The notes under the pieces were generated by a model, which was not told the DNA's origin, made no database searches, and saw nothing but the letters and a program-made list of their open reading frames with translations. A stretch of DNA of 64,000 bases from an uncultured Lacinutrix sp. (GTDB lineage: Bacteria; Bacteroidota; Bacteroidia; Flavobacteriales; Flavobacteriaceae): NCBI RefSeq assembly GCF_947500325.1, contig NZ_CANMRQ010000001.1:436001-500000 (forward strand), in the 5' to 3' direction. A program made the position numbers and the translations under genes. Positions 1-64,000 of the stretch are shown here, piece after piece. The first letter of the stretch is position 1. Each line of letters opens with the position of its first letter.

Positions 1-45
1 ATTTGGTAATTCTTATGGTTTTTTAATGTTATTATCTATTAACTG

Positions 46-705
46 TTAGTTTATTTCATCAACATAAATAATATTAGTAAAATCTTGATTTAAAACTATT
101 GTGTTGTTATTAATTGAAATTTGAGTCATTTTATTACTACTAAATTGCTTTGTGACCAAAATAGTATTACCATATTTTAAGCCGTTTTGAGTGCAAAAGT
201 CAAAAAATTCTTTATCATCACTCATCAATCTAGAAATTACATATTCTTTATTTTCTATGGTTTTAGATAAGGCTATTGAGGTATTGGTTGTTGTTATTTC
301 TCCATTCTCATTTGGAATAGGATCTCCATGAGGATCAAACTTTGGATTACCTAGATACTCACTAATTTTATTAGCTAAAAAATTTGAAGTTTCGTGTTCT
401 AAAAGTTCTGCTTCTCGATGAATATCATGCAGAGACATATCAAAAGTTTTATATAAAAATGCTTCCCATAGTCTATGCTTTCTTACTACATTTAATGCCA
501 TTTTTTCACCTTTTTTGGTGAGTTTTAAGGCTTTGTACTTTTCATAATGTAATATATCTTTAGTCGCTAATTTTTTAGCCATGTCTGTTGCTGCTGCGTT
601 AGATATACCAAGTTTTTTGGCAATATTACCTGGCTTGGTGTTATTGCTATCATTATTATTATTTTTATAAATAGCTTTTACAAAATTCTCTATTGCTACA
701 GACAT
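46..705 (-). CDS. DtxR/MntR-family metal-dependent transcriptional repressor
   Basis: A 219-residue regulator with the three-part DtxR/MntR layout. A winged helix occupies about residues 5-70 (recognition helix around GISNAAATDMAKKL). A dimerisation and metal-binding helical domain follows (about 71-140), with the expected ligand cluster His77, Glu81 and the E-x2-EH pattern at Glu100/Glu103/His104. The C-terminal SH3-like (FeoA-like) domain covers about 155-219. Family members bind Mn2+ or Fe2+ and repress metal uptake genes. A feoAB locus lies 11 kb away and is a plausible but unproven target. Position 102-103 is not Cys as in iron-type DtxR, so MntR-like manganese sensing is possible. The family is clear, the metal is not. 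Confidence 0.9.
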   Translation of the reverse strand: MSVAIENFVKAIYKNNNNDSNNTKPGNIAKKLGISNAAATDMAKKLATKDILHYEKYKALKLTKKGEKMALNVVRKHRLWEAFLYKTFDMSLHDIHREAELLEHETSNFLANKISEYLGNPKFDPHGDPIPNENGEITTTNTSIALSKTIENKEYVISRLMSDDKEFFDFCTQNGLKYGNTILVTKQFSSNKMTQISINNNTIVLNQDFTNIIYVDEIN

Positions 706-824
706 TTACTTGTGCTTTAATTAATTTTTAAGTAAGCTTAAATTTTTTTCAAATATAACTAAAATTTTAAAAAATTATATAGTTTGGTACGATTTAAGCT
801 ATATTTATAATGTAAATTATTATT

Positions 825-1235
825 ATGAAAACAGTATTATTCTTTTTTGCATTAGCAATTTCTACTTTAAGCTATGCACAAGACTCAACTAAAGTAAAGG
901 TAGAAACTCCCAAAATTGTAAATAAATTACAGTATGGAAAATCGGTTTCTGTAAACGATATAGAAGTTAAATTTGTGGAATTAGTTAGTGATTCTCGTTG
1001 CCCACAAGGTGTGTCTTGTGTTTGGGCTGGTGAAGTTGTTATTTTAGTAGATGTATTAGAAAATGGTAAAAAAATAGATACTAAAAAAATGACTTTTAAT
1101 GCAGTAGGTAAAGCTAATGATATATACATCTCTGATGGCTTAAGTATCTCAGGTGTAAATATCTCTCCTTATCCAGTATATGGTAAAAAGATCGCTCTAG
1201 AAGATTATAAAATGCAATTATATATTAAGAACTAG
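825..1235 (+). CDS. Secreted protein of unknown function, 136 aa
   Basis: Begins with a clean signal peptide (hydrophobic residues 4-16, cleavage after SYAQ), so it is exported to the periplasm or beyond. The centre carries the pattern SRCPQGVSCVWAGEV with two Cys six residues apart, a segment I know from small uncharacterised Bacteroidota envelope proteins. The rest reads as a short all-beta domain. It is divergent from the DtxR-like gene (119-nt gap) and convergent with the TPR protein gene, whose end lies 1 nt away. Function is unknown. Confidence 0.75.
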   Translation: MKTVLFFFALAISTLSYAQDSTKVKVETPKIVNKLQYGKSVSVNDIEVKFVELVSDSRCPQGVSCVWAGEVVILVDVLENGKKIDTKKMTFNAVGKANDIYISDGLSISGVNISPYPVYGKKIALEDYKMQLYIKN

Positions 1236-1236
1236 C

Positions 1237-2028
1237 TTATTCTAGTTTATTTAATAATTCTTTAGCTTTTTTATTATTATTCATTTTTTGTAATTGCTCT
1301 ATAGCCTTTTCTGTATCGTCAATTTTTAAATATGTTAAAGCTAAATACCAGTAGGCTTTGGAAGCATCTAAATTTTCAGAATCTGAGACTTTTGTAAACG
1401 CCTCTATTGCTTTATTTATATTATTCATTTCTAAATGAGAAATACCTAAATATAATAGTACTGTTGAATTATATGTTTCGGGGTTGGTTTTTATCCAATC
1501 TTGAAAAGCAATAGCTGCTTTATCATAGTTTTTTGCCTTAAAAAAACGCTCACCGTTTACTAAGTATTCATTGTTATCTCCTCTTAAGGTTAAAGATGGT
1601 AATTGGTTCCAATCTTTATAATTACTATAAAGTTCTAAATTACTAGGAGTACTATTAAGACGATAACCTAAATAGACACAGCATAAAATAGCAGCAACAG
1701 CTATAACTTTATAAAATAATTTAAAAGTATTATTGCTTTTTGGTGGGTTTTCAAAATAACTAGATTCTGCATTAGTAATGGCTTCTTTTATAGCTTTAGC
1801 CTTGTTGCTTTTATAGTAAGTTTCGTATGCTTTAACGTCTTCTTTAAACTGTTCTAAAGGCAAGTTACTCCAGTCGTTTTCACTAAAATTTGCATACAGT
1901 TCTTTACAAATAGCAAAGTAGTCTTTGAATTCTTTATCGGTTTCAAGCTCTTTTTTAAAAGCCGTAACGTCGTCTGCATTCATTAACCCAGAAAGATAGG
2001 CATGTATGTGTTCTGCTTGATGGTTCAT
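1237..2028 (-). CDS. Membrane TPR protein, putative anti-sigma factor
   Basis: 263 residues. The cytoplasmic N-terminal part (about 1-105) starts with a short zinc-free anti-sigma-like helical region (HIHAYLSGLMNADDVTAFKKEL). One transmembrane helix lies at about 108-126 (VIAVAAILCCVYLGYRL), and the C-terminal half has tetratricopeptide repeats from about 155 to 260. It follows the ECF sigma gene with a 2-nt gap and is surely co-transcribed. This order and topology are typical of sigma/anti-sigma pairs in Bacteroidota, with the TPR part outside the membrane as a sensor or partner-binding module. The anti-sigma role is inferred from layout, as no classical anti-sigma motif is visible. Confidence 0.7.
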   Translation of the reverse strand: MNHQAEHIHAYLSGLMNADDVTAFKKELETDKEFKDYFAICKELYANFSENDWSNLPLEQFKEDVKAYETYYKSNKAKAIKEAITNAESSYFENPPKSNNTFKLFYKVIAVAAILCCVYLGYRLNSTPSNLELYSNYKDWNQLPSLTLRGDNNEYLVNGERFFKAKNYDKAAIAFQDWIKTNPETYNSTVLLYLGISHLEMNNINKAIEAFTKVSDSENLDASKAYWYLALTYLKIDDTEKAIEQLQKMNNNKKAKELLNKLE

Positions 2029-2030
2029 AA

Positions 2031-2597
2031 CTAGTTTAACTTTTTAAAACGTTTATCTCTTTGAATAATTTCTGTTAAACGCTTTTTGCATTTAAAAATA
2101 CGTTGCCTTACTACATTTCCTGTATTATAGCCTAATTCTAAAGCAATCTCCTCGTATGGTTTTTTTTGAAAAGCATAACCTAAAAGCGTTCTACAGTTTT
2201 CTGTTAATTCTTGTAGTTTTTCTCTAAATAAGTCCCAACGTTCTAACTCTACGGTTGCCAATCCTAAATCATGCTCTTCATTAACGAGTTCCATCACCTG
2301 TGGATTTGTTACCCTATTTTTTTTCTTATTTAAAGCCCTTTTCCATAGATTTTTGCAAGCCGTAAATAAATACCCTTCAAAAGTAGAATTAATAGTAAAC
2401 TCCTTAACAGTTATTCTTGCAGTAATTTGTAATAAGGCTTTTTGGAATACATCTTTAGCGTCTTGTAATTCGCCATTGTTTTTACGAACAAACCCTAATA
2501 CTTTAGGGAAAATTAGCTTGTAAATTTCTGCTATACCTTTTTCGTCTTTATTAATAAGACTGTTTAATAAATAATCGTCTTTCTCGCTGTTGGTCAT
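2031..2597 (-). CDS. ECF-type RNA polymerase sigma factor
   Basis: 188 residues, the normal size for group 4 sigma factors. Region 2 is at about residues 25-90 (core-binding and -10 recognition, with GFVRKNNGELQDAKDVFQKA) and region 4 at about 125-180 (LTENCRTLLGYAF, then an HTH around YEEIALELGYNTGNVVRQRI). It is followed after 2 nt by the membrane TPR protein, the likely anti-sigma. Its targets are probably the genes behind the bipartite motif at 3199-3227, 8173-8201 and 8233-8261, but that link is inferred from proximity only. That motif is not seen before this gene, so I see no evidence of autoregulation. Confidence 0.88.
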   Translation of the reverse strand: MTNSEKDDYLLNSLINKDEKGIAEIYKLIFPKVLGFVRKNNGELQDAKDVFQKALLQITARITVKEFTINSTFEGYLFTACKNLWKRALNKKKNRVTNPQVMELVNEEHDLGLATVELERWDLFREKLQELTENCRTLLGYAFQKKPYEEIALELGYNTGNVVRQRIFKCKKRLTEIIQRDKRFKKLN

Positions 2598-2685
2598 AGA
2601 TATAAGAAAAATAAACTATCTGTTATATATTTTGATAAAATTCGTCAATTCGAGTGAATTTTTCGATTGAAAATGAGAAAAACTT

Positions 2686-2727
2686 GTATCGAGAATAGAA
2701 TTTTTGCTCTAAATATGTTCTCGATAC
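2686..2727. repeat. Intergenic palindromic repeat
   Basis: A perfect 10-bp inverted repeat, GTATCGAGAA (2686-2695) and TTCTCGATAC (2718-2727), encloses a 22-nt loop and is followed by GG and a T-run, so it could also end transcription. The arms and the loop text resemble a dispersed intergenic repeat that I recognise from many flavobacterial genomes. It lies in the 296-nt gap between the ECF sigma gene and the small GG peptide. I see no coding potential in the rest of that gap. Confidence 0.6.
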
Positions 2728-2893
2728 GGTTTTTTATATAATTTTTAATTCAAAATGCACAACGGGTTAAACTATTGATTTGTATTTGGTATAAGTATAG
2801 GTTATGAAATTAAGGTTTTAAATAATAAAACCTAATCACTCCCGTTTTTTATATATACACTATTGTATTTAACTTAAAAACCTATTAAATATT

Positions 2894-3019
2894 ATGAATA
2901 CGGAAACAACAAAAAATACTAAAATTGAAATTTTTAAAGCTTTTGAAACAAACAAATCACACCTTATTCTTGGTGGGAGTAGACTTGGAGAAACAGAAGC
3001 AGACCCAGACCTTGAATAG
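2894..3019 (+). CDS. 41-aa peptide with GG motif, possible peptide precursor
   Basis: A short ORF not expected by chance to look like this. It has a charged, amphipathic N-terminal half (IEIFKAFETNKS), then LILGG at residues 25-29, then a 12-residue acidic tail ending DPDLE. A leader, double glycine and short core is the pattern of secreted or modified peptides. A rho-independent terminator (3061-3093) closes the unit just downstream, which supports a real short transcript. The core has no Cys and only one Ser and one Thr, so thioether rings are unlikely. The subtilase gene 330 nt downstream could supply a protease, which is inference. It may be a bacteriocin-like or signalling peptide. Confidence 0.55.
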   Translation: MNTETTKNTKIEIFKAFETNKSHLILGGSRLGETEADPDLE

Positions 3020-3060
3020 AGTTAAACAATAAATAAAGACCATTAAATTTATATATTAAA

Positions 3061-3093
3061 GTTGAACAATAATTGTATTGTTCAGCTTTTTTT
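3061..3093 (+). terminator. Rho-independent terminator after the GG peptide
   Basis: Stem TTGAACAAT / ATTGTTCAG with a 6-nt loop (one more G-T pair extends it) followed by a run of seven T. It closes the short unit carrying the 41-residue peptide and separates it from the subtilase gene. Confidence 0.75.
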
Positions 3094-3198
3094 GTTTTAA
3101 ATAGCCTTTTTAGGAACTCGAATTGTTATTTTAGAAAATAATGTGTGTTGTAAGTCTAGATCTAACTCTTTTCATTTTTTAATAAATTATTTAAAAAT

Positions 3199-3227
3199 TA
3201 GGGTAACATTTTAGAAGTTGAAGAACC
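3199..3227 (+). promoter_or_regulatory. Bipartite promoter motif, copy A (putative ECF promoter)
   Basis: TAGGGTAACATTT, then 11 nt, then GAACC. The same two blocks with the same 11-nt spacing occur at 8233-8261 (+) and 8173-8201 (-). A -35-like GTAAC block fits ECF sigma promoters, and an ECF sigma gene lies about 600 nt away. It stands 121 nt before the subtilase start, leaving a long leader of about 100 nt. Apart from this motif and the peptide terminator, the 329-nt gap 3020-3348 shows nothing recognisable. Confidence 0.65.
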
Positions 3228-3348
3228 TCTCTAAAAATAGAACTTATTAAGTATAAACTGTAACACTTTATAATACTTGTAGTCTTATGGTACTAAATAA
3301 TATGTTTCTATAAATATTTAAATTATTAACCTTTAATTAATTAAAATT

Positions 3349-4644
3349 ATGAGAACGATTAAATCCCTAATGTGTATTGCAGGTGTATTTCTGTTATTAT
3401 TTAATAGTTGTAGTACAGAGGAAGATTTTGAATCTAGAAATGATATTAAACAAGAAACTGAAAACAAAAAGACAGTAAAAAAGGATGTTCAAGGAGGTTT
3501 AGAAGAAGTTACAACTCCTGAGTATGTAAATAACCAATTAATAATAAGATTTCGTGAGCAATTAGAAAACGAGACGGACTATGAGTATAATAGAATGAAA
3601 TCTGAAAAAATGGTGATTTATGAAGCTGTAGACGCTGAACCTTGCAGTTGTGAAGATGATCGGATAGTGCTTTGGACTTTTCCAGATGATATAAATATAG
3701 AAAATAGATTAGGAGAGATGCCACTAGATGACGATTTAGATGGGAACCTTCAATTTTTATTCAGGAGTGATACAAATCAAACGAATTGGTATACTCCTAT
3801 TAGTGGGTCTATATCAAATAAAGTGGCAACAAACAATAGTGGAGTAACTATAGCTGTAATAGATTCTGGGGTTAATTATAATTATGAAGGGTTTTCTTCT
3901 GGGTTTTTATATAAAAACACTAATGAGTGCTCAAATGAAGATGTAATTTCTGGACGTAACTTTGTAGAATCAGGAACCTTTCCTTTCGATGATAATGGAC
4001 ATGGTACAGTTGTAACTAGTTTGATTACAGATCAATTAGATGATGCAAATACAAATTACCAAATTTTACCAATAAAAATATTTGACCATAATGGTAATAC
4101 GTCATCTTTTAAGGTTACGTGTGCTTTAAGTTATGCTACTAGAAATAATGATGTAGATATTATTGTTAGTAGTTTTGGATGGTATCATGAAGATAGAAGC
4201 TTTGTCTTAGACCTTATGCAAGAAGTAGAAAATGACAAACTATTAATAGCTTCTGCGGGTAATGCTAATGTTGATAGTGATTATGATAGTGGTGTGCATT
4301 TTCCTTCAGGATATGCTTTAAATAATATATTATCTATTGCCGCTACTAATTCAAGTACATTTAACACCACACTAACAAATACAAGTTTAGAACTTGCTTG
4401 GTATTCAAATTACGGAATTAATAGTGTGGATATAGCAGCGCCAGGATTAAATATTCCATTTGTTTTTAATTCGAATACTTATAATGTGAGTGGAACATCT
4501 TTTGCTAATGCATATGCTGCAGGAAGAACAGCTCTTTTATTTAATTCAACTACTCCTTTAAACCTTAAAAATGCAATCATTAGTGATGCAAATGTTTATA
4601 CATCATTAAAAAATAAAGTAAAATATTGGAGTGCTTTAGATTAA
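3349..4644 (+). CDS. S8 family serine peptidase (subtilase), lipoprotein
   Basis: 431 residues. A lipoprotein signal peptide ends at LLLFNSC (Cys21), so the protein is anchored in the envelope. After a propeptide-like region (about 50-150) the subtilase fold shows the full triad: Asp172 in AVIDSGV, His218 in NGHGT and Ser384 in SGTSFANA, with oxyanion Asn305 in ASAGN. The protease should be active. It lies behind motif copy A, after the small GG peptide and before the CHAT-TPR gene, from which a strong hairpin separates it. Subtilases mature several RiPPs (LanP type), so a role in processing one of the nearby GG peptides is possible but not shown. Confidence 0.93.
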   Translation: MRTIKSLMCIAGVFLLLFNSCSTEEDFESRNDIKQETENKKTVKKDVQGGLEEVTTPEYVNNQLIIRFREQLENETDYEYNRMKSEKMVIYEAVDAEPCSCEDDRIVLWTFPDDINIENRLGEMPLDDDLDGNLQFLFRSDTNQTNWYTPISGSISNKVATNNSGVTIAVIDSGVNYNYEGFSSGFLYKNTNECSNEDVISGRNFVESGTFPFDDNGHGTVVTSLITDQLDDANTNYQILPIKIFDHNGNTSSFKVTCALSYATRNNDVDIIVSSFGWYHEDRSFVLDLMQEVENDKLLIASAGNANVDSDYDSGVHFPSGYALNNILSIAATNSSTFNTTLTNTSLELAWYSNYGINSVDIAAPGLNIPFVFNSNTYNVSGTSFANAYAAGRTALLFNSTTPLNLKNAIISDANVYTSLKNKVKYWSALD

Positions 4645-4670
4645 AAGTTAATTAAGTGTATTTTAGATTA

Positions 4671-4710
4671 AAAATAGAGTCTTTATAAAAATTAAAGACT
4701 CTATTTTTTT
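4671..4710 (+). terminator. Strong hairpin terminator between subtilase and CHAT-TPR genes
   Basis: Arms at 4671-4685 and 4693-4707 (AATAGAGTCTTTA pairs fully) with a short loop and a T-rich tail. It ends only about 24 nt before the CHAT-TPR start codon, leaving no room for an independent promoter after it. The second gene probably depends on read-through, so the hairpin may set the ratio of the two products. Confidence 0.8.
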
Positions 4711-4733
4711 ATTTTAGAGGATTAAAAGAGATT

Positions 4734-7418
4734 ATGGTTAAGCGTTTTTTTTTCATTATAATTATTACTTTGTTTAATTCTAATGTTTATAGTCAAGATA
4801 CTTCACCAGTATTAAAAATTATAAAATCAGATAAAAGTAAAATTGAGAAGCAAAATCTATTAGAAACGTTTTTTACTTCTGGAATAGATACTTTAAATAG
4901 TGTTGAACAAGGAAACTGTTATCATAATTATGCAACACATTGGTTTCATAAGGCTAAAGATTATACAAATGCTATTAAGTATATAAAAAAAGCTATTGAA
5001 TTAAAAAAAACTAATAAAGATTCTCTCCCTCAAGTATATAATAAAAGCTTATATAATCTAGGAAGGTTTGAACAAATTTCAGGAAATCATTTTGAAGCTA
5101 TCAAAGTTTTCGAAGCGCTTATTAAAACAAAATTATTAGATAAATATACAGTTAAGGCATATTCAGCAATTAGTTATTCTTTTAATGTTATAGGGGATTT
5201 TAATAAAGCTATAAATTATAGCAATGAGATTGAAAGAAAAGTAATAAAGAATTCTCTTAAACTTAAAGAATTAAGGTTAGTTTACCTTGAAAAGGTTAGA
5301 GCATTAGGCCATTTAGGGCGTAATAAACATAGAAAAGATATTGTTTTTTACCTGAATAAAGTTGATTCTATACTCAAAGAAAAACCAAAGAAAAAAGTAG
5401 AGACACATTCAAAACAATTTAGAGCTAATCTTTTTATAAGGACTAAACAATATAAAGCAGCTTTACCTCTCTTAAACTTTATTATAGAACAGGAAAGGTA
5501 TTTGCCTATAGCCTATAACAATATAGCAGTAGCTCATGATGAAATGGGTGATAATGAAAAGGCTATACATCATTATGAAAAGGCTATAAAAGGAGGTTAT
5601 TTATTAGCATACCAAGGACTAGGGGATTTATATGTAAAAACAAAAAAATTTGAAAATGCAACAATAACATATAATAAAGGTATTTTACATGCTTTTAATT
5701 ATAATGAAAAATACTTAAACAATTGGTTGCCTTCAAATAAGGATTTAGAATTTATCACAGAAAAAATAGATGTGCTTTATATCCTTAATGCTAAAGCGAT
5801 GGGGTTAATTGATTACTATAATTTTTCAAATAATAAACATCATTTACAAGAAGCCCTAAAAACATTTCAATTAGCAGATAAACTAGTTGATTTAATCCGA
5901 TCAGAAAGTACAGAATATCAATCTAAATTATACTGGAGGGAAATAGGGAGTGACTTATATCTTAATGCAGTTAAAGTTTGTAAATATTTAAATAACCCTG
6001 AGATGGCTTTTTATTTTATTGAGAAAAATAAAGCCCTATTACTTCTTGAAGATGTTACTAATGAGCAAGCCAAGATTAATAGTAACTTACCAATTGCAGT
6101 TGCAAAAAAAGAATTTGAACTAAAACGAGGAATTTATTTAGCGCAAGAACAATTTCTAGAAGCTAAAGACACTACAAAAGCATATAAAATCACATTAGAA
6201 GATGCTATTTTTGAAAAAAAGCGACATTTCGAAAAATTTATAGATTCTATTGCCATACTTTACCCAAAGTATGCTGCGTCTAAAAAGAATATTAAGCTTA
6301 GTACTAGCAAAGCTATAAGACAAATATTAAAGACAAATAATCAAGTATTGTTGCAATACATATTAGGAGAGAATGAAGGCTATTTAGTTTATGGTGCTCA
6401 TGAAAAAATGATGTTATTTCCTATAACCAATGTTCCTAAGCTACAAGGTAATATTATACAGTTGTTAAAACAATTACAAGCACCTTTACAAACCCAAACA
6501 GAGTTATCAACTTTTAAAGCCTATGCTGGTAATGTTTTTAATACTTTAATTCCGGAAGAAATACAAGATGAATTAAAAGGGAAGCATATTATTATTGTTC
6601 CAGACCAAGTATTACAAAAACTGCCTTTTGAAGCATTAGTAAATAAGAAAAACGATCACTATTTTATTGAAGATTCGCAAATAAGTTATGCGTATTCTAT
6701 GTCGCATTTACAAGCATTAAATACCGTGCAATACGATACAAAAAAAGAGCTTTTAGCATTTGCTCCGGTGGACTTTAGCGATAAATCGTTGCCAAAATTA
6801 CCTTTAAGTGCAATAGAATTGCAAAACATTGAAGCGCAATATTCTGGAAATATTTTTACACATAATAAAGCTAGTAAAACCGCCTTTTTAGAACATGTTA
6901 AAGATCATAATATATTGCATTTATCTACACATGCAGAATTAGGAGACAATGGTAATCCTTGGATAGCTTTTGCAGATAGTAAAATGACACTTAATGAGAT
7001 TTACGCCACTAAAATGAACTCAGACATGGTAGTGTTGAGCGCTTGCCAAACAGGATTAGGAGAAGTAAAAAAAGGAGAAGGCGTTATGAGTTTAGCGCGT
7101 GGTTTTTTTAGTGCAGGCACAAAGAGTGTTGTGTCTTCTTTGTGGAGTGTAAACGATAAATCTAATGAAGTATTAATGTCTAACTTTTATAAATTTTTAT
7201 CGCAAGGAGATAATAAAGCGACAGCCTTACATAAAGCCAAATTAAATTATTTAAATACGCACGATGGTGTTGAGAAATCACCGCATTTTTGGGCACCTTT
7301 AGTATTAGTAGGAGATACTAGTGCCATTGCTAAAGACTCTTATATGTTTTTATGGGTATTAGTAGCAGTATTAATACTTGTGTTAATATATTTTATTACT
7401 AAAAAGAGGTTAAAATAA
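4734..7418 (+). CDS. CHAT domain protein with TPR repeats (caspase-like)
   Basis: 894 residues. Signal peptide at about 1-21 (cleavage after VYSQ). Tetratricopeptide repeats run from about residue 45 to 330, a helical linker follows, and the C-terminal CHAT (caspase HetF associated with TPRs) domain spans about 590-860. The catalytic pair is His733 in HLSTHAE and Cys771 in SACQTG. A transmembrane helix at about 869-888 precedes a KKRLK tail. The body should therefore be periplasmic and tethered by its C-terminus. CHAT proteins are clan CD Cys peptidases that cleave partner proteins after activation. It sits with an ECF sigma/anti-sigma pair and a subtilase, suggesting an envelope proteolytic pathway. 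The substrate is unknown. Confidence 0.92.
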   Translation: MVKRFFFIIIITLFNSNVYSQDTSPVLKIIKSDKSKIEKQNLLETFFTSGIDTLNSVEQGNCYHNYATHWFHKAKDYTNAIKYIKKAIELKKTNKDSLPQVYNKSLYNLGRFEQISGNHFEAIKVFEALIKTKLLDKYTVKAYSAISYSFNVIGDFNKAINYSNEIERKVIKNSLKLKELRLVYLEKVRALGHLGRNKHRKDIVFYLNKVDSILKEKPKKKVETHSKQFRANLFIRTKQYKAALPLLNFIIEQERYLPIAYNNIAVAHDEMGDNEKAIHHYEKAIKGGYLLAYQGLGDLYVKTKKFENATITYNKGILHAFNYNEKYLNNWLPSNKDLEFITEKIDVLYILNAKAMGLIDYYNFSNNKHHLQEALKTFQLADKLVDLIRSESTEYQSKLYWREIGSDLYLNAVKVCKYLNNPEMAFYFIEKNKALLLLEDVTNEQAKINSNLPIAVAKKEFELKRGIYLAQEQFLEAKDTTKAYKITLEDAIFEKKRHFEKFIDSIAILYPKYAASKKNIKLSTSKAIRQILKTNNQVLLQYILGENEGYLVYGAHEKMMLFPITNVPKLQGNIIQLLKQLQAPLQTQTELSTFKAYAGNVFNTLIPEEIQDELKGKHIIIVPDQVLQKLPFEALVNKKNDHYFIEDSQISYAYSMSHLQALNTVQYDTKKELLAFAPVDFSDKSLPKLPLSAIELQNIEAQYSGNIFTHNKASKTAFLEHVKDHNILHLSTHAELGDNGNPWIAFADSKMTLNEIYATKMNSDMVVLSACQTGLGEVKKGEGVMSLARGFFSAGTKSVVSSLWSVNDKSNEVLMSNFYKFLSQGDNKATALHKAKLNYLNTHDGVEKSPHFWAPLVLVGDTSAIAKDSYMFLWVLVAVLILVLIYFITKKRLK

Positions 7419-7445
7419 AAGCCAAAGATTCTTTCCTTGGCTTTT
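7417..7445. terminator. Bidirectional terminator
   Basis: AAAAGCCAA / TTGGCTTTT inverted repeat between the convergent CHAT-TPR and lipoprotein genes, with A/T runs on both sides, so it can serve both directions. Confidence 0.75.
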
Positions 7446-7452
7446 ATAATGA

Positions 7453-7971
7453 TTACATGTCTATTGGATCCATTGGGTCGGTTAAATAACATGGTCCACT
7501 TGTTGCTGGCATATAAAATGTTTTAAAAAAAGCACAATCATTTTGTCCTGGCTCATTAAATAGAGTAGAAGGATTTACATAATTGAGTTTTACAGTCATA
7601 GTCCAATACGATGCTGGATAATCTACAGGTAAATCTTTGCTAAATACAAAACGGTAGTCATCATTTCCGTATTGGTTTGCTTGACCTAAATAAATCCAAG
7701 TACTAGCCTTTCTACCGTATACATGAATTGAGTTGTAGTAAGTGGAGTTAATACTGCATAATTCAATGTCGTAAGAGTATCTTATCTTATTTTTAAGCGT
7801 ACATTTATTGACATCTACATTAAGAATCTTAGTAGGTGGTGTTCTAATATCTTTTAACATTTGAGTGTCTTGATATTCTATAGATTCATCTATTGTATCT
7901 ACTTCATTTGGGCTGCATGAAGCCATTAACGATAAAAGCATGATAATTATTAATAAACTGATTCTTTGCAT
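7453..7971 (-). CDS. Lipoprotein of unknown function, 172 aa
   Basis: The start at 7971 gives a compact lipoprotein signal (MQRISLLIIIMLLSLMASC). A GTG 57 nt further upstream would add a charged 19-residue extension. That region is the coding end of the GG-leader peptide 7991-8128 in another frame, so I reject the longer form. The mature part has four Cys that could pair (around KCTLKN, IELCSI, NDCAFF, GPCYL) and looks beta-rich; no family is recognised. It is the second gene after the GG-leader peptide (19-nt gap) behind motif copy C. It could be an immunity or receptor partner of that peptide, but nothing in the sequence proves it. Confidence 0.7.
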   Translation of the reverse strand: MQRISLLIIIMLLSLMASCSPNEVDTIDESIEYQDTQMLKDIRTPPTKILNVDVNKCTLKNKIRYSYDIELCSINSTYYNSIHVYGRKASTWIYLGQANQYGNDDYRFVFSKDLPVDYPASYWTMTVKLNYVNPSTLFNEPGQNDCAFFKTFYMPATSGPCYLTDPMDPIDM

Positions 7972-7990
7972 AATTATATTTTTTAAATTG

Positions 7991-8128
7991 TTAGTATTCT
8001 TTATTTTTTCTACTTGTTCTTGAAACACTTATAGTTCCTCCTTTTATTTTAGATGTTTCTACGCTATTTAGCGTGCTTATTTTTAGCTTATTAAGCGCTA
8101 ATTTGTTTGTCTTCAGTTTTGTTTTCAT
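7991..8128 (-). CDS. 45-aa GG-leader peptide (natural product precursor-like)
   Basis: A small ORF, missed by length filters. The N-terminal 31 residues form a Lys/Leu-rich leader with LNKLKISTLNS and end in KIKGG (residues 27-31). This is the Bacteroidota natural-product or lanthipeptide leader pattern and closely resembles LNKQSISKLNS in the 62999-63190 precursor. The core of 14 residues (TISVSRTSRKNKEY) has Ser and Thr but no Cys, so lanthionine rings cannot form unless Cys is supplied in trans. ATG lies 45 nt after motif copy C. The apparent AGGAGG on this strand is simply the codons of the KGG motif. It may be exported by a GG-cleaving transporter, which is not seen here. Confidence 0.65.
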   Translation of the reverse strand: MKTKLKTNKLALNKLKISTLNSVETSKIKGGTISVSRTSRKNKEY

Positions 8129-8172
8129 AATGTTACGTTTTAAAGATTTTTAATTGAATCGATTCATCTAGT

Positions 8173-8201
8173 GGTTCATCAAGGTTTTAAATGTTACCCT
8201 A
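8173..8201 (-). promoter_or_regulatory. Bipartite promoter motif, copy C (drives the GG-leader peptide)
   Basis: On the minus strand: TAGGGTAACATTT, 11 nt, GAACC, then the 12-bp palindrome TGAATCGATTCA. It lies 45 nt before the peptide ATG and matches copies A and B in both blocks and spacing. Confidence 0.65.
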
Positions 8202-8232
8202 TTTTTTTCAAGAATAAATTTTCAAAAAATAT

Positions 8233-8261
8233 TAGGGTAACATTTTTTAAGAGGTAGAACC
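8233..8261 (+). promoter_or_regulatory. Bipartite promoter motif, copy B (drives the surface protein)
   Basis: TAGGGTAACATTT, 11 nt, GAACC, then the 12-bp palindrome at 8268-8279, ending 52 nt before the ATG of the surface protein. It mirrors copy C across the inverted repeat. Confidence 0.65.
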
Positions 8262-8313
8262 AATAGATGAATCGATTCATTAAACGGATAGAAAAACTTT
8301 TAAAATTTTAACA

Positions 8314-9546
8314 ATGAAAAATATAAAAACAACATTATTAAGTTTATGTGTAACAGTTGTAGTAAGCTTATGTAATGCGCAAACTCAAGAAACAGCTTTT
8401 GCTAATCAAACAAATGCAACTTTAGCCACTAGTAATGGAAGTGGTGCAATTACAGAAACATTTATAGGGAATTTTGCTGGTCAGTCTATGAGTAATGGGA
8501 ATAATACTTGGCATAATACATTTATTGGAGCCAACTCTGGACAAAATACGATTAATGGAAACCTTAATACTTTTATAGGAAGTCAATCGGGAATTAGTAA
8601 TACTTCTGGAAATGAAAATGTGTTTCTTGGTTCTTTTTCTGGCTTATTAAATAATAAAGGACGACTAAATACTTTTATAGGCGCAAGAAGTGGTCAATTG
8701 AATTCAACAGGTAGGCAAAATACTTTTTTAGGAGCATATTCAGGAGAAAATAATACTACTGGAATTGGTAATGTATTTATTGGGAATAAATCGGGAGGAA
8801 ATATTAACACTAATAATCGTTTATTTATTGATAATTCAAATACAAATACACCTTTAATTTATGGAGATTTCGCAAGTAATGTGCTAGGAATCAATACTAA
8901 TAATCCTCAAGCTATTTTTCATGTTCAAAAAGAAACAAACCCAAACATAAGACTATCTGATGCTAGTAATAGCACATTAGAAATAGGTATCGCTTCAGCG
9001 GATACTAATTATAATTCTTTTTCAAAAGCAGGAGATGCAATTTTTAGAACACTTAATGGTGGTAATATGATTTTTAGTATTCCAGGAATTAATGGTGATA
9101 GAGAGATATCTTTTGCAACAGAAGGAAGTAAAGTTATGACTATTAAAGAAGTCGATAGTTCTGGAAAAGTTTCAATAGGAACACAAAATACTCCTAATCA
9201 ATTAGGAACACAAAGCAATACCGTAAATATTAGTAATTATAAATTATTTGTTAGCGGAGGTATTTTAACTGAAGAACTTAGAGTAAGAACTGGATGGGCA
9301 GATTATGTTTTTGATAAAACGTACAAACTAAAATCATTGACTGAAGTTGAAAATTACATTGAAAAAAATGGACACTTGCCCAATGTTCCATCAGCAAAGA
9401 CAGTAGCTGAACAGGGTATTGAAATGGGGAATATTACAAAAATTCAACAAGAGAAAATAGAAGAACTGACACTTTATACCATTCAACAGCAAAAAGAAAT
9501 AGATAGCTTAAAGAAAATAGTTGACAAACTTTTATCGAGTAAATAG
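8314..9546 (+). CDS. Secreted repeat-rich surface protein, YadA-head-like
   Basis: 410 residues. Signal peptide cleaves after CNAQ (residue 23). Residues about 45-170 hold tandem repeats of the pattern NTFIGxxSGxxNxxGxxN, about one every 22-25 residues, a left-handed beta-roll pattern like the head of trimeric adhesins. Middle region is beta-rich. The C-terminus (about 330-410) has the Bacteroidota module ending in a coiled coil (NGHLPNVPSAKTVAEQG, then IEELTLYTIQQQKEI), likely for trimerisation. It lies behind motif copy B and 20 nt upstream of the M43 protease, so the two form an operon. Probably a stalk-like exported fibre protein; the binding target is unknown. Confidence 0.75.
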   Translation: MKNIKTTLLSLCVTVVVSLCNAQTQETAFANQTNATLATSNGSGAITETFIGNFAGQSMSNGNNTWHNTFIGANSGQNTINGNLNTFIGSQSGISNTSGNENVFLGSFSGLLNNKGRLNTFIGARSGQLNSTGRQNTFLGAYSGENNTTGIGNVFIGNKSGGNINTNNRLFIDNSNTNTPLIYGDFASNVLGINTNNPQAIFHVQKETNPNIRLSDASNSTLEIGIASADTNYNSFSKAGDAIFRTLNGGNMIFSIPGINGDREISFATEGSKVMTIKEVDSSGKVSIGTQNTPNQLGTQSNTVNISNYKLFVSGGILTEELRVRTGWADYVFDKTYKLKSLTEVENYIEKNGHLPNVPSAKTVAEQGIEMGNITKIQQEKIEELTLYTIQQQKEIDSLKKIVDKLLSSK

Positions 9547-9566
9547 TTTAATTAAAACATTTAATT

Positions 9567-11063
9567 ATGAAAAACATATATATACTATTTACTTTATTTT
9601 TTCTATTCATAACGTTCTCCTTTGCGCAGCAAAGAAACTGTGGAACAGATCAAAATTTAGAATATAGATTAAAAAAAGATCCAGAGCTTTTAAAGCGAAT
9701 GGAAGATATTGAAATAAACACGGAAATAGAAACACTAAAAAGAAGAGATAAGGATTCTTTATATAGTAGAATAATAATTCCTGTAGTTGTTCATGTGTTG
9801 TATAGAAACTCAATAGAGAATATTAGTGATGTACAAATAGAATCTCAAATAGATGTATTAAATGAAGATTTTAGACGTAATAACAGTGATGCTAATAATA
9901 TATGGCCTCAAGCTATAGATACTAGAATAGAGTTTTGTTTAACGACAATAGATCCTAATGGCAACCCAACTAATGGTATTACCAGAAAACAAGTTACACG
10001 TAAAGATTGGGGATTAACAAATGACATGAAGAAAGCCTCTCAAGGAGGTGTGAATCCATGGAATACTAATCGTTATCTTAATATATGGATAGTACCTGAA
10101 ATGATAGGTGGTTTTGGTTTTCCTGTTTTGGGATATGCTCAATATCCTGGAGGTGCAGCTTCCACTGATGGGGTAGTAATAGGATACAATTATTTCGGAA
10201 GAATAGGAACACTTACAGCTCCTTATGATAAAGGACGAACAGCTACTCATGAAGTGGGTCACTTTTTAAACTTAAGACATATATGGGGAAATGGTTGTAG
10301 TGTAGATGATTTTGTTTTAGATACTCCTTCATCTGATAACGCTAACTATGGCTGTGATACAGGACACGTATCTTGTGGTACAATAGACATGGTGCAGAAT
10401 TATATGGATTATAGTGATGATGCCTGTATGAACTTATTTACAGAAGGACAAAGAGACAGAATGAGAGCCGTCTTAGTCCCTGGAGGTGCAAGAGCCAGTT
10501 TAGCTGCATTAGATTGTGATGGTTGTGTTGGAAATTTAATTATTGATCAAAATGTATTAAATGGTGTTGCAGATAATCAAGAAGCAGAATACACTATTGT
10601 AGCTCTAAATACAATAGAGTCTGGTGCTCAAGCTACTTATCATGCCAGTGAAGAGGTGCTGTTAACTTCTAATTTTGATGCTATTAATGGCTCTGTGTTT
10701 AGAGCCTATCTTGAAGGTTGTAGTGGTGATTTTGAAAGTAAAGGAAGAGGTGTTTCGAACGAAGAGATTAATTCTACTTATTTAGGTTTAGAAGAAAACA
10801 TAAGTAAGAATAATCTAAAGATCTACCCTAATCCTGCTAATGAAAATGCCACAATCTCTATAGTTATAGATGAAACAGAAGCTAAAGTAGAAGCGATAGC
10901 GGTGCTTTCAATGACAGGAATAGCAATACCACATAAATTTACAAAAGTAGATGGTATACATATAGAATTTAGATTGTCTAATAAAGTAAAACAAGGTATT
11001 TACTTTGTTAAAATAACTTTGGAAGATGGGCAAGTAATTAATAAACAACTTTTAGTAAAATAA
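9567..11063 (+). CDS. M43-type zinc metalloprotease with T9SS sorting domain
   Basis: 498 residues. Signal peptide 1-20 (cleavage after FSFA). The catalytic domain (about 60-310) has the metzincin motif HEVGHFLNLRH with ligands His228, His232 and His238 and base Glu229, and a Met-turn around NYMDYSDDACMNLF, as in the pappalysin/ulilysin family (M43). Cys residues near the active site fit the family disulfides. The C-terminal about 80 residues (KIYPNPANENATI through KQGIYFVKI to the final KQLLVK) form a type A secretion domain, so the enzyme is exported by the type IX system. Second gene of the unit behind motif copy B. Confidence 0.92.
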   Translation: MKNIYILFTLFFLFITFSFAQQRNCGTDQNLEYRLKKDPELLKRMEDIEINTEIETLKRRDKDSLYSRIIIPVVVHVLYRNSIENISDVQIESQIDVLNEDFRRNNSDANNIWPQAIDTRIEFCLTTIDPNGNPTNGITRKQVTRKDWGLTNDMKKASQGGVNPWNTNRYLNIWIVPEMIGGFGFPVLGYAQYPGGAASTDGVVIGYNYFGRIGTLTAPYDKGRTATHEVGHFLNLRHIWGNGCSVDDFVLDTPSSDNANYGCDTGHVSCGTIDMVQNYMDYSDDACMNLFTEGQRDRMRAVLVPGGARASLAALDCDGCVGNLIIDQNVLNGVADNQEAEYTIVALNTIESGAQATYHASEEVLLTSNFDAINGSVFRAYLEGCSGDFESKGRGVSNEEINSTYLGLEENISKNNLKIYPNPANENATISIVIDETEAKVEAIAVLSMTGIAIPHKFTKVDGIHIEFRLSNKVKQGIYFVKITLEDGQVINKQLLVK

Positions 11064-11078
11064 GTAGTTGTTTTTTAG

Positions 11079-11110
11079 AAAAGGAGGTTATATATAGCCT
11101 CCTTTTTATT
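11079..11110 (+). terminator. Terminator after the M43 protease
   Basis: AAAAGGAGG / CCTCCTTTT stem with a 10-nt AT loop and T-run, just after the stop codon. It also sits at the end of the convergent 77-aa gene. Confidence 0.8.
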
Positions 11111-11116
11111 TTTAAA

Positions 11117-11350
11117 TTAATGTTTCTTCTTACTATTAAAAAAGGCTTTAAGCGCAAAGACTAAAATAATTTCTATGCCTATAATAAAAGCAACATTTAG
11201 AAAGTGTATTTTAAGTACTTCTTTTAAAACAATCGCAGAAATAAAAAAGACAGCACATATAAAAATACCCCCACTTAAATCATTAAAAAAAGAAGATTTT
11301 TCAGATTTATAATCAAAATAAAACCCAATAAGAATTATTATTAGTCCCAA
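11117..11350 (-). CDS. Small membrane protein, 77 aa, unknown
   Basis: Three short hydrophobic segments (about 2-11, 27-43 and 50-69) and a KKKH tail suggest a small inner-membrane protein. No family is recognised. It is the last gene on the minus strand after feoA-feoB and the small Cys-rich gene, with a 42-nt gap to the latter, and may simply be carried in their transcript. Confidence 0.5.
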   Translation of the reverse strand: MGLIIILIGFYFDYKSEKSSFFNDLSGGIFICAVFFISAIVLKEVLKIHFLNVAFIIGIEIILVFALKAFFNSKKKH

Positions 11351-11392
11351 AAATTTTAATTGTTAATGCTTAGATTTTTTTTCAAAAGAATT

Positions 11393-11524
11393 CTAATGAC
11401 AACCACAATCATCAGTGCCGCAAGCTTTTTTTGTTTTCTTTTTCCAAAAAAACTTTTTAACCAAAAACAATAAAGCAAAAGCTAATGTTGTAAAGACTAA
11501 TATGTTTTGAATAATAGTGTTCAT
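11393..11524 (-). CDS. FeoB-associated Cys-rich membrane protein, 43 aa
   Basis: One N-terminal transmembrane helix (about 4-22, IIQNILVFTTLAFALLFLV), a strongly basic stretch (KKFFWKKKTKK), and a tail with three Cys and a final His (ACGTDDCGCH). This is the layout of the short Cys-rich membrane proteins found beside feoB in many Bacteroidota and Firmicutes. It lies 102 nt downstream of feoB on the same strand. A role in handling Fe2+ at the FeoB pore or in Fe-S sensing is proposed for the family but not proven. Confidence 0.75.
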   Translation of the reverse strand: MNTIIQNILVFTTLAFALLFLVKKFFWKKKTKKACGTDDCGCH

Positions 11525-11590
11525 TTTGTTTTTGTCGTGAAAAAATAAATAATTATACTATAAATTTAATGATTTAGTTTCATTTTATAA

Positions 11591-11625
11591 GATTGCCACG
11601 TCGCTAAATACTCCTCGCAATGACA
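11591..11625. repeat. Degenerate copy of a dispersed intergenic repeat
   Basis: Reads GATTGCCACGTCGCT, a short spacer, then CTCCTCGCAATGACA. I recognise this text as a repeat spread between genes in many Bacteroidota and other phyla, usually GC-richer than the host. It lies between feoB and the small Cys-rich gene and has no coding role. Confidence 0.55.
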
Positions 11626-11626
11626 A

Positions 11627-13726
11627 TTATTTTAAAAACTGATAAGCAATTAGAGCTGTTATATATGCAAAAGCCGTCATAATCACTAATTGGTAGGTTG
11701 GCCACTTCCAACTATTAGTTTCTTTCTTTACAATAGCCAATGTACTCATACATTGCATGGCAAAGGCATAAAATAAAAGTAAAGAAATACCAGAAGCAAA
11801 ATTATACAATGGTTTGCCAGTAATACTATTGATTTCGCCTGCCATTCGTTTGGTTATTGTCTTCTCATCGTCTGCGCCAACACTATAAATAGTTGCTAAT
11901 GTGCCAACAAAAACTTCACGAGCAGCAAAAGAACTAACAATAGCGATACCAATTTTCCAATCGTAACCTAAAGGTCTAATTGCGGGTTCTATAGCGCGAC
12001 CAGTAATACCAATAAATGAGTGTTCTAATTTATGAGAGGCTATTTTTTGCTGTAAATCGTCTTCAGATAAATTTTGAGAAGCGTATGCTTTTGTTATTAT
12101 ATCTTCAGCATTATTAAATTGTTCACCAGGACCATAAGATGCTAAAAACCATAGTACAACAGAGATTGCTAAAATAATTTTCCCGGCACCAAAAATGAAA
12201 GATTTCGTTTTTTCTATAACGGTTATCGCTACATTTTTAAATAAGGGTAATTTGTAGTTAGGCATTTCTACTACAAAAAAGGTTTTACTCTTTATTTTTA
12301 ATACTTTATTTAAAATATATGCTGAAAGAACCGCTGTACCAAAACCAATTAAGTATAATAGCATTAGGGTTAATGCCTGGTAGCCTAAACCTAAAAAGTT
12401 GCCTTCAGGGATAACTAATGCAATAATAATGAGGTATACAGGTAATCTAGCTGCACAGGTTGTAAAAGGCGTAACTAAAATGGTTATTAAACGTTCTTTC
12501 CAACTCTCAATATTACGAGTAGCCATAATAGCAGGAATGGCACAAGCAGTTCCAGAAATAAGAGGAACTACACTTTTACCACTTAATCCAAAACGACGCA
12601 TTATTCTATCCATTAAAAAGACAACGCGACTCATATAGCCACTTTCTTCAAGGACGGCAATAAATAGGAATAAAAACGCAATTTGTGGTATAAAAATGAC
12701 AACTCCTCCTAATCCAGGAATAATACCTTCGGCTAATAAATTAGTAAAAACACCAGCTGGTAATGAATTTTTTGTCCAATCGCTAAGAGTAGCAAAAGCC
12801 TCATCAATAAATTCCATTGGTATGCTTGACCAGTCGTATATGGCTTGGAAAATAGTTAATAGTATAACAAAGAAAATAGCGTAACCCCAAACTTTATGGG
12901 TTAAAATCCGATCAAATTTAGTGCGTAAATCTTTAGCTTGAGAAGCATCAATTGTTTGTCCTTTTTTTAATGTGTTATTAATAAACTGGTAACGTTTTAT
13001 GGTTTCTTTTTGTTGAAGCCTCTTAAGGTCACTTTTGGATTTAGTTTTAAAACTAGCGATAGCGTCAATTTCCTTTCTATCTGTTTTACCAAAATTCACA
13101 TCTTGTGTTATAACTAACCAAAGCTTATATAATAACTGATTTGGAAAGGCTTTACGCAATCTGTCGAAATAATCTACATCAATTTCAGAAGCATTTAAAC
13201 AAGGTGTTATAGACAGGTCTTTATAATTTGTAATAAGTTGTTTTAACTCTGTAATACCTTGGTTTTTTCGAGTACTTATTAATGCTATTTTAGTGTTTAG
13301 TTGCGATTCTAAATATGGAATGTCTAACGAAATACCTTTATATTTCATTCTATCGGCCATATTAATAACTAATAAACAAGGGATTTCAAGGTCTTTAATT
13401 TGTGTAAAAAGAAGTAAGTTACGCTTCAAGTTTTCTACATCACTTACCACAACTGCTACATCTGGAAAATCTTTATCATTACGATTTAAAAGTAGTTCAA
13501 TCACTACATTCTCATCTAATGAAGAGGCATTTAGGCTATAAGTTCCCGGTAAATCTATAATGTGGGCTTTAACACCACGCGGTAATTTACAAATACCTTG
13601 TTTTTTTTCTACAGTAATCCCAGGGTAATTACCAACTTGCTGGTTTAATCCTGTAAGGGCATTAAAAACTGATGTTTTTCCAGTATTAGGATTTCCTATT
13701 AAAGCGACATTTAACTGTTTACTCAT
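11627..13726 (-). CDS. feoB: Ferrous iron transporter B
   Basis: 699 residues, normal for FeoB. The N-terminal G domain has G1 GNPNTGKTS (residues 11-19), G3 DLPGTYS (about 58-64) and G4 NMAD, then a helical GDI-like region to about 270. The membrane part (about 275-699) carries the two Gate motifs, including the SGTACAIPAIMATR segment with the conserved Cys. It imports Fe2+ across the inner membrane with GTP hydrolysis in the N-domain. Its start overlaps the feoA end by 8 nt, so the two are co-translated. A DtxR/MntR-type regulator is encoded at 46-705 and may control it, although I could not find a convincing operator upstream of feoA. Confidence 0.97.
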   Translation of the reverse strand: MSKQLNVALIGNPNTGKTSVFNALTGLNQQVGNYPGITVEKKQGICKLPRGVKAHIIDLPGTYSLNASSLDENVVIELLLNRNDKDFPDVAVVVSDVENLKRNLLLFTQIKDLEIPCLLVINMADRMKYKGISLDIPYLESQLNTKIALISTRKNQGITELKQLITNYKDLSITPCLNASEIDVDYFDRLRKAFPNQLLYKLWLVITQDVNFGKTDRKEIDAIASFKTKSKSDLKRLQQKETIKRYQFINNTLKKGQTIDASQAKDLRTKFDRILTHKVWGYAIFFVILLTIFQAIYDWSSIPMEFIDEAFATLSDWTKNSLPAGVFTNLLAEGIIPGLGGVVIFIPQIAFLFLFIAVLEESGYMSRVVFLMDRIMRRFGLSGKSVVPLISGTACAIPAIMATRNIESWKERLITILVTPFTTCAARLPVYLIIIALVIPEGNFLGLGYQALTLMLLYLIGFGTAVLSAYILNKVLKIKSKTFFVVEMPNYKLPLFKNVAITVIEKTKSFIFGAGKIILAISVVLWFLASYGPGEQFNNAEDIITKAYASQNLSEDDLQQKIASHKLEHSFIGITGRAIEPAIRPLGYDWKIGIAIVSSFAAREVFVGTLATIYSVGADDEKTITKRMAGEINSITGKPLYNFASGISLLLFYAFAMQCMSTLAIVKKETNSWKWPTYQLVIMTAFAYITALIAYQFLK

Positions 13727-13952
13727 CTATTTTGTCAATTAAAATATGAATAGCAGTCTCTTTTCTAATGGCTAAATGGCTTCCATTAATATTTAAATAC
13801 ATGGGGTCTGCAAAAGGAGCGACTTGAACTAATTCTACATTATTGCCAGGTAAACAACCCATTTCTAACAATTTTAAAGGAATTAATTCTGAAGAAACAT
13901 CACTAATTATTCCCTTTTCACCACGTTTTAAATCTGCTAATGTATATTCCAA
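13719..13952 (-). CDS. feoA: FeoA-type SH3 protein
   Basis: 77 residues, a single SH3-like beta-barrel with the family signature LKRGEKGIISDV near the start and LLEMGCLPGNNVELVQ in the middle. FeoA is a small cytosolic partner of FeoB needed for Fe2+ uptake. First gene of the feo operon, overlapping feoB by 8 nt. Confidence 0.93.
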   Translation of the reverse strand: MEYTLADLKRGEKGIISDVSSELIPLKLLEMGCLPGNNVELVQVAPFADPMYLNINGSHLAIRKETAIHILIDKIDE

Positions 13953-14024
13953 GCTTATTTAGATTGATTTTAAAGAAGCAAAAGTAATGGAAAATAATAG
14001 GCTAAAAAAATTGTAATAGAAAAA

Positions 14025-14699
14025 CTACTGTTTCTCCATTCGTTTTAACTTTTTAATATCTTTTAAAAGTTGAGAAATAGCTTCTGGATCTGTACCATCA
14101 TAAAAACCGCGTATTTGACGCTTTTTATCTATTAACATGAAGTTTTCTGTATGGATCATATCGTATTTGTCACCATTACCAGTTGTTTTTACTGCCAAAT
14201 AGCTTTTTCGTGCTAGTTCGTAAATTTGTTTCTTGTCTCCAGTAACTAAATTCCATTTAGCATCATCTACGCCTTTTAGCTTAGCATATTTTTTTAATTG
14301 AGGTACGCTATCTTTTACAGGTGTTACACTGTGCGATAATAGCATAATATCATCATCATTTAAAATTTCTTTTTGAATGTCACGCATATTATCTGTCATT
14401 ATAGGGCAAATAGTTGGACATGTAGTGAAAAAGAAATCGGCTACGTAAATTTTATCTTTATAATCGTTTTGAGTAATTGTTCTTCCATTTTGGTTAATCA
14501 AGCTAAAATCTGCGATTTTATGATATTTTTTTACATGTTGAATCGTGCTGTCAACTAAAGTCCTATCTAAACTATCAGGATTATAAATAGGCAAAGGCTT
14601 TTCAACCTTTAAAATGGAATAAAAAATAGAAATAATAATTGCAGAAAGGATAAAAAAACCAATGGCAAATTTTTTATAATCTTTAAAAAAGGAAAGCAT
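14025..14699 (-). CDS. SCO1/SenC-family copper chaperone
   Basis: 224 residues. An N-terminal membrane anchor (about 11-30) is followed by a thioredoxin-fold domain with the copper-binding CPTIC (Cys94, Cys98) and the distal ligand His183 in MIHTENFML. In the family these residues bind Cu and help assemble the CuA site of cytochrome c oxidase, on the periplasmic side. All three ligands are kept, so it should be functional. It stands alone between feoA and rseP. Confidence 0.93.
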   Translation of the reverse strand: MLSFFKDYKKFAIGFFILSAIIISIFYSILKVEKPLPIYNPDSLDRTLVDSTIQHVKKYHKIADFSLINQNGRTITQNDYKDKIYVADFFFTTCPTICPIMTDNMRDIQKEILNDDDIMLLSHSVTPVKDSVPQLKKYAKLKGVDDAKWNLVTGDKKQIYELARKSYLAVKTTGNGDKYDMIHTENFMLIDKKRQIRGFYDGTDPEAISQLLKDIKKLKRMEKQ

Positions 14700-14867
14700 A
14701 AAACAAGTTTTGAATTGCTATTTTGCAAAAATACGACGTAAACAAACGATAAACCATTTTTTTCACTCATAAATAAAGGTTAAAACAGAAAGCAAAACAA
14801 TAATAGCTTTTTAAACTAAGTCTAAATACTTACTTTTGGGCGTTATAAAAATGAATAGAAGAAATAC

Positions 14868-16214
14868 ATGGAATTTGTAATAAAAATAAGTCAGTTTTTA
14901 CTGAGTCTTTCACTACTAATTATATTGCACGAGCTTGGACATTTTATTCCAGCTAAATTATTTAAAACTAGAGTAGAAAAATTTTACTTGTTTTTTGATA
15001 TTAAGTACTCATTATTTAAAAAGAAAATAGGAGAAACGGTATACGGTATTGGTTGGTTACCACTAGGAGGTTATGTTAAAATTTCTGGTATGATTGACGA
15101 AAGCATGGATACTGAAGCTATGGCAGAAGAGCCTAAGCCATGGGAGTTTAGATCTAAACCAGCGTGGCAACGTTTAATTATTATGCTTGGAGGTGTTTTT
15201 GTAAATTTTGTTTTAGCTTTAATTATATACATTTTTGCTGCATTTATTTACGGAGACACAAAAATTTCTGCTGCTAGTATACAAGATGGGTATTTAATAG
15301 AGAATCCTTTATTAACAGATTTAGGCTTTAGAACTGGAGACGATATTATTAAAGTTGGTGATTTTAAAGTTGAAAAGGTATCTGATATAAAAGGGCAGTT
15401 TATAGGAGCAGAATCTATAACAATTAAAAGAGATGGTGTAGAGCAGACTATTGCATTACCAGAAGATTTTTTAGGTCAGTTTTCAGATAGTAAAACTAGA
15501 GACTTGTTTGAAATGAGATATCCAATGGTGATTGCTAAAATCCCTGATTCTTCTTTAAACAAAGGCGTTAACCTTAAAGAAGGTGATATAGTTAGAACTA
15601 TTGGTGATAAGAAGTTGAAGTATATTGATCAATTACCTACTGTTTTAAATGAATTTAAAGATCAAGAAGTAGCTGTTACATTATTGAGAGGAGAAGAATT
15701 AATTACAGAAACACTAAAAGTTGATAATAATGCCAAATTAGGTGTTGTTTATTTTTCTGGTGCTGGTCCAAAAACAATGGAAAAGTTAGGGTATTATAAA
15801 ATGACAGTTGAAGAATATTCTTTTGGTGAGAGTTTTGGTGTTGGTTTAAATAAATTTACTGGACAAATAAGCTCGTATTTTGGACAATTAAAGCTAATCT
15901 TTAGTCCAAGTACAGGTGCCTATAAAGGAGTAGGAGGCTTTAAAGCCATTTTCGATATATTTCCAGACTTTTGGAGTTGGGAAGCTTTTTGGGGTATTAC
16001 AGCCTTTCTATCAATTATGTTAGGTGTACTTAACTTATTACCAATTCCTGCTTTAGATGGTGGTCACGTTATGTTTTTACTATATGAAATGGTTTCTGGA
16101 CGTAAGCCAAGTGATAAATTTATGGAGTATGCACAAACGGTTGGTTTCTTTATTTTAATAGCTTTAGTGCTGTTTGCCAACGGAAACGATATTTTTAAGG
16201 CAATTTTTAAATAA
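14868..16214 (+). CDS. rseP: Site-2 protease RseP
   Basis: 448 residues. HELGH at His21-His25 gives the zinc ligands, and LDGG at Asp397 supplies the third ligand region near the end. Two PDZ domains lie between them (about 115-290), followed by C-terminal helices. RseP cuts anti-sigma factors and signal-peptide remnants within the inner membrane. In this window there is a putative anti-sigma protein (1237-2028), but no sequence links the two. Nothing unusual; upstream there is a TACTTTTG -7-like box at 14831-14838. Confidence 0.96.
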   Translation: MEFVIKISQFLLSLSLLIILHELGHFIPAKLFKTRVEKFYLFFDIKYSLFKKKIGETVYGIGWLPLGGYVKISGMIDESMDTEAMAEEPKPWEFRSKPAWQRLIIMLGGVFVNFVLALIIYIFAAFIYGDTKISAASIQDGYLIENPLLTDLGFRTGDDIIKVGDFKVEKVSDIKGQFIGAESITIKRDGVEQTIALPEDFLGQFSDSKTRDLFEMRYPMVIAKIPDSSLNKGVNLKEGDIVRTIGDKKLKYIDQLPTVLNEFKDQEVAVTLLRGEELITETLKVDNNAKLGVVYFSGAGPKTMEKLGYYKMTVEEYSFGESFGVGLNKFTGQISSYFGQLKLIFSPSTGAYKGVGGFKAIFDIFPDFWSWEAFWGITAFLSIMLGVLNLLPIPALDGGHVMFLLYEMVSGRKPSDKFMEYAQTVGFFILIALVLFANGNDIFKAIFK

Positions 16215-16231
16215 AAAAATTAATTATTGTT

Positions 16232-16261
16232 TTGTAGAAACTAAAAAAGCTTTTATATTTG
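16232..16261 (+). promoter_or_regulatory. Housekeeping promoter of tRNA-Asn
   Basis: TTG at 16232-16234, 19 nt, then TATATTTG at 16254-16261. This is an exact match to the Bacteroidota primary sigma consensus TTG-N19-TAnnTTTG, ending 22 nt before the mature tRNA. Confidence 0.85.
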
Positions 16262-16283
16262 CGCTCGCAACAGCGAAAAACAC

Positions 16284-16357
16284 TCCTCCTTAGCTCAGTT
16301 GGTTAGAGCATCTGACTGTTAATCAGAGGGTCCTTAGTTCGAGCCTAAGAGGAGGAG
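16284..16357 (+). tRNA. tRNA-Asn (GTT)
   Basis: 74 nt cloverleaf. Acceptor stem TCCTCCT / AGGAGGA, D-arm with AGCTCAGTTGGTTAGAGC, anticodon stem TCTGA / TCAGA with loop CTGTTAA (anticodon GTT at 16318-16320), T-arm CTTAG-TTCGAGC-CTAAG and discriminator G. CCA is not encoded. Confidence 0.96.
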
Positions 16358-16369
16358 CAAGTTTAGAGA

Positions 16370-16395
16370 AGCCACTAGAAATAGTGGCTTTTTTT
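16370..16395 (+). terminator. Terminator of tRNA-Asn
   Basis: AGCCACTA / TAGTGGCT with GAAA tetraloop and a T-run, 12 nt after the tRNA. Confidence 0.88.
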
Positions 16396-16584
16396 ATGGA
16401 TTGAATTGAGTAAGACCTTTATGTTGAGTGGGATTGAATTTAACCTAAGAAGAATAATTATATGTAAAAGAAAAGTATCACTTTATGTGATGCTTTTGTA
16501 ATATGAATGATTATTATGGACACGAATTACAAATCCGCGCCATCGGGATTGTATACACTTTTTTATTTTCTAATCAAAATTTCA

Positions 16585-16601
16585 CTCGTCACAGACGAGC
16601 G
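16585..16601 (+). repeat. Short repeat CTCGTCACAGACGAGCG
   Basis: 17 nt, nearly self-complementary (CTCGTC / GACGAG). A copy with one change lies in the opposite orientation at 20280-20296, and a 10-nt piece at 20401-20410. The copies bracket the surface-protein, InsA-remnant and orphan-tip segment. Confidence 0.6.
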
Positions 16602-16714
16602 CTAGCTGGGAATGAAATGCCAAGTTTTAGATATTCTTCAATATCTCTATTTTAGCCTCTGTCCAGTAACTTTATTTGTAAGAACATGGGGTAAATGTAA
16701 TGCTTTTGTAAATA

Positions 16715-16741
16715 AAAAAGCACCCAGATAGAGTGCTTTTT
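16715..16741. terminator. Terminator of the S74-type surface protein gene
   Basis: AAAAAGCAC / GTGCTTTTT hairpin immediately after the stop codon (minus direction), with A/T runs on both sides. Confidence 0.78.
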
Positions 16742-16762
16742 AATGTATGTTTATTTATAGTT

Positions 16763-18691
16763 TCAGTCGTCTAAGTCGCTAGTTTCTGTGTTTAGAAAGT
16801 TCTCTATTTTTTCTAATCTAGCTTCTAAAGTTTTAATTTTTGCAGCTTCTTGTTTTAGCACATTATTCTCTTGTTTTAATTCTTGTATGGCTTTAATTAA
16901 TACAGGTATGAGCTCTGTATAGTTAACCGCTAAGGTATTTTTCTTATCGTCACTTATTGAAACTAAGTTTGCAATTATGGGTTGTACTTCTTGTGCAATT
17001 AGACCTAGTGATTTATGCTTTTTATTCTCCTTATTTTTCCAGTAGTATTGTACTGGGTTTAATGCTAAAATTTCATCTAGACCATATGTTATTTTCTCAA
17101 TATTTTTCTTTAACCTCCTGTCTGAAGAATGTACCAAAGCTCCACCTGCATAAATGTCACCACCACTTGGGTTTAAATATAAATCTGCCCAAGCATTTAA
17201 AGCATTATTATGAGCGCCAATAGTTGCATTATTATTTAAATTACCTATAACAACTCTGTTACCATTAACTGTTGGGCCAAAAACACCTGCAATCCATGAA
17301 GGATCTGAATTTCCAACTCCACTTCGTATCTCCAATGTTTTTTGTGGCGTTGCAGTACCAATACCAACATTCCCATTTTTTAATACAGTCATAGCATTTA
17401 ATCTATTTGAAGCGTTTGCACCATTTCCTATTTCAAACAGCGGGTCTGTAGCTACCCAACTACCTGCTGTTCCACCGCCAATATTATATTGTCCAATGCT
17501 TGTACCTGCAAAACTATTAGCCAAAGTACCAAGTCCCATAGCTGTTGAAATATTTCCTGAAGCAAAAGTACTAACTCCCATTGCTGTAGATTGAGTTCCT
17601 GTAGCTGCTGTTGTACTTCCCATTGCTGTTGAATTCAATCCTGAGGCCGTTGAGTTAAATCCCATGGCTATTGAAGACGATCCGCTTGCTCCATATCCAA
17701 AACTATTACTTTCATCAGAAAGACTTAAATCTAAAGCATTTGAACCGATTGTTGCGTGTAAAGAAGGGTTTCTACCAATTAACCTCCAACCTGTTCCATT
17801 ACCCTCATCTATAGCTTCTAAACCTCTACCATAATTAGTATCTGCATATTCTTTAGTGATTAAGGCTCTGGCATTTGTAATTTCAGATATATCAAATGAT
17901 GGTGCTATTATAGTTCCATTTTTTAATACGCTTAAAGCATTGAATCTAAAATTTCCAATTCCTAGGCTATTACCTATTTCAAATATAGGATCTGTTGGAA
18001 TCCAAGTATTTGGTGAACCACCACCAAAATTATAACTACCTATGGCAACAGAATTTAAAGATTCAGCTCTTGTATTCTGTCCCATTGCTAGAGAATAGTC
18101 GCCTGAAGCAGTTGTATTCCTACCTATTGCTATTGAAGATCTTCCAGTAGCTCCATAAGAAGAGCTTACCTCATTAGGGGTACTTAAATCTATAGCATTT
18201 ATACCAATATTACCATGGTTAGCTTGGTTACTTCCTATTAATCGCCAACCTGTATTTCCTCCTTCTGTTATTTGTTCTAAACCACTAACATTATCAGCTT
18301 CTATTGCATTTAAAGCATAAGGTACACTCATCAACTGTGAAGTACCTATATTGGTATATGTAGTACCTCCTGAAATATCAACTCCAATTTCTAAAAAATA
18401 AATATCTGTGTTCCAATCAACACTTGTAAAAGTATCTGTAGTTGTTCCTTGACCTATCACTACATTAAATGCACCATAAGCATTTGTTGTTGGCGTATGT
18501 GTTTCTGTGTAAACTATAGTTCCTGTAGAAGTAGTTTGCCTAATTTGAAACTGAACACCTATACTAGTATTGGCTAATATATCTCCTGCATTATCTCTCA
18601 CTACAGATTGATAATTAAAACCTTGAGGAGCTTGGGAATAAGACAAACTAAATATAAAAAAGAATAAAACTGAAAGTACACTAGTCTTCAT
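16763..18691 (-). CDS. Tail-fibre-like surface protein with S74 chaperone domain
   Basis: 642 residues. Signal peptide ends at SYSQ (about residue 19), followed by a Bacteroidota N-terminal domain (PQGFNYQSVVRDNAG). Two YadA-head-like blocks (around 175-225 and 325-400, with SxAMGxxTxA repeats) are each followed by a block naming a flat beta region. Near the C-terminus is HSSDRRLKKNIEKI, the start of an S74 intramolecular chaperone domain (about 530-600) that trimerises and self-cleaves in phage fibres, then a coiled coil. The two repeat blocks plus nearly matching texts (EGNTGWRLIGSN and EGNGTGWRLIGRN) show an internal duplication. Probably an exported trimeric fibre. Confidence 0.82.
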   Translation of the reverse strand: MKTSVLSVLFFFIFSLSYSQAPQGFNYQSVVRDNAGDILANTSIGVQFQIRQTTSTGTIVYTETHTPTTNAYGAFNVVIGQGTTTDTFTSVDWNTDIYFLEIGVDISGGTTYTNIGTSQLMSVPYALNAIEADNVSGLEQITEGGNTGWRLIGSNQANHGNIGINAIDLSTPNEVSSSYGATGRSSIAIGRNTTASGDYSLAMGQNTRAESLNSVAIGSYNFGGGSPNTWIPTDPIFEIGNSLGIGNFRFNALSVLKNGTIIAPSFDISEITNARALITKEYADTNYGRGLEAIDEGNGTGWRLIGRNPSLHATIGSNALDLSLSDESNSFGYGASGSSSIAMGFNSTASGLNSTAMGSTTAATGTQSTAMGVSTFASGNISTAMGLGTLANSFAGTSIGQYNIGGGTAGSWVATDPLFEIGNGANASNRLNAMTVLKNGNVGIGTATPQKTLEIRSGVGNSDPSWIAGVFGPTVNGNRVVIGNLNNNATIGAHNNALNAWADLYLNPSGGDIYAGGALVHSSDRRLKKNIEKITYGLDEILALNPVQYYWKNKENKKHKSLGLIAQEVQPIIANLVSISDDKKNTLAVNYTELIPVLIKAIQELKQENNVLKQEAAKIKTLEARLEKIENFLNTETSDLDD

Positions 18692-18742
18692 ATCAATGTT
18701 TTAAGGTTGATAGTATCAAAGATATAAATAAAACAATAACTA

Positions 18743-18979
18743 TCAGCAACTTACCTCCGTTCCACAAGAGATATTTAAAACTCTAGAAATACCTTGTACA
18801 CTACAACTTTCTTTTAGTAATGATTTAATTAAACTATTTGTGTTTTCATTATAAGCTTTATAAGTATAATACAATTGAAATCGCTTATTACAAACTTTAC
18901 ATTTGTAACGTTGTTTTCCTTTTTGAAAACCACTTTTTACTGAATATTCATTACAATCTGGACAATATACTTTTTTCAT
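18743..18979 (-). pseudogene. IS1-type InsA-like fragment
   Basis: 78 residues with a zinc ribbon (CPDC at 6-9 and CKVC at 27-30) followed by the RFQLYYTYKAY segment and an HTH (LLKESCSVQGISRVLNIS), matching the N-terminal ORF of IS1-family elements. It then ends abruptly in an unrelated CGTEVSC tail, and no InsB-like catalytic ORF or terminal repeat is present. It is a truncated remnant between the surface protein and the orphan Rhs tip, and marks past rearrangement. Confidence 0.7.
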
Positions 18980-19090
18980 ATCCTAATTTGAAATACTACC
19001 AATTTTGGCCATAAAATAACACTATTTTGTCTTTTAGAGTTATTTTTAAATACTAATAACTCCTTATTTTATTGCATAATAAACCAATTT

Positions 19091-19201
19091 GATTACTATC
19101 CCTTTGGGATGCTACTTCCTGGTAGACACGGTAACTCCTCAGACTATAGGTATGGCTTTCAAGGACAAGAACTAGATAATGAAATTAAAGGTGAAGGGAA
19201 T
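19091..19201 (+). repeat. 111-nt inverted repeat, copy 1 (start of the orphan Rhs tip)
   Basis: Identical, in opposite orientation, to 21348-21458 inside the main Rhs gene; the flanks on both sides differ at once. It encodes the same residues in the same frame ([11 protein letters not shown] through DNEIKGEGN). Confidence 0.93.
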
Positions 19202-20227
19202 AGTCATAATTTTAAGTTTAGAATGTATGATTCGAGAATTGGTAGGTTCTTTGCTATTGATCCTCTATACAAAGAATATCCTCATAATTCTCCTTATGCT
19301 TTTAGTGAAAATAGGGTAATCGATGCAATTGAATTAGAAGGTGGAGAAAAATTGATTGTTGCTAAAACTAGTGAGCCTATACCTAATCAACGTTCAGGAA
19401 GAGCAAAAATCACAATAAAATTAGATTACAAAGTGTTAGTCGATAATGCAATGGGAGGACTCAATAGTGCAGATATTGATCCTAAAGCATTTAGCAAAAG
19501 GTTTTCTGATGGAAATTATACTGACTATATGATTACATTACCAACTTCTGATACTGAAGCTCAATTTTTAGAAGGAAAGCAGTTAGTATGGGCTCAAAAG
19601 GCAAATGATTTTAAAGGGCGTAACCAAGAAGATAGAGCAAAGTATGCAAAAAAACTTACTGAAAGTGGAGTAACGTCATACTATAAGGTGGAAGTTGAAT
19701 ATGATGTAACCTTAACAGCCGAACAAAAAATTAGAGAGATGATTAATTATATGAAGGGAGATCCTAAATCTAGAGGGATAATTATGAATAAAATGGCCAC
19801 TACTGGACAATTGACACAATTGTATAAAATGGCAGATATAACAGGTAATGATGGTTTAAAAACATTATATACATTTGCTAGAAAATTAAATAGTCATTTT
19901 GATCCAAATACAGGTGGAGCTGCTGTTTCTGAGGGCTATTTAGCAACTGAAAACACACAAGGGTTGCCAGACTATAATTTTGTATATATAAATAGTGATA
20001 GAAAAGCTGGAGGGTTATCATTATTAGATATTATGGTTCACGAAGGTGGGCATAATATGGCAAAAATACATAAACATACAGAAGATGGTGATGGAGATTA
20101 TGAATATAATCAAGATGGTTTGCAAGGGAACAACACAGAAAAAAGAACAAAAATACGTCCTACAAGACAAAATTCGCGAAGTATAATAAACGATGGAACG
20201 AATAGATCAACAATTGAAAATAATTGA
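19109..20227 (+). CDS. Orphan Rhs C-terminal tip with metzincin-like motif
   Basis: 372 residues from the first ATG, which is an internal Met of the Rhs core, so there is no natural start and probably no expression alone. Residues 1-31 are identical to the main Rhs protein; the core then continues with [19 protein letters not shown] and the tip begins at about 75. The tip carries [11 protein letters not shown] (His311, Glu312, His315, His321), which has metzincin zinc spacing but Ala in place of Gly. The final 50 residues are polar. No immunity-like gene is seen. I read it as a silent tip cassette that DNA inversion at the 111-nt repeat could join to the main gene. Confidence 0.75.
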
Positions 20228-20279
20228 TTTTATTTACTTTTACTAGCTTAATGACAAACTCAATATTTTCCCCTGCTAT

Positions 20280-20296
20280 CGCTCGTTTGTGACGAG
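20280..20296 (-). repeat. Inverted copy of the CTCGTCACA repeat
   Basis: On the minus strand CTCGTCACAAACGAGCG, one base different from 16585-16601. It lies between the two convergent Rhs tips; a further piece CTCGTCACAG is at 20401-20410. Confidence 0.55.
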
Positions 20297-20322
20297 TAAC
20301 CTCAATAAAGAGTAAACAAATT

Positions 20323-20352
20323 AAAACCTTTACATTTCTGTAAAGGTTTTTT
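20323..20352 (+). terminator. Terminator between the two convergent Rhs tips
   Basis: AAAACCTTTACA / TGTAAAGGTTTT with a 4-nt loop and T-rich tail. It is symmetrical enough to serve both the orphan tip and the main Rhs gene, and would stay in the correct place after inversion. Confidence 0.75.
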
Positions 20353-20426
20353 CTTTTAAGTTAAAAGCACGGTAACTCAGAGTAATTATATAATACATCA
20401 CTCGTCACAGGGAAAATATAATATAA

Positions 20427-23400
20427 CTAATTTTTATCTTGAGCAACATATTCTTTTATTGTTTTGTATATAACTTCAATTTGATCATTTCTTAATTCTA
20501 AGGTTGTTTTTCCTGTTTCAATATCATCTTCCATCTGAAGTTTTAATAATAGATACTCTCCTTCTTGCCCCATGTTCATAATATTTTTAGCAAGAATTCT
20601 TGTAGCACTATTTGGTTCATTAAAAGTATTATTTTCCATTTCTTTCTCGGATAATCGCCATAATTTTTTTATAGATGGTATTTGTTTTACAAGTTTTCCG
20701 TTGGCATCTAAACTATAATCATCATAGGTATGAAGTAACCCCAATAGATGAGCTAACTCATGAAAAATTACATTGGCTGCATTATCAATATCTTCTTCTT
20801 CATAAGGCAAAAGGTCATTTGGATCTAGCCAATCTACTGTAAACTGACCAAGTGTTTCATCTGATATATAAATTTTATCTCCTTTGATGTTATTAGCTAT
20901 AGCAACGAAAATACCATTTTCTATTTGTTGTTTTGTAGCTTTATTTTCAGCAATCAACATTTCATTAAACTCTTTTTTAGGCAAAAAAAGAATTTCGTAA
21001 CTAGCATCATTATCTATGACTACTGCTCCTTCTAATTGATTATGATTTGGAGTATTAATTTCTTTAGATAATTCAGTTTTAAACTTAATTTTTAATCCAT
21101 GAAGAATTTTATCTATAATTTCACTATTTATCTTGGTTTTATTAGTTACCTTAAATTTAACTCCAGCAACTAGTGTCCTTCCTTTAGTTTTTATAAAAGG
21201 CTGTAAACCTTCCATTTCGAAAGCATCAACAACTCTATTTCCAGAAAAGGCATAAGGTGAATACCAATTATATATAGCCTCCATAGGATCCACTGCAAAG
21301 AATCTACCTACTCTTGGGTCATGCATTCTAAACTTATAGTTAATAGAATTCCCTTCACCTTTAATTTCATTATCTAGTTCTTGTCCTTGAAAGCCATACC
21401 TATAGTCTGAGGAGTTACCGTGTCTACCAGGAAGTAGCATCCCAAAGGGATAGTAATCATTGTATGCTTTTACATCTGTATTAAAGTAGGCTAAAGTACT
21501 TCCTGTAAAGGTTGGAATTTTTACATCGCTTACTACACTTAGTACATTACCTAAATGGTTAGATAATTCATAATTTTTATCACCAACTCTTTTAGTATAG
21601 CTTCTTTTTACCAAATCATCTGTAAAAATACTCGTTGCCCAAGCGAGTTCATTTTGGCTAAGATTAGCTGTAGCTCCTTTTTCTGAAACTAAAGTTTCTG
21701 CTTCTGTTTCAAAATTAAAGGCATCTGCATAGGTATTACCATTAATGGTTGTGCTATAAGCTATGTCTTTTATTTGAAACTTGTTTGCATATTCTCCGCC
21801 AATAATAGATTGTATAGTGGTATTAATAGTCGCTGGAGCTGGAATGCTATTAATAGACATTGTAACACCGTTATTTAAATTATAACTTTCGTTATTTATA
21901 GCAATAGTAATATCAAAGGTTGTGTTTTTTAATTGTGTAAAGTCTATAGCGATACCGTCTTGTTGCATTTCTGTTTCTGTAATACCAATAGTATGGTCTA
22001 GCTCAGCTTTAAGTATATAATGAAAAGCATTAGCCATAACAGAGTGTCCATAAAATACAGGTTTGTATTTGCCTTCGCTTTTCTTTAAGAATATTTCTGT
22101 ATAATTTTCTCTACTAGTATTATTACTAGTTGCTGTATTAACAAAACCTAATTTTGCTACTCTAATAGAATCATTCTCTTGTAAAGGTTCTAGTAGCTTT
22201 ATTTTTGTATTTATTATAGATGATGTTATTGGTTCATGATCTAATGCAGAGACATTGTCTATAGTAAAATCTATAGTATTGTTTGCTCCTAGCTCTAAAG
22301 CAACTGTTGTATCATTATCACTTGTTAGGCTAGTAGATTTTGAATCTTTATTAGATACATAATTCTCGATACCTAATCTGCTACTACCATAAATATGATG
22401 TTCTTTTATTTTATACGATGTATAATCATGATTGTCAAATTCTTGACTTGTAGCGTTAGTTTCGAAAACACTTAAAACGTTACCTTGTGCGTCACGTGCG
22501 TATCGTGTACTAACAACGCCAGTTTTACTTATTACTGTTTTTGCTATTCGGTTACCTAATCCATCATAATCAAATACAATAGTTTCTGCTATTTTATTTG
22601 GAAAACCTTCAGGGTACTTTTGTATTCTATCGACTTTACCATCAACTCGCCATTTAATGTGTATACGTTCTGTTTTGTCTTGTATTAATTGTCCTATCTC
22701 ATCGTACACATAATTATGACTATTAGGGTCATCTTCACTGTATGTAATTCCTAAAAGATCTTCTTGGTCATCTATATCTACATCAAAATTAGTGGCAGCA
22801 ATAGCATCTTTTACTAATTGTAATTGGTTAGTTTTCGATTTGTATTTATAGGTAAATTGATCCATTGGGATTACTGCATTCCCTTTTACAGTTCTAGACA
22901 ACTCGGTTAAATTACCATTTCTATCATAACTGTAACTAGAAGCATAACTATCTCTATAAGCCGTTGTAGAACTACTTTCGAAAGCTTTAGAGGTCATACT
23001 TTTAATCCTATTAAGCTGGTCGTATTTGTAACTATTTAGTTGCGTGGCTAGCATAACATCTTCTTGCTGCCTTATACTAGTTACCATCTTTTTAATATTA
23101 CCATTGTATAAATTAGGACTGTTATCGAAGGTGCTATTACTAGAAAGACTAAAACTACTAGAAGTATTACCTATAGAATTATAATCACCATTAAAATAAC
23201 TTAATGAATAGCCAAAAGCATCTTTAGCAACTAAAGCATTAGCAAGCGCAAGACCATCTTTTCCAATATCATTATTTGCATCTCCTATATGCTCTCCGTT
23301 TACAGATTTTAGCCAGCCTTGAAGCGTGTACATATAGTCCATACCTTGTACTTTTTTATCTCCAATTTCTGTTCTGGCTAATGGGCCATGTTCATAGTAT

Positions 23401-26400
23401 TTATAAGACGCATCTTGCTCCCATATAACATTATCTTTAGAAGTTTCTACACTAGTAATTCTATTATCTGCATCGTATTTATAACGATGTATAAATTGGT
23501 CTAGCTGGCCTTTTTGATAAGTAACTTTATTGACATTACCGCTAATTAAATCATAATCGTATGCCACTCGTTTTAGGTGTTTGTTAAAACTATTAGGAAT
23601 GTTTATATCACTATAAAAATTAACTAACTCATTGACATTACCATGTATATCGTAATTATAAAAAATACCATTGTTAAAGACTGGTTTTAGTGTTAATGTA
23701 GAAAAACTATCATAGTATAGAATGGCACTCACTCTATTGCGTAGTGTATGCGGATTAAATGCAGTAAATAGCTGTGCTGAATTACTATAATTAGATACTG
23801 CAACGGTAGGTAAGTTTATTGCTTTATCATAAAACGTCTTTGTAACTTCTGTTCTTAAATGATTAGCATTAAATACATTAATAGGGTTAGATAGACCTGT
23901 GTTATACAGTCGTCCTTCATTAGAAATGGTATACGTTTCATATGGTGTATGTACTTCTCCTGCTTCAATAATTCTGCCTAATCCATCATAATTTGTATAG
24001 CTGAAACGATCTTTAGCTTGATCCTCTCCATCATAGCCTACGAAATTTAAATCATGTATTTTACCTCCGTTAAATACTAAATTGGCACGAATATCCATAG
24101 GTAAGCCAGGATGAGATTCCTCGTAAGTTAAATAAAGCGTATTATTTATATAATAATTAATATCTCCATTTAATCGCTCAACTTTAAGTTTATCTCCTAC
24201 TTGCAAATAATACTGTGATGGCGGTGTAATTAAACTTCCAGAATTTCCTACTCTAGCTACACGTAAGGAAGTATTAGTACTATTGGTATAAGTATACATA
24301 AAATAACTAGGCAATCGAGAGCCTCCATAATTACCTAATCCTTTTGTTCTATCTACATAACTTAATCCAAGTGCTACGGCTTTATGAGCTTGAAAATCGC
24401 TAGTAATGGTACGCTCTACATACCCATTCCCGTATAAGATATGAGTTTCATCTATACCAGATGTACTCCAAGTTCCTGGGCCAGTTTTTTCTATATTTTT
24501 ACCGTCTTGAGAGATAGTAACAGTTCCGGCTACATCTTCTTTATAAGTTAAATCGGTATATAAAGCAGCTTGCTTATCGTTCTGTGACGCAATTATTCTG
24601 CCTAAATCATCGTAAGCAAATCGAGTCACACCGCCATCTGGTGTTTTTTGCCATACTAATTGGTTTAAACTATTGTATTTGTACTTAGTGTCTAGAGTGT
24701 GTTCTGGTAAGGTGTTTTGATGGTTTGGATTATTATTATCTGGTGTTACTCTAGCCTCATCTAATGCGGTTTGAAAATCAGTAGTAAATTCATCATCTTC
24801 AAATCGATCAATACCTTCTGGAGACACCGTTTTTACTAAGTTGCCAGCTTGGTCGTAATAATATAATGTGTATTGATACTGTTTGTCTTTATAGGTCATG
24901 GTAGCTTGTTCTTCAATGTTACTCATGGCCTCAGCAATATAATCTTGTTTAAATTGCTCTTTTAATGTGTTTAAGTAAGTGTAATACGCATCTCCTGCAT
25001 AAGTATTGCTTACATTAAAGGCAAACTCTTGGCAATTGGTTTGTGGATCTTCTATAAATATATTTGAGGTAGGAAACAATGGTGCTGGTGGACATATTCC
25101 TGGATTAGCAACCATATAAATTGTAGCGATGTATGCACCCCAATTAACATCACCACCATTATCTACATAATTTTTATAATCTGTAATCGCACTTGCATAA
25201 TTATCATAACCATAATGCAATTGTGTAGCCCCAAACTCTGCAATACTTATAAATTGTGCATGTTCAACACTTAAAGTGCCATTTGTAGCAAATGCCTCTA
25301 CATAACTGTTATAACCATCTACGATATAGCTAAAATTTTGATTACAGAAATACTCTTCTGTCATTGGGTCACCAGGATTGTCTCCTTCTGGAATAGTCGT
25401 GTAATCTTCTAATTTTGGTAATACAGTGTTTATAAAAAAGGTGTGTTTTTCATTACAAGACACGGGTGCTATGGTTTGAGGAGTACAAGGTTGTTCACAA
25501 TTATCTTGATTAATATAATTAGGTAAATCGATTTTTTTATCAGAATCACTTATTATATCTTCATATACTATTTCATTACGTAAATTATTAGAAGGATTAT
25601 ACCAACGACATGAAATCGCATAACGATTTACAAGAATTACGGAAAAAGTACAATTAGAGATATTAAAACTTAAATCATAGTAAAACTCATTGCCTTCATT
25701 GGCAACTGAACCATCGTTAAAGAAAGCTAGAGCAGTTTCTACATTATTAATATTAGAACGAAGACTAAAACTTAAAAAGTTACTTGGGTTTCCATAATAA
25801 GTTGAAGATGGTAAATCATATGAGGTTACTTCATTATAATCAAAAAATGAAAATAAACCATTAGTACTAGAAGAAACATTATTGGACATCAAAAAATATC
25901 TATTGCTTCCAGATGTTGTTTCAAATTTTATAGCAAAGAAAAATTTATTTGAACAAGTAATGTGTTCTCCTGTAGTAGGTATAATATATCTAGTTTTTAT
26001 TTTAACAAACTCCGCATTATCGATTGATTCATCGTTAAGATTTGTATTATTTGAAAATTTAAAAAATTCTCTTAACGATTCAGGAATAACTATAGATTGT
26101 GGGCCATTATCAGATAATATATGAAGACTATTATTATAAACACTATTGTATAAATCAATAAATCCATTTTCTATGTCTGTTTCTGTGATACCATCCGTCT
26201 CTATAAAACTTTGACAAAAGGAATTTTCGCAATTATCTTCACTATCATATGGGCAATCATCGCAATTATCAGGAGTTCCATCTCCATCCGTATCAATTGG
26301 ACCATCACAAGTACAATTCGTATCGGGATTATTAGGGCATGGATCACATAAATCAAAAATACCATCATTGTCACTATCTATATTACCACATTCACAATTA

Positions 26401-29400
26401 GGATCTGGGTTATTTGGGCAATCATCACAAAGATCAGGTATGCCATCTCCATCAGTATCGTCTAATAAAACTTCTCCAGGTCCTGTATAATCATTAGTTC
26501 CTAAACCGCATTCAATTCTTGCAATTGTTTTTCCTTGTAATATTACTTCAGTAACACCATCACTTAAAGTTGCTTTAACTTTAAAAGTAAACTGTTGTGT
26601 TATGTCATTATAAGAGTTGGGTACATAATAGACATCACTCATGTGTGCAATTGCATCTACTGCCCATAGGCTATCCCAAGTATGTCCTGGTGTAACTGGG
26701 GCAAAATCTGTAATAATATTAGAGAGATTTGGGTTTGTAAAATGGATACTTAATGCATTATTACTAAATGAAGCTGTTATTTGTAACGGGCCGTTATTTG
26801 GGATTGCTCCTCCAACATCTGTAAATAAATCAGGACTTAAAAAATGACCATTAAACTGTGTGCTACTATTTGTAGGATCTAAGTAACTCTGGCCGCTAGA
26901 TAACTGTGTTGTTGCTAAGCCATTTAAGAATATTTCAAGATCTGTAACTAAAGGACATTGCCCCGTTTGCGTATAAATTTCTATATCCACCTGATCTTCA
27001 ATATTATCTGCTATGTCTTGATTAGAATCGTTAGAATTGTATAAAGCATCTACGGGTATATAACGTTTACTTTTTATGTTATAGTTTGATGCACTAGTAC
27101 TACTACATAAACCATCATTTACACCACTTACACTAACGCTGTGTACAACACTGTAATCTCTTATAACATCTAGTATAGAATTAGGTGTTGTTGCTGTTTC
27201 TATACAGCCATTATAAGCATTTTGCTCTATGGTATAATAATTAAGTAATACATATTGTAACTTTTGTTTAAGCGATAAATAGTAACTTATGTAATAGCTC
27301 CATATATCGTTTTTAGTTTGTTGAGACAAACTAGTATTAGTATTTGTTGGTGTACTTGGGCTATTAAGCATCCCTATAAAATTAGATGGGATTTGGCATA
27401 CATCAATACTATTACAATAAGCCGTTTCAAAAGCGAATTGTAGCATTGTTTTTTCAGTTTTGTCATAGCCATAGCCTGGATTGTTATGTTCCAAAGCTTC
27501 TAACATTACATCGTTTTTAAGTGCAATTAATGCTGGATCATCTAAACTTACGCCTTGCCCAAAATATGGATCTTGATTAAAGAGGTCTAATAAATCGTTA
27601 CTGTTAGATGGTATAAGATTCGCTGTTTCTGCTCCTTCAAAATCTAAAGACCTTAAATAGTCATCAAAACCATCAGTATTTATAGTGTTACCATTTGTGA
27701 GTTGACATAATGCTTTACTATAATTGTAGTACACATATTCTGGATGGTATTGTACTAAAGATTCTGCCCAATGTACTCGCCACAGATTTATAAAATCGTC
27801 TGCATTTTTTAAATGTTGTGGTTCTACCCATAGTGTTTCGTTATTTCCTTGTGTAATAGTAATTACTGTAACATTATTATCAATTTCTGGACTATAAGTT
27901 TGTGTTTCTTCGTCATAAATTATTTGTGTTAAGGCAACATCTCCAGCGGTAGTAAAATAATGATTAGGAGATAGTCCTTCAATTAATCCTCCATTTCCAG
28001 AAGGTGCTACTCCTGTTAGTTTATAATGTTTAGGTGTTTTCCAATTAAAATCACCTGGATTACTATTAGGAAATGCTGGATATGCTAATTGGTTGTCTTC
28101 AGAAAAAATATTTGTTTCTGTTTGTATGTTTACTGGTACTAATACTTGTTCTCCATCAGCATTTGTATAATATTCTGCACCACCATATTGCCCGTTTGGT
28201 TGCATATCCCCTAACATAAAATTAAGTCCTACACTACAAGATGAGGATTCGTATTCACCGTTAGGATCAGGGTCTATAAAAATACCATCATTAGAACAAG
28301 GCGCTGTACATGTTGCATAGAGCTCGTTCCATTGTTGCTCTAATGTACTGGTTATAAGTGCTTGTAAATCTATATCTATACTACCTGGTGCCCAAGGATT
28401 AGGAAAACCACTATAATTTACGCCATCTGTACCAACAGTAAGGTTAAAATAATCTTGAAATGTAGGAAGGTCTGGGTTAGTAGCCTCATCATCCCAGTTG
28501 TTCCAACCAACTATATTGTATAAGCATTCACCACAACTTGTAAAACATTGGTCTTCAATATTTACTTCAGGAAACGGAATACAACCAGTATCTGCATTGG
28601 TTATTTTAGAAATATAATCGTTAGCAAAATAGTCTAGTGCTTGTTGGTTGATTTTTAAATCCTTTTTTATCCCAAAGTTTCCTATGTTAAAAGGTTGTAG
28701 AGAACTGTTACCATTAGCTAACGCAGTACTTGAGGTATAATTTTCGGTATTATTAATGTCTTGTTGTAATACAAATGGAGTGCCATTTAGAATTTGTGAT
28801 GGATCAAAGTCTCCAATAGTCGTTTTGTATGCAATGCCTCCATTTCCATTCTCGTCTGCTAGAATTAAATGTCCAAAACACTCATTAGTAATATCGGTCT
28901 CGAAATCGAAAACAAAAGGATAACCACTATTATCTGGTAAACAGCCTGTCGTGAATCCCTTTTTATAGGTTAAATTATAGGTGGTTTCATATTGGCTTCC
29001 GTTTAGTGCATTAAATTTTTGTACTTCGTATAATGTACCATCTTGCAGTATACCATAATTACCTGTAGCGTAGTTTTGATTTTCTGCACTATTACTATTA
29101 AACAATTCTACAGTAACTACTTTGTGAAGCTCATCATTATCTTCATCTTCTAAGCCTATTAACTGTGATGGGTTTTCTCCAGAAAGTGCTGTTGCTATTG
29201 TTCGTCCTTGTGGATCTATATAACTAATGCTTATTTGCCCATTTGGATCTATTACTGCATTTTTTTTATAATGTTCACTATAACCTACACTATAGCCAAA
29301 TAAGCGATCTAGTTCTTTTTGTTCTGGTGTTGTGTAATAGTATTTCATTTCATGACCAGAACCTAATTGATGTGTATAGCCTACGCCACTTTTTCTAGCT

Positions 29401-30818
29401 ATTCTACCTGTATTATCTGGTGTGTATTCTATTTGTGAAAAAGGATAAGACTCACTGCCTTCAACAGCATTAGGGATAAATGGTGTAAATGTTGATTCTG
29501 AGTTATTTTGAGGAGAGTAATAATATCCTGAACCGCTTGAAGGGTTTAGTCCATTAACATCTGTTTCACAAGATTGTTCTGCGGCTGTTATGTTCCAATC
29601 GAAATCCTGATGTGTATAGGGTATTGGTCCTTGTATTGAACTTTCAGGACTTAAGTTAAAATTAGAATAATAACTTAATCCATTCTCACTATTAATTGCT
29701 GGTACTGGTAAAATTTCTACAGCTGGTCGTCCTTGATTATCATAAATAACTTCACCTACAATGGCATTATCATCGCTATTAATTTTAGTAACAGTTTGCC
29801 TATTTCTTAGTGTTCCATCAAAATAACTGACAACTTCTTTCTTTTTGCCTTCTTCGGCATAACTGGCTTGAAATTGCCAGTTTTTATTTGGTTCTGGATT
29901 TGTTATTTGTATTTTACTACTCCAAGTATCAACTGTTCCATTTGGAGTAGCAGTATATGACCATGAGCCATATTTTTTTACTGAAATATCTTCTAGAAAC
30001 ACACCTACTGCACGTACTCTATAAGCTATATATCCATTAGAATATATATTTGGTAAAGCATAAGAGGTGTTTTTGGTATTTATTCTTGTGCTATTATGCT
30101 TAAACATGAGTTCTGATAATTGAATATCATTTGCAGCTCTTTCATTATCGTTATCACCATAGTTGTCTACCCAAGTCCACTCTAAGTCATAGCTTATAGC
30201 GCCATTTATAGGTTGCCAGTCTATGTTAATTGTATTTGTAACAGCATTGGTTAAAGGATTTGGGTTACCTTGTTGTAATTCATAATAGCGCTCCACCCTA
30301 AGTCCTGTTTCCATTTTTATACTTTCTGGCGTAATAGTGGACAAAGTTTCATTTTCTACATCTTCGTAAGTTACGCTAAGTATTACAAAGCTTAAATCTG
30401 TTACATTTTCAATCTCATAGACATACATATCCTTAAATGTACCTGCATTGGAGAACGGATTATACTCTATAGTCAATGTTTTATTAAAAGCAGGCCTTGA
30501 TGGTGTTAAAGGTGTTATTTTAACCTCCATACTATATTTGTAATGTTCATTTAATGGCACATTGTCATCTGCCCATATTTTAATATAAGAGGATGCTTTT
30601 GTTGTTGTAAATAGAGTGCTAATAGTCTCATCTGAGATAGTATAGCTAGCAGATTGCTGCGGTTGAGGCTGAGGACTAACCGCTTCTATTTCATCACTGT
30701 TATAAAAACGTTGGTCTATAATAGTTTCTTGTGCTTTTGATAGCTGAATACAACAAATAGCGACTAATAGTAGTATTTTACTATTGAGATGTGTTAATGA
30801 TTTAAAGAATGTATGCAT
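20427..30818 (-). CDS. Giant secreted RHS-repeat protein with metzincin-like tip
   Basis: 3463 residues. Signal peptide ends near QLSKAQ (about 30). A long beta-rich N-terminal part has fibronectin-like segments. About 1450-1530 holds thrombospondin type 3 calcium-binding repeats ([27 protein letters not shown]). YD/RHS repeats run from about 1980 to 3100, and the RHS core follows at about 3118-3193 ([30 protein letters not shown]). The variable tip is about 3194-3463, with [11 protein letters not shown] (His3353, Glu3354, His3357, His3363) and a Met pair at 3414/3416 as a possible Met-turn: an apparent metzincin. It ends a five-gene operon. The YD shell should encapsulate the tip, as in polymorphic toxins. 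The 111-nt core segment is repeated inverted downstream. Confidence 0.92.
21348..21458 (-). repeat. 111-nt inverted repeat, copy 2 (inside the main Rhs core)
   Basis: Perfect inverted match to 19091-19201, at codons for residues about 3121-3157. Inversion of 19202-21347 between the copies would replace the main tip with the orphan tip, in frame. Confidence 0.93.
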
Positions 30819-30823
30819 AACGA

Positions 30824-31558
30824 TTATTTGTTTGTATTTCTATTGATTAATCTATAACTATTGTATTTTTTAATAGGCTGTAGTTGAGAACTATTAGTAT
30901 CTACATAACTATCTATGTTTAGTTCATTTCCAATAACAGGATGATCCTCTACTTTTTTTATTTTGATTTCTAGGAACTTTCTTGAATTATTATATTCTCC
31001 CTTTTCATCCTTAATTCTACCCGGAGTTACTAACTCAATAGTTTGTTTTTGTAGACTATATGTTTGTTTATTGAAGGTTAGAGTAATACTACCATACGGC
31101 AATTGTGTTAATTTTGGAACAGTTAATACACAGGTAATACTATTGTCTTCAATAGACATTTTTTTTGTAGCAAAATATTTGAGGTAATTTTCTATCGCTA
31201 TTGGATTTTGGATTAGAGTATTATCATTAATAGTAGTATATTCCATAGCTTTTTGCTTATGATTTATCTTAATGAAAGTACTACCAGTAGTTAACATTTC
31301 GGTAGTATTAATTTTAACATAAGTATCCTTATCTTTTTTTATTAATACGCCTAGATATTTATCTATAGTTATTGGTTCTTTTTTATTCCTGTATAGTGTG
31401 TATTCTAGAGCTACTTTATAATCTGAATTATCGACAAATTGCGCTTGAGATTTATTAAAAACATCAATAATGTCTTGGTCTGTGTATTGAGCAACAGCTT
31501 GTTTAGTACAGATAAAGCATACAAGCATGAGAACGATATTTTTTAGCTTATTTTCCAA
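30824..31558 (-). CDS. Periplasmic protein of unknown function, 244 aa (LolA-like fold possible)
   Basis: The open frame extends to 31627, but that would overlap the end of the 554-aa gene. A TTG at 31558, 13 nt after that gene's stop, gives a proper signal peptide ([19 protein letters not shown]), so I take it as start. The mature part is beta-rich with a pattern typical of lipid-carrier LolA-like folds (tested substrate unknown). A 5-nt gap to the giant Rhs gene shows tight co-transcription, so it probably assists export, surface placement or folding of the Rhs partner. Confidence 0.6.
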
Positions 31559-31571
31559 GGTGTTTCGATTT

Positions 31572-33236
31572 TTAGTTGTTAATAGTAGAATTTCCAGATC
31601 TTGTTTCTTGAATGGTATAGACACCATTTGCAGTTTCTTTTTTTACTCTAACCAGACCGCCTTCTGCGTCGTATTCATAAAAAGTAGCATAGTTGTTTTC
31701 ATCTAATTCTGCCATTAATCGTTGTGTTTCTTGATCATAGGCAAAGGATTTCATGTTTCCATTAAATGGATGTATTCTTATATCATCGAAATAAGCATTA
31801 ATACTTGTATTTGTATTGATTAAATTAATACTGATTTTTTGTGCTGCTTCAGGAATAATAACTTCACCAATAATTCTTTGCCAACCATCTATTATCTCAC
31901 CCGATGGCGAAAAAGAATTAATTTGCTGAATAAGTGGAGCACCATTTTCATATTGAAATTGCAGAGCTATAGCACTGCTAGTATAAGTAATTTGTTGCTC
32001 TGCATGTTCTTCGAGAACCCATGCACTAACGACATATTTTTTTCCCGGAATGGGAGAGAAGGAGCTACAATTTTCACACTCTTCACAATCACAATCAATA
32101 ATGTTAACAGTTCTATTAAATGCTATTTCGCAATTGCCAGGATTATTTGGTGCACCTTCAATTTCTAGGCGTATAGTATGTTCTCCTAATTGATTAAAAT
32201 AGTAATCAAAGGTATCTACAATGTATGGACCAGACTCGTTACCAGAAGGATCGATAACAAACCAAGATGGTGTGCCAAAAGACTCTTGTTGAGAAGAAAA
32301 ACTAACATTATTGTTGATACAGAAACCGTTTTGACCAGTATTTGCCACTATTGCATTATCAAGATTTCCACATGATCCTTCAAAAAAAGCATATGCATAG
32401 TGACCACCTAGAGAGCAATCCCCTACTTCTACCGTAATAGTTACATCTCCAGAAAAACCATGACTTGGATCTAATAAATCTATACTATTTGTAGAAGTAG
32501 GCCTATAGTAAATGTTAGAGTTGTTTGTACTATGAGAGAGTATAAATCCAGGAATTCCACTTCCAGTTCCTGTAGCTGGTAAAACAGCAAAAAAAGCAGA
32601 ACAATTATTAGTATCTTCAATAAATATTCTAATAAAAGGTTGCTGATGTAGTTCATGGTTATTTGTAGGCTCTTCCAATACTACTGCGTAGTTATAAGAA
32701 AAAAGCCTATTATTCTCGGTCAAGGTTATTGTTTTTGTTATTCTTTCTACCCAACCGCCACTATTATTTCTTCCAAGACGTATTGCGTTAGGACCAAATT
32801 GATCTAAATTTAGATCATCTACTGTTATTTGATTATCAGGGATATCGTTATCAGTATATAAACTAGATAATAATTCAGAACCTGAAGTATTTGGAGGATC
32901 ATTATAGGTTGTGAAGTTATTTACAACTCCTGTACTACTGTTTCTTTCTCCTCTTTGATAGACCCATTCATTAAAACCATCTTGAAAACCTACATTTCCA
33001 CATGCAGTATCTGGAATGTCAGGTATCTTATTTTTTGATAAATTAGACTTATATGCTTCAATTAAAGAGTTTCTGTGAAGTATTAATTCTGCATCTATAT
33101 TTAAAGAACTAACACCGTCTGCTAAAAACAGTTTTCTTAAAGCCTGTTCATTATAACCAATTTCCCGATCTGTTTGTCCGCTAACACTTAGAAAAACGAA
33201 TACCAATAGAATAGTATATAAATATTTTAATGTCAT
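31572..33236 (-). CDS. Secreted beta-domain protein of the Rhs operon, with one YD motif
   Basis: 554 residues. Signal peptide cleaves near SVSGQ (about 21). A central jelly-roll or CBM-like region is rich in Cys (CDCEECENC at about 380-388), followed by a second ligand-binding-like beta domain (KYVVSAWVLEE to INAYFDDIRIHPF). Right at the end is a YD-repeat-like unit (SFAYDQETQRLMAELDE and FYEYDAEGGLVR). This is the usual companion of giant flavobacterial Rhs proteins. It may extend the shell or bind the cell surface. Third gene of five in the operon. Confidence 0.72.
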   Translation of the reverse strand: MTLKYLYTILLVFVFLSVSGQTDREIGYNEQALRKLFLADGVSSLNIDAELILHRNSLIEAYKSNLSKNKIPDIPDTACGNVGFQDGFNEWVYQRGERNSSTGVVNNFTTYNDPPNTSGSELLSSLYTDNDIPDNQITVDDLNLDQFGPNAIRLGRNNSGGWVERITKTITLTENNRLFSYNYAVVLEEPTNNHELHQQPFIRIFIEDTNNCSAFFAVLPATGTGSGIPGFILSHSTNNSNIYYRPTSTNSIDLLDPSHGFSGDVTITVEVGDCSLGGHYAYAFFEGSCGNLDNAIVANTGQNGFCINNNVSFSSQQESFGTPSWFVIDPSGNESGPYIVDTFDYYFNQLGEHTIRLEIEGAPNNPGNCEIAFNRTVNIIDCDCEECENCSSFSPIPGKKYVVSAWVLEEHAEQQITYTSSAIALQFQYENGAPLIQQINSFSPSGEIIDGWQRIIGEVIIPEAAQKISINLINTNTSINAYFDDIRIHPFNGNMKSFAYDQETQRLMAELDENNYATFYEYDAEGGLVRVKKETANGVYTIQETRSGNSTINN

Positions 33237-33247
33237 AAGTTTATGTT

Positions 33248-36200
33248 TTAGTTTTCGTTAGAAGTTTCTTGACTACAATCTTGAACAGATTTATTTAATT
33301 TTATAGTAGAGTTTGGAGCAACTCTAATACTATTTCTACCAGAGTGTGCTTTTTGATCTGTAATATCTGCGCCTTGGTCATGGTAACCAAAGTGAGTGTC
33401 TTGTTGTGTATTATTATAGTCTTCAAAGCCATCAAACCCCATTTCTTTATATTGACTATTAGATGATACTGCTATAGGTAATGTATACTCATAACCATAT
33501 TGAGCTGAAGAAAACCTATTAAGTGCATCTTTGTTTTCTAACTCGGCACCATAAGGGCTAAATTGAGTAACCTCACTGGCAAATGTCCATTTGTTATTGT
33601 CGTTTTGAGAAACCCATTTTTTGGATAGCGCATCGTATACATAATATGGAATAAAGTTGTTAAAGAATCCTTGGTTTTTAATTGCTGTTTGATCTGTTGT
33701 ATAGCGTCCTGTTAAAAAAGCATAAGATTTTTTTGCTCTATAATCGCCTTTAATATTATAGATGTATGGGTTTAAGCAAAGTTTATCTATATCGTAAATA
33801 GCTTCTCCAGTAATAGGATCTTTAGAGAACATTGGTTTAATAATATTTGCCTCACATTGAGAATTCCAAAAATCTGAATATTCTACAGCAGAAGCATTTA
33901 CTATTTTAGGATCATTACTCGTGTTTTGTGTTTCATTATCTAGTAAAAAATCAGCTTCATTTAATACACCATCAGTAATTGGATTATGCATTAAAGTAAT
34001 AGAAGCCATTGATGCTATTTGCATATTTCTATAACCAGATCTTGTAATTTTAAAATTGTATTCGTCTAGACCGCCAGTTTCGTCTCCTATTATTTTTCCT
34101 TCAGCATCCATAAGCTTAATTCTGTTTGTAGATAAGTCTCTTTCTACTACCCACAGTTTTAGGAAGTCGTTACTACTAGGGTATTGTATACTGCTATCGA
34201 AGGCAATAAGTTCATCTCCTTCCATAAATATATCTTCAATGTTAGAATTATCACTATTATAGGTGTAAGTATCTGCATTCTCTTTATTTAGTAAGCCTTG
34301 CATACTTATATTATTTGAAGCTAGACCCATTGCGTCATTTGCCCAATAGGCAGGGAAGTTTACATTGTAGTAGTAATCATTATATTCATTAGAAGTTTTT
34401 GTAACTATAACATTACCAGTATCGGCATTCCATGCAATATTCTTAGTAGAGACAGTTGCTCCTAAATCGTATGCAATTTTTTCTGTTTGAATTCCAGTTC
34501 TATGAATAACTTTAGTAGTTGCTACCGTATGTAACGTATTAGTGTGTTGTGAAGATAAAGGCACAATCATTGGGAATATAATTGGGAATATAGCAAATGG
34601 AATAACCGCAATATTTCCTTGAAAACCACTAGTATTAGTATAAGTATAACTTTCATTAAAATCATTAATAACCTCGTAATGCATACCAACTTCAGGAGAA
34701 TTACTGGAAATAGGTATTATAGATCCATCTTCATTTATAAGCGGGATTCTATTATCTAATTGCCCAGTAGTTTCATTAATGTTGTATTTGTATTCAACAC
34801 TCGATATTAGATTTCCAGGTTCGTTATATACAGATTGTTTTTCTTGTTTTCCATTCATGTCGTTAGTTTGTACTACAAACCCTTGAGATAAGGTAAGCTC
34901 TGTAGTAACATCAATATCAAGACCTAATAATGTATCTATATCATTGTCATTAGAATAGTAGTTATCTGGGCCATCTAAATCTGTATAATCGACTATTGTA
35001 GGGAAATCTTTTGAAGTGTAAAAGTCATTAATAACTGTACCAGTAGCATGTTTTTTTACAACTCTATCACCATCTTCTCTTGCTAAATTTTTTACTGTAA
35101 CTTTTGAATAAGTCACCGTTGGAGATGGGAAAAAGGATTCACCAAAGGGCTTTTCGACATAATTAAATTCTTTAGGTGAAACTAGCTTTTCATTTCCTGC
35201 TACAATACCATTCTCATCGGGTATTTGATTATAAAAAGGTTCTACAAATGGATTTTCTTTACTACTATTAGGCTCATAAGTTGCAACTCCTGAAGATGTT
35301 CCATCATCTAAGGTATATTTATATTCTTGGCCGTAAGATTGTTTGTAAATACTATTAGATGTATTTAACATTTCATCCCAAGCATCATGCATTTCTATTT
35401 TAGAAACCCTTAATCCGCCACCAAGTTTGGTCCCAGTGGGCTCTAATAAACGTATCCATGATTTATTTGGGACATATGTTTTTGCTATTAATTTTTCGTT
35501 ACGGAGTTTTCCATTTGCTCCTGTAATAAGTTCTGTGATTGCTCCAAAATCATTACTTAATTGTGTTACTATGTCTTTAACAGAACCACTAGTGTATGGC
35601 GGAAGACCATAGACTTCCTTCGGTAAATGTTTTCTGCCAAAGTACCATCCTGCTTTAGAAATAGGGTTTACATTTCTATTTGAATTAATACCTCCATCCA
35701 GGTCTAAAAACGCCATTGGAATGGCACCGTACACTTTACCATTTTCTGCAAAGGTTAAATTTGTAGATGCATCATATAAAAGGTCTTGATTTATTTTAAA
35801 ATAACCTGTTACATAATCGAAATTATTTGAATTAGAAGGCGATGCATTTTTAGTCATATTTAATAGAAACCTAAAATAAATTGCTTTGTCTACTTGATCT
35901 CCTATATACCTTGAGATAAAATCACTGTTAGTTATAGCATCAGATTCTGGTATTTCTACTAATAAATATCTAGCATCTTCGTTGTAATTATTATTCTTGT
36001 AAAGCCTATTATTATAAACATCATTAAAACTTGGAATATCATCTTCTTTAGTTACACCAACAACTTTAAACATACGCATAGCTTTGCGATCTTGAACGTA
36101 TTGGTAATCGTCGGTTTCGTATGATATATCAATTTTACCTCCAGATGGTAATTCTATAGAGGATAGAGACCAAGTTGCTGCATTTTTATTTTGATCGCTT

Positions 36201-38869
36201 CTACTTTCTTGCTGTACAAATGGATATTCCTGTGGAGACATTTCTGGGTCAGAAACATTATAAGATGTTGCTTTATTTTCTTTATAATTCCCCCATATGT
36301 CGTTAGCCTTTAAAGAGTATTCTGGATTTTCATTGTCATAATTAAATTTATATGGAGAATATTTCCCCATAAAGGAATCTCTATAAGTAAAATAAAGTTT
36401 GGTTAATGTTAGTTTACCTCCATTTATTAGTTCGTCATTACTTATAGCACTACTATTGGGTGTTTCAGGAGTTAAAATATAATCATAGTCAAAATGTGCT
36501 ACTTTTATTGCTTTTGCTTGTAACTCATTAAAATCTAATGGTTGATTGTTATTTATTAATGTTTGAAATGGTTTAAACTCGGGTTTACTAAATAGGTATA
36601 TTTTATCGATGGCCTGAAGTGTAGAACCGTTTGCACCTTTACCATCTAAACGTTCTTTAAGTTTAAAATAGGCTATATGTGTTTTGGTTTCTATAGTTTG
36701 TATATACTTAACTTCTTTTTTTCCACTAATAACAGACCCTTTTTGGTCTCTTGTATCTGTATTTAATCCGGCATTATAAGAGGCTTGATTATTTGAGAAA
36801 GGCGTTCTCCAATTAAAAGCATGATCATGAGTAAAGTAATTAAACTTAGTATATGCTCCCAAATCGTCATCTGATAGGCCATCGCCTGTCAAATCTTCAT
36901 AATCTGAAGATAATACGCTGCTTAATAGGTATGTGTGGGCATATTCAGGTGTTTCTATACCATTAAAATAATGATCTACTCCACTTGAATTACCATTAGA
37001 GTTTTCATTGCCATTAATTGTAACTAATCCATTTTTTACATCATTTGGGTTATTTGCAACTGCAAAAGTATTTTCGTGCTTTTCAATATTATACGCAGTC
37101 TCTCCATAGACATAAGTTGCGCCATCTGCATTTAAAGTTTTGTAACCAGCAATATGATGTAATTTACTATTGGAGTTACGAGTAATTAAAGGATCTACAG
37201 CAGCTTCTTTTGCCGAAATAGGGATTATAGCAGTATTTCTTAATTCACGCTGACTTCGTTTTATTTGTTGATTAAATGGAACAGGCTCATAATCGGCTGG
37301 ATCACCACTATTTTGTTCTCCTTTTACGAGATATCTATTTTGTGCTGTTTTACCAGGCATGTTATTACCAGCGCTTATTCCTATTCTAACTGGATTATTA
37401 CCTCCTAATTGATTAGTAAATATGTTTGCATCTCTATCTACAGTAAATTCACCTATGGTTTTATAATAAATTGATTCAAAATCAATGTTATTAGCTGTGT
37501 TATTTTCAGCAAAATAACCGGTAACTGGAGCTTGCCATTTACCTGTTCTAGAATCTATAGTTACATTCTTATAATCTAAACCAACGTGCCATCCTGCACC
37601 ACCTTCATATTCCCCTCCAAAACTATCGCTACTACTTTCGTCTTGAACTAATTGATTGTATACATGTCCTACTTGACCTCTAAATGGCCTAAACATACCG
37701 CTAGTACCTTGACCATTAATTTGGTAAATATCGTATGTGTAATTTGTAGCAGGAAGTAGTAGTGAGTTTTTAGTTATAATTTCTTCTTTTTCTCTATTAA
37801 AATCTAATACAGCATTAGTATTGGCATGATGTGTATTGTTGTAACCAAAAGCATTAGCAGTACGCTCTTTATTTTTTAATTTTTGAGAACTGGCAGAACC
37901 CGTAACACCTACTTCTGCATCAATACCCCAAGCATCAAGACCTAATGATGCAGCAAAGGAGATACTAGAATTGTGAAAAGCGGCTCTTTTTACTGGTGTG
38001 AATGTGTTGTTTACAAAATTTATACTGCCACTATTTTTTTTAGTTAAAGTGTTTATGTAAGATGTAAGTTCATTCGCTTTTGCAGGATCAAACATAGTAA
38101 GACCAGCATTTACATTAAAGTTGCTTAACCCTTGTCTAGAGTTATACCCTATTCCAACTCCTGCAGAAAGCCCTAAAATAAATTCGCCTTTTTTTCCTTG
38201 CAATTGATGACTAATACTTCCTCTTGGGCTTATATTTGCACCATTACTTGCAGAAGAACTTAAATCTGCTCCTACTGAAACATTTTTTGTGAGATCGAAA
38301 CTAATACCATAAGAGGGTTGAAAACTAACACCAGTATAATTATTATGCTGTATAGTAAGACCAAACTTACCACCAATACCAACATTAGAAGTATCTGCCG
38401 GAGTGCTTTCGGTTGCTTCACTTATATCACCTAAACCAATAAACTGTGGATTAAAATTAAAGGTAAATCCAACAGTTTTATTGTCTTTAAGGTTGTCTTT
38501 ATAAACTATTTCATCACCATCAAAATCATCTGGTAAGCCTCTTACTTGTCTATTGATTTGTCCTACATTTAAGTTCCAGCCTAAACCTACCCAAGAGGCT
38601 TCTTGATCTGTAGTTATTCCTGCATCATATGCTAAGTTTATTGGGTAGCCGCCAACATCCATAATAGGAATATTATAATTAAAATCTCCAGAAGATAAGT
38701 TTACCATATCTGAAGTACCAATAGGAGTAAACGAATTAAATTCTGGTTGAGAAGGACCGCTGGTAAGCGCATATAAACTTGATGGCTGTACCATGGTTAG
38801 TATCATCTGAAACGCTAGATAACAAGAAATTACCTTGGTTACTTTACTAGTTCTAATTGTATTGATCAT
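33248..38869 (-). CDS. Large secreted N-terminal partner of the Rhs system, 1873 aa
   Basis: Signal peptide at about 10-35 (hydrophobic YLAFQMILTMV). Starts with the Rhs/SpvB-associated N-terminal signature (SSGDFNYNIPIMDVGGYPINLAYDAGI, then WVGLGWNLNVGQINRQVRG, each well known in Bacteroidota Rhs partners), then a very long beta-rich body without clear catalytic residues. Lies between a lipoprotein gene (11-nt gap) and the 554-aa gene (11-nt gap). Together with the downstream genes it looks like a split version of a single Rhs protein, the N-terminal shell part here and the YD repeats in the 3463-aa protein. Confidence 0.78.
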   Translation of the reverse strand: MINTIRTSKVTKVISCYLAFQMILTMVQPSSLYALTSGPSQPEFNSFTPIGTSDMVNLSSGDFNYNIPIMDVGGYPINLAYDAGITTDQEASWVGLGWNLNVGQINRQVRGLPDDFDGDEIVYKDNLKDNKTVGFTFNFNPQFIGLGDISEATESTPADTSNVGIGGKFGLTIQHNNYTGVSFQPSYGISFDLTKNVSVGADLSSSASNGANISPRGSISHQLQGKKGEFILGLSAGVGIGYNSRQGLSNFNVNAGLTMFDPAKANELTSYINTLTKKNSGSINFVNNTFTPVKRAAFHNSSISFAASLGLDAWGIDAEVGVTGSASSQKLKNKERTANAFGYNNTHHANTNAVLDFNREKEEIITKNSLLLPATNYTYDIYQINGQGTSGMFRPFRGQVGHVYNQLVQDESSSDSFGGEYEGGAGWHVGLDYKNVTIDSRTGKWQAPVTGYFAENNTANNIDFESIYYKTIGEFTVDRDANIFTNQLGGNNPVRIGISAGNNMPGKTAQNRYLVKGEQNSGDPADYEPVPFNQQIKRSQRELRNTAIIPISAKEAAVDPLITRNSNSKLHHIAGYKTLNADGATYVYGETAYNIEKHENTFAVANNPNDVKNGLVTINGNENSNGNSSGVDHYFNGIETPEYAHTYLLSSVLSSDYEDLTGDGLSDDDLGAYTKFNYFTHDHAFNWRTPFSNNQASYNAGLNTDTRDQKGSVISGKKEVKYIQTIETKTHIAYFKLKERLDGKGANGSTLQAIDKIYLFSKPEFKPFQTLINNNQPLDFNELQAKAIKVAHFDYDYILTPETPNSSAISNDELINGGKLTLTKLYFTYRDSFMGKYSPYKFNYDNENPEYSLKANDIWGNYKENKATSYNVSDPEMSPQEYPFVQQESRSDQNKNAATWSLSSIELPSGGKIDISYETDDYQYVQDRKAMRMFKVVGVTKEDDIPSFNDVYNNRLYKNNNYNEDARYLLVEIPESDAITNSDFISRYIGDQVDKAIYFRFLLNMTKNASPSNSNNFDYVTGYFKINQDLLYDASTNLTFAENGKVYGAIPMAFLDLDGGINSNRNVNPISKAGWYFGRKHLPKEVYGLPPYTSGSVKDIVTQLSNDFGAITELITGANGKLRNEKLIAKTYVPNKSWIRLLEPTGTKLGGGLRVSKIEMHDAWDEMLNTSNSIYKQSYGQEYKYTLDDGTSSGVATYEPNSSKENPFVEPFYNQIPDENGIVAGNEKLVSPKEFNYVEKPFGESFFPSPTVTYSKVTVKNLAREDGDRVVKKHATGTVINDFYTSKDFPTIVDYTDLDGPDNYYSNDNDIDTLLGLDIDVTTELTLSQGFVVQTNDMNGKQEKQSVYNEPGNLISSVEYKYNINETTGQLDNRIPLINEDGSIIPISSNSPEVGMHYEVINDFNESYTYTNTSGFQGNIAVIPFAIFPIIFPMIVPLSSQHTNTLHTVATTKVIHRTGIQTEKIAYDLGATVSTKNIAWNADTGNVIVTKTSNEYNDYYYNVNFPAYWANDAMGLASNNISMQGLLNKENADTYTYNSDNSNIEDIFMEGDELIAFDSSIQYPSSNDFLKLWVVERDLSTNRIKLMDAEGKIIGDETGGLDEYNFKITRSGYRNMQIASMASITLMHNPITDGVLNEADFLLDNETQNTSNDPKIVNASAVEYSDFWNSQCEANIIKPMFSKDPITGEAIYDIDKLCLNPYIYNIKGDYRAKKSYAFLTGRYTTDQTAIKNQGFFNNFIPYYVYDALSKKWVSQNDNNKWTFASEVTQFSPYGAELENKDALNRFSSAQYGYEYTLPIAVSSNSQYKEMGFDGFEDYNNTQQDTHFGYHDQGADITDQKAHSGRNSIRVAPNSTIKLNKSVQDCSQETSNEN

Positions 38870-38880
38870 ATAGGATATCT

Positions 38881-39501
38881 TTAGGTCTTAAATGGAATTT
38901 CGCTAAACTTAAATTTAAAAGTGCCATTGTTAAACAATGCATCGTTGTATATTAATTGTATGTTTTCTTCTGGTGGAATATTGTTAAAATAGAGGAGTAC
39001 GCGTTTAAAAGGAGCTACCTTAAAATTTCTTTCAAATAACACGCCTACACACGGTATGGTATCATTTTTAGCAGTAATAGCGATAAAATCCTTTTGAATT
39101 GTATTTGCCATATACATTACCGACTCGTCATAATTGAGGTTGGTATAATTAGATTTTAGCAAATCGTCACTTTCAAAATGTTCAAATTCAAATTCTATAA
39201 TTCGTTCATTTTCTAAGCGTTTAGAAATAGAATCTATTTGCTTTAGATCACTTGTTCCTTCGTTTTTTAATAGGTAATACTCTGAAGGTACCTGAGTTGC
39301 TTTATAAGATAAATTATTAGTAAAATGAATAATCTGTTTTGATTTCCATCCTTGACCTTTTAATGTAAATAACTTGTTAGAAAGGCCTTCGTGTTTAGTA
39401 TGCTTGGTTTCATTTGCACAACTAGTGCTAATGAATGCAATTAAAACGAATAACATTAATTTTATAGTTCTTTGAATGACTAATGAGCTTGACTTTTTCA
39501 A
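38881..39501 (-). CDS. Lipoprotein, first gene of the Rhs operon
   Basis: 206 residues with a lipoprotein signal (LIAFISTSC, Cys at 28). The rest is a beta-rich domain of no recognised family. The 11-nt gap to the next gene makes it part of the five-gene Rhs operon. It could be an envelope anchor or export factor. It need not be an immunity protein: it is 18 kb from the tip, whereas immunity genes usually follow the tip directly. Confidence 0.65.
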   Translation of the reverse strand: MKKSSSLVIQRTIKLMLFVLIAFISTSCANETKHTKHEGLSNKLFTLKGQGWKSKQIIHFTNNLSYKATQVPSEYYLLKNEGTSDLKQIDSISKRLENERIIEFEFEHFESDDLLKSNYTNLNYDESVMYMANTIQKDFIAITAKNDTIPCVGVLFERNFKVAPFKRVLLYFNNIPPEENIQLIYNDALFNNGTFKFKFSEIPFKT

Positions 39502-39889
39502 AAATGATTAGTTGTTAATTCTACATTGATATTATTTTTAATGCATTTGTATATACATTAGAAACAAAGAAATAGTTGTAATGAGACTACTACAATAGCA
39601 ATTTCAAATTCGTTACTAAGCATTTAAAATTTGCTGAATTGTATTTCATTTATGGAAAGACCTTTTCGTTTCTCATTAATAAATGATAGGGAAGTGTATA
39701 AATGTATAGCCTAATTAGACTATAAAAAGATTACCACGTGAATTAATAGTTTAAAGAATGGCAACCCTATATATTATGAATTAAATAAAAAAAGATTGAA
39801 AATTTTATTAATTATATAATTTACTTGTATATTTGGAAACTATTTTACATATAATTCAATAAACTATCTAGTAATAATTTAAGTTTAAT
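39502..39889. other. Intergenic region between the Rhs operon and the STAS-like gene
   Basis: 388 nt, AT-rich, no coding sequence. A TATATTTG -7-like box lies at 39828-39835 before the plus-strand gene but without a clear TTG at 19 nt. A short palindrome TGTATATACA lies at about 39548-39557 near the Rhs operon start. No repeat or RNA is seen. Confidence 0.4.
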
Positions 39890-40288
39890 ATGCCCCAAAT
39901 ATTAGAAACTTTTACATTAGAAAAAGCTTACACTTTTGATTTTGGTGAAGTAAAGTTTTATAAAAACTTTTTAATCACTGAACTAAATGAAGGTATTAGT
40001 TTTGATATTGAAGGCGCAATAAAAATTTCAGAGTTAGTTTCTATTCATTTTAAAGAAGAGCCGTTTGCATATATATCTAATAGAATAAATTCTTATTCTG
40101 TTGTTCCAATTAGCTACTTAAAGATAGAAACAATTTTTCCTACTATAAAAGCTTTTGCGGCTGTTACTTATTCTGAGTTACAAAAGTCTGTTATTGAAAT
40201 TGAAAATAGTTTTCTAAATGGTATGCTAGCAGACTTTAATGATTTAGACGAGGCTATTAAATGGACACAGCAAAAGTTAGTTGAGTAA
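39890..40288 (+). CDS. STAS/SEC14-like protein of unknown function, 132 aa
   Basis: No signal peptide, so cytosolic. The alternating beta/alpha pattern (FYKNFLITELNEGISFDIEGA, ISELVSIHF, FAYISNRINSYSVVP and a C-terminal LDEAIKWTQQKL helix) looks like the SpoIIAA-like STAS fold seen in small Bacteroidota proteins. No catalytic motif is seen. It is convergent with the DCC gene, 2 nt apart. Family assignment is tentative. Confidence 0.55.
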   Translation: MPQILETFTLEKAYTFDFGEVKFYKNFLITELNEGISFDIEGAIKISELVSIHFKEEPFAYISNRINSYSVVPISYLKIETIFPTIKAFAAVTYSELQKSVIEIENSFLNGMLADFNDLDEAIKWTQQKLVE

Positions 40289-40290
40289 TC

Positions 40291-40722
40291 TTATTGTGTA
40301 ATAATAAAAAACTTTTTTTCCTCAGGAGTCAATAACCTACATTGCTCTACTTTTCCCATAATTAAATAACGGTGTTTGGCTATAATATCGTAACAAAAAT
40401 TACTTAATCTATTAGGAATTATTTGCAAATAGTGTAAGTAGTACCAATAAGAATTAACATGCTTTAAAATTTTAAAAAAAGCCTTTGCTTTTTGGTGTAC
40501 ATTTCCTTTTTCTACAAAAACAATGGAGTCCAGTGATATTTCAAGTTTAAATTTAAACATGATTTGCTGTCCAATTATAGATTGAAAAGAAATAAATCTA
40601 ATTTTTTCTGAAGGCTTTCTATTTAAAATAAATTGAATTGAAGCATCACAGAATCCACATACACCATCATAAATTACAATATTATAATTAGTTATTAATT
40701 GATCTAATTGATAGTTATTCAT
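40291..40722 (-). CDS. DCC-family thiol-disulfide oxidoreductase (DUF393)
   Basis: 143 residues with the family signature IVIYDGVCGFC (Asp19, Cys22, Cys25), a thioredoxin-like CxxC. DCC proteins often stand beside HTTM (SdpB/VKGC-like) genes; one lies upstream at 47548-48444. It overlaps the ABC permease gene by 8 nt, so it is the last gene of the transporter operon. It may act on thiols of a cargo or partner, but the two tandem peptides have no Cys. Confidence 0.85.
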   Translation of the reverse strand: MNNYQLDQLITNYNIVIYDGVCGFCDASIQFILNRKPSEKIRFISFQSIIGQQIMFKFKLEISLDSIVFVEKGNVHQKAKAFFKILKHVNSYWYYLHYLQIIPNRLSNFCYDIIAKHRYLIMGKVEQCRLLTPEEKKFFIITQ

Positions 40723-42253
40723 AGCTTAGTTTTTTTAGAAAATACGACCCAGTAAATAACACCAGTATTAATAAGAGCATTATTCCTGTATAAGTTAAAG
40801 ACGTATTTACCGCTCCAAAATAATCTGTTATAGCGATGAGGTTAATATTACTATATATTAAAAAGAAGAAAACAATTTCAAAGAGTTTTTTAGATTTTGT
40901 TAGTGTTCCTAGAAAAACCGCTAACAGTACAATAAAAATGGCTCCAAAAATGATGTTAATTATTGTTATAAAGTCTAATTCTAATAGGTATCTAATTAAT
41001 AAAGGTATAGTTATAAATAAAGCAATAGAAATACCAGCAATAACTCTTGATATAAATAAACGATGTAATGGTTTATATGATGCAGCTGCAAAATAATGTG
41101 TTCTATACTCTAAATCTTTTGTTACAAGGTTTGACCAAGTAGTTACTTGTAAAAACCATAATAAAGGCAAAATGTAATAATGAGCATAAATTATTGGAAC
41201 AAAAAAAGAAGCAATCATTCCACAAAGTGTAATTAACCATAACCATTTCTCTCTTTTTCTCACTAGCATAAGTAATTCTGTAAAGATTAAAGGCGTTAGT
41301 TTTGTTGAAAATTCAGGTGTTTCTATTAATGTACCTAATTGAAAACCAGCGCTTTTTTCTGATGTGGTCTCTAATACATTAGTACGCTTAATATGCTCTT
41401 CTTTAATATTAAACCTATGAAAAAAGAATGATACTAAGTAGACTATTAAAAAGGAACCTATAACCCAAAAAAACCTTTGAAATAAATAGTTGTTAGGAAA
41501 TGAGATTGTATTTATTGCTACTGTTTTATTAATATCTCTTCCCCCAGAAATAAAACCAATGGCTAATTCTGTGTTGCTATCTAAATGTTTTTGTTGAATT
41601 TGTTCACTAACAATAGCAGTTGGATATTGTATACCAAAAACATCTATAGTATTTTCTTTTTTTGATGATGAAGCAAATAGCGCGAAAAAGTAAATAAATA
41701 AAAAGGCGCCATATTGTAATAGTCTTTTTTTAGGTATTAAGATTTCTAATAGTAAAGAAAAACTTGATGTAAAAAGTAAAGAAGGAACAGCTATAATAAA
41801 ATAAGGAATGATAAAATCTAATAACTGTAGTGAATAACCATCGCTATATAAAAAGAAAATGGCCAGACTTACAATAAATACGATTACTAAGATTGTAAAA
41901 AGAATAAAAAAGTTACTTAACATCTTAGCCAAAATATAAGATGTATTAGAAATTTGAGTTGTTCCTATAATGTGACCTATTCGTGTTTCTATATCTTTTC
42001 TAATACTACCATTTATTAAAAAGAAACCAAATAGAGATAAAAATGCACTAGACATAATTGCAGTAACGAAACCTATCCATACACTATTATAATTTCCAGT
42101 AAATTCACCAAACCTAATAGTTGTATAGTTGGCATCTGGAGCTGGAATAAAACTAAAGGCTATATATAGACTTAATGCAATAGTTATTAAAAACGAATAG
42201 CTTCTAACATATTGTAAATAATTACCTTTTAAGATATTTTTAAATAGAAACAT
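40715..42253 (-). CDS. ABC-2 type transporter permease, 512 aa
   Basis: About twelve hydrophobic segments in two halves of six, separated by a hydrophilic loop (about 190-235). No ATP-binding motif. The preceding gene, 6 nt upstream, is its ATPase. Belongs to the ABC-2 permease group of Bacteroidota, likely exporting a lipid, peptide or drug-like molecule. In its context of peptides, PadR regulator and HAAS protein, an export or self-protection role is plausible; the substrate is unknown. Confidence 0.85.
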   Translation of the reverse strand: MFLFKNILKGNYLQYVRSYSFLITIALSLYIAFSFIPAPDANYTTIRFGEFTGNYNSVWIGFVTAIMSSAFLSLFGFFLINGSIRKDIETRIGHIIGTTQISNTSYILAKMLSNFFILFTILVIVFIVSLAIFFLYSDGYSLQLLDFIIPYFIIAVPSLLFTSSFSLLLEILIPKKRLLQYGAFLFIYFFALFASSSKKENTIDVFGIQYPTAIVSEQIQQKHLDSNTELAIGFISGGRDINKTVAINTISFPNNYLFQRFFWVIGSFLIVYLVSFFFHRFNIKEEHIKRTNVLETTSEKSAGFQLGTLIETPEFSTKLTPLIFTELLMLVRKREKWLWLITLCGMIASFFVPIIYAHYYILPLLWFLQVTTWSNLVTKDLEYRTHYFAAASYKPLHRLFISRVIAGISIALFITIPLLIRYLLELDFITIINIIFGAIFIVLLAVFLGTLTKSKKLFEIVFFFLIYSNINLIAITDYFGAVNTSLTYTGIMLLLILVLFTGSYFLKKLSYE

Positions 42254-42259
42254 AGTTAT

Positions 42260-43123
42260 TTAGTTTTTAGTTAAATAGATATAAGCATCTTCTAAAGTAG
42301 CAGGAACATTGTGCTTTGCATCACTATAACTTTCTCCAGGAATGTAGCGTACTCTAAATTCATTTTGCATACGGTAAGAACTAATTATAGTGTGGGAACG
42401 TTTAAAATCGTTGATTTTAGATTTTTCAACAATACTCTCAAATATTTTACCGTCTGCTATGTTGATGATGTCTTCTTGTGAGCCTTTTACAATTAAAGAG
42501 CCTTTTTTCATTATAGCTACTTCATCTGCAATGGTTTCAATATCTGATACTATATGTGATGATAAAATTATAATTCGATCTTTTGCTAAATCAGATAGTA
42601 GGTCTCTAAATCGTAGTCTTTCTTCTGGATCTAAACCAACAGTAGGCTCATCAAAAATGATGACTTTTGGGTCGTTTAATAAGGCTTGTGCAATACCTAT
42701 ACGTTGTATCATTCCTCCAGAATACGTGCCTAAATGGTTTTTAGCATGTTCAATAAGGTTTACTTCTTCTAACAGTTTTTCTATTCTACTATGTAGTCCT
42801 TTTCCACCAATACCTTTCATAGCCGCTATATATGCTAAAAATTCATAGGCATTAAGGTTATGATAAACACCAAAATCTTGAGGAAGATAACCTAACATTT
42901 TACGTATATAATTAGGTTTTTTTAAGATGTTATTTCCGTTTAAATAAATTGTGCCATCTGTAGGTTTACTAATAGTAGAAATTATTTTAATTAAAGTAGA
43001 TTTTCCTGCTCCATTTGGACCTAATAAACCTAATATCCCTGAAGTTATGTTTAAGGAATAATCACTTAATCCAATTTTTTTTGAACCGTATTTTTTTGTT
43101 ATGTTTTTTATTTCTAATTGCAT
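42260..43123 (-). CDS. ABC transporter ATP-binding protein
   Basis: 287 residues. Walker A GPNGAGKST (35-43), signature YSGGMIQ (134-140), Walker B VIIFDEP (154-160) and the H-loop in SSHIVSDI. Complete single ATPase for the ABC-2 permease just downstream (6-nt gap). Similar pairs act in resistance to or export of peptides. Confidence 0.95.
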   Translation of the reverse strand: MQLEIKNITKKYGSKKIGLSDYSLNITSGILGLLGPNGAGKSTLIKIISTISKPTDGTIYLNGNNILKKPNYIRKMLGYLPQDFGVYHNLNAYEFLAYIAAMKGIGGKGLHSRIEKLLEEVNLIEHAKNHLGTYSGGMIQRIGIAQALLNDPKVIIFDEPTVGLDPEERLRFRDLLSDLAKDRIIILSSHIVSDIETIADEVAIMKKGSLIVKGSQEDIINIADGKIFESIVEKSKINDFKRSHTIISSYRMQNEFRVRYIPGESYSDAKHNVPATLEDAYIYLTKN

Positions 43124-43169
43124 TTTAAATAGTATTAAGTGATTATTTTTTTAATTTTAAAAGAGTAAT

Positions 43170-43904
43170 TTATTTTGAGTTTTCTACCATTCTTTGAAAG
43201 TTTTCTTTTTTAGTAAAAACTTCTTTTACAATAATGCTTTTATTTTTGTCATTAATAATCTTATTCTTTACCTCTTTTAATTTGTTTTGAAATGCTTCTC
43301 TATTTTCATAAGAAATAGACATGGCGTTAATAGATTGGAAATAGCTATCTGCTTCTAATACAAGTCCCGGTAAGCCATAAAAAACATAAGGCCCTGAGGT
43401 TACAGAAATTTCTGGTGTAAACCATACATTTATTTTAGGATTGTTTTTTAATTGTGCTTTTTTACATTGGTATCCATTAATTTCTTTTTGCTCACTAGTA
43501 ATGTCCCATTCTAATTCTTTAGAATCGCATTGAAAATTAATCTCTCTACCCATAAAAATCTCTTTTCCAGAAATAGCTCCAGATTTGCTTTTATGAACAT
43601 AATAAGTATGCCCAGGAGTACTTAGGCCTTCAACTTCACTAATAGAGTCGATTACAAAAATGGATTCTTTAGTTTTTATGTCTTGATAGAAACTACTGTG
43701 TACTTTATATTCTCCCATTTTTCCTAACATTTTTGATAACTCATTAGGATCTTGAATTTGTTTTTTAAGCATACCTACTAAAAAATCTGAAACACAGCCA
43801 CTAGAGTAGTTTACTTTTATAATGTTTTTGTCCTTTGTTTGTGCATAGTTATTAGTAAATGTACCTATGCAAATTGCGATTAATAAAATTTTAATTGTTT
43901 TCAT
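43170..43904 (-). CDS. GLPGLI-family protein
   Basis: 244 residues with a signal peptide ending NNYAQ (about residue 21). Carries the family-defining YGLPGLVLEAD at about 180 with the preceding WFTPEISVTSGPYVF. Family members are Bacteroidota envelope proteins of unknown function, usually paired with a TonB-receptor-like protein, as here: it follows the 869-aa gene after 19 nt. Confidence 0.9.
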   Translation of the reverse strand: MKTIKILLIAICIGTFTNNYAQTKDKNIIKVNYSSGCVSDFLVGMLKKQIQDPNELSKMLGKMGEYKVHSSFYQDIKTKESIFVIDSISEVEGLSTPGHTYYVHKSKSGAISGKEIFMGREINFQCDSKELEWDITSEQKEINGYQCKKAQLKNNPKINVWFTPEISVTSGPYVFYGLPGLVLEADSYFQSINAMSISYENREAFQNKLKEVKNKIINDKNKSIIVKEVFTKKENFQRMVENSK

Positions 43905-43923
43905 GATGTTTAATTTTTAAGAT

Positions 43924-46533
43924 TTATAATTTATATTTAATTCCAAGTATGATATAGTTTAATGACTGGTCGTTAACTATGGTGTTAATAATGCCATCTC
44001 TTATTACAAATTGAGAGTTGTAACTGTCGTTTTTAAAGACATCAAGCAATTCTCCTAAATGCCTAGCCTCAATACTAAAAGTTGTTTTGTTTTTTGTGTG
44101 AGACAATTCAAAATTTAAATTCTTTCTAGAATAGTTAATTCCGTTAATACGATTGTTATCTAATAAAAAGCTTAAAGCTCCTTTCCATTGACGGTTTTTT
44201 AAAAGCACTGCAAATGCATTATTAGTGTAGGTTGAGTTGTATTTTTGAGCTCCTACTTTATCATTAATAAATGATATTTTTGAAGAGAAACGAAAATTTA
44301 ATAAACGATCTGTAATGGTTTCTAACTTCAATTCGGGAGCAATATTATTAGTCTTTACATCAACATTTTGTATTGGATAAGAATCCAGATTGTAACGCAC
44401 GCCAAAATCAATTTTTGTAGGATATTTATAAGCAAAAACGGTTTTAGAATAAAATGAAGATGCATTAAAATTAGTTGACTTATCTGCTATAAATAAAACG
44501 ATATCCGAAACCCCATTTTGTTGTTGTACAAAACGCCTTCTTACCGTGTTTTTTTGGTTTTCATACCCTAAAGAAATTGAGAATAGTTTTGCATCAAATA
44601 AATTATCGTAGTTATATCCAGCCTTTATACTATTTGTAGTATTAAATGCTAATGGAAAAGCGATGTTTCCAATCCAATTAGTATTGAAAGGTTGAATTGT
44701 ATTTATTCCAGATTGTAGATCATTAAATCTATTAGAACGTGCATAGTCTACGTAATATCTATTAAGTTTATTCTCGTAATCTATTGATGCCTTTATTGGT
44801 ACAAATATGGTTTGCTCTTTAGAATTATTAGTTCTTATTTTATTATTAATTGATTGCAGTCCTATAGCTACATCGTAGTTTAGCTTTTTTAATATTTTTC
44901 TTCCGCTTATATTAAAGTTTAATTTATAATTATTTAATATGCGATCAATAACAACAGTATTGCTTTGATTTCTGTCTTTAATAGCATCAGCTGTATTTGT
45001 ATAGTTTAACGATAGTGATGGAATAAAAGCTTTAGAAAACTTATATTTTAAAGCAGTTTCGGCTTCAATAGATTGTTTAGAGAATTTAAATTGTTGTTCG
45101 TTTTTTGTTAAAATAGATTGATTATTGATTGTGTAGTCATTTAGCAATTTGCTATTCTCGTTATAGTACTTAAATCTTGTTTCGGAGATAAGAGATTTTT
45201 GAAGCTTACTTTTTAACGCTAATTGATGATAAGAAGTAAAAATGTCGTTTAAATTATTAGAAGTAATAGTGTTTGTGCCACTTATAGTTTCATTTTGAAA
45301 TAATTGATTGTTAATATTGCTTCTATTGGTATTATCAATATAGTTAGCATTAATATTATAAGTAAGTATTGAGTTGTTACTAAGTTTATATGCTACTAAG
45401 AAAGCACCTAAAAACGATTGTGTTTTAGATTTAGTTTGCTCTTGTGTATTTAAAAGCGAGACATTGTCTAGCGTACCTGTATTCTGTATTATACTATTTA
45501 ATCTATTTGGCGCTATATAGTATAATATTCCTGACGTTTTTAATCTTTGAGTTTGATTTCTAAGAGTGATATTTGTACTAGTAAAAAAGTCTTTTTGCAA
45601 GTTTTCATTTCTTGAAAATAATTGTCCTAAAGCTTGTCCTTGGTATGGAGAAAATGGCTGTCCTTCGTTAAATAGTTTTCTTATTTCATTAGACGTTATT
45701 GTTGTTTTTCCAATGTTATTAGTATTGTTTGTTAAAAAAGCATTGAGGTTTTTAGAGAAAAGAAGCCCTTTGCCTTTAAATTCATATTTGTTTTGGTAAC
45801 CATATTTCCCTTCAACAGAACCATTAAAAATATTTTGAGACTCTTTTTTAGTATCAATGTTTAAAACGCTTTCTTGATTGTCGTCAAAGTCTATTGTAAA
45901 GTCATCGTTATAATTATTGAAAATACTAATCCCTTCAATAATTTTATTTTCAATACTTTCTAATGCTATACTGTTTTGGTTAACAAAAGAAGGTTTGTTA
46001 TTAACTAATACCTTATTTATATTTTTTCCTTTATAAATAATTGTACCATCATCACTAAGTCTAAAATTTGGTATTTTAGTAAGAATCTCTTTTAGGTTGT
46101 CATCTTCATAAAGGTTAAGCTTTTCTAGATCTAACTTTACAGTATCTTTTACTTTATTAGATGAAACAATAATAACTTCATCTAATGCATCTGCATTATC
46201 TTCTAATATAAAATCTACAGTGTTTAATTCTTGTATGTTTTCAGCTTTAAATGCATATTCTTGTACCTTAAAAGATAGATGAGATACTTTTAAGAAGAAA
46301 CCAGGTGTTAGTGTTTCGGTATCCAATTCATAAAAACCGTCTTCGTTGGTTACCGAATAGGTTACTATATTTTTATCTGTATCATACAATACTACTGGAG
46401 CACTTTCTACAGGAAGATTGTAAGTGTCTATAATCGTTCCTTTAATAGTTTTTGTTTGGGCAAAACCCTGTTTAAAAACCATTGTAAAAATGATAATAAT
46501 TATAGTTTTTATGTGTTTTTGTATATCTTTCAT
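43924..46533 (-). CDS. TonB-dependent receptor-like outer membrane protein, 869 aa
   Basis: Signal peptide ends at GFAQ (about 26), then a carboxypeptidase-regulatory-like (CarboxypepD_reg) beta domain (TIKGTIIDTYNLPVES, 27-110), a plug-like region (ALDEVIIVSSNKVKDTVKLD, about 135-225) and a long beta-barrel. The plug is short and there is no clear TonB box, so it is the GLPGLI-partner type rather than a classical siderophore receptor. Gap to GLPGLI is 19 nt. It may carry a substrate for the nearby ABC exporter across the outer membrane, which is inference. Confidence 0.87.
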   Translation of the reverse strand: MKDIQKHIKTIIIIIFTMVFKQGFAQTKTIKGTIIDTYNLPVESAPVVLYDTDKNIVTYSVTNEDGFYELDTETLTPGFFLKVSHLSFKVQEYAFKAENIQELNTVDFILEDNADALDEVIIVSSNKVKDTVKLDLEKLNLYEDDNLKEILTKIPNFRLSDDGTIIYKGKNINKVLVNNKPSFVNQNSIALESIENKIIEGISIFNNYNDDFTIDFDDNQESVLNIDTKKESQNIFNGSVEGKYGYQNKYEFKGKGLLFSKNLNAFLTNNTNNIGKTTITSNEIRKLFNEGQPFSPYQGQALGQLFSRNENLQKDFFTSTNITLRNQTQRLKTSGILYYIAPNRLNSIIQNTGTLDNVSLLNTQEQTKSKTQSFLGAFLVAYKLSNNSILTYNINANYIDNTNRSNINNQLFQNETISGTNTITSNNLNDIFTSYHQLALKSKLQKSLISETRFKYYNENSKLLNDYTINNQSILTKNEQQFKFSKQSIEAETALKYKFSKAFIPSLSLNYTNTADAIKDRNQSNTVVIDRILNNYKLNFNISGRKILKKLNYDVAIGLQSINNKIRTNNSKEQTIFVPIKASIDYENKLNRYYVDYARSNRFNDLQSGINTIQPFNTNWIGNIAFPLAFNTTNSIKAGYNYDNLFDAKLFSISLGYENQKNTVRRRFVQQQNGVSDIVLFIADKSTNFNASSFYSKTVFAYKYPTKIDFGVRYNLDSYPIQNVDVKTNNIAPELKLETITDRLLNFRFSSKISFINDKVGAQKYNSTYTNNAFAVLLKNRQWKGALSFLLDNNRINGINYSRKNLNFELSHTKNKTTFSIEARHLGELLDVFKNDSYNSQFVIRDGIINTIVNDQSLNYIILGIKYKL

Positions 46534-46595
46534 TTTAATAAATTGTAATCTGCATTACTTGTTATATTGTTATACTATGTATTAGGCCAAAAAAA

Positions 46596-47177
46596 TTATG
46601 CTTTCTTTTTTCGTGTTGTTTTTAATAGTAGTGTGATAATAATGTAGAGTGCTACAGAGCTAAATAGTGCCATTGGAATAAACCAATCTCCTAGAATGTC
46701 TGTTGTGTTTTCTGAAGAGCCATAAAGTCCTAAAACGGCAAAGCCTTGATCATCATAAAATAAACCAGCTTCATTTGGATAGATTATTTTTAATAACAGT
46801 AGTATTCCAAAAACAAATAAGCATAAATAAAGACCTGCAAATACCGAATAGACAACGCCATTTTTAATGTTTAACAAAATAGCTTGAATAATATGTTTAG
46901 GATTAAATGTTCGTGTTGCTTGCTTTAGTTTTTTATCGGCAATTAGAGGTTTTAAAACCTCTTCTGGGTTTCCTAAATCTTGAGTTATTTTTAAAACACT
47001 TTCTAGTTCTGTTTTTCTATTAGTATTTTGTAATCCTTCGTATATGTGACTGTTAAATTCCATTAGTATTTCTTTTTTATCTTCATTAGAAAGAATAGTT
47101 ATAGTTTTACTTATTCTTTTGATATAATTATCGTAGATGTTTTTTGCTAGTTGATTTTCGAATTCTAACGCTTTCAT
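46596..47177 (-). CDS. HAAS/DUF1700-like membrane protein
   Basis: 193 residues from ATG at 47177, which overlaps the PadR stop by 4 nt (ATGA), the usual coupling; a longer frame would overlap much more. The N-terminal helical HAAS-like part (KEILMEFNSHIYEGLQNTN) is followed by two transmembrane helices (about 115-140 and 165-188). Such proteins act with PadR regulators as membrane partners that sense or tune export. Gap to the receptor gene is 62 nt. Confidence 0.8.
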   Translation of the reverse strand: MKALEFENQLAKNIYDNYIKRISKTITILSNEDKKEILMEFNSHIYEGLQNTNRKTELESVLKITQDLGNPEEVLKPLIADKKLKQATRTFNPKHIIQAILLNIKNGVVYSVFAGLYLCLFVFGILLLLKIIYPNEAGLFYDDQGFAVLGLYGSSENTTDILGDWFIPMALFSSVALYIIITLLLKTTRKKKA

Positions 47178-47533
47178 CGTGTTACTTTTTTTATAGATAA
47201 TTGTAAGTTTTGCCAATAAATAACCATTTCTATTAAAGCTTCAGTTCCCATATTTGTTAGCTTGTAATATTTTCTAGGAATACCTGATTCTTGTTCTACC
47301 CATTTAGACTTAACTAATCCTTCTTTTTTTAATCTATTCATTAGAGGATACAATGTTCCTTCTGCTATTTCTATGTCTGTTATTTTTTTAACCTGCTCCA
47401 TAAGTTCGTATCCATAAAACTCATTTGTCTTTAAGACATTTAATAAAATAAATGCTAGCGTTCCTTTCTTTACTTGTGATTGCCATTTGTAAACAAACTC
47501 AGAATTAGTATCGTGTATAATTATATCGCTCAT
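47174..47533 (-). CDS. PadR-family transcriptional regulator
   Basis: 119 residues. Winged helix with the PadR pattern LLNVLKTNEFYGYELMEQVKK, then EGTLYPLMNRLKKEGLVKSKW and ESGIPRKYYKLT. PadR proteins repress transporters or peptide genes and respond to stress ligands. Its gene is coupled to the HAAS gene and lies 14 nt after the HTTM gene, which places the regulator within the peptide and transporter run. Confidence 0.93.
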   Translation of the reverse strand: MSDIIIHDTNSEFVYKWQSQVKKGTLAFILLNVLKTNEFYGYELMEQVKKITDIEIAEGTLYPLMNRLKKEGLVKSKWVEQESGIPRKYYKLTNMGTEALIEMVIYWQNLQLSIKKVTR

Positions 47534-47547
47534 GACATTATTCTAAA

Positions 47548-48444
47548 TTATGCGATATCGGTTTTTAAAACAGAGCGTTTTTTTAATTTAGGTAGAGACC
47601 AATTAATATAATGGCCATAGGCTATAATATTAATTAATATCATTATTAACCCAAAAGTGTAAAACTCCATGAAAACACCTATTGATAAATGCATTAATAG
47701 AACAAGATATAGTGTTACCTTTCTTGTCTTTTTAGTGAAAATTAATATTGGATATAATAATTCTAAAGCAATTGTTCCCCAGCAAATTATTTTAAATACT
47801 ATAGGATAGTTTATTAAAGGAATTGCACTTTCAATAGTCGAAGACGACGTAAAACCATTTATTACATACCATACAGCATTACCATCAAACCAGTTTATTC
47901 CTAATGCTTTTCCAAGACCAGCATAAAAATATACAATGCATAAATGTACTTGTAGAAAGCGTATTACAAATGAGAATAATAGTTTTTGATTAGCAGAGTT
48001 AGCTAAATAAGTTAAACAGAACATTAAGTTAACAAACAGCATAAATGTTGTAAAATAATCTGCACCATATGAGAATAAATAAGTAGAGTTAATAAACGTA
48101 AAATGTATAAACCAACTTATTAATGCAAATACAATTCTTTTGTAGTTAAAGAAGACACAACATAGGCTAATAATAAATAAGATCTCGAATAATAATAATG
48201 TCATGTTTTCTGAAATCCCTAGGTAATTAAAAGGTTCAAAAAACCAATTAAATACTGGTTGATACCAAGAAATATGGCGTGCATTAACAGCGCTTTTAAT
48301 TAATCCAAATTCCCCAATAAATTTTAAATCTGGAAGAATAATTAAAGTTTTTAGTATTCCAAATGCAGCAATAATTTTAATCGCTATATCTACCTTTATT
48401 GTTTTCGTGTTCTCAAAAAGAAACCTGTTAACTATCTTTTTCAT
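47548..48444 (-). CDS. HTTM-domain membrane protein, SdpB-like
   Basis: 298 residues with about seven hydrophobic segments. The diagnostic block LQVHLCIVYFYAGLGKALG then NWFDGNAVWYV lies at about 167-195, as in the horizontally transferred transmembrane (HTTM) family. That family includes vitamin K-dependent gamma-carboxylase and SdpB, the factor that with SdpA matures the SdpC toxin in Bacillus. The gene follows a 197-residue protein and two identical small secreted peptides, which is an SdpA-SdpB-SdpC type order. The actual reaction here is unknown: Glu carboxylation or peptide maturation are the two options. Confidence 0.88.
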   Translation of the reverse strand: MKKIVNRFLFENTKTIKVDIAIKIIAAFGILKTLIILPDLKFIGEFGLIKSAVNARHISWYQPVFNWFFEPFNYLGISENMTLLLFEILFIISLCCVFFNYKRIVFALISWFIHFTFINSTYLFSYGADYFTTFMLFVNLMFCLTYLANSANQKLLFSFVIRFLQVHLCIVYFYAGLGKALGINWFDGNAVWYVINGFTSSSTIESAIPLINYPIVFKIICWGTIALELLYPILIFTKKTRKVTLYLVLLMHLSIGVFMEFYTFGLIMILINIIAYGHYINWSLPKLKKRSVLKTDIA

Positions 48445-48467
48445 AAATGCGTTTTTAAATATTAATA

Positions 48468-49061
48468 TCAGTCTATAGAGGTAACCGAATTCTGATTAGA
48501 ATCGTTATTTTTCGTTATAGAAAATGCTAGAATCTGTTTATTGTAAAACTGGTAGCCAATCTCTTGAGAGATTAATAAACTTGGATACTTATTAATATCT
48601 AAATAAACATCCAGTTGATTTAAGTTTGTATTATTAGAGAATATATATGAGGAAATCGATTTCAAAATAATCTCTCTTTCTTCTATATTAAAAATGTTAG
48701 AATTAAAGTGAGAGTTTAAACAACGAAATTTTAATGCTAGCTCCTGAGTTTTAAGAGGTAATTCTATTTCTTTTCCATTAGACATAAATGTAATGCCTAC
48801 TTTTGAAGCAGATACATTTGGTGAAAAAAACGAAAACCCTCTATTGGTTCCGGTATATATTGAGTATAAGAAAATAAAATCTACAATAAGTTCTGGAGAT
48901 CTATATTCATCTGCCTTTTTTACAACAGCTTGACCATAAGGATTAAGCTTATTAAAAGTAACATCATCTTTAAAATAAGAAAAACTAGAAAATCCAAGAA
49001 TCATCATTAATACTATGTGTATTAAGAAATATGAGGCTAATATTTTTTTTATAATTTTCAT
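48468..49061 (-). CDS. SdpA/DUF5819-like partner of the HTTM protein, 197 aa
   Basis: One N-terminal membrane anchor (about 8-28), then an exported domain. The pattern TNRGFSFFSPNVSASKVGITF at about 93-113 resembles the G-x-x-FF-x-P block of SdpA and the SP block of DUF5819 proteins, both of which accompany HTTM proteins. No catalytic residues are evident. The 23-nt gap to the HTTM gene indicates one operon. Assignment by context and motif shape only. Confidence 0.55.
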   Translation of the reverse strand: MKIIKKILASYFLIHIVLMMILGFSSFSYFKDDVTFNKLNPYGQAVVKKADEYRSPELIVDFIFLYSIYTGTNRGFSFFSPNVSASKVGITFMSNGKEIELPLKTQELALKFRCLNSHFNSNIFNIEEREIILKSISSYIFSNNTNLNQLDVYLDINKYPSLLISQEIGYQFYNKQILAFSITKNNDSNQNSVTSID

Positions 49062-49086
49062 ACTTTAAATGTTTATTGATTAATTA

Positions 49087-49123
49087 AAATGTAAGCCCTA
49101 GACTTAACTTAGGACTTACATTT
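49087..49123 (-). terminator. Hairpin after the second tandem peptide gene
   Basis: AATGTAAGCCCTAGA and TCTAAG-like arm: 49088-49100 pairs with 49111-49123 (AATGTAAG.CCTA / TAGG.CTTACATT) around a 10-nt loop, with T-rich text after it in the minus direction. It could reduce expression of the SdpA/SdpB-like genes relative to the peptides. Only half of the hairpin is kept after the first peptide copy. Confidence 0.65.
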
Positions 49124-49409
49124 AATAAAGGACTATTATTTAGTTCCTTTGTATACATACTCGCTAGAGATGAAAGTCCATGGGTGCTCAGCTAATAAAA
49201 CTTGGTCTAAGTTTTCAGCAGTGTTAACATTTAAGTTATCCATTGATACTGCTTGTGCATTTGTAGTGTTTACAGAAGAGATTGCGATGATTGCTACTAC
49301 TGCTAAAGATCCTGCTAATTTTAAAAATACTTTTTTCATTTTAATAAATTTTATATAATTAATTGATTTCAATTTTAGTTTAGAGACATTAACTGTTTTT
49401 CGGTCTAAT
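49115..49409 (-). repeat. Tandem duplication, copy 1
   Basis: Nearly identical (a few changes: one synonymous in the gene, one 3-nt indel, one base upstream) to 49426-49723, including gene, leader and 5' region. Offset is 314 nt within the gene. Confidence 0.92.
49136..49339 (-). CDS. Small secreted peptide, 67 aa, copy B
   Basis: From ATG at 49339 (a longer start would only add an unlikely 11-residue lead). A signal peptide of about 29 residues (LKLAGSLAVVAIIAISSVNT, cleavage NAQ-AVS) is followed by a mature peptide of about 38 residues rich in acidic residues, with ENLDQVLLAEHPWTF and SSEYVYKG. No Cys. Identical at protein level to the upstream copy. Candidate cargo of the SdpA/SdpB-like pair, with several Glu that a VKGC-type enzyme could modify. 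Could also be a pheromone or toxin; no homology known to me. Confidence 0.75.
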   Translation of the reverse strand: MKKVFLKLAGSLAVVAIIAISSVNTTNAQAVSMDNLNVNTAENLDQVLLAEHPWTFISSEYVYKGTK

Positions 49410-49425
49410 TTGCTATTAATTAAAG

Positions 49426-49723
49426 CTTACATTTAATATAAAAGGACTATTATTTAGTTCCTTTGTATACATACTCGCTAGAGATAAAAGTCCATGGGTG
49501 CTCAGCTAATAAAACTTGGTCTAAGTTTTCAGCAGTGTTAACATTTAAGTTATCCATTGATACTGCTTGTGCATTTGTAGTGTTTACAGAAGAGATTGCG
49601 ATGATTGCTACTACTGCTAAAGATCCTGCTAATTTTAAAAATACTTTTTTCATTTTAATAAATTTTATATAATTAATTGATTTCAATTTTAGTTTAAAGA
49701 CATTAACTGTTTTTCGGTCTAAT
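49426..49723 (-). repeat. Tandem duplication, copy 2
   Basis: Second unit of the tandem duplication, nearly identical to 49115-49409. The unit closer to the promoter. Confidence 0.92.
49450..49653 (-). CDS. Small secreted peptide, 67 aa, copy A (promoter-proximal)
   Basis: Same 67-residue product as copy B: signal peptide with cleavage after NAQ and a Cys-free acidic mature part. The only coding difference is one synonymous Phe codon. It is the first gene after the two-operator promoter at 49772-49856, so its transcription is expected to depend on the LuxR-type regulator 50627-51385. Its mature end YVYKGTK could be a receptor-binding tail. The duplicate suggests selection for high dose. Confidence 0.75.
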   Translation of the reverse strand: MKKVFLKLAGSLAVVAIIAISSVNTTNAQAVSMDNLNVNTAENLDQVLLAEHPWTFISSEYVYKGTK

Positions 49724-49771
49724 CCTTGGCCAGGAATATTTTATTTAAATAGTTTGTTTCTAACTTCTATT

Positions 49772-49856
49772 CAAAGTTATAAAGCATCACACTCACTTTG
49801 ACTACACGAAAGAGTAGTTAAGTTCTTGACTGTCAAAAACTACACTTTTAGGTAGT
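49772..49856 (-). promoter_or_regulatory. Two-operator promoter of the tandem peptide genes
   Basis: Reading the minus strand: distal operator ACTACCTAAAAGTGTAGT (49839-49856), 20 nt, proximal operator ACTACTCTTTCGTGTAGT (49801-49818), 21 nt, then TAACTTTG (49772-49779), a Bacteroidota -7 box without a good TTG at -33. The proximal operator is centred near -42, the classic position for LuxR-type activation. The operators overlap the end of the acyltransferase gene. Same geometry as 50507-50591. Confidence 0.72.
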
Positions 49857-50488
49857 GAGCTATTTTCCGCGAATTGATTTAAGACATTTGTAGGTACTAA
49901 TCCTTTGTTTTCATTGTAAAAACCTATTAATCCATCATAAGTCATAGAAATAGGAATAGTCTCAGAGCCTAAATAGTTAATAGACTCACCTATAACATTA
50001 GTTTTTATTCCTAATAGAGATAAAACCCTTAATAATTTACTATCACATTCTGCAAAGGCAATATTTCCTTTATTACTACATATTGGTGAGATTGCACAAA
50101 CCATTAACTTTTTAAATAAGTTAATGTCTTTGACTTCCTTTTTTATTGCAAATCTCCCGATATGCCATATTTCATTTAATGAGATATCTCCAATTGCTAA
50201 TAATGGATTAATTCCAAAAATCTTTTGAAGCGGTAATACATCAACATAATTCCATTTAAGAGTTCGTATTGAACCTAAAATATCTCCTTCATCATTTTTT
50301 GCAACAAAAATTTCAGAGTTCTTCAAATAATTCATTTCTTCTTTGTAAATTGACTTTACATCATTCTCATAATCTTTAGGAAGAATATTATTTGAGTGAT
50401 GTTTGAAGTTTTCTGTAACAACAAATTCTGATAAATTCATTATTTCATTTGTTCTTAATTTTTCTAAATAGTTTTTTGCGAGTATCAT
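49802..50488 (-). CDS. GNAT / autoinducer-synthase-like acyltransferase, 228 aa
   Basis: Start taken at 50488: the longer frame (ATG at 50509) would begin at or before the predicted transcript start. An alpha/beta GNAT-like fold includes IFVAKNDEGDILGSIRTLKW, the WHIGRFAIKKEV strand (like the E-x-RFAV block of LuxI and N-acyl amino acid synthases) and FAECDSKLLRVLSLLGI. The substrate is unknown: acyl-homoserine lactone would be exceptional in this phylum; an N-acyl amino acid is another option. It lies divergent from a PAS-LuxR gene with shared operators, so a self-made small-molecule signal is possible. The C-terminal codons overlap the peptide promoter. Confidence 0.55.
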   Translation of the reverse strand: MILAKNYLEKLRTNEIMNLSEFVVTENFKHHSNNILPKDYENDVKSIYKEEMNYLKNSEIFVAKNDEGDILGSIRTLKWNYVDVLPLQKIFGINPLLAIGDISLNEIWHIGRFAIKKEVKDINLFKKLMVCAISPICSNKGNIAFAECDSKLLRVLSLLGIKTNVIGESINYLGSETIPISMTYDGLIGFYNENKGLVPTNVLNQFAENSSLPKSVVFDSQELNYSFV

Positions 50489-50506
50489 AATGGTATGTTT
50501 TACTCT

Positions 50507-50591
50507 CAAAGCTACCCAGTATAGAAGGTCTTTTTGTTACACTAAAGAGTAGTAACATCCTGATTTTCTGAAAACTACACTTTAGTGTAGT
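50507..50591 (-). promoter_or_regulatory. Two-operator promoter of the acyltransferase gene
   Basis: Minus strand: distal operator ACTACACTAAAGTGTAGT (50574-50591; an exact 20-bp palindrome-like AACTACAC..GTGTAGTT when extended), 20 nt, proximal operator ACTACTCTTTAGTGTAAC (50536-50553), 21 nt, then TAGCTTTG (50507-50514). Every spacing equals that of 49772-49856. The distal site also lies 35 nt before the LuxR-type gene and may mediate autoregulation. Confidence 0.75.
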
Positions 50592-50626
50592 TAATTGAAT
50601 TATATATAAAAAACGCTATTTTAAAT

Positions 50627-51385
50627 ATGGGAGATGTAAACGATTTTTTTTCTTTTAATAACACGATTAATAATGTTTCTGATGAAGAGCAGAAACAAAC
50701 TGCTAACTATTTAGAACCAATAAAAGCATTTGCTAGAACAACATATAAAAGTATTTATATTATTGATTACGAGAGTAAAGGATTTGAATATGTCTCAGAG
50801 AACCCATTATTTCTTTGTGGTCATACAGCAGAAGAAGTTAAAGAAATGGGATATGCATTCTATTTTAAGTATGTGACAAAGGATGATTTAGACTTACTTT
50901 TAAAAATTAATAATGCTGGATTTGAATTCTATGAAAAAATTCCAGCTCAAGAAAGGAAGTTTCACACTATTTCATATGATTTTCATTTAAAAAATCAAGA
51001 AGGAAAGGTTATTTTGATAAATCAAAAATTAACCCCTTTATTTTTAACTAGTGATGGGAAGATATGGAAAGCTATTTGTATAATATCTTTATCTAATGAA
51101 CAAAATTCTGGAAATATAAAAATCTATAAAAAAGGGAGTGATAAAATTTTTAAATACGATTTAGAAGGTGAATTTTGGAAAACAGAGGAGAAAATAAAAT
51201 TAACGAATAGAGAAAAAGAAGTGCTTCTTTTTTCAACTAGAGGCTATACTATTAATGAAATTGCAGAGGCAATTTTTGTATCTCCAGATACAGTAAAATT
51301 TCATAGAAGAAAATTATTTGATAAGTTAGAAGTTGCTAATATTTCAGAAGCAATTTCTTTTGCTATCAATAATAAGTTGATATAA
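50627..51385 (+). CDS. PAS-LuxR transcriptional regulator
   Basis: 252 residues. N-terminal PAS-like domain about 40-155 (IYIIDYESKGFEYVSEN, GHTAEEVKEMG, and YDFHLKNQEGKVILINQ), a linker, and C-terminal LuxR HTH at about 188-252 (LTNREKEVLLFSTRGYTINEIAEAIFVSPDTVKFHRRKLFDKL). No receiver domain, so it senses a ligand rather than being phosphorylated. Divergent from the acyltransferase with an operator between them: the natural candidate to bind the four 18-bp operators here. It is not a classical autoinducer-binding LuxR domain, so the signal may be a different molecule. Confidence 0.92.
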   Translation: MGDVNDFFSFNNTINNVSDEEQKQTANYLEPIKAFARTTYKSIYIIDYESKGFEYVSENPLFLCGHTAEEVKEMGYAFYFKYVTKDDLDLLLKINNAGFEFYEKIPAQERKFHTISYDFHLKNQEGKVILINQKLTPLFLTSDGKIWKAICIISLSNEQNSGNIKIYKKGSDKIFKYDLEGEFWKTEEKIKLTNREKEVLLFSTRGYTINEIAEAIFVSPDTVKFHRRKLFDKLEVANISEAISFAINNKLI

Positions 51386-51386
51386 T

Positions 51387-52136
51387 TTACATTATTGAAG
51401 ACAGATAAAATTCAGGGAATTTTTTAAATTCTTTTTTTGTAGCAATTTTAAAAAGTAAATGCGTACACATAGCTGCTACCATCCAAGAGGCTACAGATAG
51501 CTGTGGTGGAGGTAATGCTTCTTTTTCGTTTCTGTACTTCTCAATAATTTCATCTATCCAGTTTTGCGGATTCCCCCAAAATTTCAAATAACTAGTAGCG
51601 TATTCTACCATGTTTACTTCATTAAACACCTCATTTGGTTTAACTATAGAGTTAAGAGATAAACCCTTAGGTTCTATAACTGTAACTAAACCAGCCCAAC
51701 CTAAATTATAAGGATGTAAAACGGTGATACCTTGTTCTTGACATATTTGATCAAAAACTAAAGGAACATCCGAAGAGAAATCTAAAGCATTAATAGCTAT
51801 TTTATGCCCTTTAATATAGTCTCCAACATTTTCCTCTGTTAAGAAACAGTTGTGGTGAGTTATTTTTGCATTTGGATTTATAGATTGTAATCTATTTGTT
51901 AAAGCTTCTACTTTATCTATCGAAATATCGTTTTCTGTATAATTTTGTCTGTTTATATTAGATAGCTCTACTTGATCTCCATCTATAATGGTTATATTCT
52001 CAAAACCAAGACGCAAAGCACATTCCGCAATAATACTTCCAATACCAGCTCCTCCAAGTATTATAGGGTAGTCTTTAATAGTGTCTTGTTCTTCTTTAGT
52101 AAGGTAAATTCTATTCCTACTGTATCGCTTTTCCAT
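51387..52136 (-). CDS. ThiF/MoeB-type E1-like adenylyltransferase
   Basis: 249 residues with GGAGIGS (28-34), Asp52/Asp54 in IDGDQVELSNINRQ, Asn60, Arg63 and Lys75: the ATP-adenylation core of the E1 family. The Cys pairs for zinc seen in MoeB are absent and no clear catalytic Cys is present (only single Cys in HNCFL and DQICQEQ), so it probably activates a carboxyl group without a thiol intermediate. It ends 1 nt after the LuxR-type gene stop in convergent orientation. Could act in peptide or metabolite modification, for example with the acyltransferase; the partner is not seen. Confidence 0.85.
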   Translation of the reverse strand: MEKRYSRNRIYLTKEEQDTIKDYPIILGGAGIGSIIAECALRLGFENITIIDGDQVELSNINRQNYTENDISIDKVEALTNRLQSINPNAKITHHNCFLTEENVGDYIKGHKIAINALDFSSDVPLVFDQICQEQGITVLHPYNLGWAGLVTVIEPKGLSLNSIVKPNEVFNEVNMVEYATSYLKFWGNPQNWIDEIIEKYRNEKEALPPPQLSVASWMVAAMCTHLLFKIATKKEFKKFPEFYLSSIM

Positions 52137-52271
52137 CTTTTGTTAGTTTAAAGCAAATTTAATTACGAATAATCAATAAGGCGCTAAACTAAAAGGTAGG
52201 TTTTTAAAATAATAATGAATATTAGCTAACCTAAAATGGAAATGAAAAAGTAATAATGTATTTAAAAAGAG

Positions 52272-53219
52272 TTAATATTTGTCCTTTAATTGTGTAAGCA
52301 TTTCTTTAGTAATAGCTTCTAAATCATAGCTGTGTTGCCAATTCCAATGCTTTCGAGCTTCCATATCATTTATACTACTAGGCCAAGAATCTGCAATAGC
52401 TTGTCTAAAATCTGGTGTGTAAGACATTTTAAATTCAGGAATGTGTTTTTTAATAGAAGCAGCAATATCTTTTGGAGTAAAAGAAATACCTGCTAAATTA
52501 TAAGATGAACGAATCTTAATAGCATCAGCGTTAGCAGTCATGATATCAACAGTGGCTTTTATAGCATCATCCATAAATAACATTGGCAAAGCAGTGTCTT
52601 CACTTAAAAAACAATCGTAACTTTTATTTTTTAAAGCTTCGTGATATATTTCTACAGCATAATCTGTAGTGCCACCACCAGGTAATGTTTTCCAACTTAT
52701 TATTCCTGGATAACGTATGGAGCGTACATCTACATTATATTTTTCATGATAATATTCGCACCAACGTTCACCTACTTGTTTTGTAATACCATAAACTGTT
52801 GTAGGTTCCATAGTTGTGTATTGTGGTGTATCTTGTTTAGGAGTAGTAGGACCAAAAACAGCAATACTAGATGGCCAGAATACTTTTTTAATAAACTTTG
52901 CTTTTGCAAGATCTAGAACGTGAAACAAAGAAGTCATGTTTAAATCCCAAGCTTTCATAGGGTATTTTTCACCTGTAGCACTTAGCATAGCAGCCATTAA
53001 ATAAATGGTATCAATATTATGTTTTTCAACACATATTTTAACAGATTTGTAATCCATAGCATCAATAATTTCAAAGATGCCAGAATTAACTACATCTAAA
53101 TTATTATAACTAATATCACTGGCTATTACATTATCATTACCGTAAATTTCACGCAGTTTAAAAGTTAATTCTGAACCTATTTGACCACAAGCGCCAATAA
53201 TTAATATTTTAGATGACAT
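52272..53219 (-). CDS. tdh: L-threonine 3-dehydrogenase, short-chain (SDR) type
   Basis: 315 residues. NAD-binding GACGQIG (9-15), catalytic Tyr143 and Lys147 in TTVYGITKQ. The sequence follows the cold-adapted flavobacterial SDR threonine dehydrogenase closely by my recall (WDLNMTSLFHVLDLAKAK, SIRYPGIISW, GGGTTDYAVEI). It oxidises L-threonine to 2-amino-3-ketobutyrate with NAD+. Stands alone. Confidence 0.92.
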   Translation of the reverse strand: MSSKILIIGACGQIGSELTFKLREIYGNDNVIASDISYNNLDVVNSGIFEIIDAMDYKSVKICVEKHNIDTIYLMAAMLSATGEKYPMKAWDLNMTSLFHVLDLAKAKFIKKVFWPSSIAVFGPTTPKQDTPQYTTMEPTTVYGITKQVGERWCEYYHEKYNVDVRSIRYPGIISWKTLPGGGTTDYAVEIYHEALKNKSYDCFLSEDTALPMLFMDDAIKATVDIMTANADAIKIRSSYNLAGISFTPKDIAASIKKHIPEFKMSYTPDFRQAIADSWPSSINDMEARKHWNWQHSYDLEAITKEMLTQLKDKY

Positions 53220-53379
53220 AAATTTCTTTGTTAAATAAAGGAATCAAAAATAATAAGTTTTTATGCATTTATTATGTAATAGATAAATAAAAATAGACAT
53301 GAATTATATTTTTATGATATTATTTTAATACGAACTGTGGAATAGAATATATATTTGTATTTCAATGTTTTTTTAAATT

Positions 53380-53901
53380 ATGAAACATATATTCTATTTC
53401 TTACTATTCTTTAGTTTTTTGACTTGCAATGAAAAGCAACAAACAACAAAAGTAGAATCTAAATTAAAGACAGATACAACAGTTTTAACTAAAATAGATA
53501 TTTCAAAAATCAATTATATTGATTATGGAGTAGATACTAAAGCGAAAAACACATTAGATGCCTGGCAGGCATACAATACAATAGCTGTAGCCGTTAATGG
53601 ATTGAAATCTGCAAATTTTGATTTTTTTAAAGAAGATAATTCTGTTTTTATTCCAACGATTAAAGAATTAGAAACTACTATTCCAGATAAAATAAATATA
53701 GATCCTATTCAAGCTAGAATGCTAATATTGAAAACAAAATTATTAAAATTAGAAGAAGTTATTAATTTAAAAACAACTCAAAAGAAAGAAAAGCTTTTGG
53801 TCATTAAAGAAGTTTTTGAGGCTTTTTCTAACATGACGCTTCAAATTAATAAAAAGTTTGAAAAAGAAGCGCAGAGTATTATAAAACCTGACGAACTATA
53901 A
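53380..53901 (+). CDS. Lipoprotein, helical, unknown function
   Basis: 173 residues with a lipoprotein signal (FFSFLTCNEK, Cys16). Mostly helical mature part. It precedes the SnoaL-like gene by 11 nt, in the same operon. No family is recognised. Confidence 0.6.
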   Translation: MKHIFYFLLFFSFLTCNEKQQTTKVESKLKTDTTVLTKIDISKINYIDYGVDTKAKNTLDAWQAYNTIAVAVNGLKSANFDFFKEDNSVFIPTIKELETTIPDKINIDPIQARMLILKTKLLKLEEVINLKTTQKKEKLLVIKEVFEAFSNMTLQINKKFEKEAQSIIKPDEL

Positions 53902-53912
53902 AACGGTAAACA

Positions 53913-54434
53913 ATGAAAATTTTAAAAATAGCATTAGTTTTTTGTTTAATATTTTCATGCAAAAGCGCAATTAATACTACGCATAACCAATCTCCAGGTG
54001 AGTTAAAACAAAATATTAGCGATGCATTAGATAATTGGCACAAAGCTGCAGCTGATGCTAACTTTAATAATTATTTTGAATTAATGACTAAAGATGGAGT
54101 GTTCCTTGGTACAGATGCCACAGAAAATTGGCAAAATCAAGAATTTAAAGCATTCTCAAAGCCATATTTTGATAAAGGAAAAGCATGGAGTTTTACTTCA
54201 GTAGAGCGTAATATTTATATTTATGATAACCAAAAAATAGCTTGGTTTGATGAATTGTTAGACACACAAATGAAACTCTGTAGAGGATCAGGAGTCATGA
54301 AGTTAGAAGATGATGGGTGGAAAGTTGCTCATTATGTTTTATCTATTACAATCCCTAATGACGATGTAACTGATGTAGTAAAACTAAAAACAGTTTCAGA
54401 CAGCTTATATACAAGAAAACTTAAATTAAAGTAA
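53913..54434 (+). CDS. SnoaL-like / NTF2-fold lipoprotein
   Basis: 173 residues, lipoprotein signal (CLIFSC, Cys16). The mature part matches the NTF2/SnoaL fold: LDNWHKAAADANFNNYFELM helix, GVFLGTDATENWQ, then FTSVERNIYIYDNQKIAWFDE and GVMKLEDDGWKVAHYVLS at the end. Catalytic residues cannot be assigned. Likely a periplasmic ligand-binding or lyase-like protein. Confidence 0.78.
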   Translation: MKILKIALVFCLIFSCKSAINTTHNQSPGELKQNISDALDNWHKAAADANFNNYFELMTKDGVFLGTDATENWQNQEFKAFSKPYFDKGKAWSFTSVERNIYIYDNQKIAWFDELLDTQMKLCRGSGVMKLEDDGWKVAHYVLSITIPNDDVTDVVKLKTVSDSLYTRKLKLK

Positions 54435-54579
54435 CTATTAATCATTTTAACTGATGGCTATATTGTGTTTAAAATGTTTAATTTATGTTAAAAATAAAAG
54501 CTTAAGATGTTAATTAATTTTAGACCATAAAAATATCCAGTAACTTACAAGCTTAAAACCAAAACTAATACCAGTAAAA

Positions 54580-56661
54580 ATGAAAAAAATAACAGCAATA
54601 TGTGGCTTTGCCGTATTATGCTTTTTTGCATGTAAAGAAGATGCAAAAAAAGAAACAGCTCAGTTAGAAGAAATTCCAGGAATCAATCTTGATTTTATGG
54701 ATACTACCGTTAAACCTAATGAAGACTTCTTCAAATATGTAAATGGGAAGTGGTTAGAAAACAATGAAATTCCAGATGATAGATCTACATGGGGAAGTTT
54801 TCAAGAACTTCGTAAAAAAACAGACGCAGACGCTTTAAGTATTTTAGAAGCAGCAATGTCTGATAATAAAGACATTGAAAAGATTCAAGTCCTACCAGGA
54901 TCAGATCAAGAAAAAGCAGTACACTATTACCAAACAATTATGGATACTTTAGGTAGAAATAAGCAAGGTATAGAACCTGTGATGCCTTATTTAGCAAAAA
55001 TTAATGCGATTAATAACATCGATGATTTACAGGCTTACATGATTGAGATGGAGCCAAAAGGTGGTGGAGGTTTATACGGTTTTGGAGTTGGTTCAGATCC
55101 TAAAGATAGTAACAGAAATGTTGCGTATTTAGGTGGTGGAAGTACAGGTTTACCAGATAGAGATTATTATGTAAAAGATGATGAAGATTCTAAGGAGAAA
55201 AGACAAAAATATGTTGCTCATATTTCTAGAATGTTACAATATTTAGGAGATAGTGAAGAAGATTCTAAATCGCAAGCAGAAAGTATTTTAGCTTTCGAAA
55301 CGAGCTTAGAAGAAGCTAAAATGGATAAGGTAGATAGACGTGATGCGCGTAAGCGTTACAATCCAAGATCTATTGCAGATTTACAAAAAATGGTCCCATC
55401 TGTAAATTGGAAAAATTTTATTGAAGGTATAGGTGTAAAAGATTTAGATACAGTTATAATTGGAGATGTAGGCTATTTTAATAGATTAGAAGAAGTTTTA
55501 GCTAAAGGGAATGTTAATGACTGGAAAGCGTATTTAAAATGGTTAACATTTAATAATGCAGCAGGATTTTTAACAACAGATTTAGAAAAAGCTAATTGGG
55601 AGTTTTATGGAAGAGATTTAAATGGAGCTAAAAAACAACGCCCAAGAGACGAAAGAGCTTTAGGCGCTTTAAACGGAACGATAGGAGAAGCTTTAGGAAA
55701 ACTTTATGTCGATAAAAAATTCCCGCCAGAAGCTAAAGAGAAAGCGAAGAAAATGATTCAAAATGTAATTTTAGCATTTGAAGGAAGAATTAATAAGCTT
55801 GATTGGATGAGTCCAGAAACAAAAAAGAAAGCTATAGAGAAATTAAAAGCGACTAAAGTTAAAATTGCCTATCCAGATAAATGGAAAGATTATTCAGCTT
55901 TAGAAATTAAGAGCGTTGATAATGGAGGATCATACCTTCAAAACTCTTTAAATGCTAGAGCTTGGAACTTTAAAAAAGACTTAGATAAATTAGGAAAGCA
56001 AGTAGATAAAAGCGAATGGTTTATGGCACCACAAGTTGTGAATGCCTATTTTAATCCAGCATATAATGAAATTGTTTTTCCAGCGGCAATTTTACAACCG
56101 CCATTTTATAATTATACAGCAGATGATGCTGTAAATTATGGTGGTATAGGTGCCGTTATTGGTCATGAAATCTCTCATAGTTTTGACGACTCTGGAGCAC
56201 GTTATGATAAAGATGGTAATCTTAATAATTGGTGGACAGATGAAGATTTAAAACAATTTGAAGGTTTAGGTGCAGATTTAGCAGACCAATATAGTGCTAT
56301 AGAAGTATTACCAGAAACAAACATTAATGGAAAATTTACTTTAGGCGAAAATATTGGAGATTTAGGAGGTGTTTTAGCAGCTTACGATGCTTTACAATTA
56401 AGTTATAAAGGTGGCGCAAAACCAGAACCAATTGATGGATTTACGCCAGAGCAACGTTTCTTTATGAGCTGGGCTACGGTTTGGAGAACTAAAATGCGTG
56501 ATGATGCGCTTAAAACAAGAATAAAAACAGATCCGCATTCTCCTGGAATGAATAGAGCAGTTCAACCCTTATTAAATATTGATTCTTTTTACGAAGCATT
56601 TGATATTAAGGAAGGAGATAAAATGTACATTGCTCCAGAAGATCGTGTAAGAATTTGGTAA
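54580..56661 (+). CDS. M13-family metallopeptidase (neprilysin-like)
   Basis: 693 residues, lipoprotein signal with Cys18. The M13 domain holds zinc ligands in HEISH (His529, His533) with Glu530, the third ligand Glu590 in ENIGD, and the substrate-binding NAYFNP motif before it. Cuts oligopeptides in the periplasm or outside. Full length and intact. An inverted-repeat terminator follows (56688-56715). Confidence 0.96.
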   Translation: MKKITAICGFAVLCFFACKEDAKKETAQLEEIPGINLDFMDTTVKPNEDFFKYVNGKWLENNEIPDDRSTWGSFQELRKKTDADALSILEAAMSDNKDIEKIQVLPGSDQEKAVHYYQTIMDTLGRNKQGIEPVMPYLAKINAINNIDDLQAYMIEMEPKGGGGLYGFGVGSDPKDSNRNVAYLGGGSTGLPDRDYYVKDDEDSKEKRQKYVAHISRMLQYLGDSEEDSKSQAESILAFETSLEEAKMDKVDRRDARKRYNPRSIADLQKMVPSVNWKNFIEGIGVKDLDTVIIGDVGYFNRLEEVLAKGNVNDWKAYLKWLTFNNAAGFLTTDLEKANWEFYGRDLNGAKKQRPRDERALGALNGTIGEALGKLYVDKKFPPEAKEKAKKMIQNVILAFEGRINKLDWMSPETKKKAIEKLKATKVKIAYPDKWKDYSALEIKSVDNGGSYLQNSLNARAWNFKKDLDKLGKQVDKSEWFMAPQVVNAYFNPAYNEIVFPAAILQPPFYNYTADDAVNYGGIGAVIGHEISHSFDDSGARYDKDGNLNNWWTDEDLKQFEGLGADLADQYSAIEVLPETNINGKFTLGENIGDLGGVLAAYDALQLSYKGGAKPEPIDGFTPEQRFFMSWATVWRTKMRDDALKTRIKTDPHSPGMNRAVQPLLNIDSFYEAFDIKEGDKMYIAPEDRVRIW

Positions 56662-56687
56662 AATAATTAGTATTATAAAATTTAAAA

Positions 56688-56715
56688 AAAGCAACCTGTT
56701 GAGGTTGCTTTTTTT
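56688..56715. terminator. Terminator after the M13 peptidase
   Basis: AAAGCAACC / GGTTGCTTT hairpin with a 6-nt loop and T-run, between convergent genes. Confidence 0.88.
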
Positions 56716-56742
56716 GTTATATAAAATCAAGAAATAATATCA

Positions 56743-59037
56743 TTATTCTATAATTATAGTTTTTTTAATAAGAATAGCATCATTTAATATAAATGGTTTT
56801 GGGATCATATTAATATCTCTAGGAGGAATACTAAATAAATCGTTGTCTAACAAATCAAAAGAAGCTTCAAATAACTCAATACTTGTTTTTTGATTTTTAG
56901 GAACACTAATTTGCATTTCTAAAGGTTCATCGTCGCTAACAAAATAACTAAACAATCTATTTTTCCATCGGTTTGTAAAAACCAATGAATCTTCTTTTTG
57001 GCGATAAGCTTCTATTCCATTTACTTTAAAACTTTTAAATAAATTAGAACTATCTGCAAATACTTCCATACGTTCTACTTTTCGTTGGGGCATCACGCAT
57101 ATATTGAAAGACCTAGTGTTACCAATAATTGTATCATTAGAAATTTCAATTTTAGGTTGAGCAATAGCTTTAAATGGCGCGACTTTAGAAAACGTAAAAC
57201 CAGAACCGTATTTACTACTAAAAGTATTAAGAGTGTTAGCGTTTTCAGGGCTATCGCCTAAAAAGTTTTTGGTATAATTGTCTAAAGTAGAATCATAAGT
57301 TGCCCAAACAGCTGAATTTTCATCAACATTTAATGCATAAACTAAACTATTAGGTTTTGGAGTGTCTGGTTTAAATTTTGAATTGAAATGTGCAATTATA
57401 AGGGTTATTGCAGCTAATATATTAAACAGATAAGCCCAACGTTTTTTATGCTTTAAAAAGCCTAATACTGGAAGCAATAATCCAAAGAGTAATACTATAA
57501 AAATAGCACTAACAAATAGTATTTTTAAACCTAAACCTACTGGGAACATTTTTACTAAAGGCGCTATAATAAATAAAGCAGGGATACATAATATTGCCAT
57601 AACAATAATATTAGGTTTTTTCTGTCTTATTAATATAAAAAGCGCTAGTAAAGCAAAATAAACAGGTATAATAAAAAAGCTAGCGCCTTTTAGTTTTAAT
57701 GCAATCACTGTACATATAACTAACCAAATTGCAATTGGAGCTATTAATAAACTAGCTGTATTACTTATTTCATATACTTTTTGGTATATGTAAAAACAAA
57801 TTAAGAGTGTTAACCATAAGAAAAACCAAATGTATATATGTCCATTGTAAGTGAAACCCTGTAGCATTTCATTATATTCTGGATAGAGCAGCATAATCCC
57901 TTTCCAGCTAATAAAAGTAATTAAAGCGCTTATAAATAGAGCGCTTAAAAAGGAGATAAAGCCTTTTTTAATAGCTTTTGCCTGTAGCGTTTTAGCTTTT
58001 AAACCGTTAATTATTAAGCTAATAAAAACAACAAATGCAATAATTAGCATTGGAAAAACCCAAGCAAAGGGATAGGTTATAGTTCCCAGAACAGGAACAT
58101 TAAAGTAGATGTAGTCTTCTGTGCTTTTTATGTTATTTAAATCGGTTTGACTAAAATGATTTAGCAAAGGCATAATATAAGAGCCTTGATGCTCTAAAGT
58201 ATTTCTATCTAGTCTAGCGTAAGTATCTAAAGCAGTATGATAATCAAAATGATCATCAATAAATGCGAAGTTAAATCCGTCAATATTTCCATCACGTCTA
58301 AAAACAGTTAAATCTGTATCGTTAGGTAGCATTTTATAAATGCTATAAGCCAAAGAATTTGCGACAGGAAATTTAGGATTAGCTTCAACAAATTCCTTCA
58401 TTAAATTCGCATTACCGCCATTGGTTTCAATAAGCATATAACTTGGTCCACCACTTCCTCGAGCTTCGAAGTTTAATACTAAACCAATGTCTTTTGCCCA
58501 TTCATGTTTATTAACAAATAAATCTGCACCATTTAATCCAAGTTCTTCAGCATCAGAAATTAAAATAACAATATCATTTTTATGTTGTTTTTTATCAGCC
58601 AAAAAGGCACGTAATCCTTCTAAAATAGTTACCACTCCAGATCCTGCGTCACTAGCTCCAATTGATGAATGTGGATTACTATCATAATGCGTTAGTAACA
58701 TTAATGCTTTGCCACTTTTTGTACCTTTTAATCGTGCTAAAATGTTTTTAGGTTTGGTTATATTTCCCCATTTACTCATTGTATAACCTTCTTGGACTTG
58801 AGTTTCTAAACCTAGTTTTTTTAATTCTGAAATAATATAACCTCTAACGTTGGCGTGTTCTTCATTTCCAACATAATGTGGTTTTTTTGAAATTTCAGAG
58901 AGCTGTAATAAAGCTCTTTCAGTTGAAAATTGATTTAATGGAGTGTCTAGATTCGAAATCTTATTAGGAAGCAGCGCATCAAAACTTAAATAGATGGCAA
59001 AGCATATAATAAGCAGTGCAATAGCTTTTTTAATCAT
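56743..59037 (-). CDS. M28-family aminopeptidase with membrane helices
   Basis: 764 residues. An N-terminal signal anchor (about 5-22) is followed by the M28 catalytic domain with His117, Asp130, Glu164/Glu165, Glu191 and His267 (THYDSN, ASDAGSG, SDAEELGLNG, HFDYHTALDT). About eight transmembrane helices follow (about 315-560) and a C-terminal beta domain, as in the ER-type Fxna/Pff1 relatives. All ligands are present. Releases N-terminal residues from peptides on the outer face of the inner membrane. Confidence 0.93.
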   Translation of the reverse strand: MIKKAIALLIICFAIYLSFDALLPNKISNLDTPLNQFSTERALLQLSEISKKPHYVGNEEHANVRGYIISELKKLGLETQVQEGYTMSKWGNITKPKNILARLKGTKSGKALMLLTHYDSNPHSSIGASDAGSGVVTILEGLRAFLADKKQHKNDIVILISDAEELGLNGADLFVNKHEWAKDIGLVLNFEARGSGGPSYMLIETNGGNANLMKEFVEANPKFPVANSLAYSIYKMLPNDTDLTVFRRDGNIDGFNFAFIDDHFDYHTALDTYARLDRNTLEHQGSYIMPLLNHFSQTDLNNIKSTEDYIYFNVPVLGTITYPFAWVFPMLIIAFVVFISLIINGLKAKTLQAKAIKKGFISFLSALFISALITFISWKGIMLLYPEYNEMLQGFTYNGHIYIWFFLWLTLLICFYIYQKVYEISNTASLLIAPIAIWLVICTVIALKLKGASFFIIPVYFALLALFILIRQKKPNIIVMAILCIPALFIIAPLVKMFPVGLGLKILFVSAIFIVLLFGLLLPVLGFLKHKKRWAYLFNILAAITLIIAHFNSKFKPDTPKPNSLVYALNVDENSAVWATYDSTLDNYTKNFLGDSPENANTLNTFSSKYGSGFTFSKVAPFKAIAQPKIEISNDTIIGNTRSFNICVMPQRKVERMEVFADSSNLFKSFKVNGIEAYRQKEDSLVFTNRWKNRLFSYFVSDDEPLEMQISVPKNQKTSIELFEASFDLLDNDLFSIPPRDINMIPKPFILNDAILIKKTIIIE

Positions 59038-59152
59038 TTTTGTAGCGGGTATTAGTTATTATAAAAGTAATAAAATAATAGATGTATTGAGAGTTTAGGT
59101 TAAGTGTTTTAAAATCAGTAACTTTAGTATTATTCTTTAAAACTAAATTATT

Positions 59153-59620
59153 ATGGGAATCAAAAGTTTTCAAGGCGCACGAAAAATTCAACAACAGACT
59201 ACAGAAAGCACGCCTTTTAAGGTAAGTGATTATATGACTCGAGATCTTATAACCTTCAGGGCGACACAATCTATAGAAGATGTAGTGAATACATTAATTA
59301 AACATCGTATTTCTGGAGGTCCAGTAGTTAATGAGAAAAACGAACTAATTGGAGTTATTTCTGAAGGAGATTGCATAAAACAAATTAGTGATAGTCGTTA
59401 TTATAATATGCCAATGGATGATAACTCTATTGAAAAGCATATGGTAACGAATGTAGAAACTATAGATGGTAACCTAAATATCTTTGATGCTGCAAAACAG
59501 TTTTTAAGCTCTAAACGTCGTCGTTTTCCTATTGTTAAAGACGGGAAATTAGTAGGGCAGATAAGTCAGAAAGATATTTTAAAGGCAGCAATGCAATTAA
59601 AGCAACAGAATTGGAAATAA
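59153..59620 (+). CDS. CBS-domain protein
   Basis: 155 residues with two CBS units (about 24-80, SDYMTRDLITFRATQSIEDV, and 92-150, KHMVTNVETIDGNLNIFDA). Stand-alone CBS pairs bind adenylates and tune an enzyme or channel elsewhere. Partner unknown. Confidence 0.93.
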   Translation: MGIKSFQGARKIQQQTTESTPFKVSDYMTRDLITFRATQSIEDVVNTLIKHRISGGPVVNEKNELIGVISEGDCIKQISDSRYYNMPMDDNSIEKHMVTNVETIDGNLNIFDAAKQFLSSKRRRFPIVKDGKLVGQISQKDILKAAMQLKQQNWK

Positions 59621-59622
59621 AT

Positions 59623-60297
59623 TTATAATCTATTATCTACACGTTTTAATCCTTCAGGTAAGTCGGTAATAATTAATTTTTTATTTTCTGTTCCTGTAAG
59701 CGTTAATATTTTTGAATAATTGTAACCTTCTATAGGTTCTTTTAAAGGTTTCCATTTTCCAATACCTTTTACAGCTATGTTTTCCTGTAGCTCTATAATG
59801 CCTTCTTTGTAACGAAGTTGTCGATTAAAGCCAAAAAAACCTTTACTTTCTTTACCATGTTTATTTAAAAAACGTTCTAATTCCGGTGTAGCATCATTAA
59901 AAGAACCAGATTTAGTTTTAAAATCCTCAACTACAAATGTCTTTTTAGGAAAATTATCTGGTTTAATTATAGCCATTTCACTATTAACTTCTATAAAGAA
60001 ATCTTGAGCTTGTTCTTCTTTTATAAAGGTATGCCAGCTTTTATCTCCTTTTTTTTGAATATGGACATAGTAGTATACGCATTTTCTTCCACTAAGTGGT
60101 GCGATTAAGGGTTCGTGAACATGTAATGCTTTGCCAATAACTTTAGCATATTCATTCTCTTTAACATTAGGAATTTGTTTTTTACGTGTTTTCTTTAATT
60201 CTCTTAAAATGGTATTTTTTTTAGAATAGTAATAGCCTAGAAATAGTAATACTCCAGTTACAAGAAGAATAATAAATATTATAATTGGTTGTTCCAT
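59623..60297 (-). CDS. GIDE-like domain membrane protein
   Basis: 224 residues with an N-terminal transmembrane helix (about 5-23). The domain around AKVIGKALHVHEPLIAPLSGRKCVYYYVHI to FVVEDF and WKPLKEPIEGYNY resembles the GIDE/MULAN domain that in eukaryotic E3 ligases lies in the intermembrane space. No RING is present. Function in bacteria is unknown. Confidence 0.65.
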   Translation of the reverse strand: MEQPIIIFIILLVTGVLLFLGYYYSKKNTILRELKKTRKKQIPNVKENEYAKVIGKALHVHEPLIAPLSGRKCVYYYVHIQKKGDKSWHTFIKEEQAQDFFIEVNSEMAIIKPDNFPKKTFVVEDFKTKSGSFNDATPELERFLNKHGKESKGFFGFNRQLRYKEGIIELQENIAVKGIGKWKPLKEPIEGYNYSKILTLTGTENKKLIITDLPEGLKRVDNRL

Positions 60298-60336
60298 ATA
60301 AATTGGTAGCGATAATGTATATTTTGTTACAGATAT

Positions 60337-61443
60337 TTATTTTCCAGCTTTTAGCGCATAAGCAGCAAAAGAAGCTAACCAATGAGCTCCAGCATATTCT
60401 CCGGAGTCCATTTTACTATAACTTGAATTAAAGTGAGTATTAGCCAAAGTAATCATGTTGTTGTTATTTAGAACTTTACCCATTTCATATAGACACCAAG
60501 CGCGGCTAAAGTTTAAACCGTCTAAATGCGCCATTTTACCATCACTTTTGTCTACAACCTCTACAACCTCAATATTTTCACTTGGATTATTTCTAAATCC
60601 AGGCATAAATGTATCCAACCATATTATATATTCATTTTTTGGTAATACTTTTAACATTAATGCGGCCTCTTGTAAGCAAGGTGATAAAAAATCAAATCCT
60701 CCAGGTTCCCAACTTAAAGGACAGTTAGCATCATTATAATAAAATTCTTTTGCTTTTTTTATTATTACAGCTTCTAGATCTTTATTATATTTTTTAGCAT
60801 AATCGAGAGCAAAAGACATCCCAAAAGCGGTGTTTGGGTGTTCACCAACTCGAATTGGGTAGTTAAGTTTGTTTAGAAACTCAATAAATTTATCTTCAAT
60901 AAGTTTAGTTAATGGCGCTAAATCTTGAGCTAACTTTTTACCTTCTTCCGTTTTGTATTCATTTAAACTTTCGGCTAATTTTAAAAGCCAAGCCCAACCA
61001 TAAGTTCGCTCAAAGGTTTTATTATGGACGTCATCAAAATATTTCACCTCATTTTCAATATTCTCTTTAGTAATGTTTGCCTTAAGTTTTTTTATAATAG
61101 CATCTTTTTGGTCAAATTCTGGAAATTCAATTAATAAATTAACGAGTGTCCAATGCCCATGTACAGATGAATGCCAATCGAAACAGCCATAAAATGATGG
61201 ATGTAATTCTTTAGGTGTTTTTAAATAAGAAGCATCACCAATAACTTGATTTAGTTTGTTTGGATATTCTTGATCAATGCAATCGTATGCAAAATGGTAG
61301 AGGTAATTTGCTTTGTCTAGGTTAAAGGCAACTGTTTTTTCTGTTATAGTTTTAGAAACTGTAATGTCTTTTTTTTCTTCAGTTTTTTCATTACAACCTG
61401 AAATTAATAGGGATAAACAGAATATACTTAATAGTCTTTTCAT
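60337..61443 (-). CDS. DUF2891-family lipoprotein
   Basis: 368 residues with a lipoprotein signal (LLISGC, Cys17). The family core is DASYLKTPKELHPSFYGCFDWHSSVHGHW (split here: HPSFYGCFDWHSSVH and others) and an alpha/alpha toroid-like body, suggesting a glycoside-lyase-like fold, unproven. Gap of 2 nt to the zinc-ribbon gene. Confidence 0.88.
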   Translation of the reverse strand: MKRLLSIFCLSLLISGCNEKTEEKKDITVSKTITEKTVAFNLDKANYLYHFAYDCIDQEYPNKLNQVIGDASYLKTPKELHPSFYGCFDWHSSVHGHWTLVNLLIEFPEFDQKDAIIKKLKANITKENIENEVKYFDDVHNKTFERTYGWAWLLKLAESLNEYKTEEGKKLAQDLAPLTKLIEDKFIEFLNKLNYPIRVGEHPNTAFGMSFALDYAKKYNKDLEAVIIKKAKEFYYNDANCPLSWEPGGFDFLSPCLQEAALMLKVLPKNEYIIWLDTFMPGFRNNPSENIEVVEVVDKSDGKMAHLDGLNFSRAWCLYEMGKVLNNNNMITLANTHFNSSYSKMDSGEYAGAHWLASFAAYALKAGK

Positions 61444-61445
61444 TT

Positions 61446-61793
61446 TTATTTTCTTTTAACTAATGCGTAAAAATCGTTGTCTAAAGGTAAGTATCCTTGA
61501 TCGTAAACAAAATAGTAAATAGTGCCAATTTTAGTTGTATAGGTACTTGTAAAATAATTAAAGTCGAATCCTTTTTCTATTAGTTTTGTTTTTGTTGTTT
61601 TCGTTTTTTGATCTGGGTTTAAACTTTCTAAAATACGCCAGTTTTTCCTTAAACGATTATTAATGTTTCGAATAAGGTTTTTAGCATCTTTATTTATGTT
61701 ATTATTATGAGCATTACGACAACCATCACTACAGAATTTCTTGTCTATTCTACCTACAATTTTATCACCACACTCTGGACACACTTTTTGCAT
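61446..61793 (-). CDS. Small zinc-ribbon protein, 115 aa
   Basis: Residues 5-26 form a CPEC...CSDGC zinc ribbon like the stop/start of DUF2116 proteins, followed by a helical basic region and a folded tail. Likely nucleic-acid or protein binding. Lies in a tight operon (2-nt gaps both sides) of unrelated genes. Confidence 0.7.
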   Translation of the reverse strand: MQKVCPECGDKIVGRIDKKFCSDGCRNAHNNNINKDAKNLIRNINNRLRKNWRILESLNPDQKTKTTKTKLIEKGFDFNYFTSTYTTKIGTIYYFVYDQGYLPLDNDFYALVKRK

Positions 61794-61795
61794 AA

Positions 61796-62326
61796 TTATT
61801 TGTTTTCAATTTTATACCATCTTAAATCTAGATCCTCTTGCTCAAAATAGAAATCTTCAATATAAGTAAGTCCTAGTTTTAAAAGTGCATTGTGAGAGGC
61901 TTGATTACCCATTTCTGTTGTTGCATATAATTCGGGTAATTTCATAACATTAAATGCATAATCTACAGCGGCTTTACCAGATTCTGTAGCATAGCCTTTT
62001 CCCCAAAAGCGTTCTATTAATCTGTATCCAACATCATAATATTTGGTAAAACCATTCATATTATATTCAGTATTTAGTCGTATTCCAGACCAACCCATAA
62101 ATTCATTTGTGTCTTTATTAATCACTGCCCAGCGACCAATACCTCTTTCTTTGTATTGATTTATTACACTATCTAAAATTGTTTTAGCTTCTGCTTTGGT
62201 TTTAATAGGCTTATTACCTAAATATCGATGCACCTCTGGGTTTGAGTCTAACTCAAACATGCCATCTAAATCACTACTTCTCAATTCTCTCAATAAGAGG
62301 CGTTCTGTTTCTATATTGAATGTCAT
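61796..62326 (-). CDS. GNAT acetyltransferase, RimJ/RimL type
   Basis: 176 residues. The N-terminal ETERLLLRELRSSDLDGMFEL is the RimJ/RimL start, and motif A is in YRLIERFWGKGYATESGKAAVDYAF. Acetyl-CoA-dependent transferase, substrate unknown. Confidence 0.92.
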   Translation of the reverse strand: MTFNIETERLLLRELRSSDLDGMFELDSNPEVHRYLGNKPIKTKAEAKTILDSVINQYKERGIGRWAVINKDTNEFMGWSGIRLNTEYNMNGFTKYYDVGYRLIERFWGKGYATESGKAAVDYAFNVMKLPELYATTEMGNQASHNALLKLGLTYIEDFYFEQEDLDLRWYKIENK

Positions 62327-62328
62327 TT

Positions 62329-62820
62329 TTATTTTTTGTAGTTAAATTTTATTTCTTCCGTTTTTCCGTTGTCTTCAATCACAACATAAATATTCATTTC
62401 GTTGTCACTTACGTTTTCAAATGTAAATTGATCAAAATAAACACGGTTATCTTCAATTTTAATAAGTTTAGCATCTACAGTTTCATCCTTTTCTTCCCAG
62501 CCCTTAAAGTCGTTTCCAAAATGCTTTAATTGAAATAATAATGTGTCATTTACTTCTCTAATGCCTCCAAGCTCATAAAAGACGACTTTGCCTTTAGTAA
62601 CTAACTTAAAAGAAAACATCATTGATTCCCCTAAAGGTGGACTCCAAATTTCTTCAGTAATTCCACCAAAAGCTTCTCCTTTCCAATGTCCTGCTATCCA
62701 TGAAACTTGAGATAAATTGGCCTTTGGAGAAATTGTGTTTTTTGAAAATTTTAGAGTATTGGTTTGCGCTTTACAGCTAAAAAATAATATTATAAATGTA
62801 AATATGAATGCATTCTTCAT
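62329..62820 (-). CDS. DUF6265-like secreted protein
   Basis: 163 residues from ATG at 62820 (upstream Met would disturb the signal). Signal peptide ends at FFSCKAQ, perhaps lipidated at Cys15. Mature part starts WIAGHWKGEAFGGITEEIW, typical of DUF6265, and reads as a lipocalin-like beta barrel. Begins the tight minus-strand run. Confidence 0.75.
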   Translation of the reverse strand: MKNAFIFTFIILFFSCKAQTNTLKFSKNTISPKANLSQVSWIAGHWKGEAFGGITEEIWSPPLGESMMFSFKLVTKGKVVFYELGGIREVNDTLLFQLKHFGNDFKGWEEKDETVDAKLIKIEDNRVYFDQFTFENVSDNEMNIYVVIEDNGKTEEIKFNYKK

Positions 62821-62998
62821 GATCGGAAAAATTTCATTCAATATACAATTATATTCGACTACAAACGATTACAGATACGTAGTAAAATGTAATAGTTTGT
62901 TTTTTAGGTGTTTAAGTAGGATTTAATGATTAACATATGTTAATAAGTAATGTTTATTGATTATCTTTAAGAGTTATTAATTAATACTTTTTTAAATC

Positions 62999-63190
62999 AT
63001 GAAAAAACAAAAACTTAAATCATTAAAACTAAACAAGCAATCTATTTCTAAATTAAATTCTATTAATGGAAAAGGCCCTTTAACGGTTACATCTTATTAT
63101 GTATGCCCATCTGATGGATTTGAACCTGTTTGTCCATCTGAGACAGTTGGATTATCATGTAGAGGCGGATCCGAATGTAAATGCTTATAA
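62999..63190 (+). CDS. Class I lanthipeptide-like precursor peptide
   Basis: 63 residues. Leader KKQKLKSLKLNKQSISKLNS (residues 2-21) with GKG at 24-26 is the Bacteroidota class I lanthipeptide leader, sharing LNKxxISxLNS with the peptide at 7991-8128. The core has five Cys (36, 45, 54, 60, 62) and eight Ser/Thr before them (29, 31, 32, 38, 47, 49, 53, 58), enough for several rings. No LanB, LanC or transporter is found in this window, so it is an orphan here or served from elsewhere. A strong terminator follows. Confidence 0.82.
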   Translation: MKKQKLKSLKLNKQSISKLNSINGKGPLTVTSYYVCPSDGFEPVCPSETVGLSCRGGSECKCL

Positions 63191-63222
63191 TTGGATTATT
63201 TTATTTCATAATAAAAATTAAA

Positions 63223-63247
63223 AGCGAACGAAAGTTCGCTTTTTTTA
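63223..63247. terminator. Terminator after the lanthipeptide-like gene
   Basis: AGCGAAC / GTTCGCT hairpin with GAAA loop and T-run, in the gap to the convergent gene. Confidence 0.88.
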
Positions 63248-63248
63248 T

Positions 63249-64000
63249 CTAATTAATTGAAATTGTTTTTTCGTCTACTATATATTTACCATCACTAGTC
63301 ATACCTTCAATAAATAATTTAATGGTTTCTGTATTAGTATTGTAGATTTTAAAATCTAGATTGCCATTACTATCTATTGTACAGTTAGGAGCCCAACCGA
63401 TAACGCCATATTCTTTAAAGAAAGGATCCTTGTAAAAACGATACTTAGGAATATACATTTTCTTTTTAGTATCAAATGTAATAGGGATTTTGTATTCTTG
63501 AAATTTATTAGAGAGGTTACCACTGGGTTTACGAAATGGATCGGTATATATTTTTATAACGCCTTTATCTCCACCTCTAATACCTTCACCTGCGCCAAAT
63601 TTTAAGATTTCAATATAATCTACAACAGACATGTCTAGAGTAGAAAGGAAACCAATATTAGTTAGTAAAACATCATTAAGAAAAACCACAGGAGTTCCAC
63701 GTGTTCTATGCGTTAGTATAAGTTCTCCATTGTTAATTTGTGAAATATAGCCTTTCTTACTAAAGTATACAGCCAAACTTGGGGTATTTCTTCTTTCTTT
63801 ATCCCCAAAAACATCAATATCTCCCCAAGATCTTTTTTCTAATTCTTGAGTTCTAGTTAATTCTTTTCTTGTTTCAATAGAGACTTCATCGAGTTGTAAA
63901 GTTTTATTTAACATTGATTCTTTTAATGTTGGGATTGTAGTGCTTAATGTACTGGTATTAGCTTTTGGTTTTAAAGAAAAGAAATCTGTTTCGTAAACTG
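63249..64000 (-). CDS. TonB-plug domain protein, C-terminal part (cut by the window edge)
   Basis: The frame is open from the stop at 63249 to the window end, so the gene starts outside; the Met at 63914 is internal. The visible part has a plug-like segment (GTPVVFLNDVLL, DMSVVDYIEILKFGAG, GGDKGVIKIYT) and a C-terminal beta domain, as in large Bacteroidota macroglobulin/plug proteins. Partial, function not assignable. Confidence 0.75.
   Translation of the reverse strand, partial: VYETDFFSLKPKANTSTLSTTIPTLKESMLNKTLQLDEVSIETRKELTRTQELEKRSWGDIDVFGDKERRNTPSLAVYFSKKGYISQINNGELILTHRTRGTPVVFLNDVLLTNIGFLSTLDMSVVDYIEILKFGAGEGIRGGDKGVIKIYTDPFRKPSGNLSNKFQEYKIPITFDTKKKMYIPKYRFYKDPFFKEYGVIGWAPNCTIDSNGNLDFKIYNTNTETIKLFIEGMTSDGKYIVDEKTISIN

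Follow-up and report, generated by a model that had tools for sequence, protein, structure and literature searches.

The window, that is, the whole stretch of 64,000 nucleotides analysed here (G000:C1:436001-500000), contains a giant rhs gene that faces a second, separate Rhs tip, with one arm of a long inverted repeat in each:

19091..19201, plus strand: inverted repeat arm 1, at the start of the orphan tip and encoding the end of the Rhs core (DYYPFGM...), identical to arm 2 at 111/111 nt
19091..20227, plus strand: orphan tip frame with no start 5' of the core fragment; tip domain at 19346-20224
20323..20350, both strands: terminator-like hairpin between the two stop codons
20427..30818, minus strand: full-length rhs gene, 3463 aa, with DUF6443, RHS repeat and Rhs core domain (residues 3122-3204)
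20430..21203, minus strand: present tip, 258 aa, with an HExxHxxGxxH zinc-peptidase-like motif
21348..21458, minus strand: inverted repeat arm 2, within the full-length rhs gene

The original prediction, made from the letters of the window, started from this repeat, and direct comparison bears it out: 19091-19201 is the reverse complement of 21348-21458 at every one of the 111 positions, and the same core peptide is encoded by both arms in the same frame, as had also been stated. A chance origin of the repeat was considered and is ruled out by the perfect match. The claim that the flanks diverge immediately holds for the outer side, where the edge is abrupt and arm-to-arm identity is at background (11/30 nt), but not for the inner side, where identity drops to 73% (47/64 nt) before it falls to 11/25; the inner edge is gradual because the Rhs core runs on for approximately 20 codons, and a repeat search reports 175 nt at 91%.

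The product of the full-length gene is an Rhs protein, with RHS/YD repeats and an Rhs-associated core domain at the tip junction (PF05593, 43.6 bits against a cut-off of 22; DUF6443, 32.6 against 27.8; TIGR03696, 34.9 against 32.5). The orphan frame, which consists of a core fragment and a tip, scores 38.8 bits with TIGR03696, above the cut-off of 32.5; it stays open over the 33 codons that precede 19091, and the first ATG, GTG or TTG in it, at 19109, encodes the Met of PFGM within the repeat, in agreement with the prediction that the orphan lacks a start of its own. The two alternative tips indeed face each other between the arms, tail to tail, with 199 bp separating their stop codons. The terminator placed between them fares less evenly: the hairpin is terminator-like on both strands, but two such sites were found against 1.2 expected in shuffles, which is weak by number alone.

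The HExxH motifs suggest that both tips are zinc peptidase-like. In the present tip, the ligand positions (His, Glu) are identical in the window and the two relatives aligned, and the HExxH of the orphan tip keeps its His and Glu positions in the one relative aligned, from Maribacter. No Pfam family exceeds its cut-off in either tip (M10 and M12B fall below it in the present tip), and the structure models of the two tips, with mean pLDDT values of 41.0 and 34.6, were too poor to use. Both tips have relatives in elements that carry the recombinase described below, namely, a Maribacter element (L130) for the orphan tip (66% over 295 aa) and L100 for the present tip (60% over 267 aa). The present tip and that of L100 differ in excess at third positions (78/36/115 sites in codon positions 1/2/3 over 257 codons), counts that are approximate given that the L100 tip was taken 30 nt beyond its end.

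The second tip could be viewed as a static leftover, an ordinary silent orphan cassette that was displaced once and inverted by accident. Silent orphan Rhs tips are indeed known, as the available portions of two reports describe (PMC3967940, PMC3150448), and the assembly of the window's own genome displays a single orientation, with no alternative at the 4 places matched. However, the orphan tip does not look decayed, judging from its sequence: the frame is open, and the differences from the Maribacter relative fall mostly at third positions (59/47/139 at codon positions 1/2/3 over 283 codons), so that the decay mutations named at the outset as a sign against a switch are not what this tip displays.

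No recombinase gene is present at the window locus. The window's genome harbors a single copy of the recombinase in question (no other match at E <= 0.001), at G000:C1:155531, 299 kb from the window locus, and this gene adjoins a second convergent Rhs pair (L005, in its own coordinates):

1265-10819, plus strand: full-length rhs gene of the second Rhs locus
14388-13348, minus strand: orphan tip, convergent with this full-length gene
14532-15566, plus strand: recombinase gene, directly behind the orphan

The inverted repeat of this second pair spans 103 nt at 79%. In this genome, each of the two Rhs genes has a LolA3-family gene, perhaps linked to export, directly upstream.

The recombinase is a conserved protein of about 350 aa that sits with Rhs genes in many Flavobacteriaceae. 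The gene at G000:C1:155531 encodes a tyrosine recombinase, with a phage-integrase domain and the R/H/R/H/Y set: PF00589 is matched with an E-value of 1.7e-15, and with 55.6 and 57.7 bits in two members of the family (cut-off 27.1), and R177, H291, R294, H317 and Y327, which we take to be the R/H/R/H/Y residues of tyrosine recombinases, are invariant in 7 recombinase sequences. A sequence search of the recombinase profile against solved structures produced no match at E <= 1e-5. Among 299 genomes of the family Flavobacteriaceae, the window's own included, the Rhs core was detected in 71 (E <= 1e-8) and the recombinase in 12 (E <= 1e-60), and all 12 recombinase genomes are among the 71 with the Rhs core (P 1.5e-8). 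A draw from the phylum yielded the recombinase in 6 of 395 genomes, of which 4 belong to the same family; the two recombinases from outside it are 37-42% identical to the enzyme of a congener of the window's genome (G006) and are located beside Rhs tip arrays.

Scanning species genomes with the recombinase profile revealed at least 79 loci, mostly in Flavobacteriaceae by title, a lower bound because two peptide patterns were used. In the 77 that were counted for layout (L159 and L160, where only pieces of the recombinase matched, were dropped), the prevailing arrangement is convergence on the recombinase, with an inward-pointing core end on each side of it (48/77). A core end points at the recombinase only on the left in 13 loci and only on the right in 3; in 8, as in the window's genome, a tip that reads outward is immediately followed by the recombinase; the examined stretch contains no core in 4, and 1 is otherwise arranged. 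Counted singly over the 77 loci, 89 core ends to the left of the recombinase are on the plus strand and 8 on the minus strand, and 72 to the right are on the minus strand and 1 on the plus strand. Within the 48 convergent loci, the full-length gene, recognized by more than 500 open codons upstream of the core, lies to the left of the recombinase in 12 and to the right in 11 (no core end reaches this mark in the other 25). Had the segment never turned, the gene should be found on one side, so this near-even split points to turning. Contigs that end inside the repeat, at both ends in 8 of the 79 loci, were discarded as proof of switching, as they show only that the repeat broke the assembly.

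The link between recombinase and convergent layout also emerges from the comparison of genomes with and without the enzyme, which, among the matches listed and with tip clusters counted by hand, shows convergent pairs at 10/15 clusters in recombinase-positive genomes and at 1/15 in negative ones (Fisher test, P 0.0017), a distribution that is hard to reconcile with a static leftover. The exceptions, again among the matches listed, are one recombinase-negative genome with a convergent pair (G266) and two recombinase-positive genomes with direct tip arrays (G125 and G145), which inversion does not explain. The recombinase is tied to inversion by association only, through its occurrence in Rhs-linked genomes and the convergent layout.

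Inversion itself was observed in relatives. The congener mentioned above, G006, has a convergent Rhs pair with a homologous recombinase between its tips, and one of its contigs, C2 (21,783 bp), can be aligned from end to end with the chromosome, C1, in three blocks: positions 1-8625 and 13972-21783 match one strand, and positions 8364-14233 match the other strand at 99.97%, with 0 substitutions and 2 gaps. The middle block of 5.87 kb is thus inverted at the core repeats. In the assembled contigs, the carrier is joined to tip A in C1 and to tip B in C2, and the tips are exchanged crosswise with 100% identity over 400 nt. In the outer blocks, 96 of the 97 mismatches lie within the repeat beyond the crossover, a single substitution separates the flanks (about 16 kb, repeat excluded), and 28 of the 35 gaps are near a run of at least 3 equal bases by a lax test. 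From this pattern of differences, C2 appears to derive from the same strain as C1 and to be a long-read contig with thin coverage.

Between sister species, chosen from matches longer than 300 nt and above 88%, the orientation was read in the four pairs in which the match extends past the segment into the flank; three of these are inverted (L104/L150, L092/L093 and L099/L105) and one is not (L101/L157). The first of these pairs comes from Flavobacterium sp. P3160 (L104) and F. circumlabens (L150); the two share an inner segment at 99.96% identity, with the flanks swapped. No full-length rhs gene was found within the 21 kb examined in either, so what traded places here is two silent tips. With its recombinase ORF reduced to 286 aa, the L150 copy may be locked. 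The comparison with relatives that had been proposed as a check thus returned opposite orientations, in G006 and in three of the four sister pairs, and, together with the 12:11 division of states across species, argues for the predicted inversion by which an alternative tip becomes fused to the carrier. The reading of the locus as a switch is supported, and the dedicated recombinase and the short crossover go beyond what the prediction had seen. Given that both states exist in relatives, the static orphan was rejected, and we regard it as very improbable.

The point of exchange can be narrowed down considerably. The four junctions of L104/L150 have only CTTTTGGAATGCTGGTACC in common, 19 contiguous nt; at each junction, the ten bases on the left remain with the flank and the right part travels with the tip. 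Full-length genes were compared with inverted orphans in 36 pairs drawn from 32 loci, excluding orphans at the edge of a contig. Identity is about 0.3 before GATTACTATCC, jumps there to about 0.9 and fades after about 100 nt, and the step falls at nearly the same base in the different loci. The orphans vary before position +10 and nearly all share CnTTnGG, in line with an exchange at +10 or further on. A GTTCTT motif precedes 71 of 119 orphans, against 2.7 expected from base-shuffled sequence, and most often lies at -32/-31 or -15/-14. In DYYPFG, TAC encodes the first Tyr in 31 of 34 full genes (of the 36, 2 that lack DYY were excluded), against 27.5% TAC elsewhere in these genes; this bias is a weak sign of a hidden DNA site and is given little weight because TAC is also present in 6 of the 8 full copies in recombinase-negative genomes. 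Projected onto the window, these observations yield the following:

19060..19080, plus strand: degenerate copy of the flank motif, GTTCTTnTATATATTGAT, upstream of the orphan, the likeness judged by eye
19101..19119, plus strand: putative crossover segment of arm 1, CCTTTGGGATGCTACTTCC, by homology to the 19 nt of the L104/L150 junctions
21430..21448, minus strand: putative crossover segment of arm 2, by homology to the L104/L150 junctions
19202..21347, no strand: segment predicted to invert, with both tips tail to tail; inversion itself is observed in relatives only

An inversion could also be brought about by RecA, through homologous recombination between the 111-nt arms, with the recombinase family doing something else. 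The window locus, where the perfect repeat is long and a recombinase gene is absent, is what this explanation would lead one to expect, and so are L058 and L059, where there are perfect stretches of 191 and 96 nt and no recombinase within the 19.5 kb examined. However, the 19 contiguous nt shared at the L104/L150 junctions are short for RecA, homology begins at nearly the same base across loci, and the recombinase lies between the converging core ends in most of the loci counted (48/77). We therefore consider RecA an improbable agent of the inversion. The 111-nt identity in the window exceeds the 19 nt that the L104/L150 reaction needs, and we read it as recent homologous exchange or as a recent origin of this pairing.

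A more serious contender is a process reminiscent of integrons, in which the recombinase would mainly insert tip cassettes or move them among Rhs genes and mobile islands, with inversion as a by-product. In G145, among the matches listed, 9 core ends stand in a direct array next to the recombinase, which is in line with such capture, and so is the L104/L150 element, which lacks a full-length rhs gene in the 21 kb examined and is near mobilisation-like and second-integrase-like genes (named by eye). Nevertheless, core ends converge on the recombinase in 48/77 loci, more than show any other layout, and inversion is the sole rearrangement seen in the comparisons made, so capture as the main activity seems to us unlikely, even if less so than the other alternatives.

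Taken together, these findings make it highly likely, in our view, that the window locus is a reversible, site-specific switch of the C-terminal tip of a giant Rhs protein. Under this scheme, a dedicated tyrosine recombinase would recombine two inverted sites, one in the DYYPFGM codons of the full-length gene and the other at the start of the silent tip. As the segment turns, a carrier of about 3100 residues would acquire the silent tip in frame, and the tip in use until then would fall silent; nothing would be lost and the switch could revert. The tips are presumably toxins and the protein is presumably exported, and the flipping seen in relatives would extend to the window locus itself. Because the recombinase is present in a single copy, 299 kb away, it would have to catalyze the reaction at the window locus in trans. 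Such action in trans is plausible since one other genome, G206, combines three convergent pairs with a single recombinase (among the matches listed, where the window's genome has two pairs and one recombinase). On a broader scale, it seems probable, if with less assurance than for the window locus, that Flavobacteriaceae possess a dedicated shufflon of Rhs tips, with its site in the DYYPFGM codons and several pairs per genome served in trans. If so, a clone would hold up to 2^n weapon sets with every tip kept, and clonal populations would be mixtures of weapon types.

The window locus departs from the common arrangement in what follows its tips. An ORF follows the tip in 158 of the 166 tips examined, and the relatives of both window tips (L130 and L100) have such an ORF, its N-terminus signal-like, between the tip and the recombinase. 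The tips of the window have no such partner: no immunity gene follows the orphan tip, with 199 bp between the stops and no following ORF, and the partner ORFs of the relatives have no match in the window's own genome at E <= 0.1, in a search run without a positive control. It is as if a deletion between the window tips had removed the partner ORFs along with the recombinase. With its tips devoid of partner ORFs, the window locus may be a worn-down member of the system, one that keeps the site, the long perfect repeat and two open tips.

The nearest known mechanism is that of the R64 shufflon, with its recombinase Rci, and the system described here would work like it; the likeness is one of mechanism, and no homology to Rci or to its repeat sites is claimed. 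In the R64/ColIb-P9 shufflon (pilV), as the available text of one report has it, a gene with a constant N-terminal part is likewise combined with invertible alternative C-terminal segments and a tyrosine recombinase gene of its own (PMC3414803). Here, by contrast, a chromosomal Rhs gene, of about 3100-4500 codons among the matches listed, serves as the carrier, the tips are toxin-like and, as a rule, have a following ORF, and the site is embedded in the codons of the DYYPFGM core motif. Mpi of Bacteroides fragilis and RecV of Clostridioides difficile also provide one recombinase for several loci but, according to the portions available, turn switches and polysaccharide loci (PMC5903667), whereas here the end of a protein is exchanged. 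Furthermore, Mpi is of the serine type and the recombinase here is of the tyrosine type.

The orphan Rhs-CT modules of enterobacteria (Salmonella, E. coli) resemble the present arrangement in that a full-length rhs gene is accompanied by a silent, core-bearing and usually startless tip fragment, as described in the accessible sections of two papers (PMC3967940, PMC3150448). There, the orphan lies downstream, and its use was proposed to occur via homologous recombination over 522 bp after duplication, the duplication being invoked because recombination would otherwise delete the main immunity gene (PMC3967940, in the portion available). In the present system, a recombinase accompanies the orphan, whose inverted position means that switching would lose nothing. 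In the parts of the open-licence PMC literature that were available, we found no description of the inversion of Rhs tips by a recombinase. More generally, changing the warhead of a polymorphic toxin by simple recombination would delete the old immunity gene together with the modules in between, and duplication was proposed as the remedy, as stated in the available excerpt of the respective paper (PMC3150448). Inversion would offer another way out, in which both tips and whatever lies between them are retained, so that a lineage could change its weapon tip and still keep the old one.

Both the full-length rhs gene of the window and the Rhs gene of L005, the second convergent Rhs pair of the same genome, are directly preceded by a LolA3-family gene, which is possibly part of an Rhs export route:

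Window 30824-31627, minus strand: LolA3-family gene, immediately 5' of the full-length rhs gene
L005 542-1240, plus strand: LolA3-family gene, immediately 5' of the L005 Rhs gene

On the orphan-tip side, domain models identify two neighbours of the window switch, namely:

Window 18743-18979, minus strand: IS1-family transposase remnant close to the orphan tip, comprising 78 aa of the N-terminal part; it scores below the cut-off of the IS1 model and above that of a zinc-binding domain model
Window 16763-18691, minus strand: fibre protein adjoining the switch, which carries YadA-head repeats as well as an endosialidase-chaperone domain

A motif, GTTCTT, recurs in the flanks of the core fragments: it lies at fixed distances 5' of the fragment (-32/-31 or -15/-14) in 71 of 119 orphans from many loci, and at -15 in 12 of 36 full genes.

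Among the matches listed, Rhs core ends form long direct arrays on contig C36 of genome G145 (L072; nine core ends, recombinase present) and on contig C54 of G084 (L067 and L068; five core ends); at the survey threshold used, the recombinase was not found in G084. In L104 (Flavobacterium sp. P3160) and L150 (F. circumlabens), relaxase-, primase- and second-integrase-like genes, named by eye, adjoin the two-tip element, and no full-length rhs gene is present in the stretches examined. The coordinates for this arrangement of the element, with its recombinase, beside those genes are:

L104 6887-8098 and 13306-18344
L150 3085-8123

A methylmalonyl-CoA epimerase-like gene (also named by eye) lies near the L104 element and likewise near that of L005.

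The DNA between the convergent tips contains:

L005 11197-12995: REP-like palindromes, GCTCGTCTGTGACGAGTGAC
Window ~20270-20410: stretch similar, as judged by eye, to the L005 palindromes

In L005, these palindromes are accompanied by two small ORFs, also located between the tips, which resemble REP-associated transposases.
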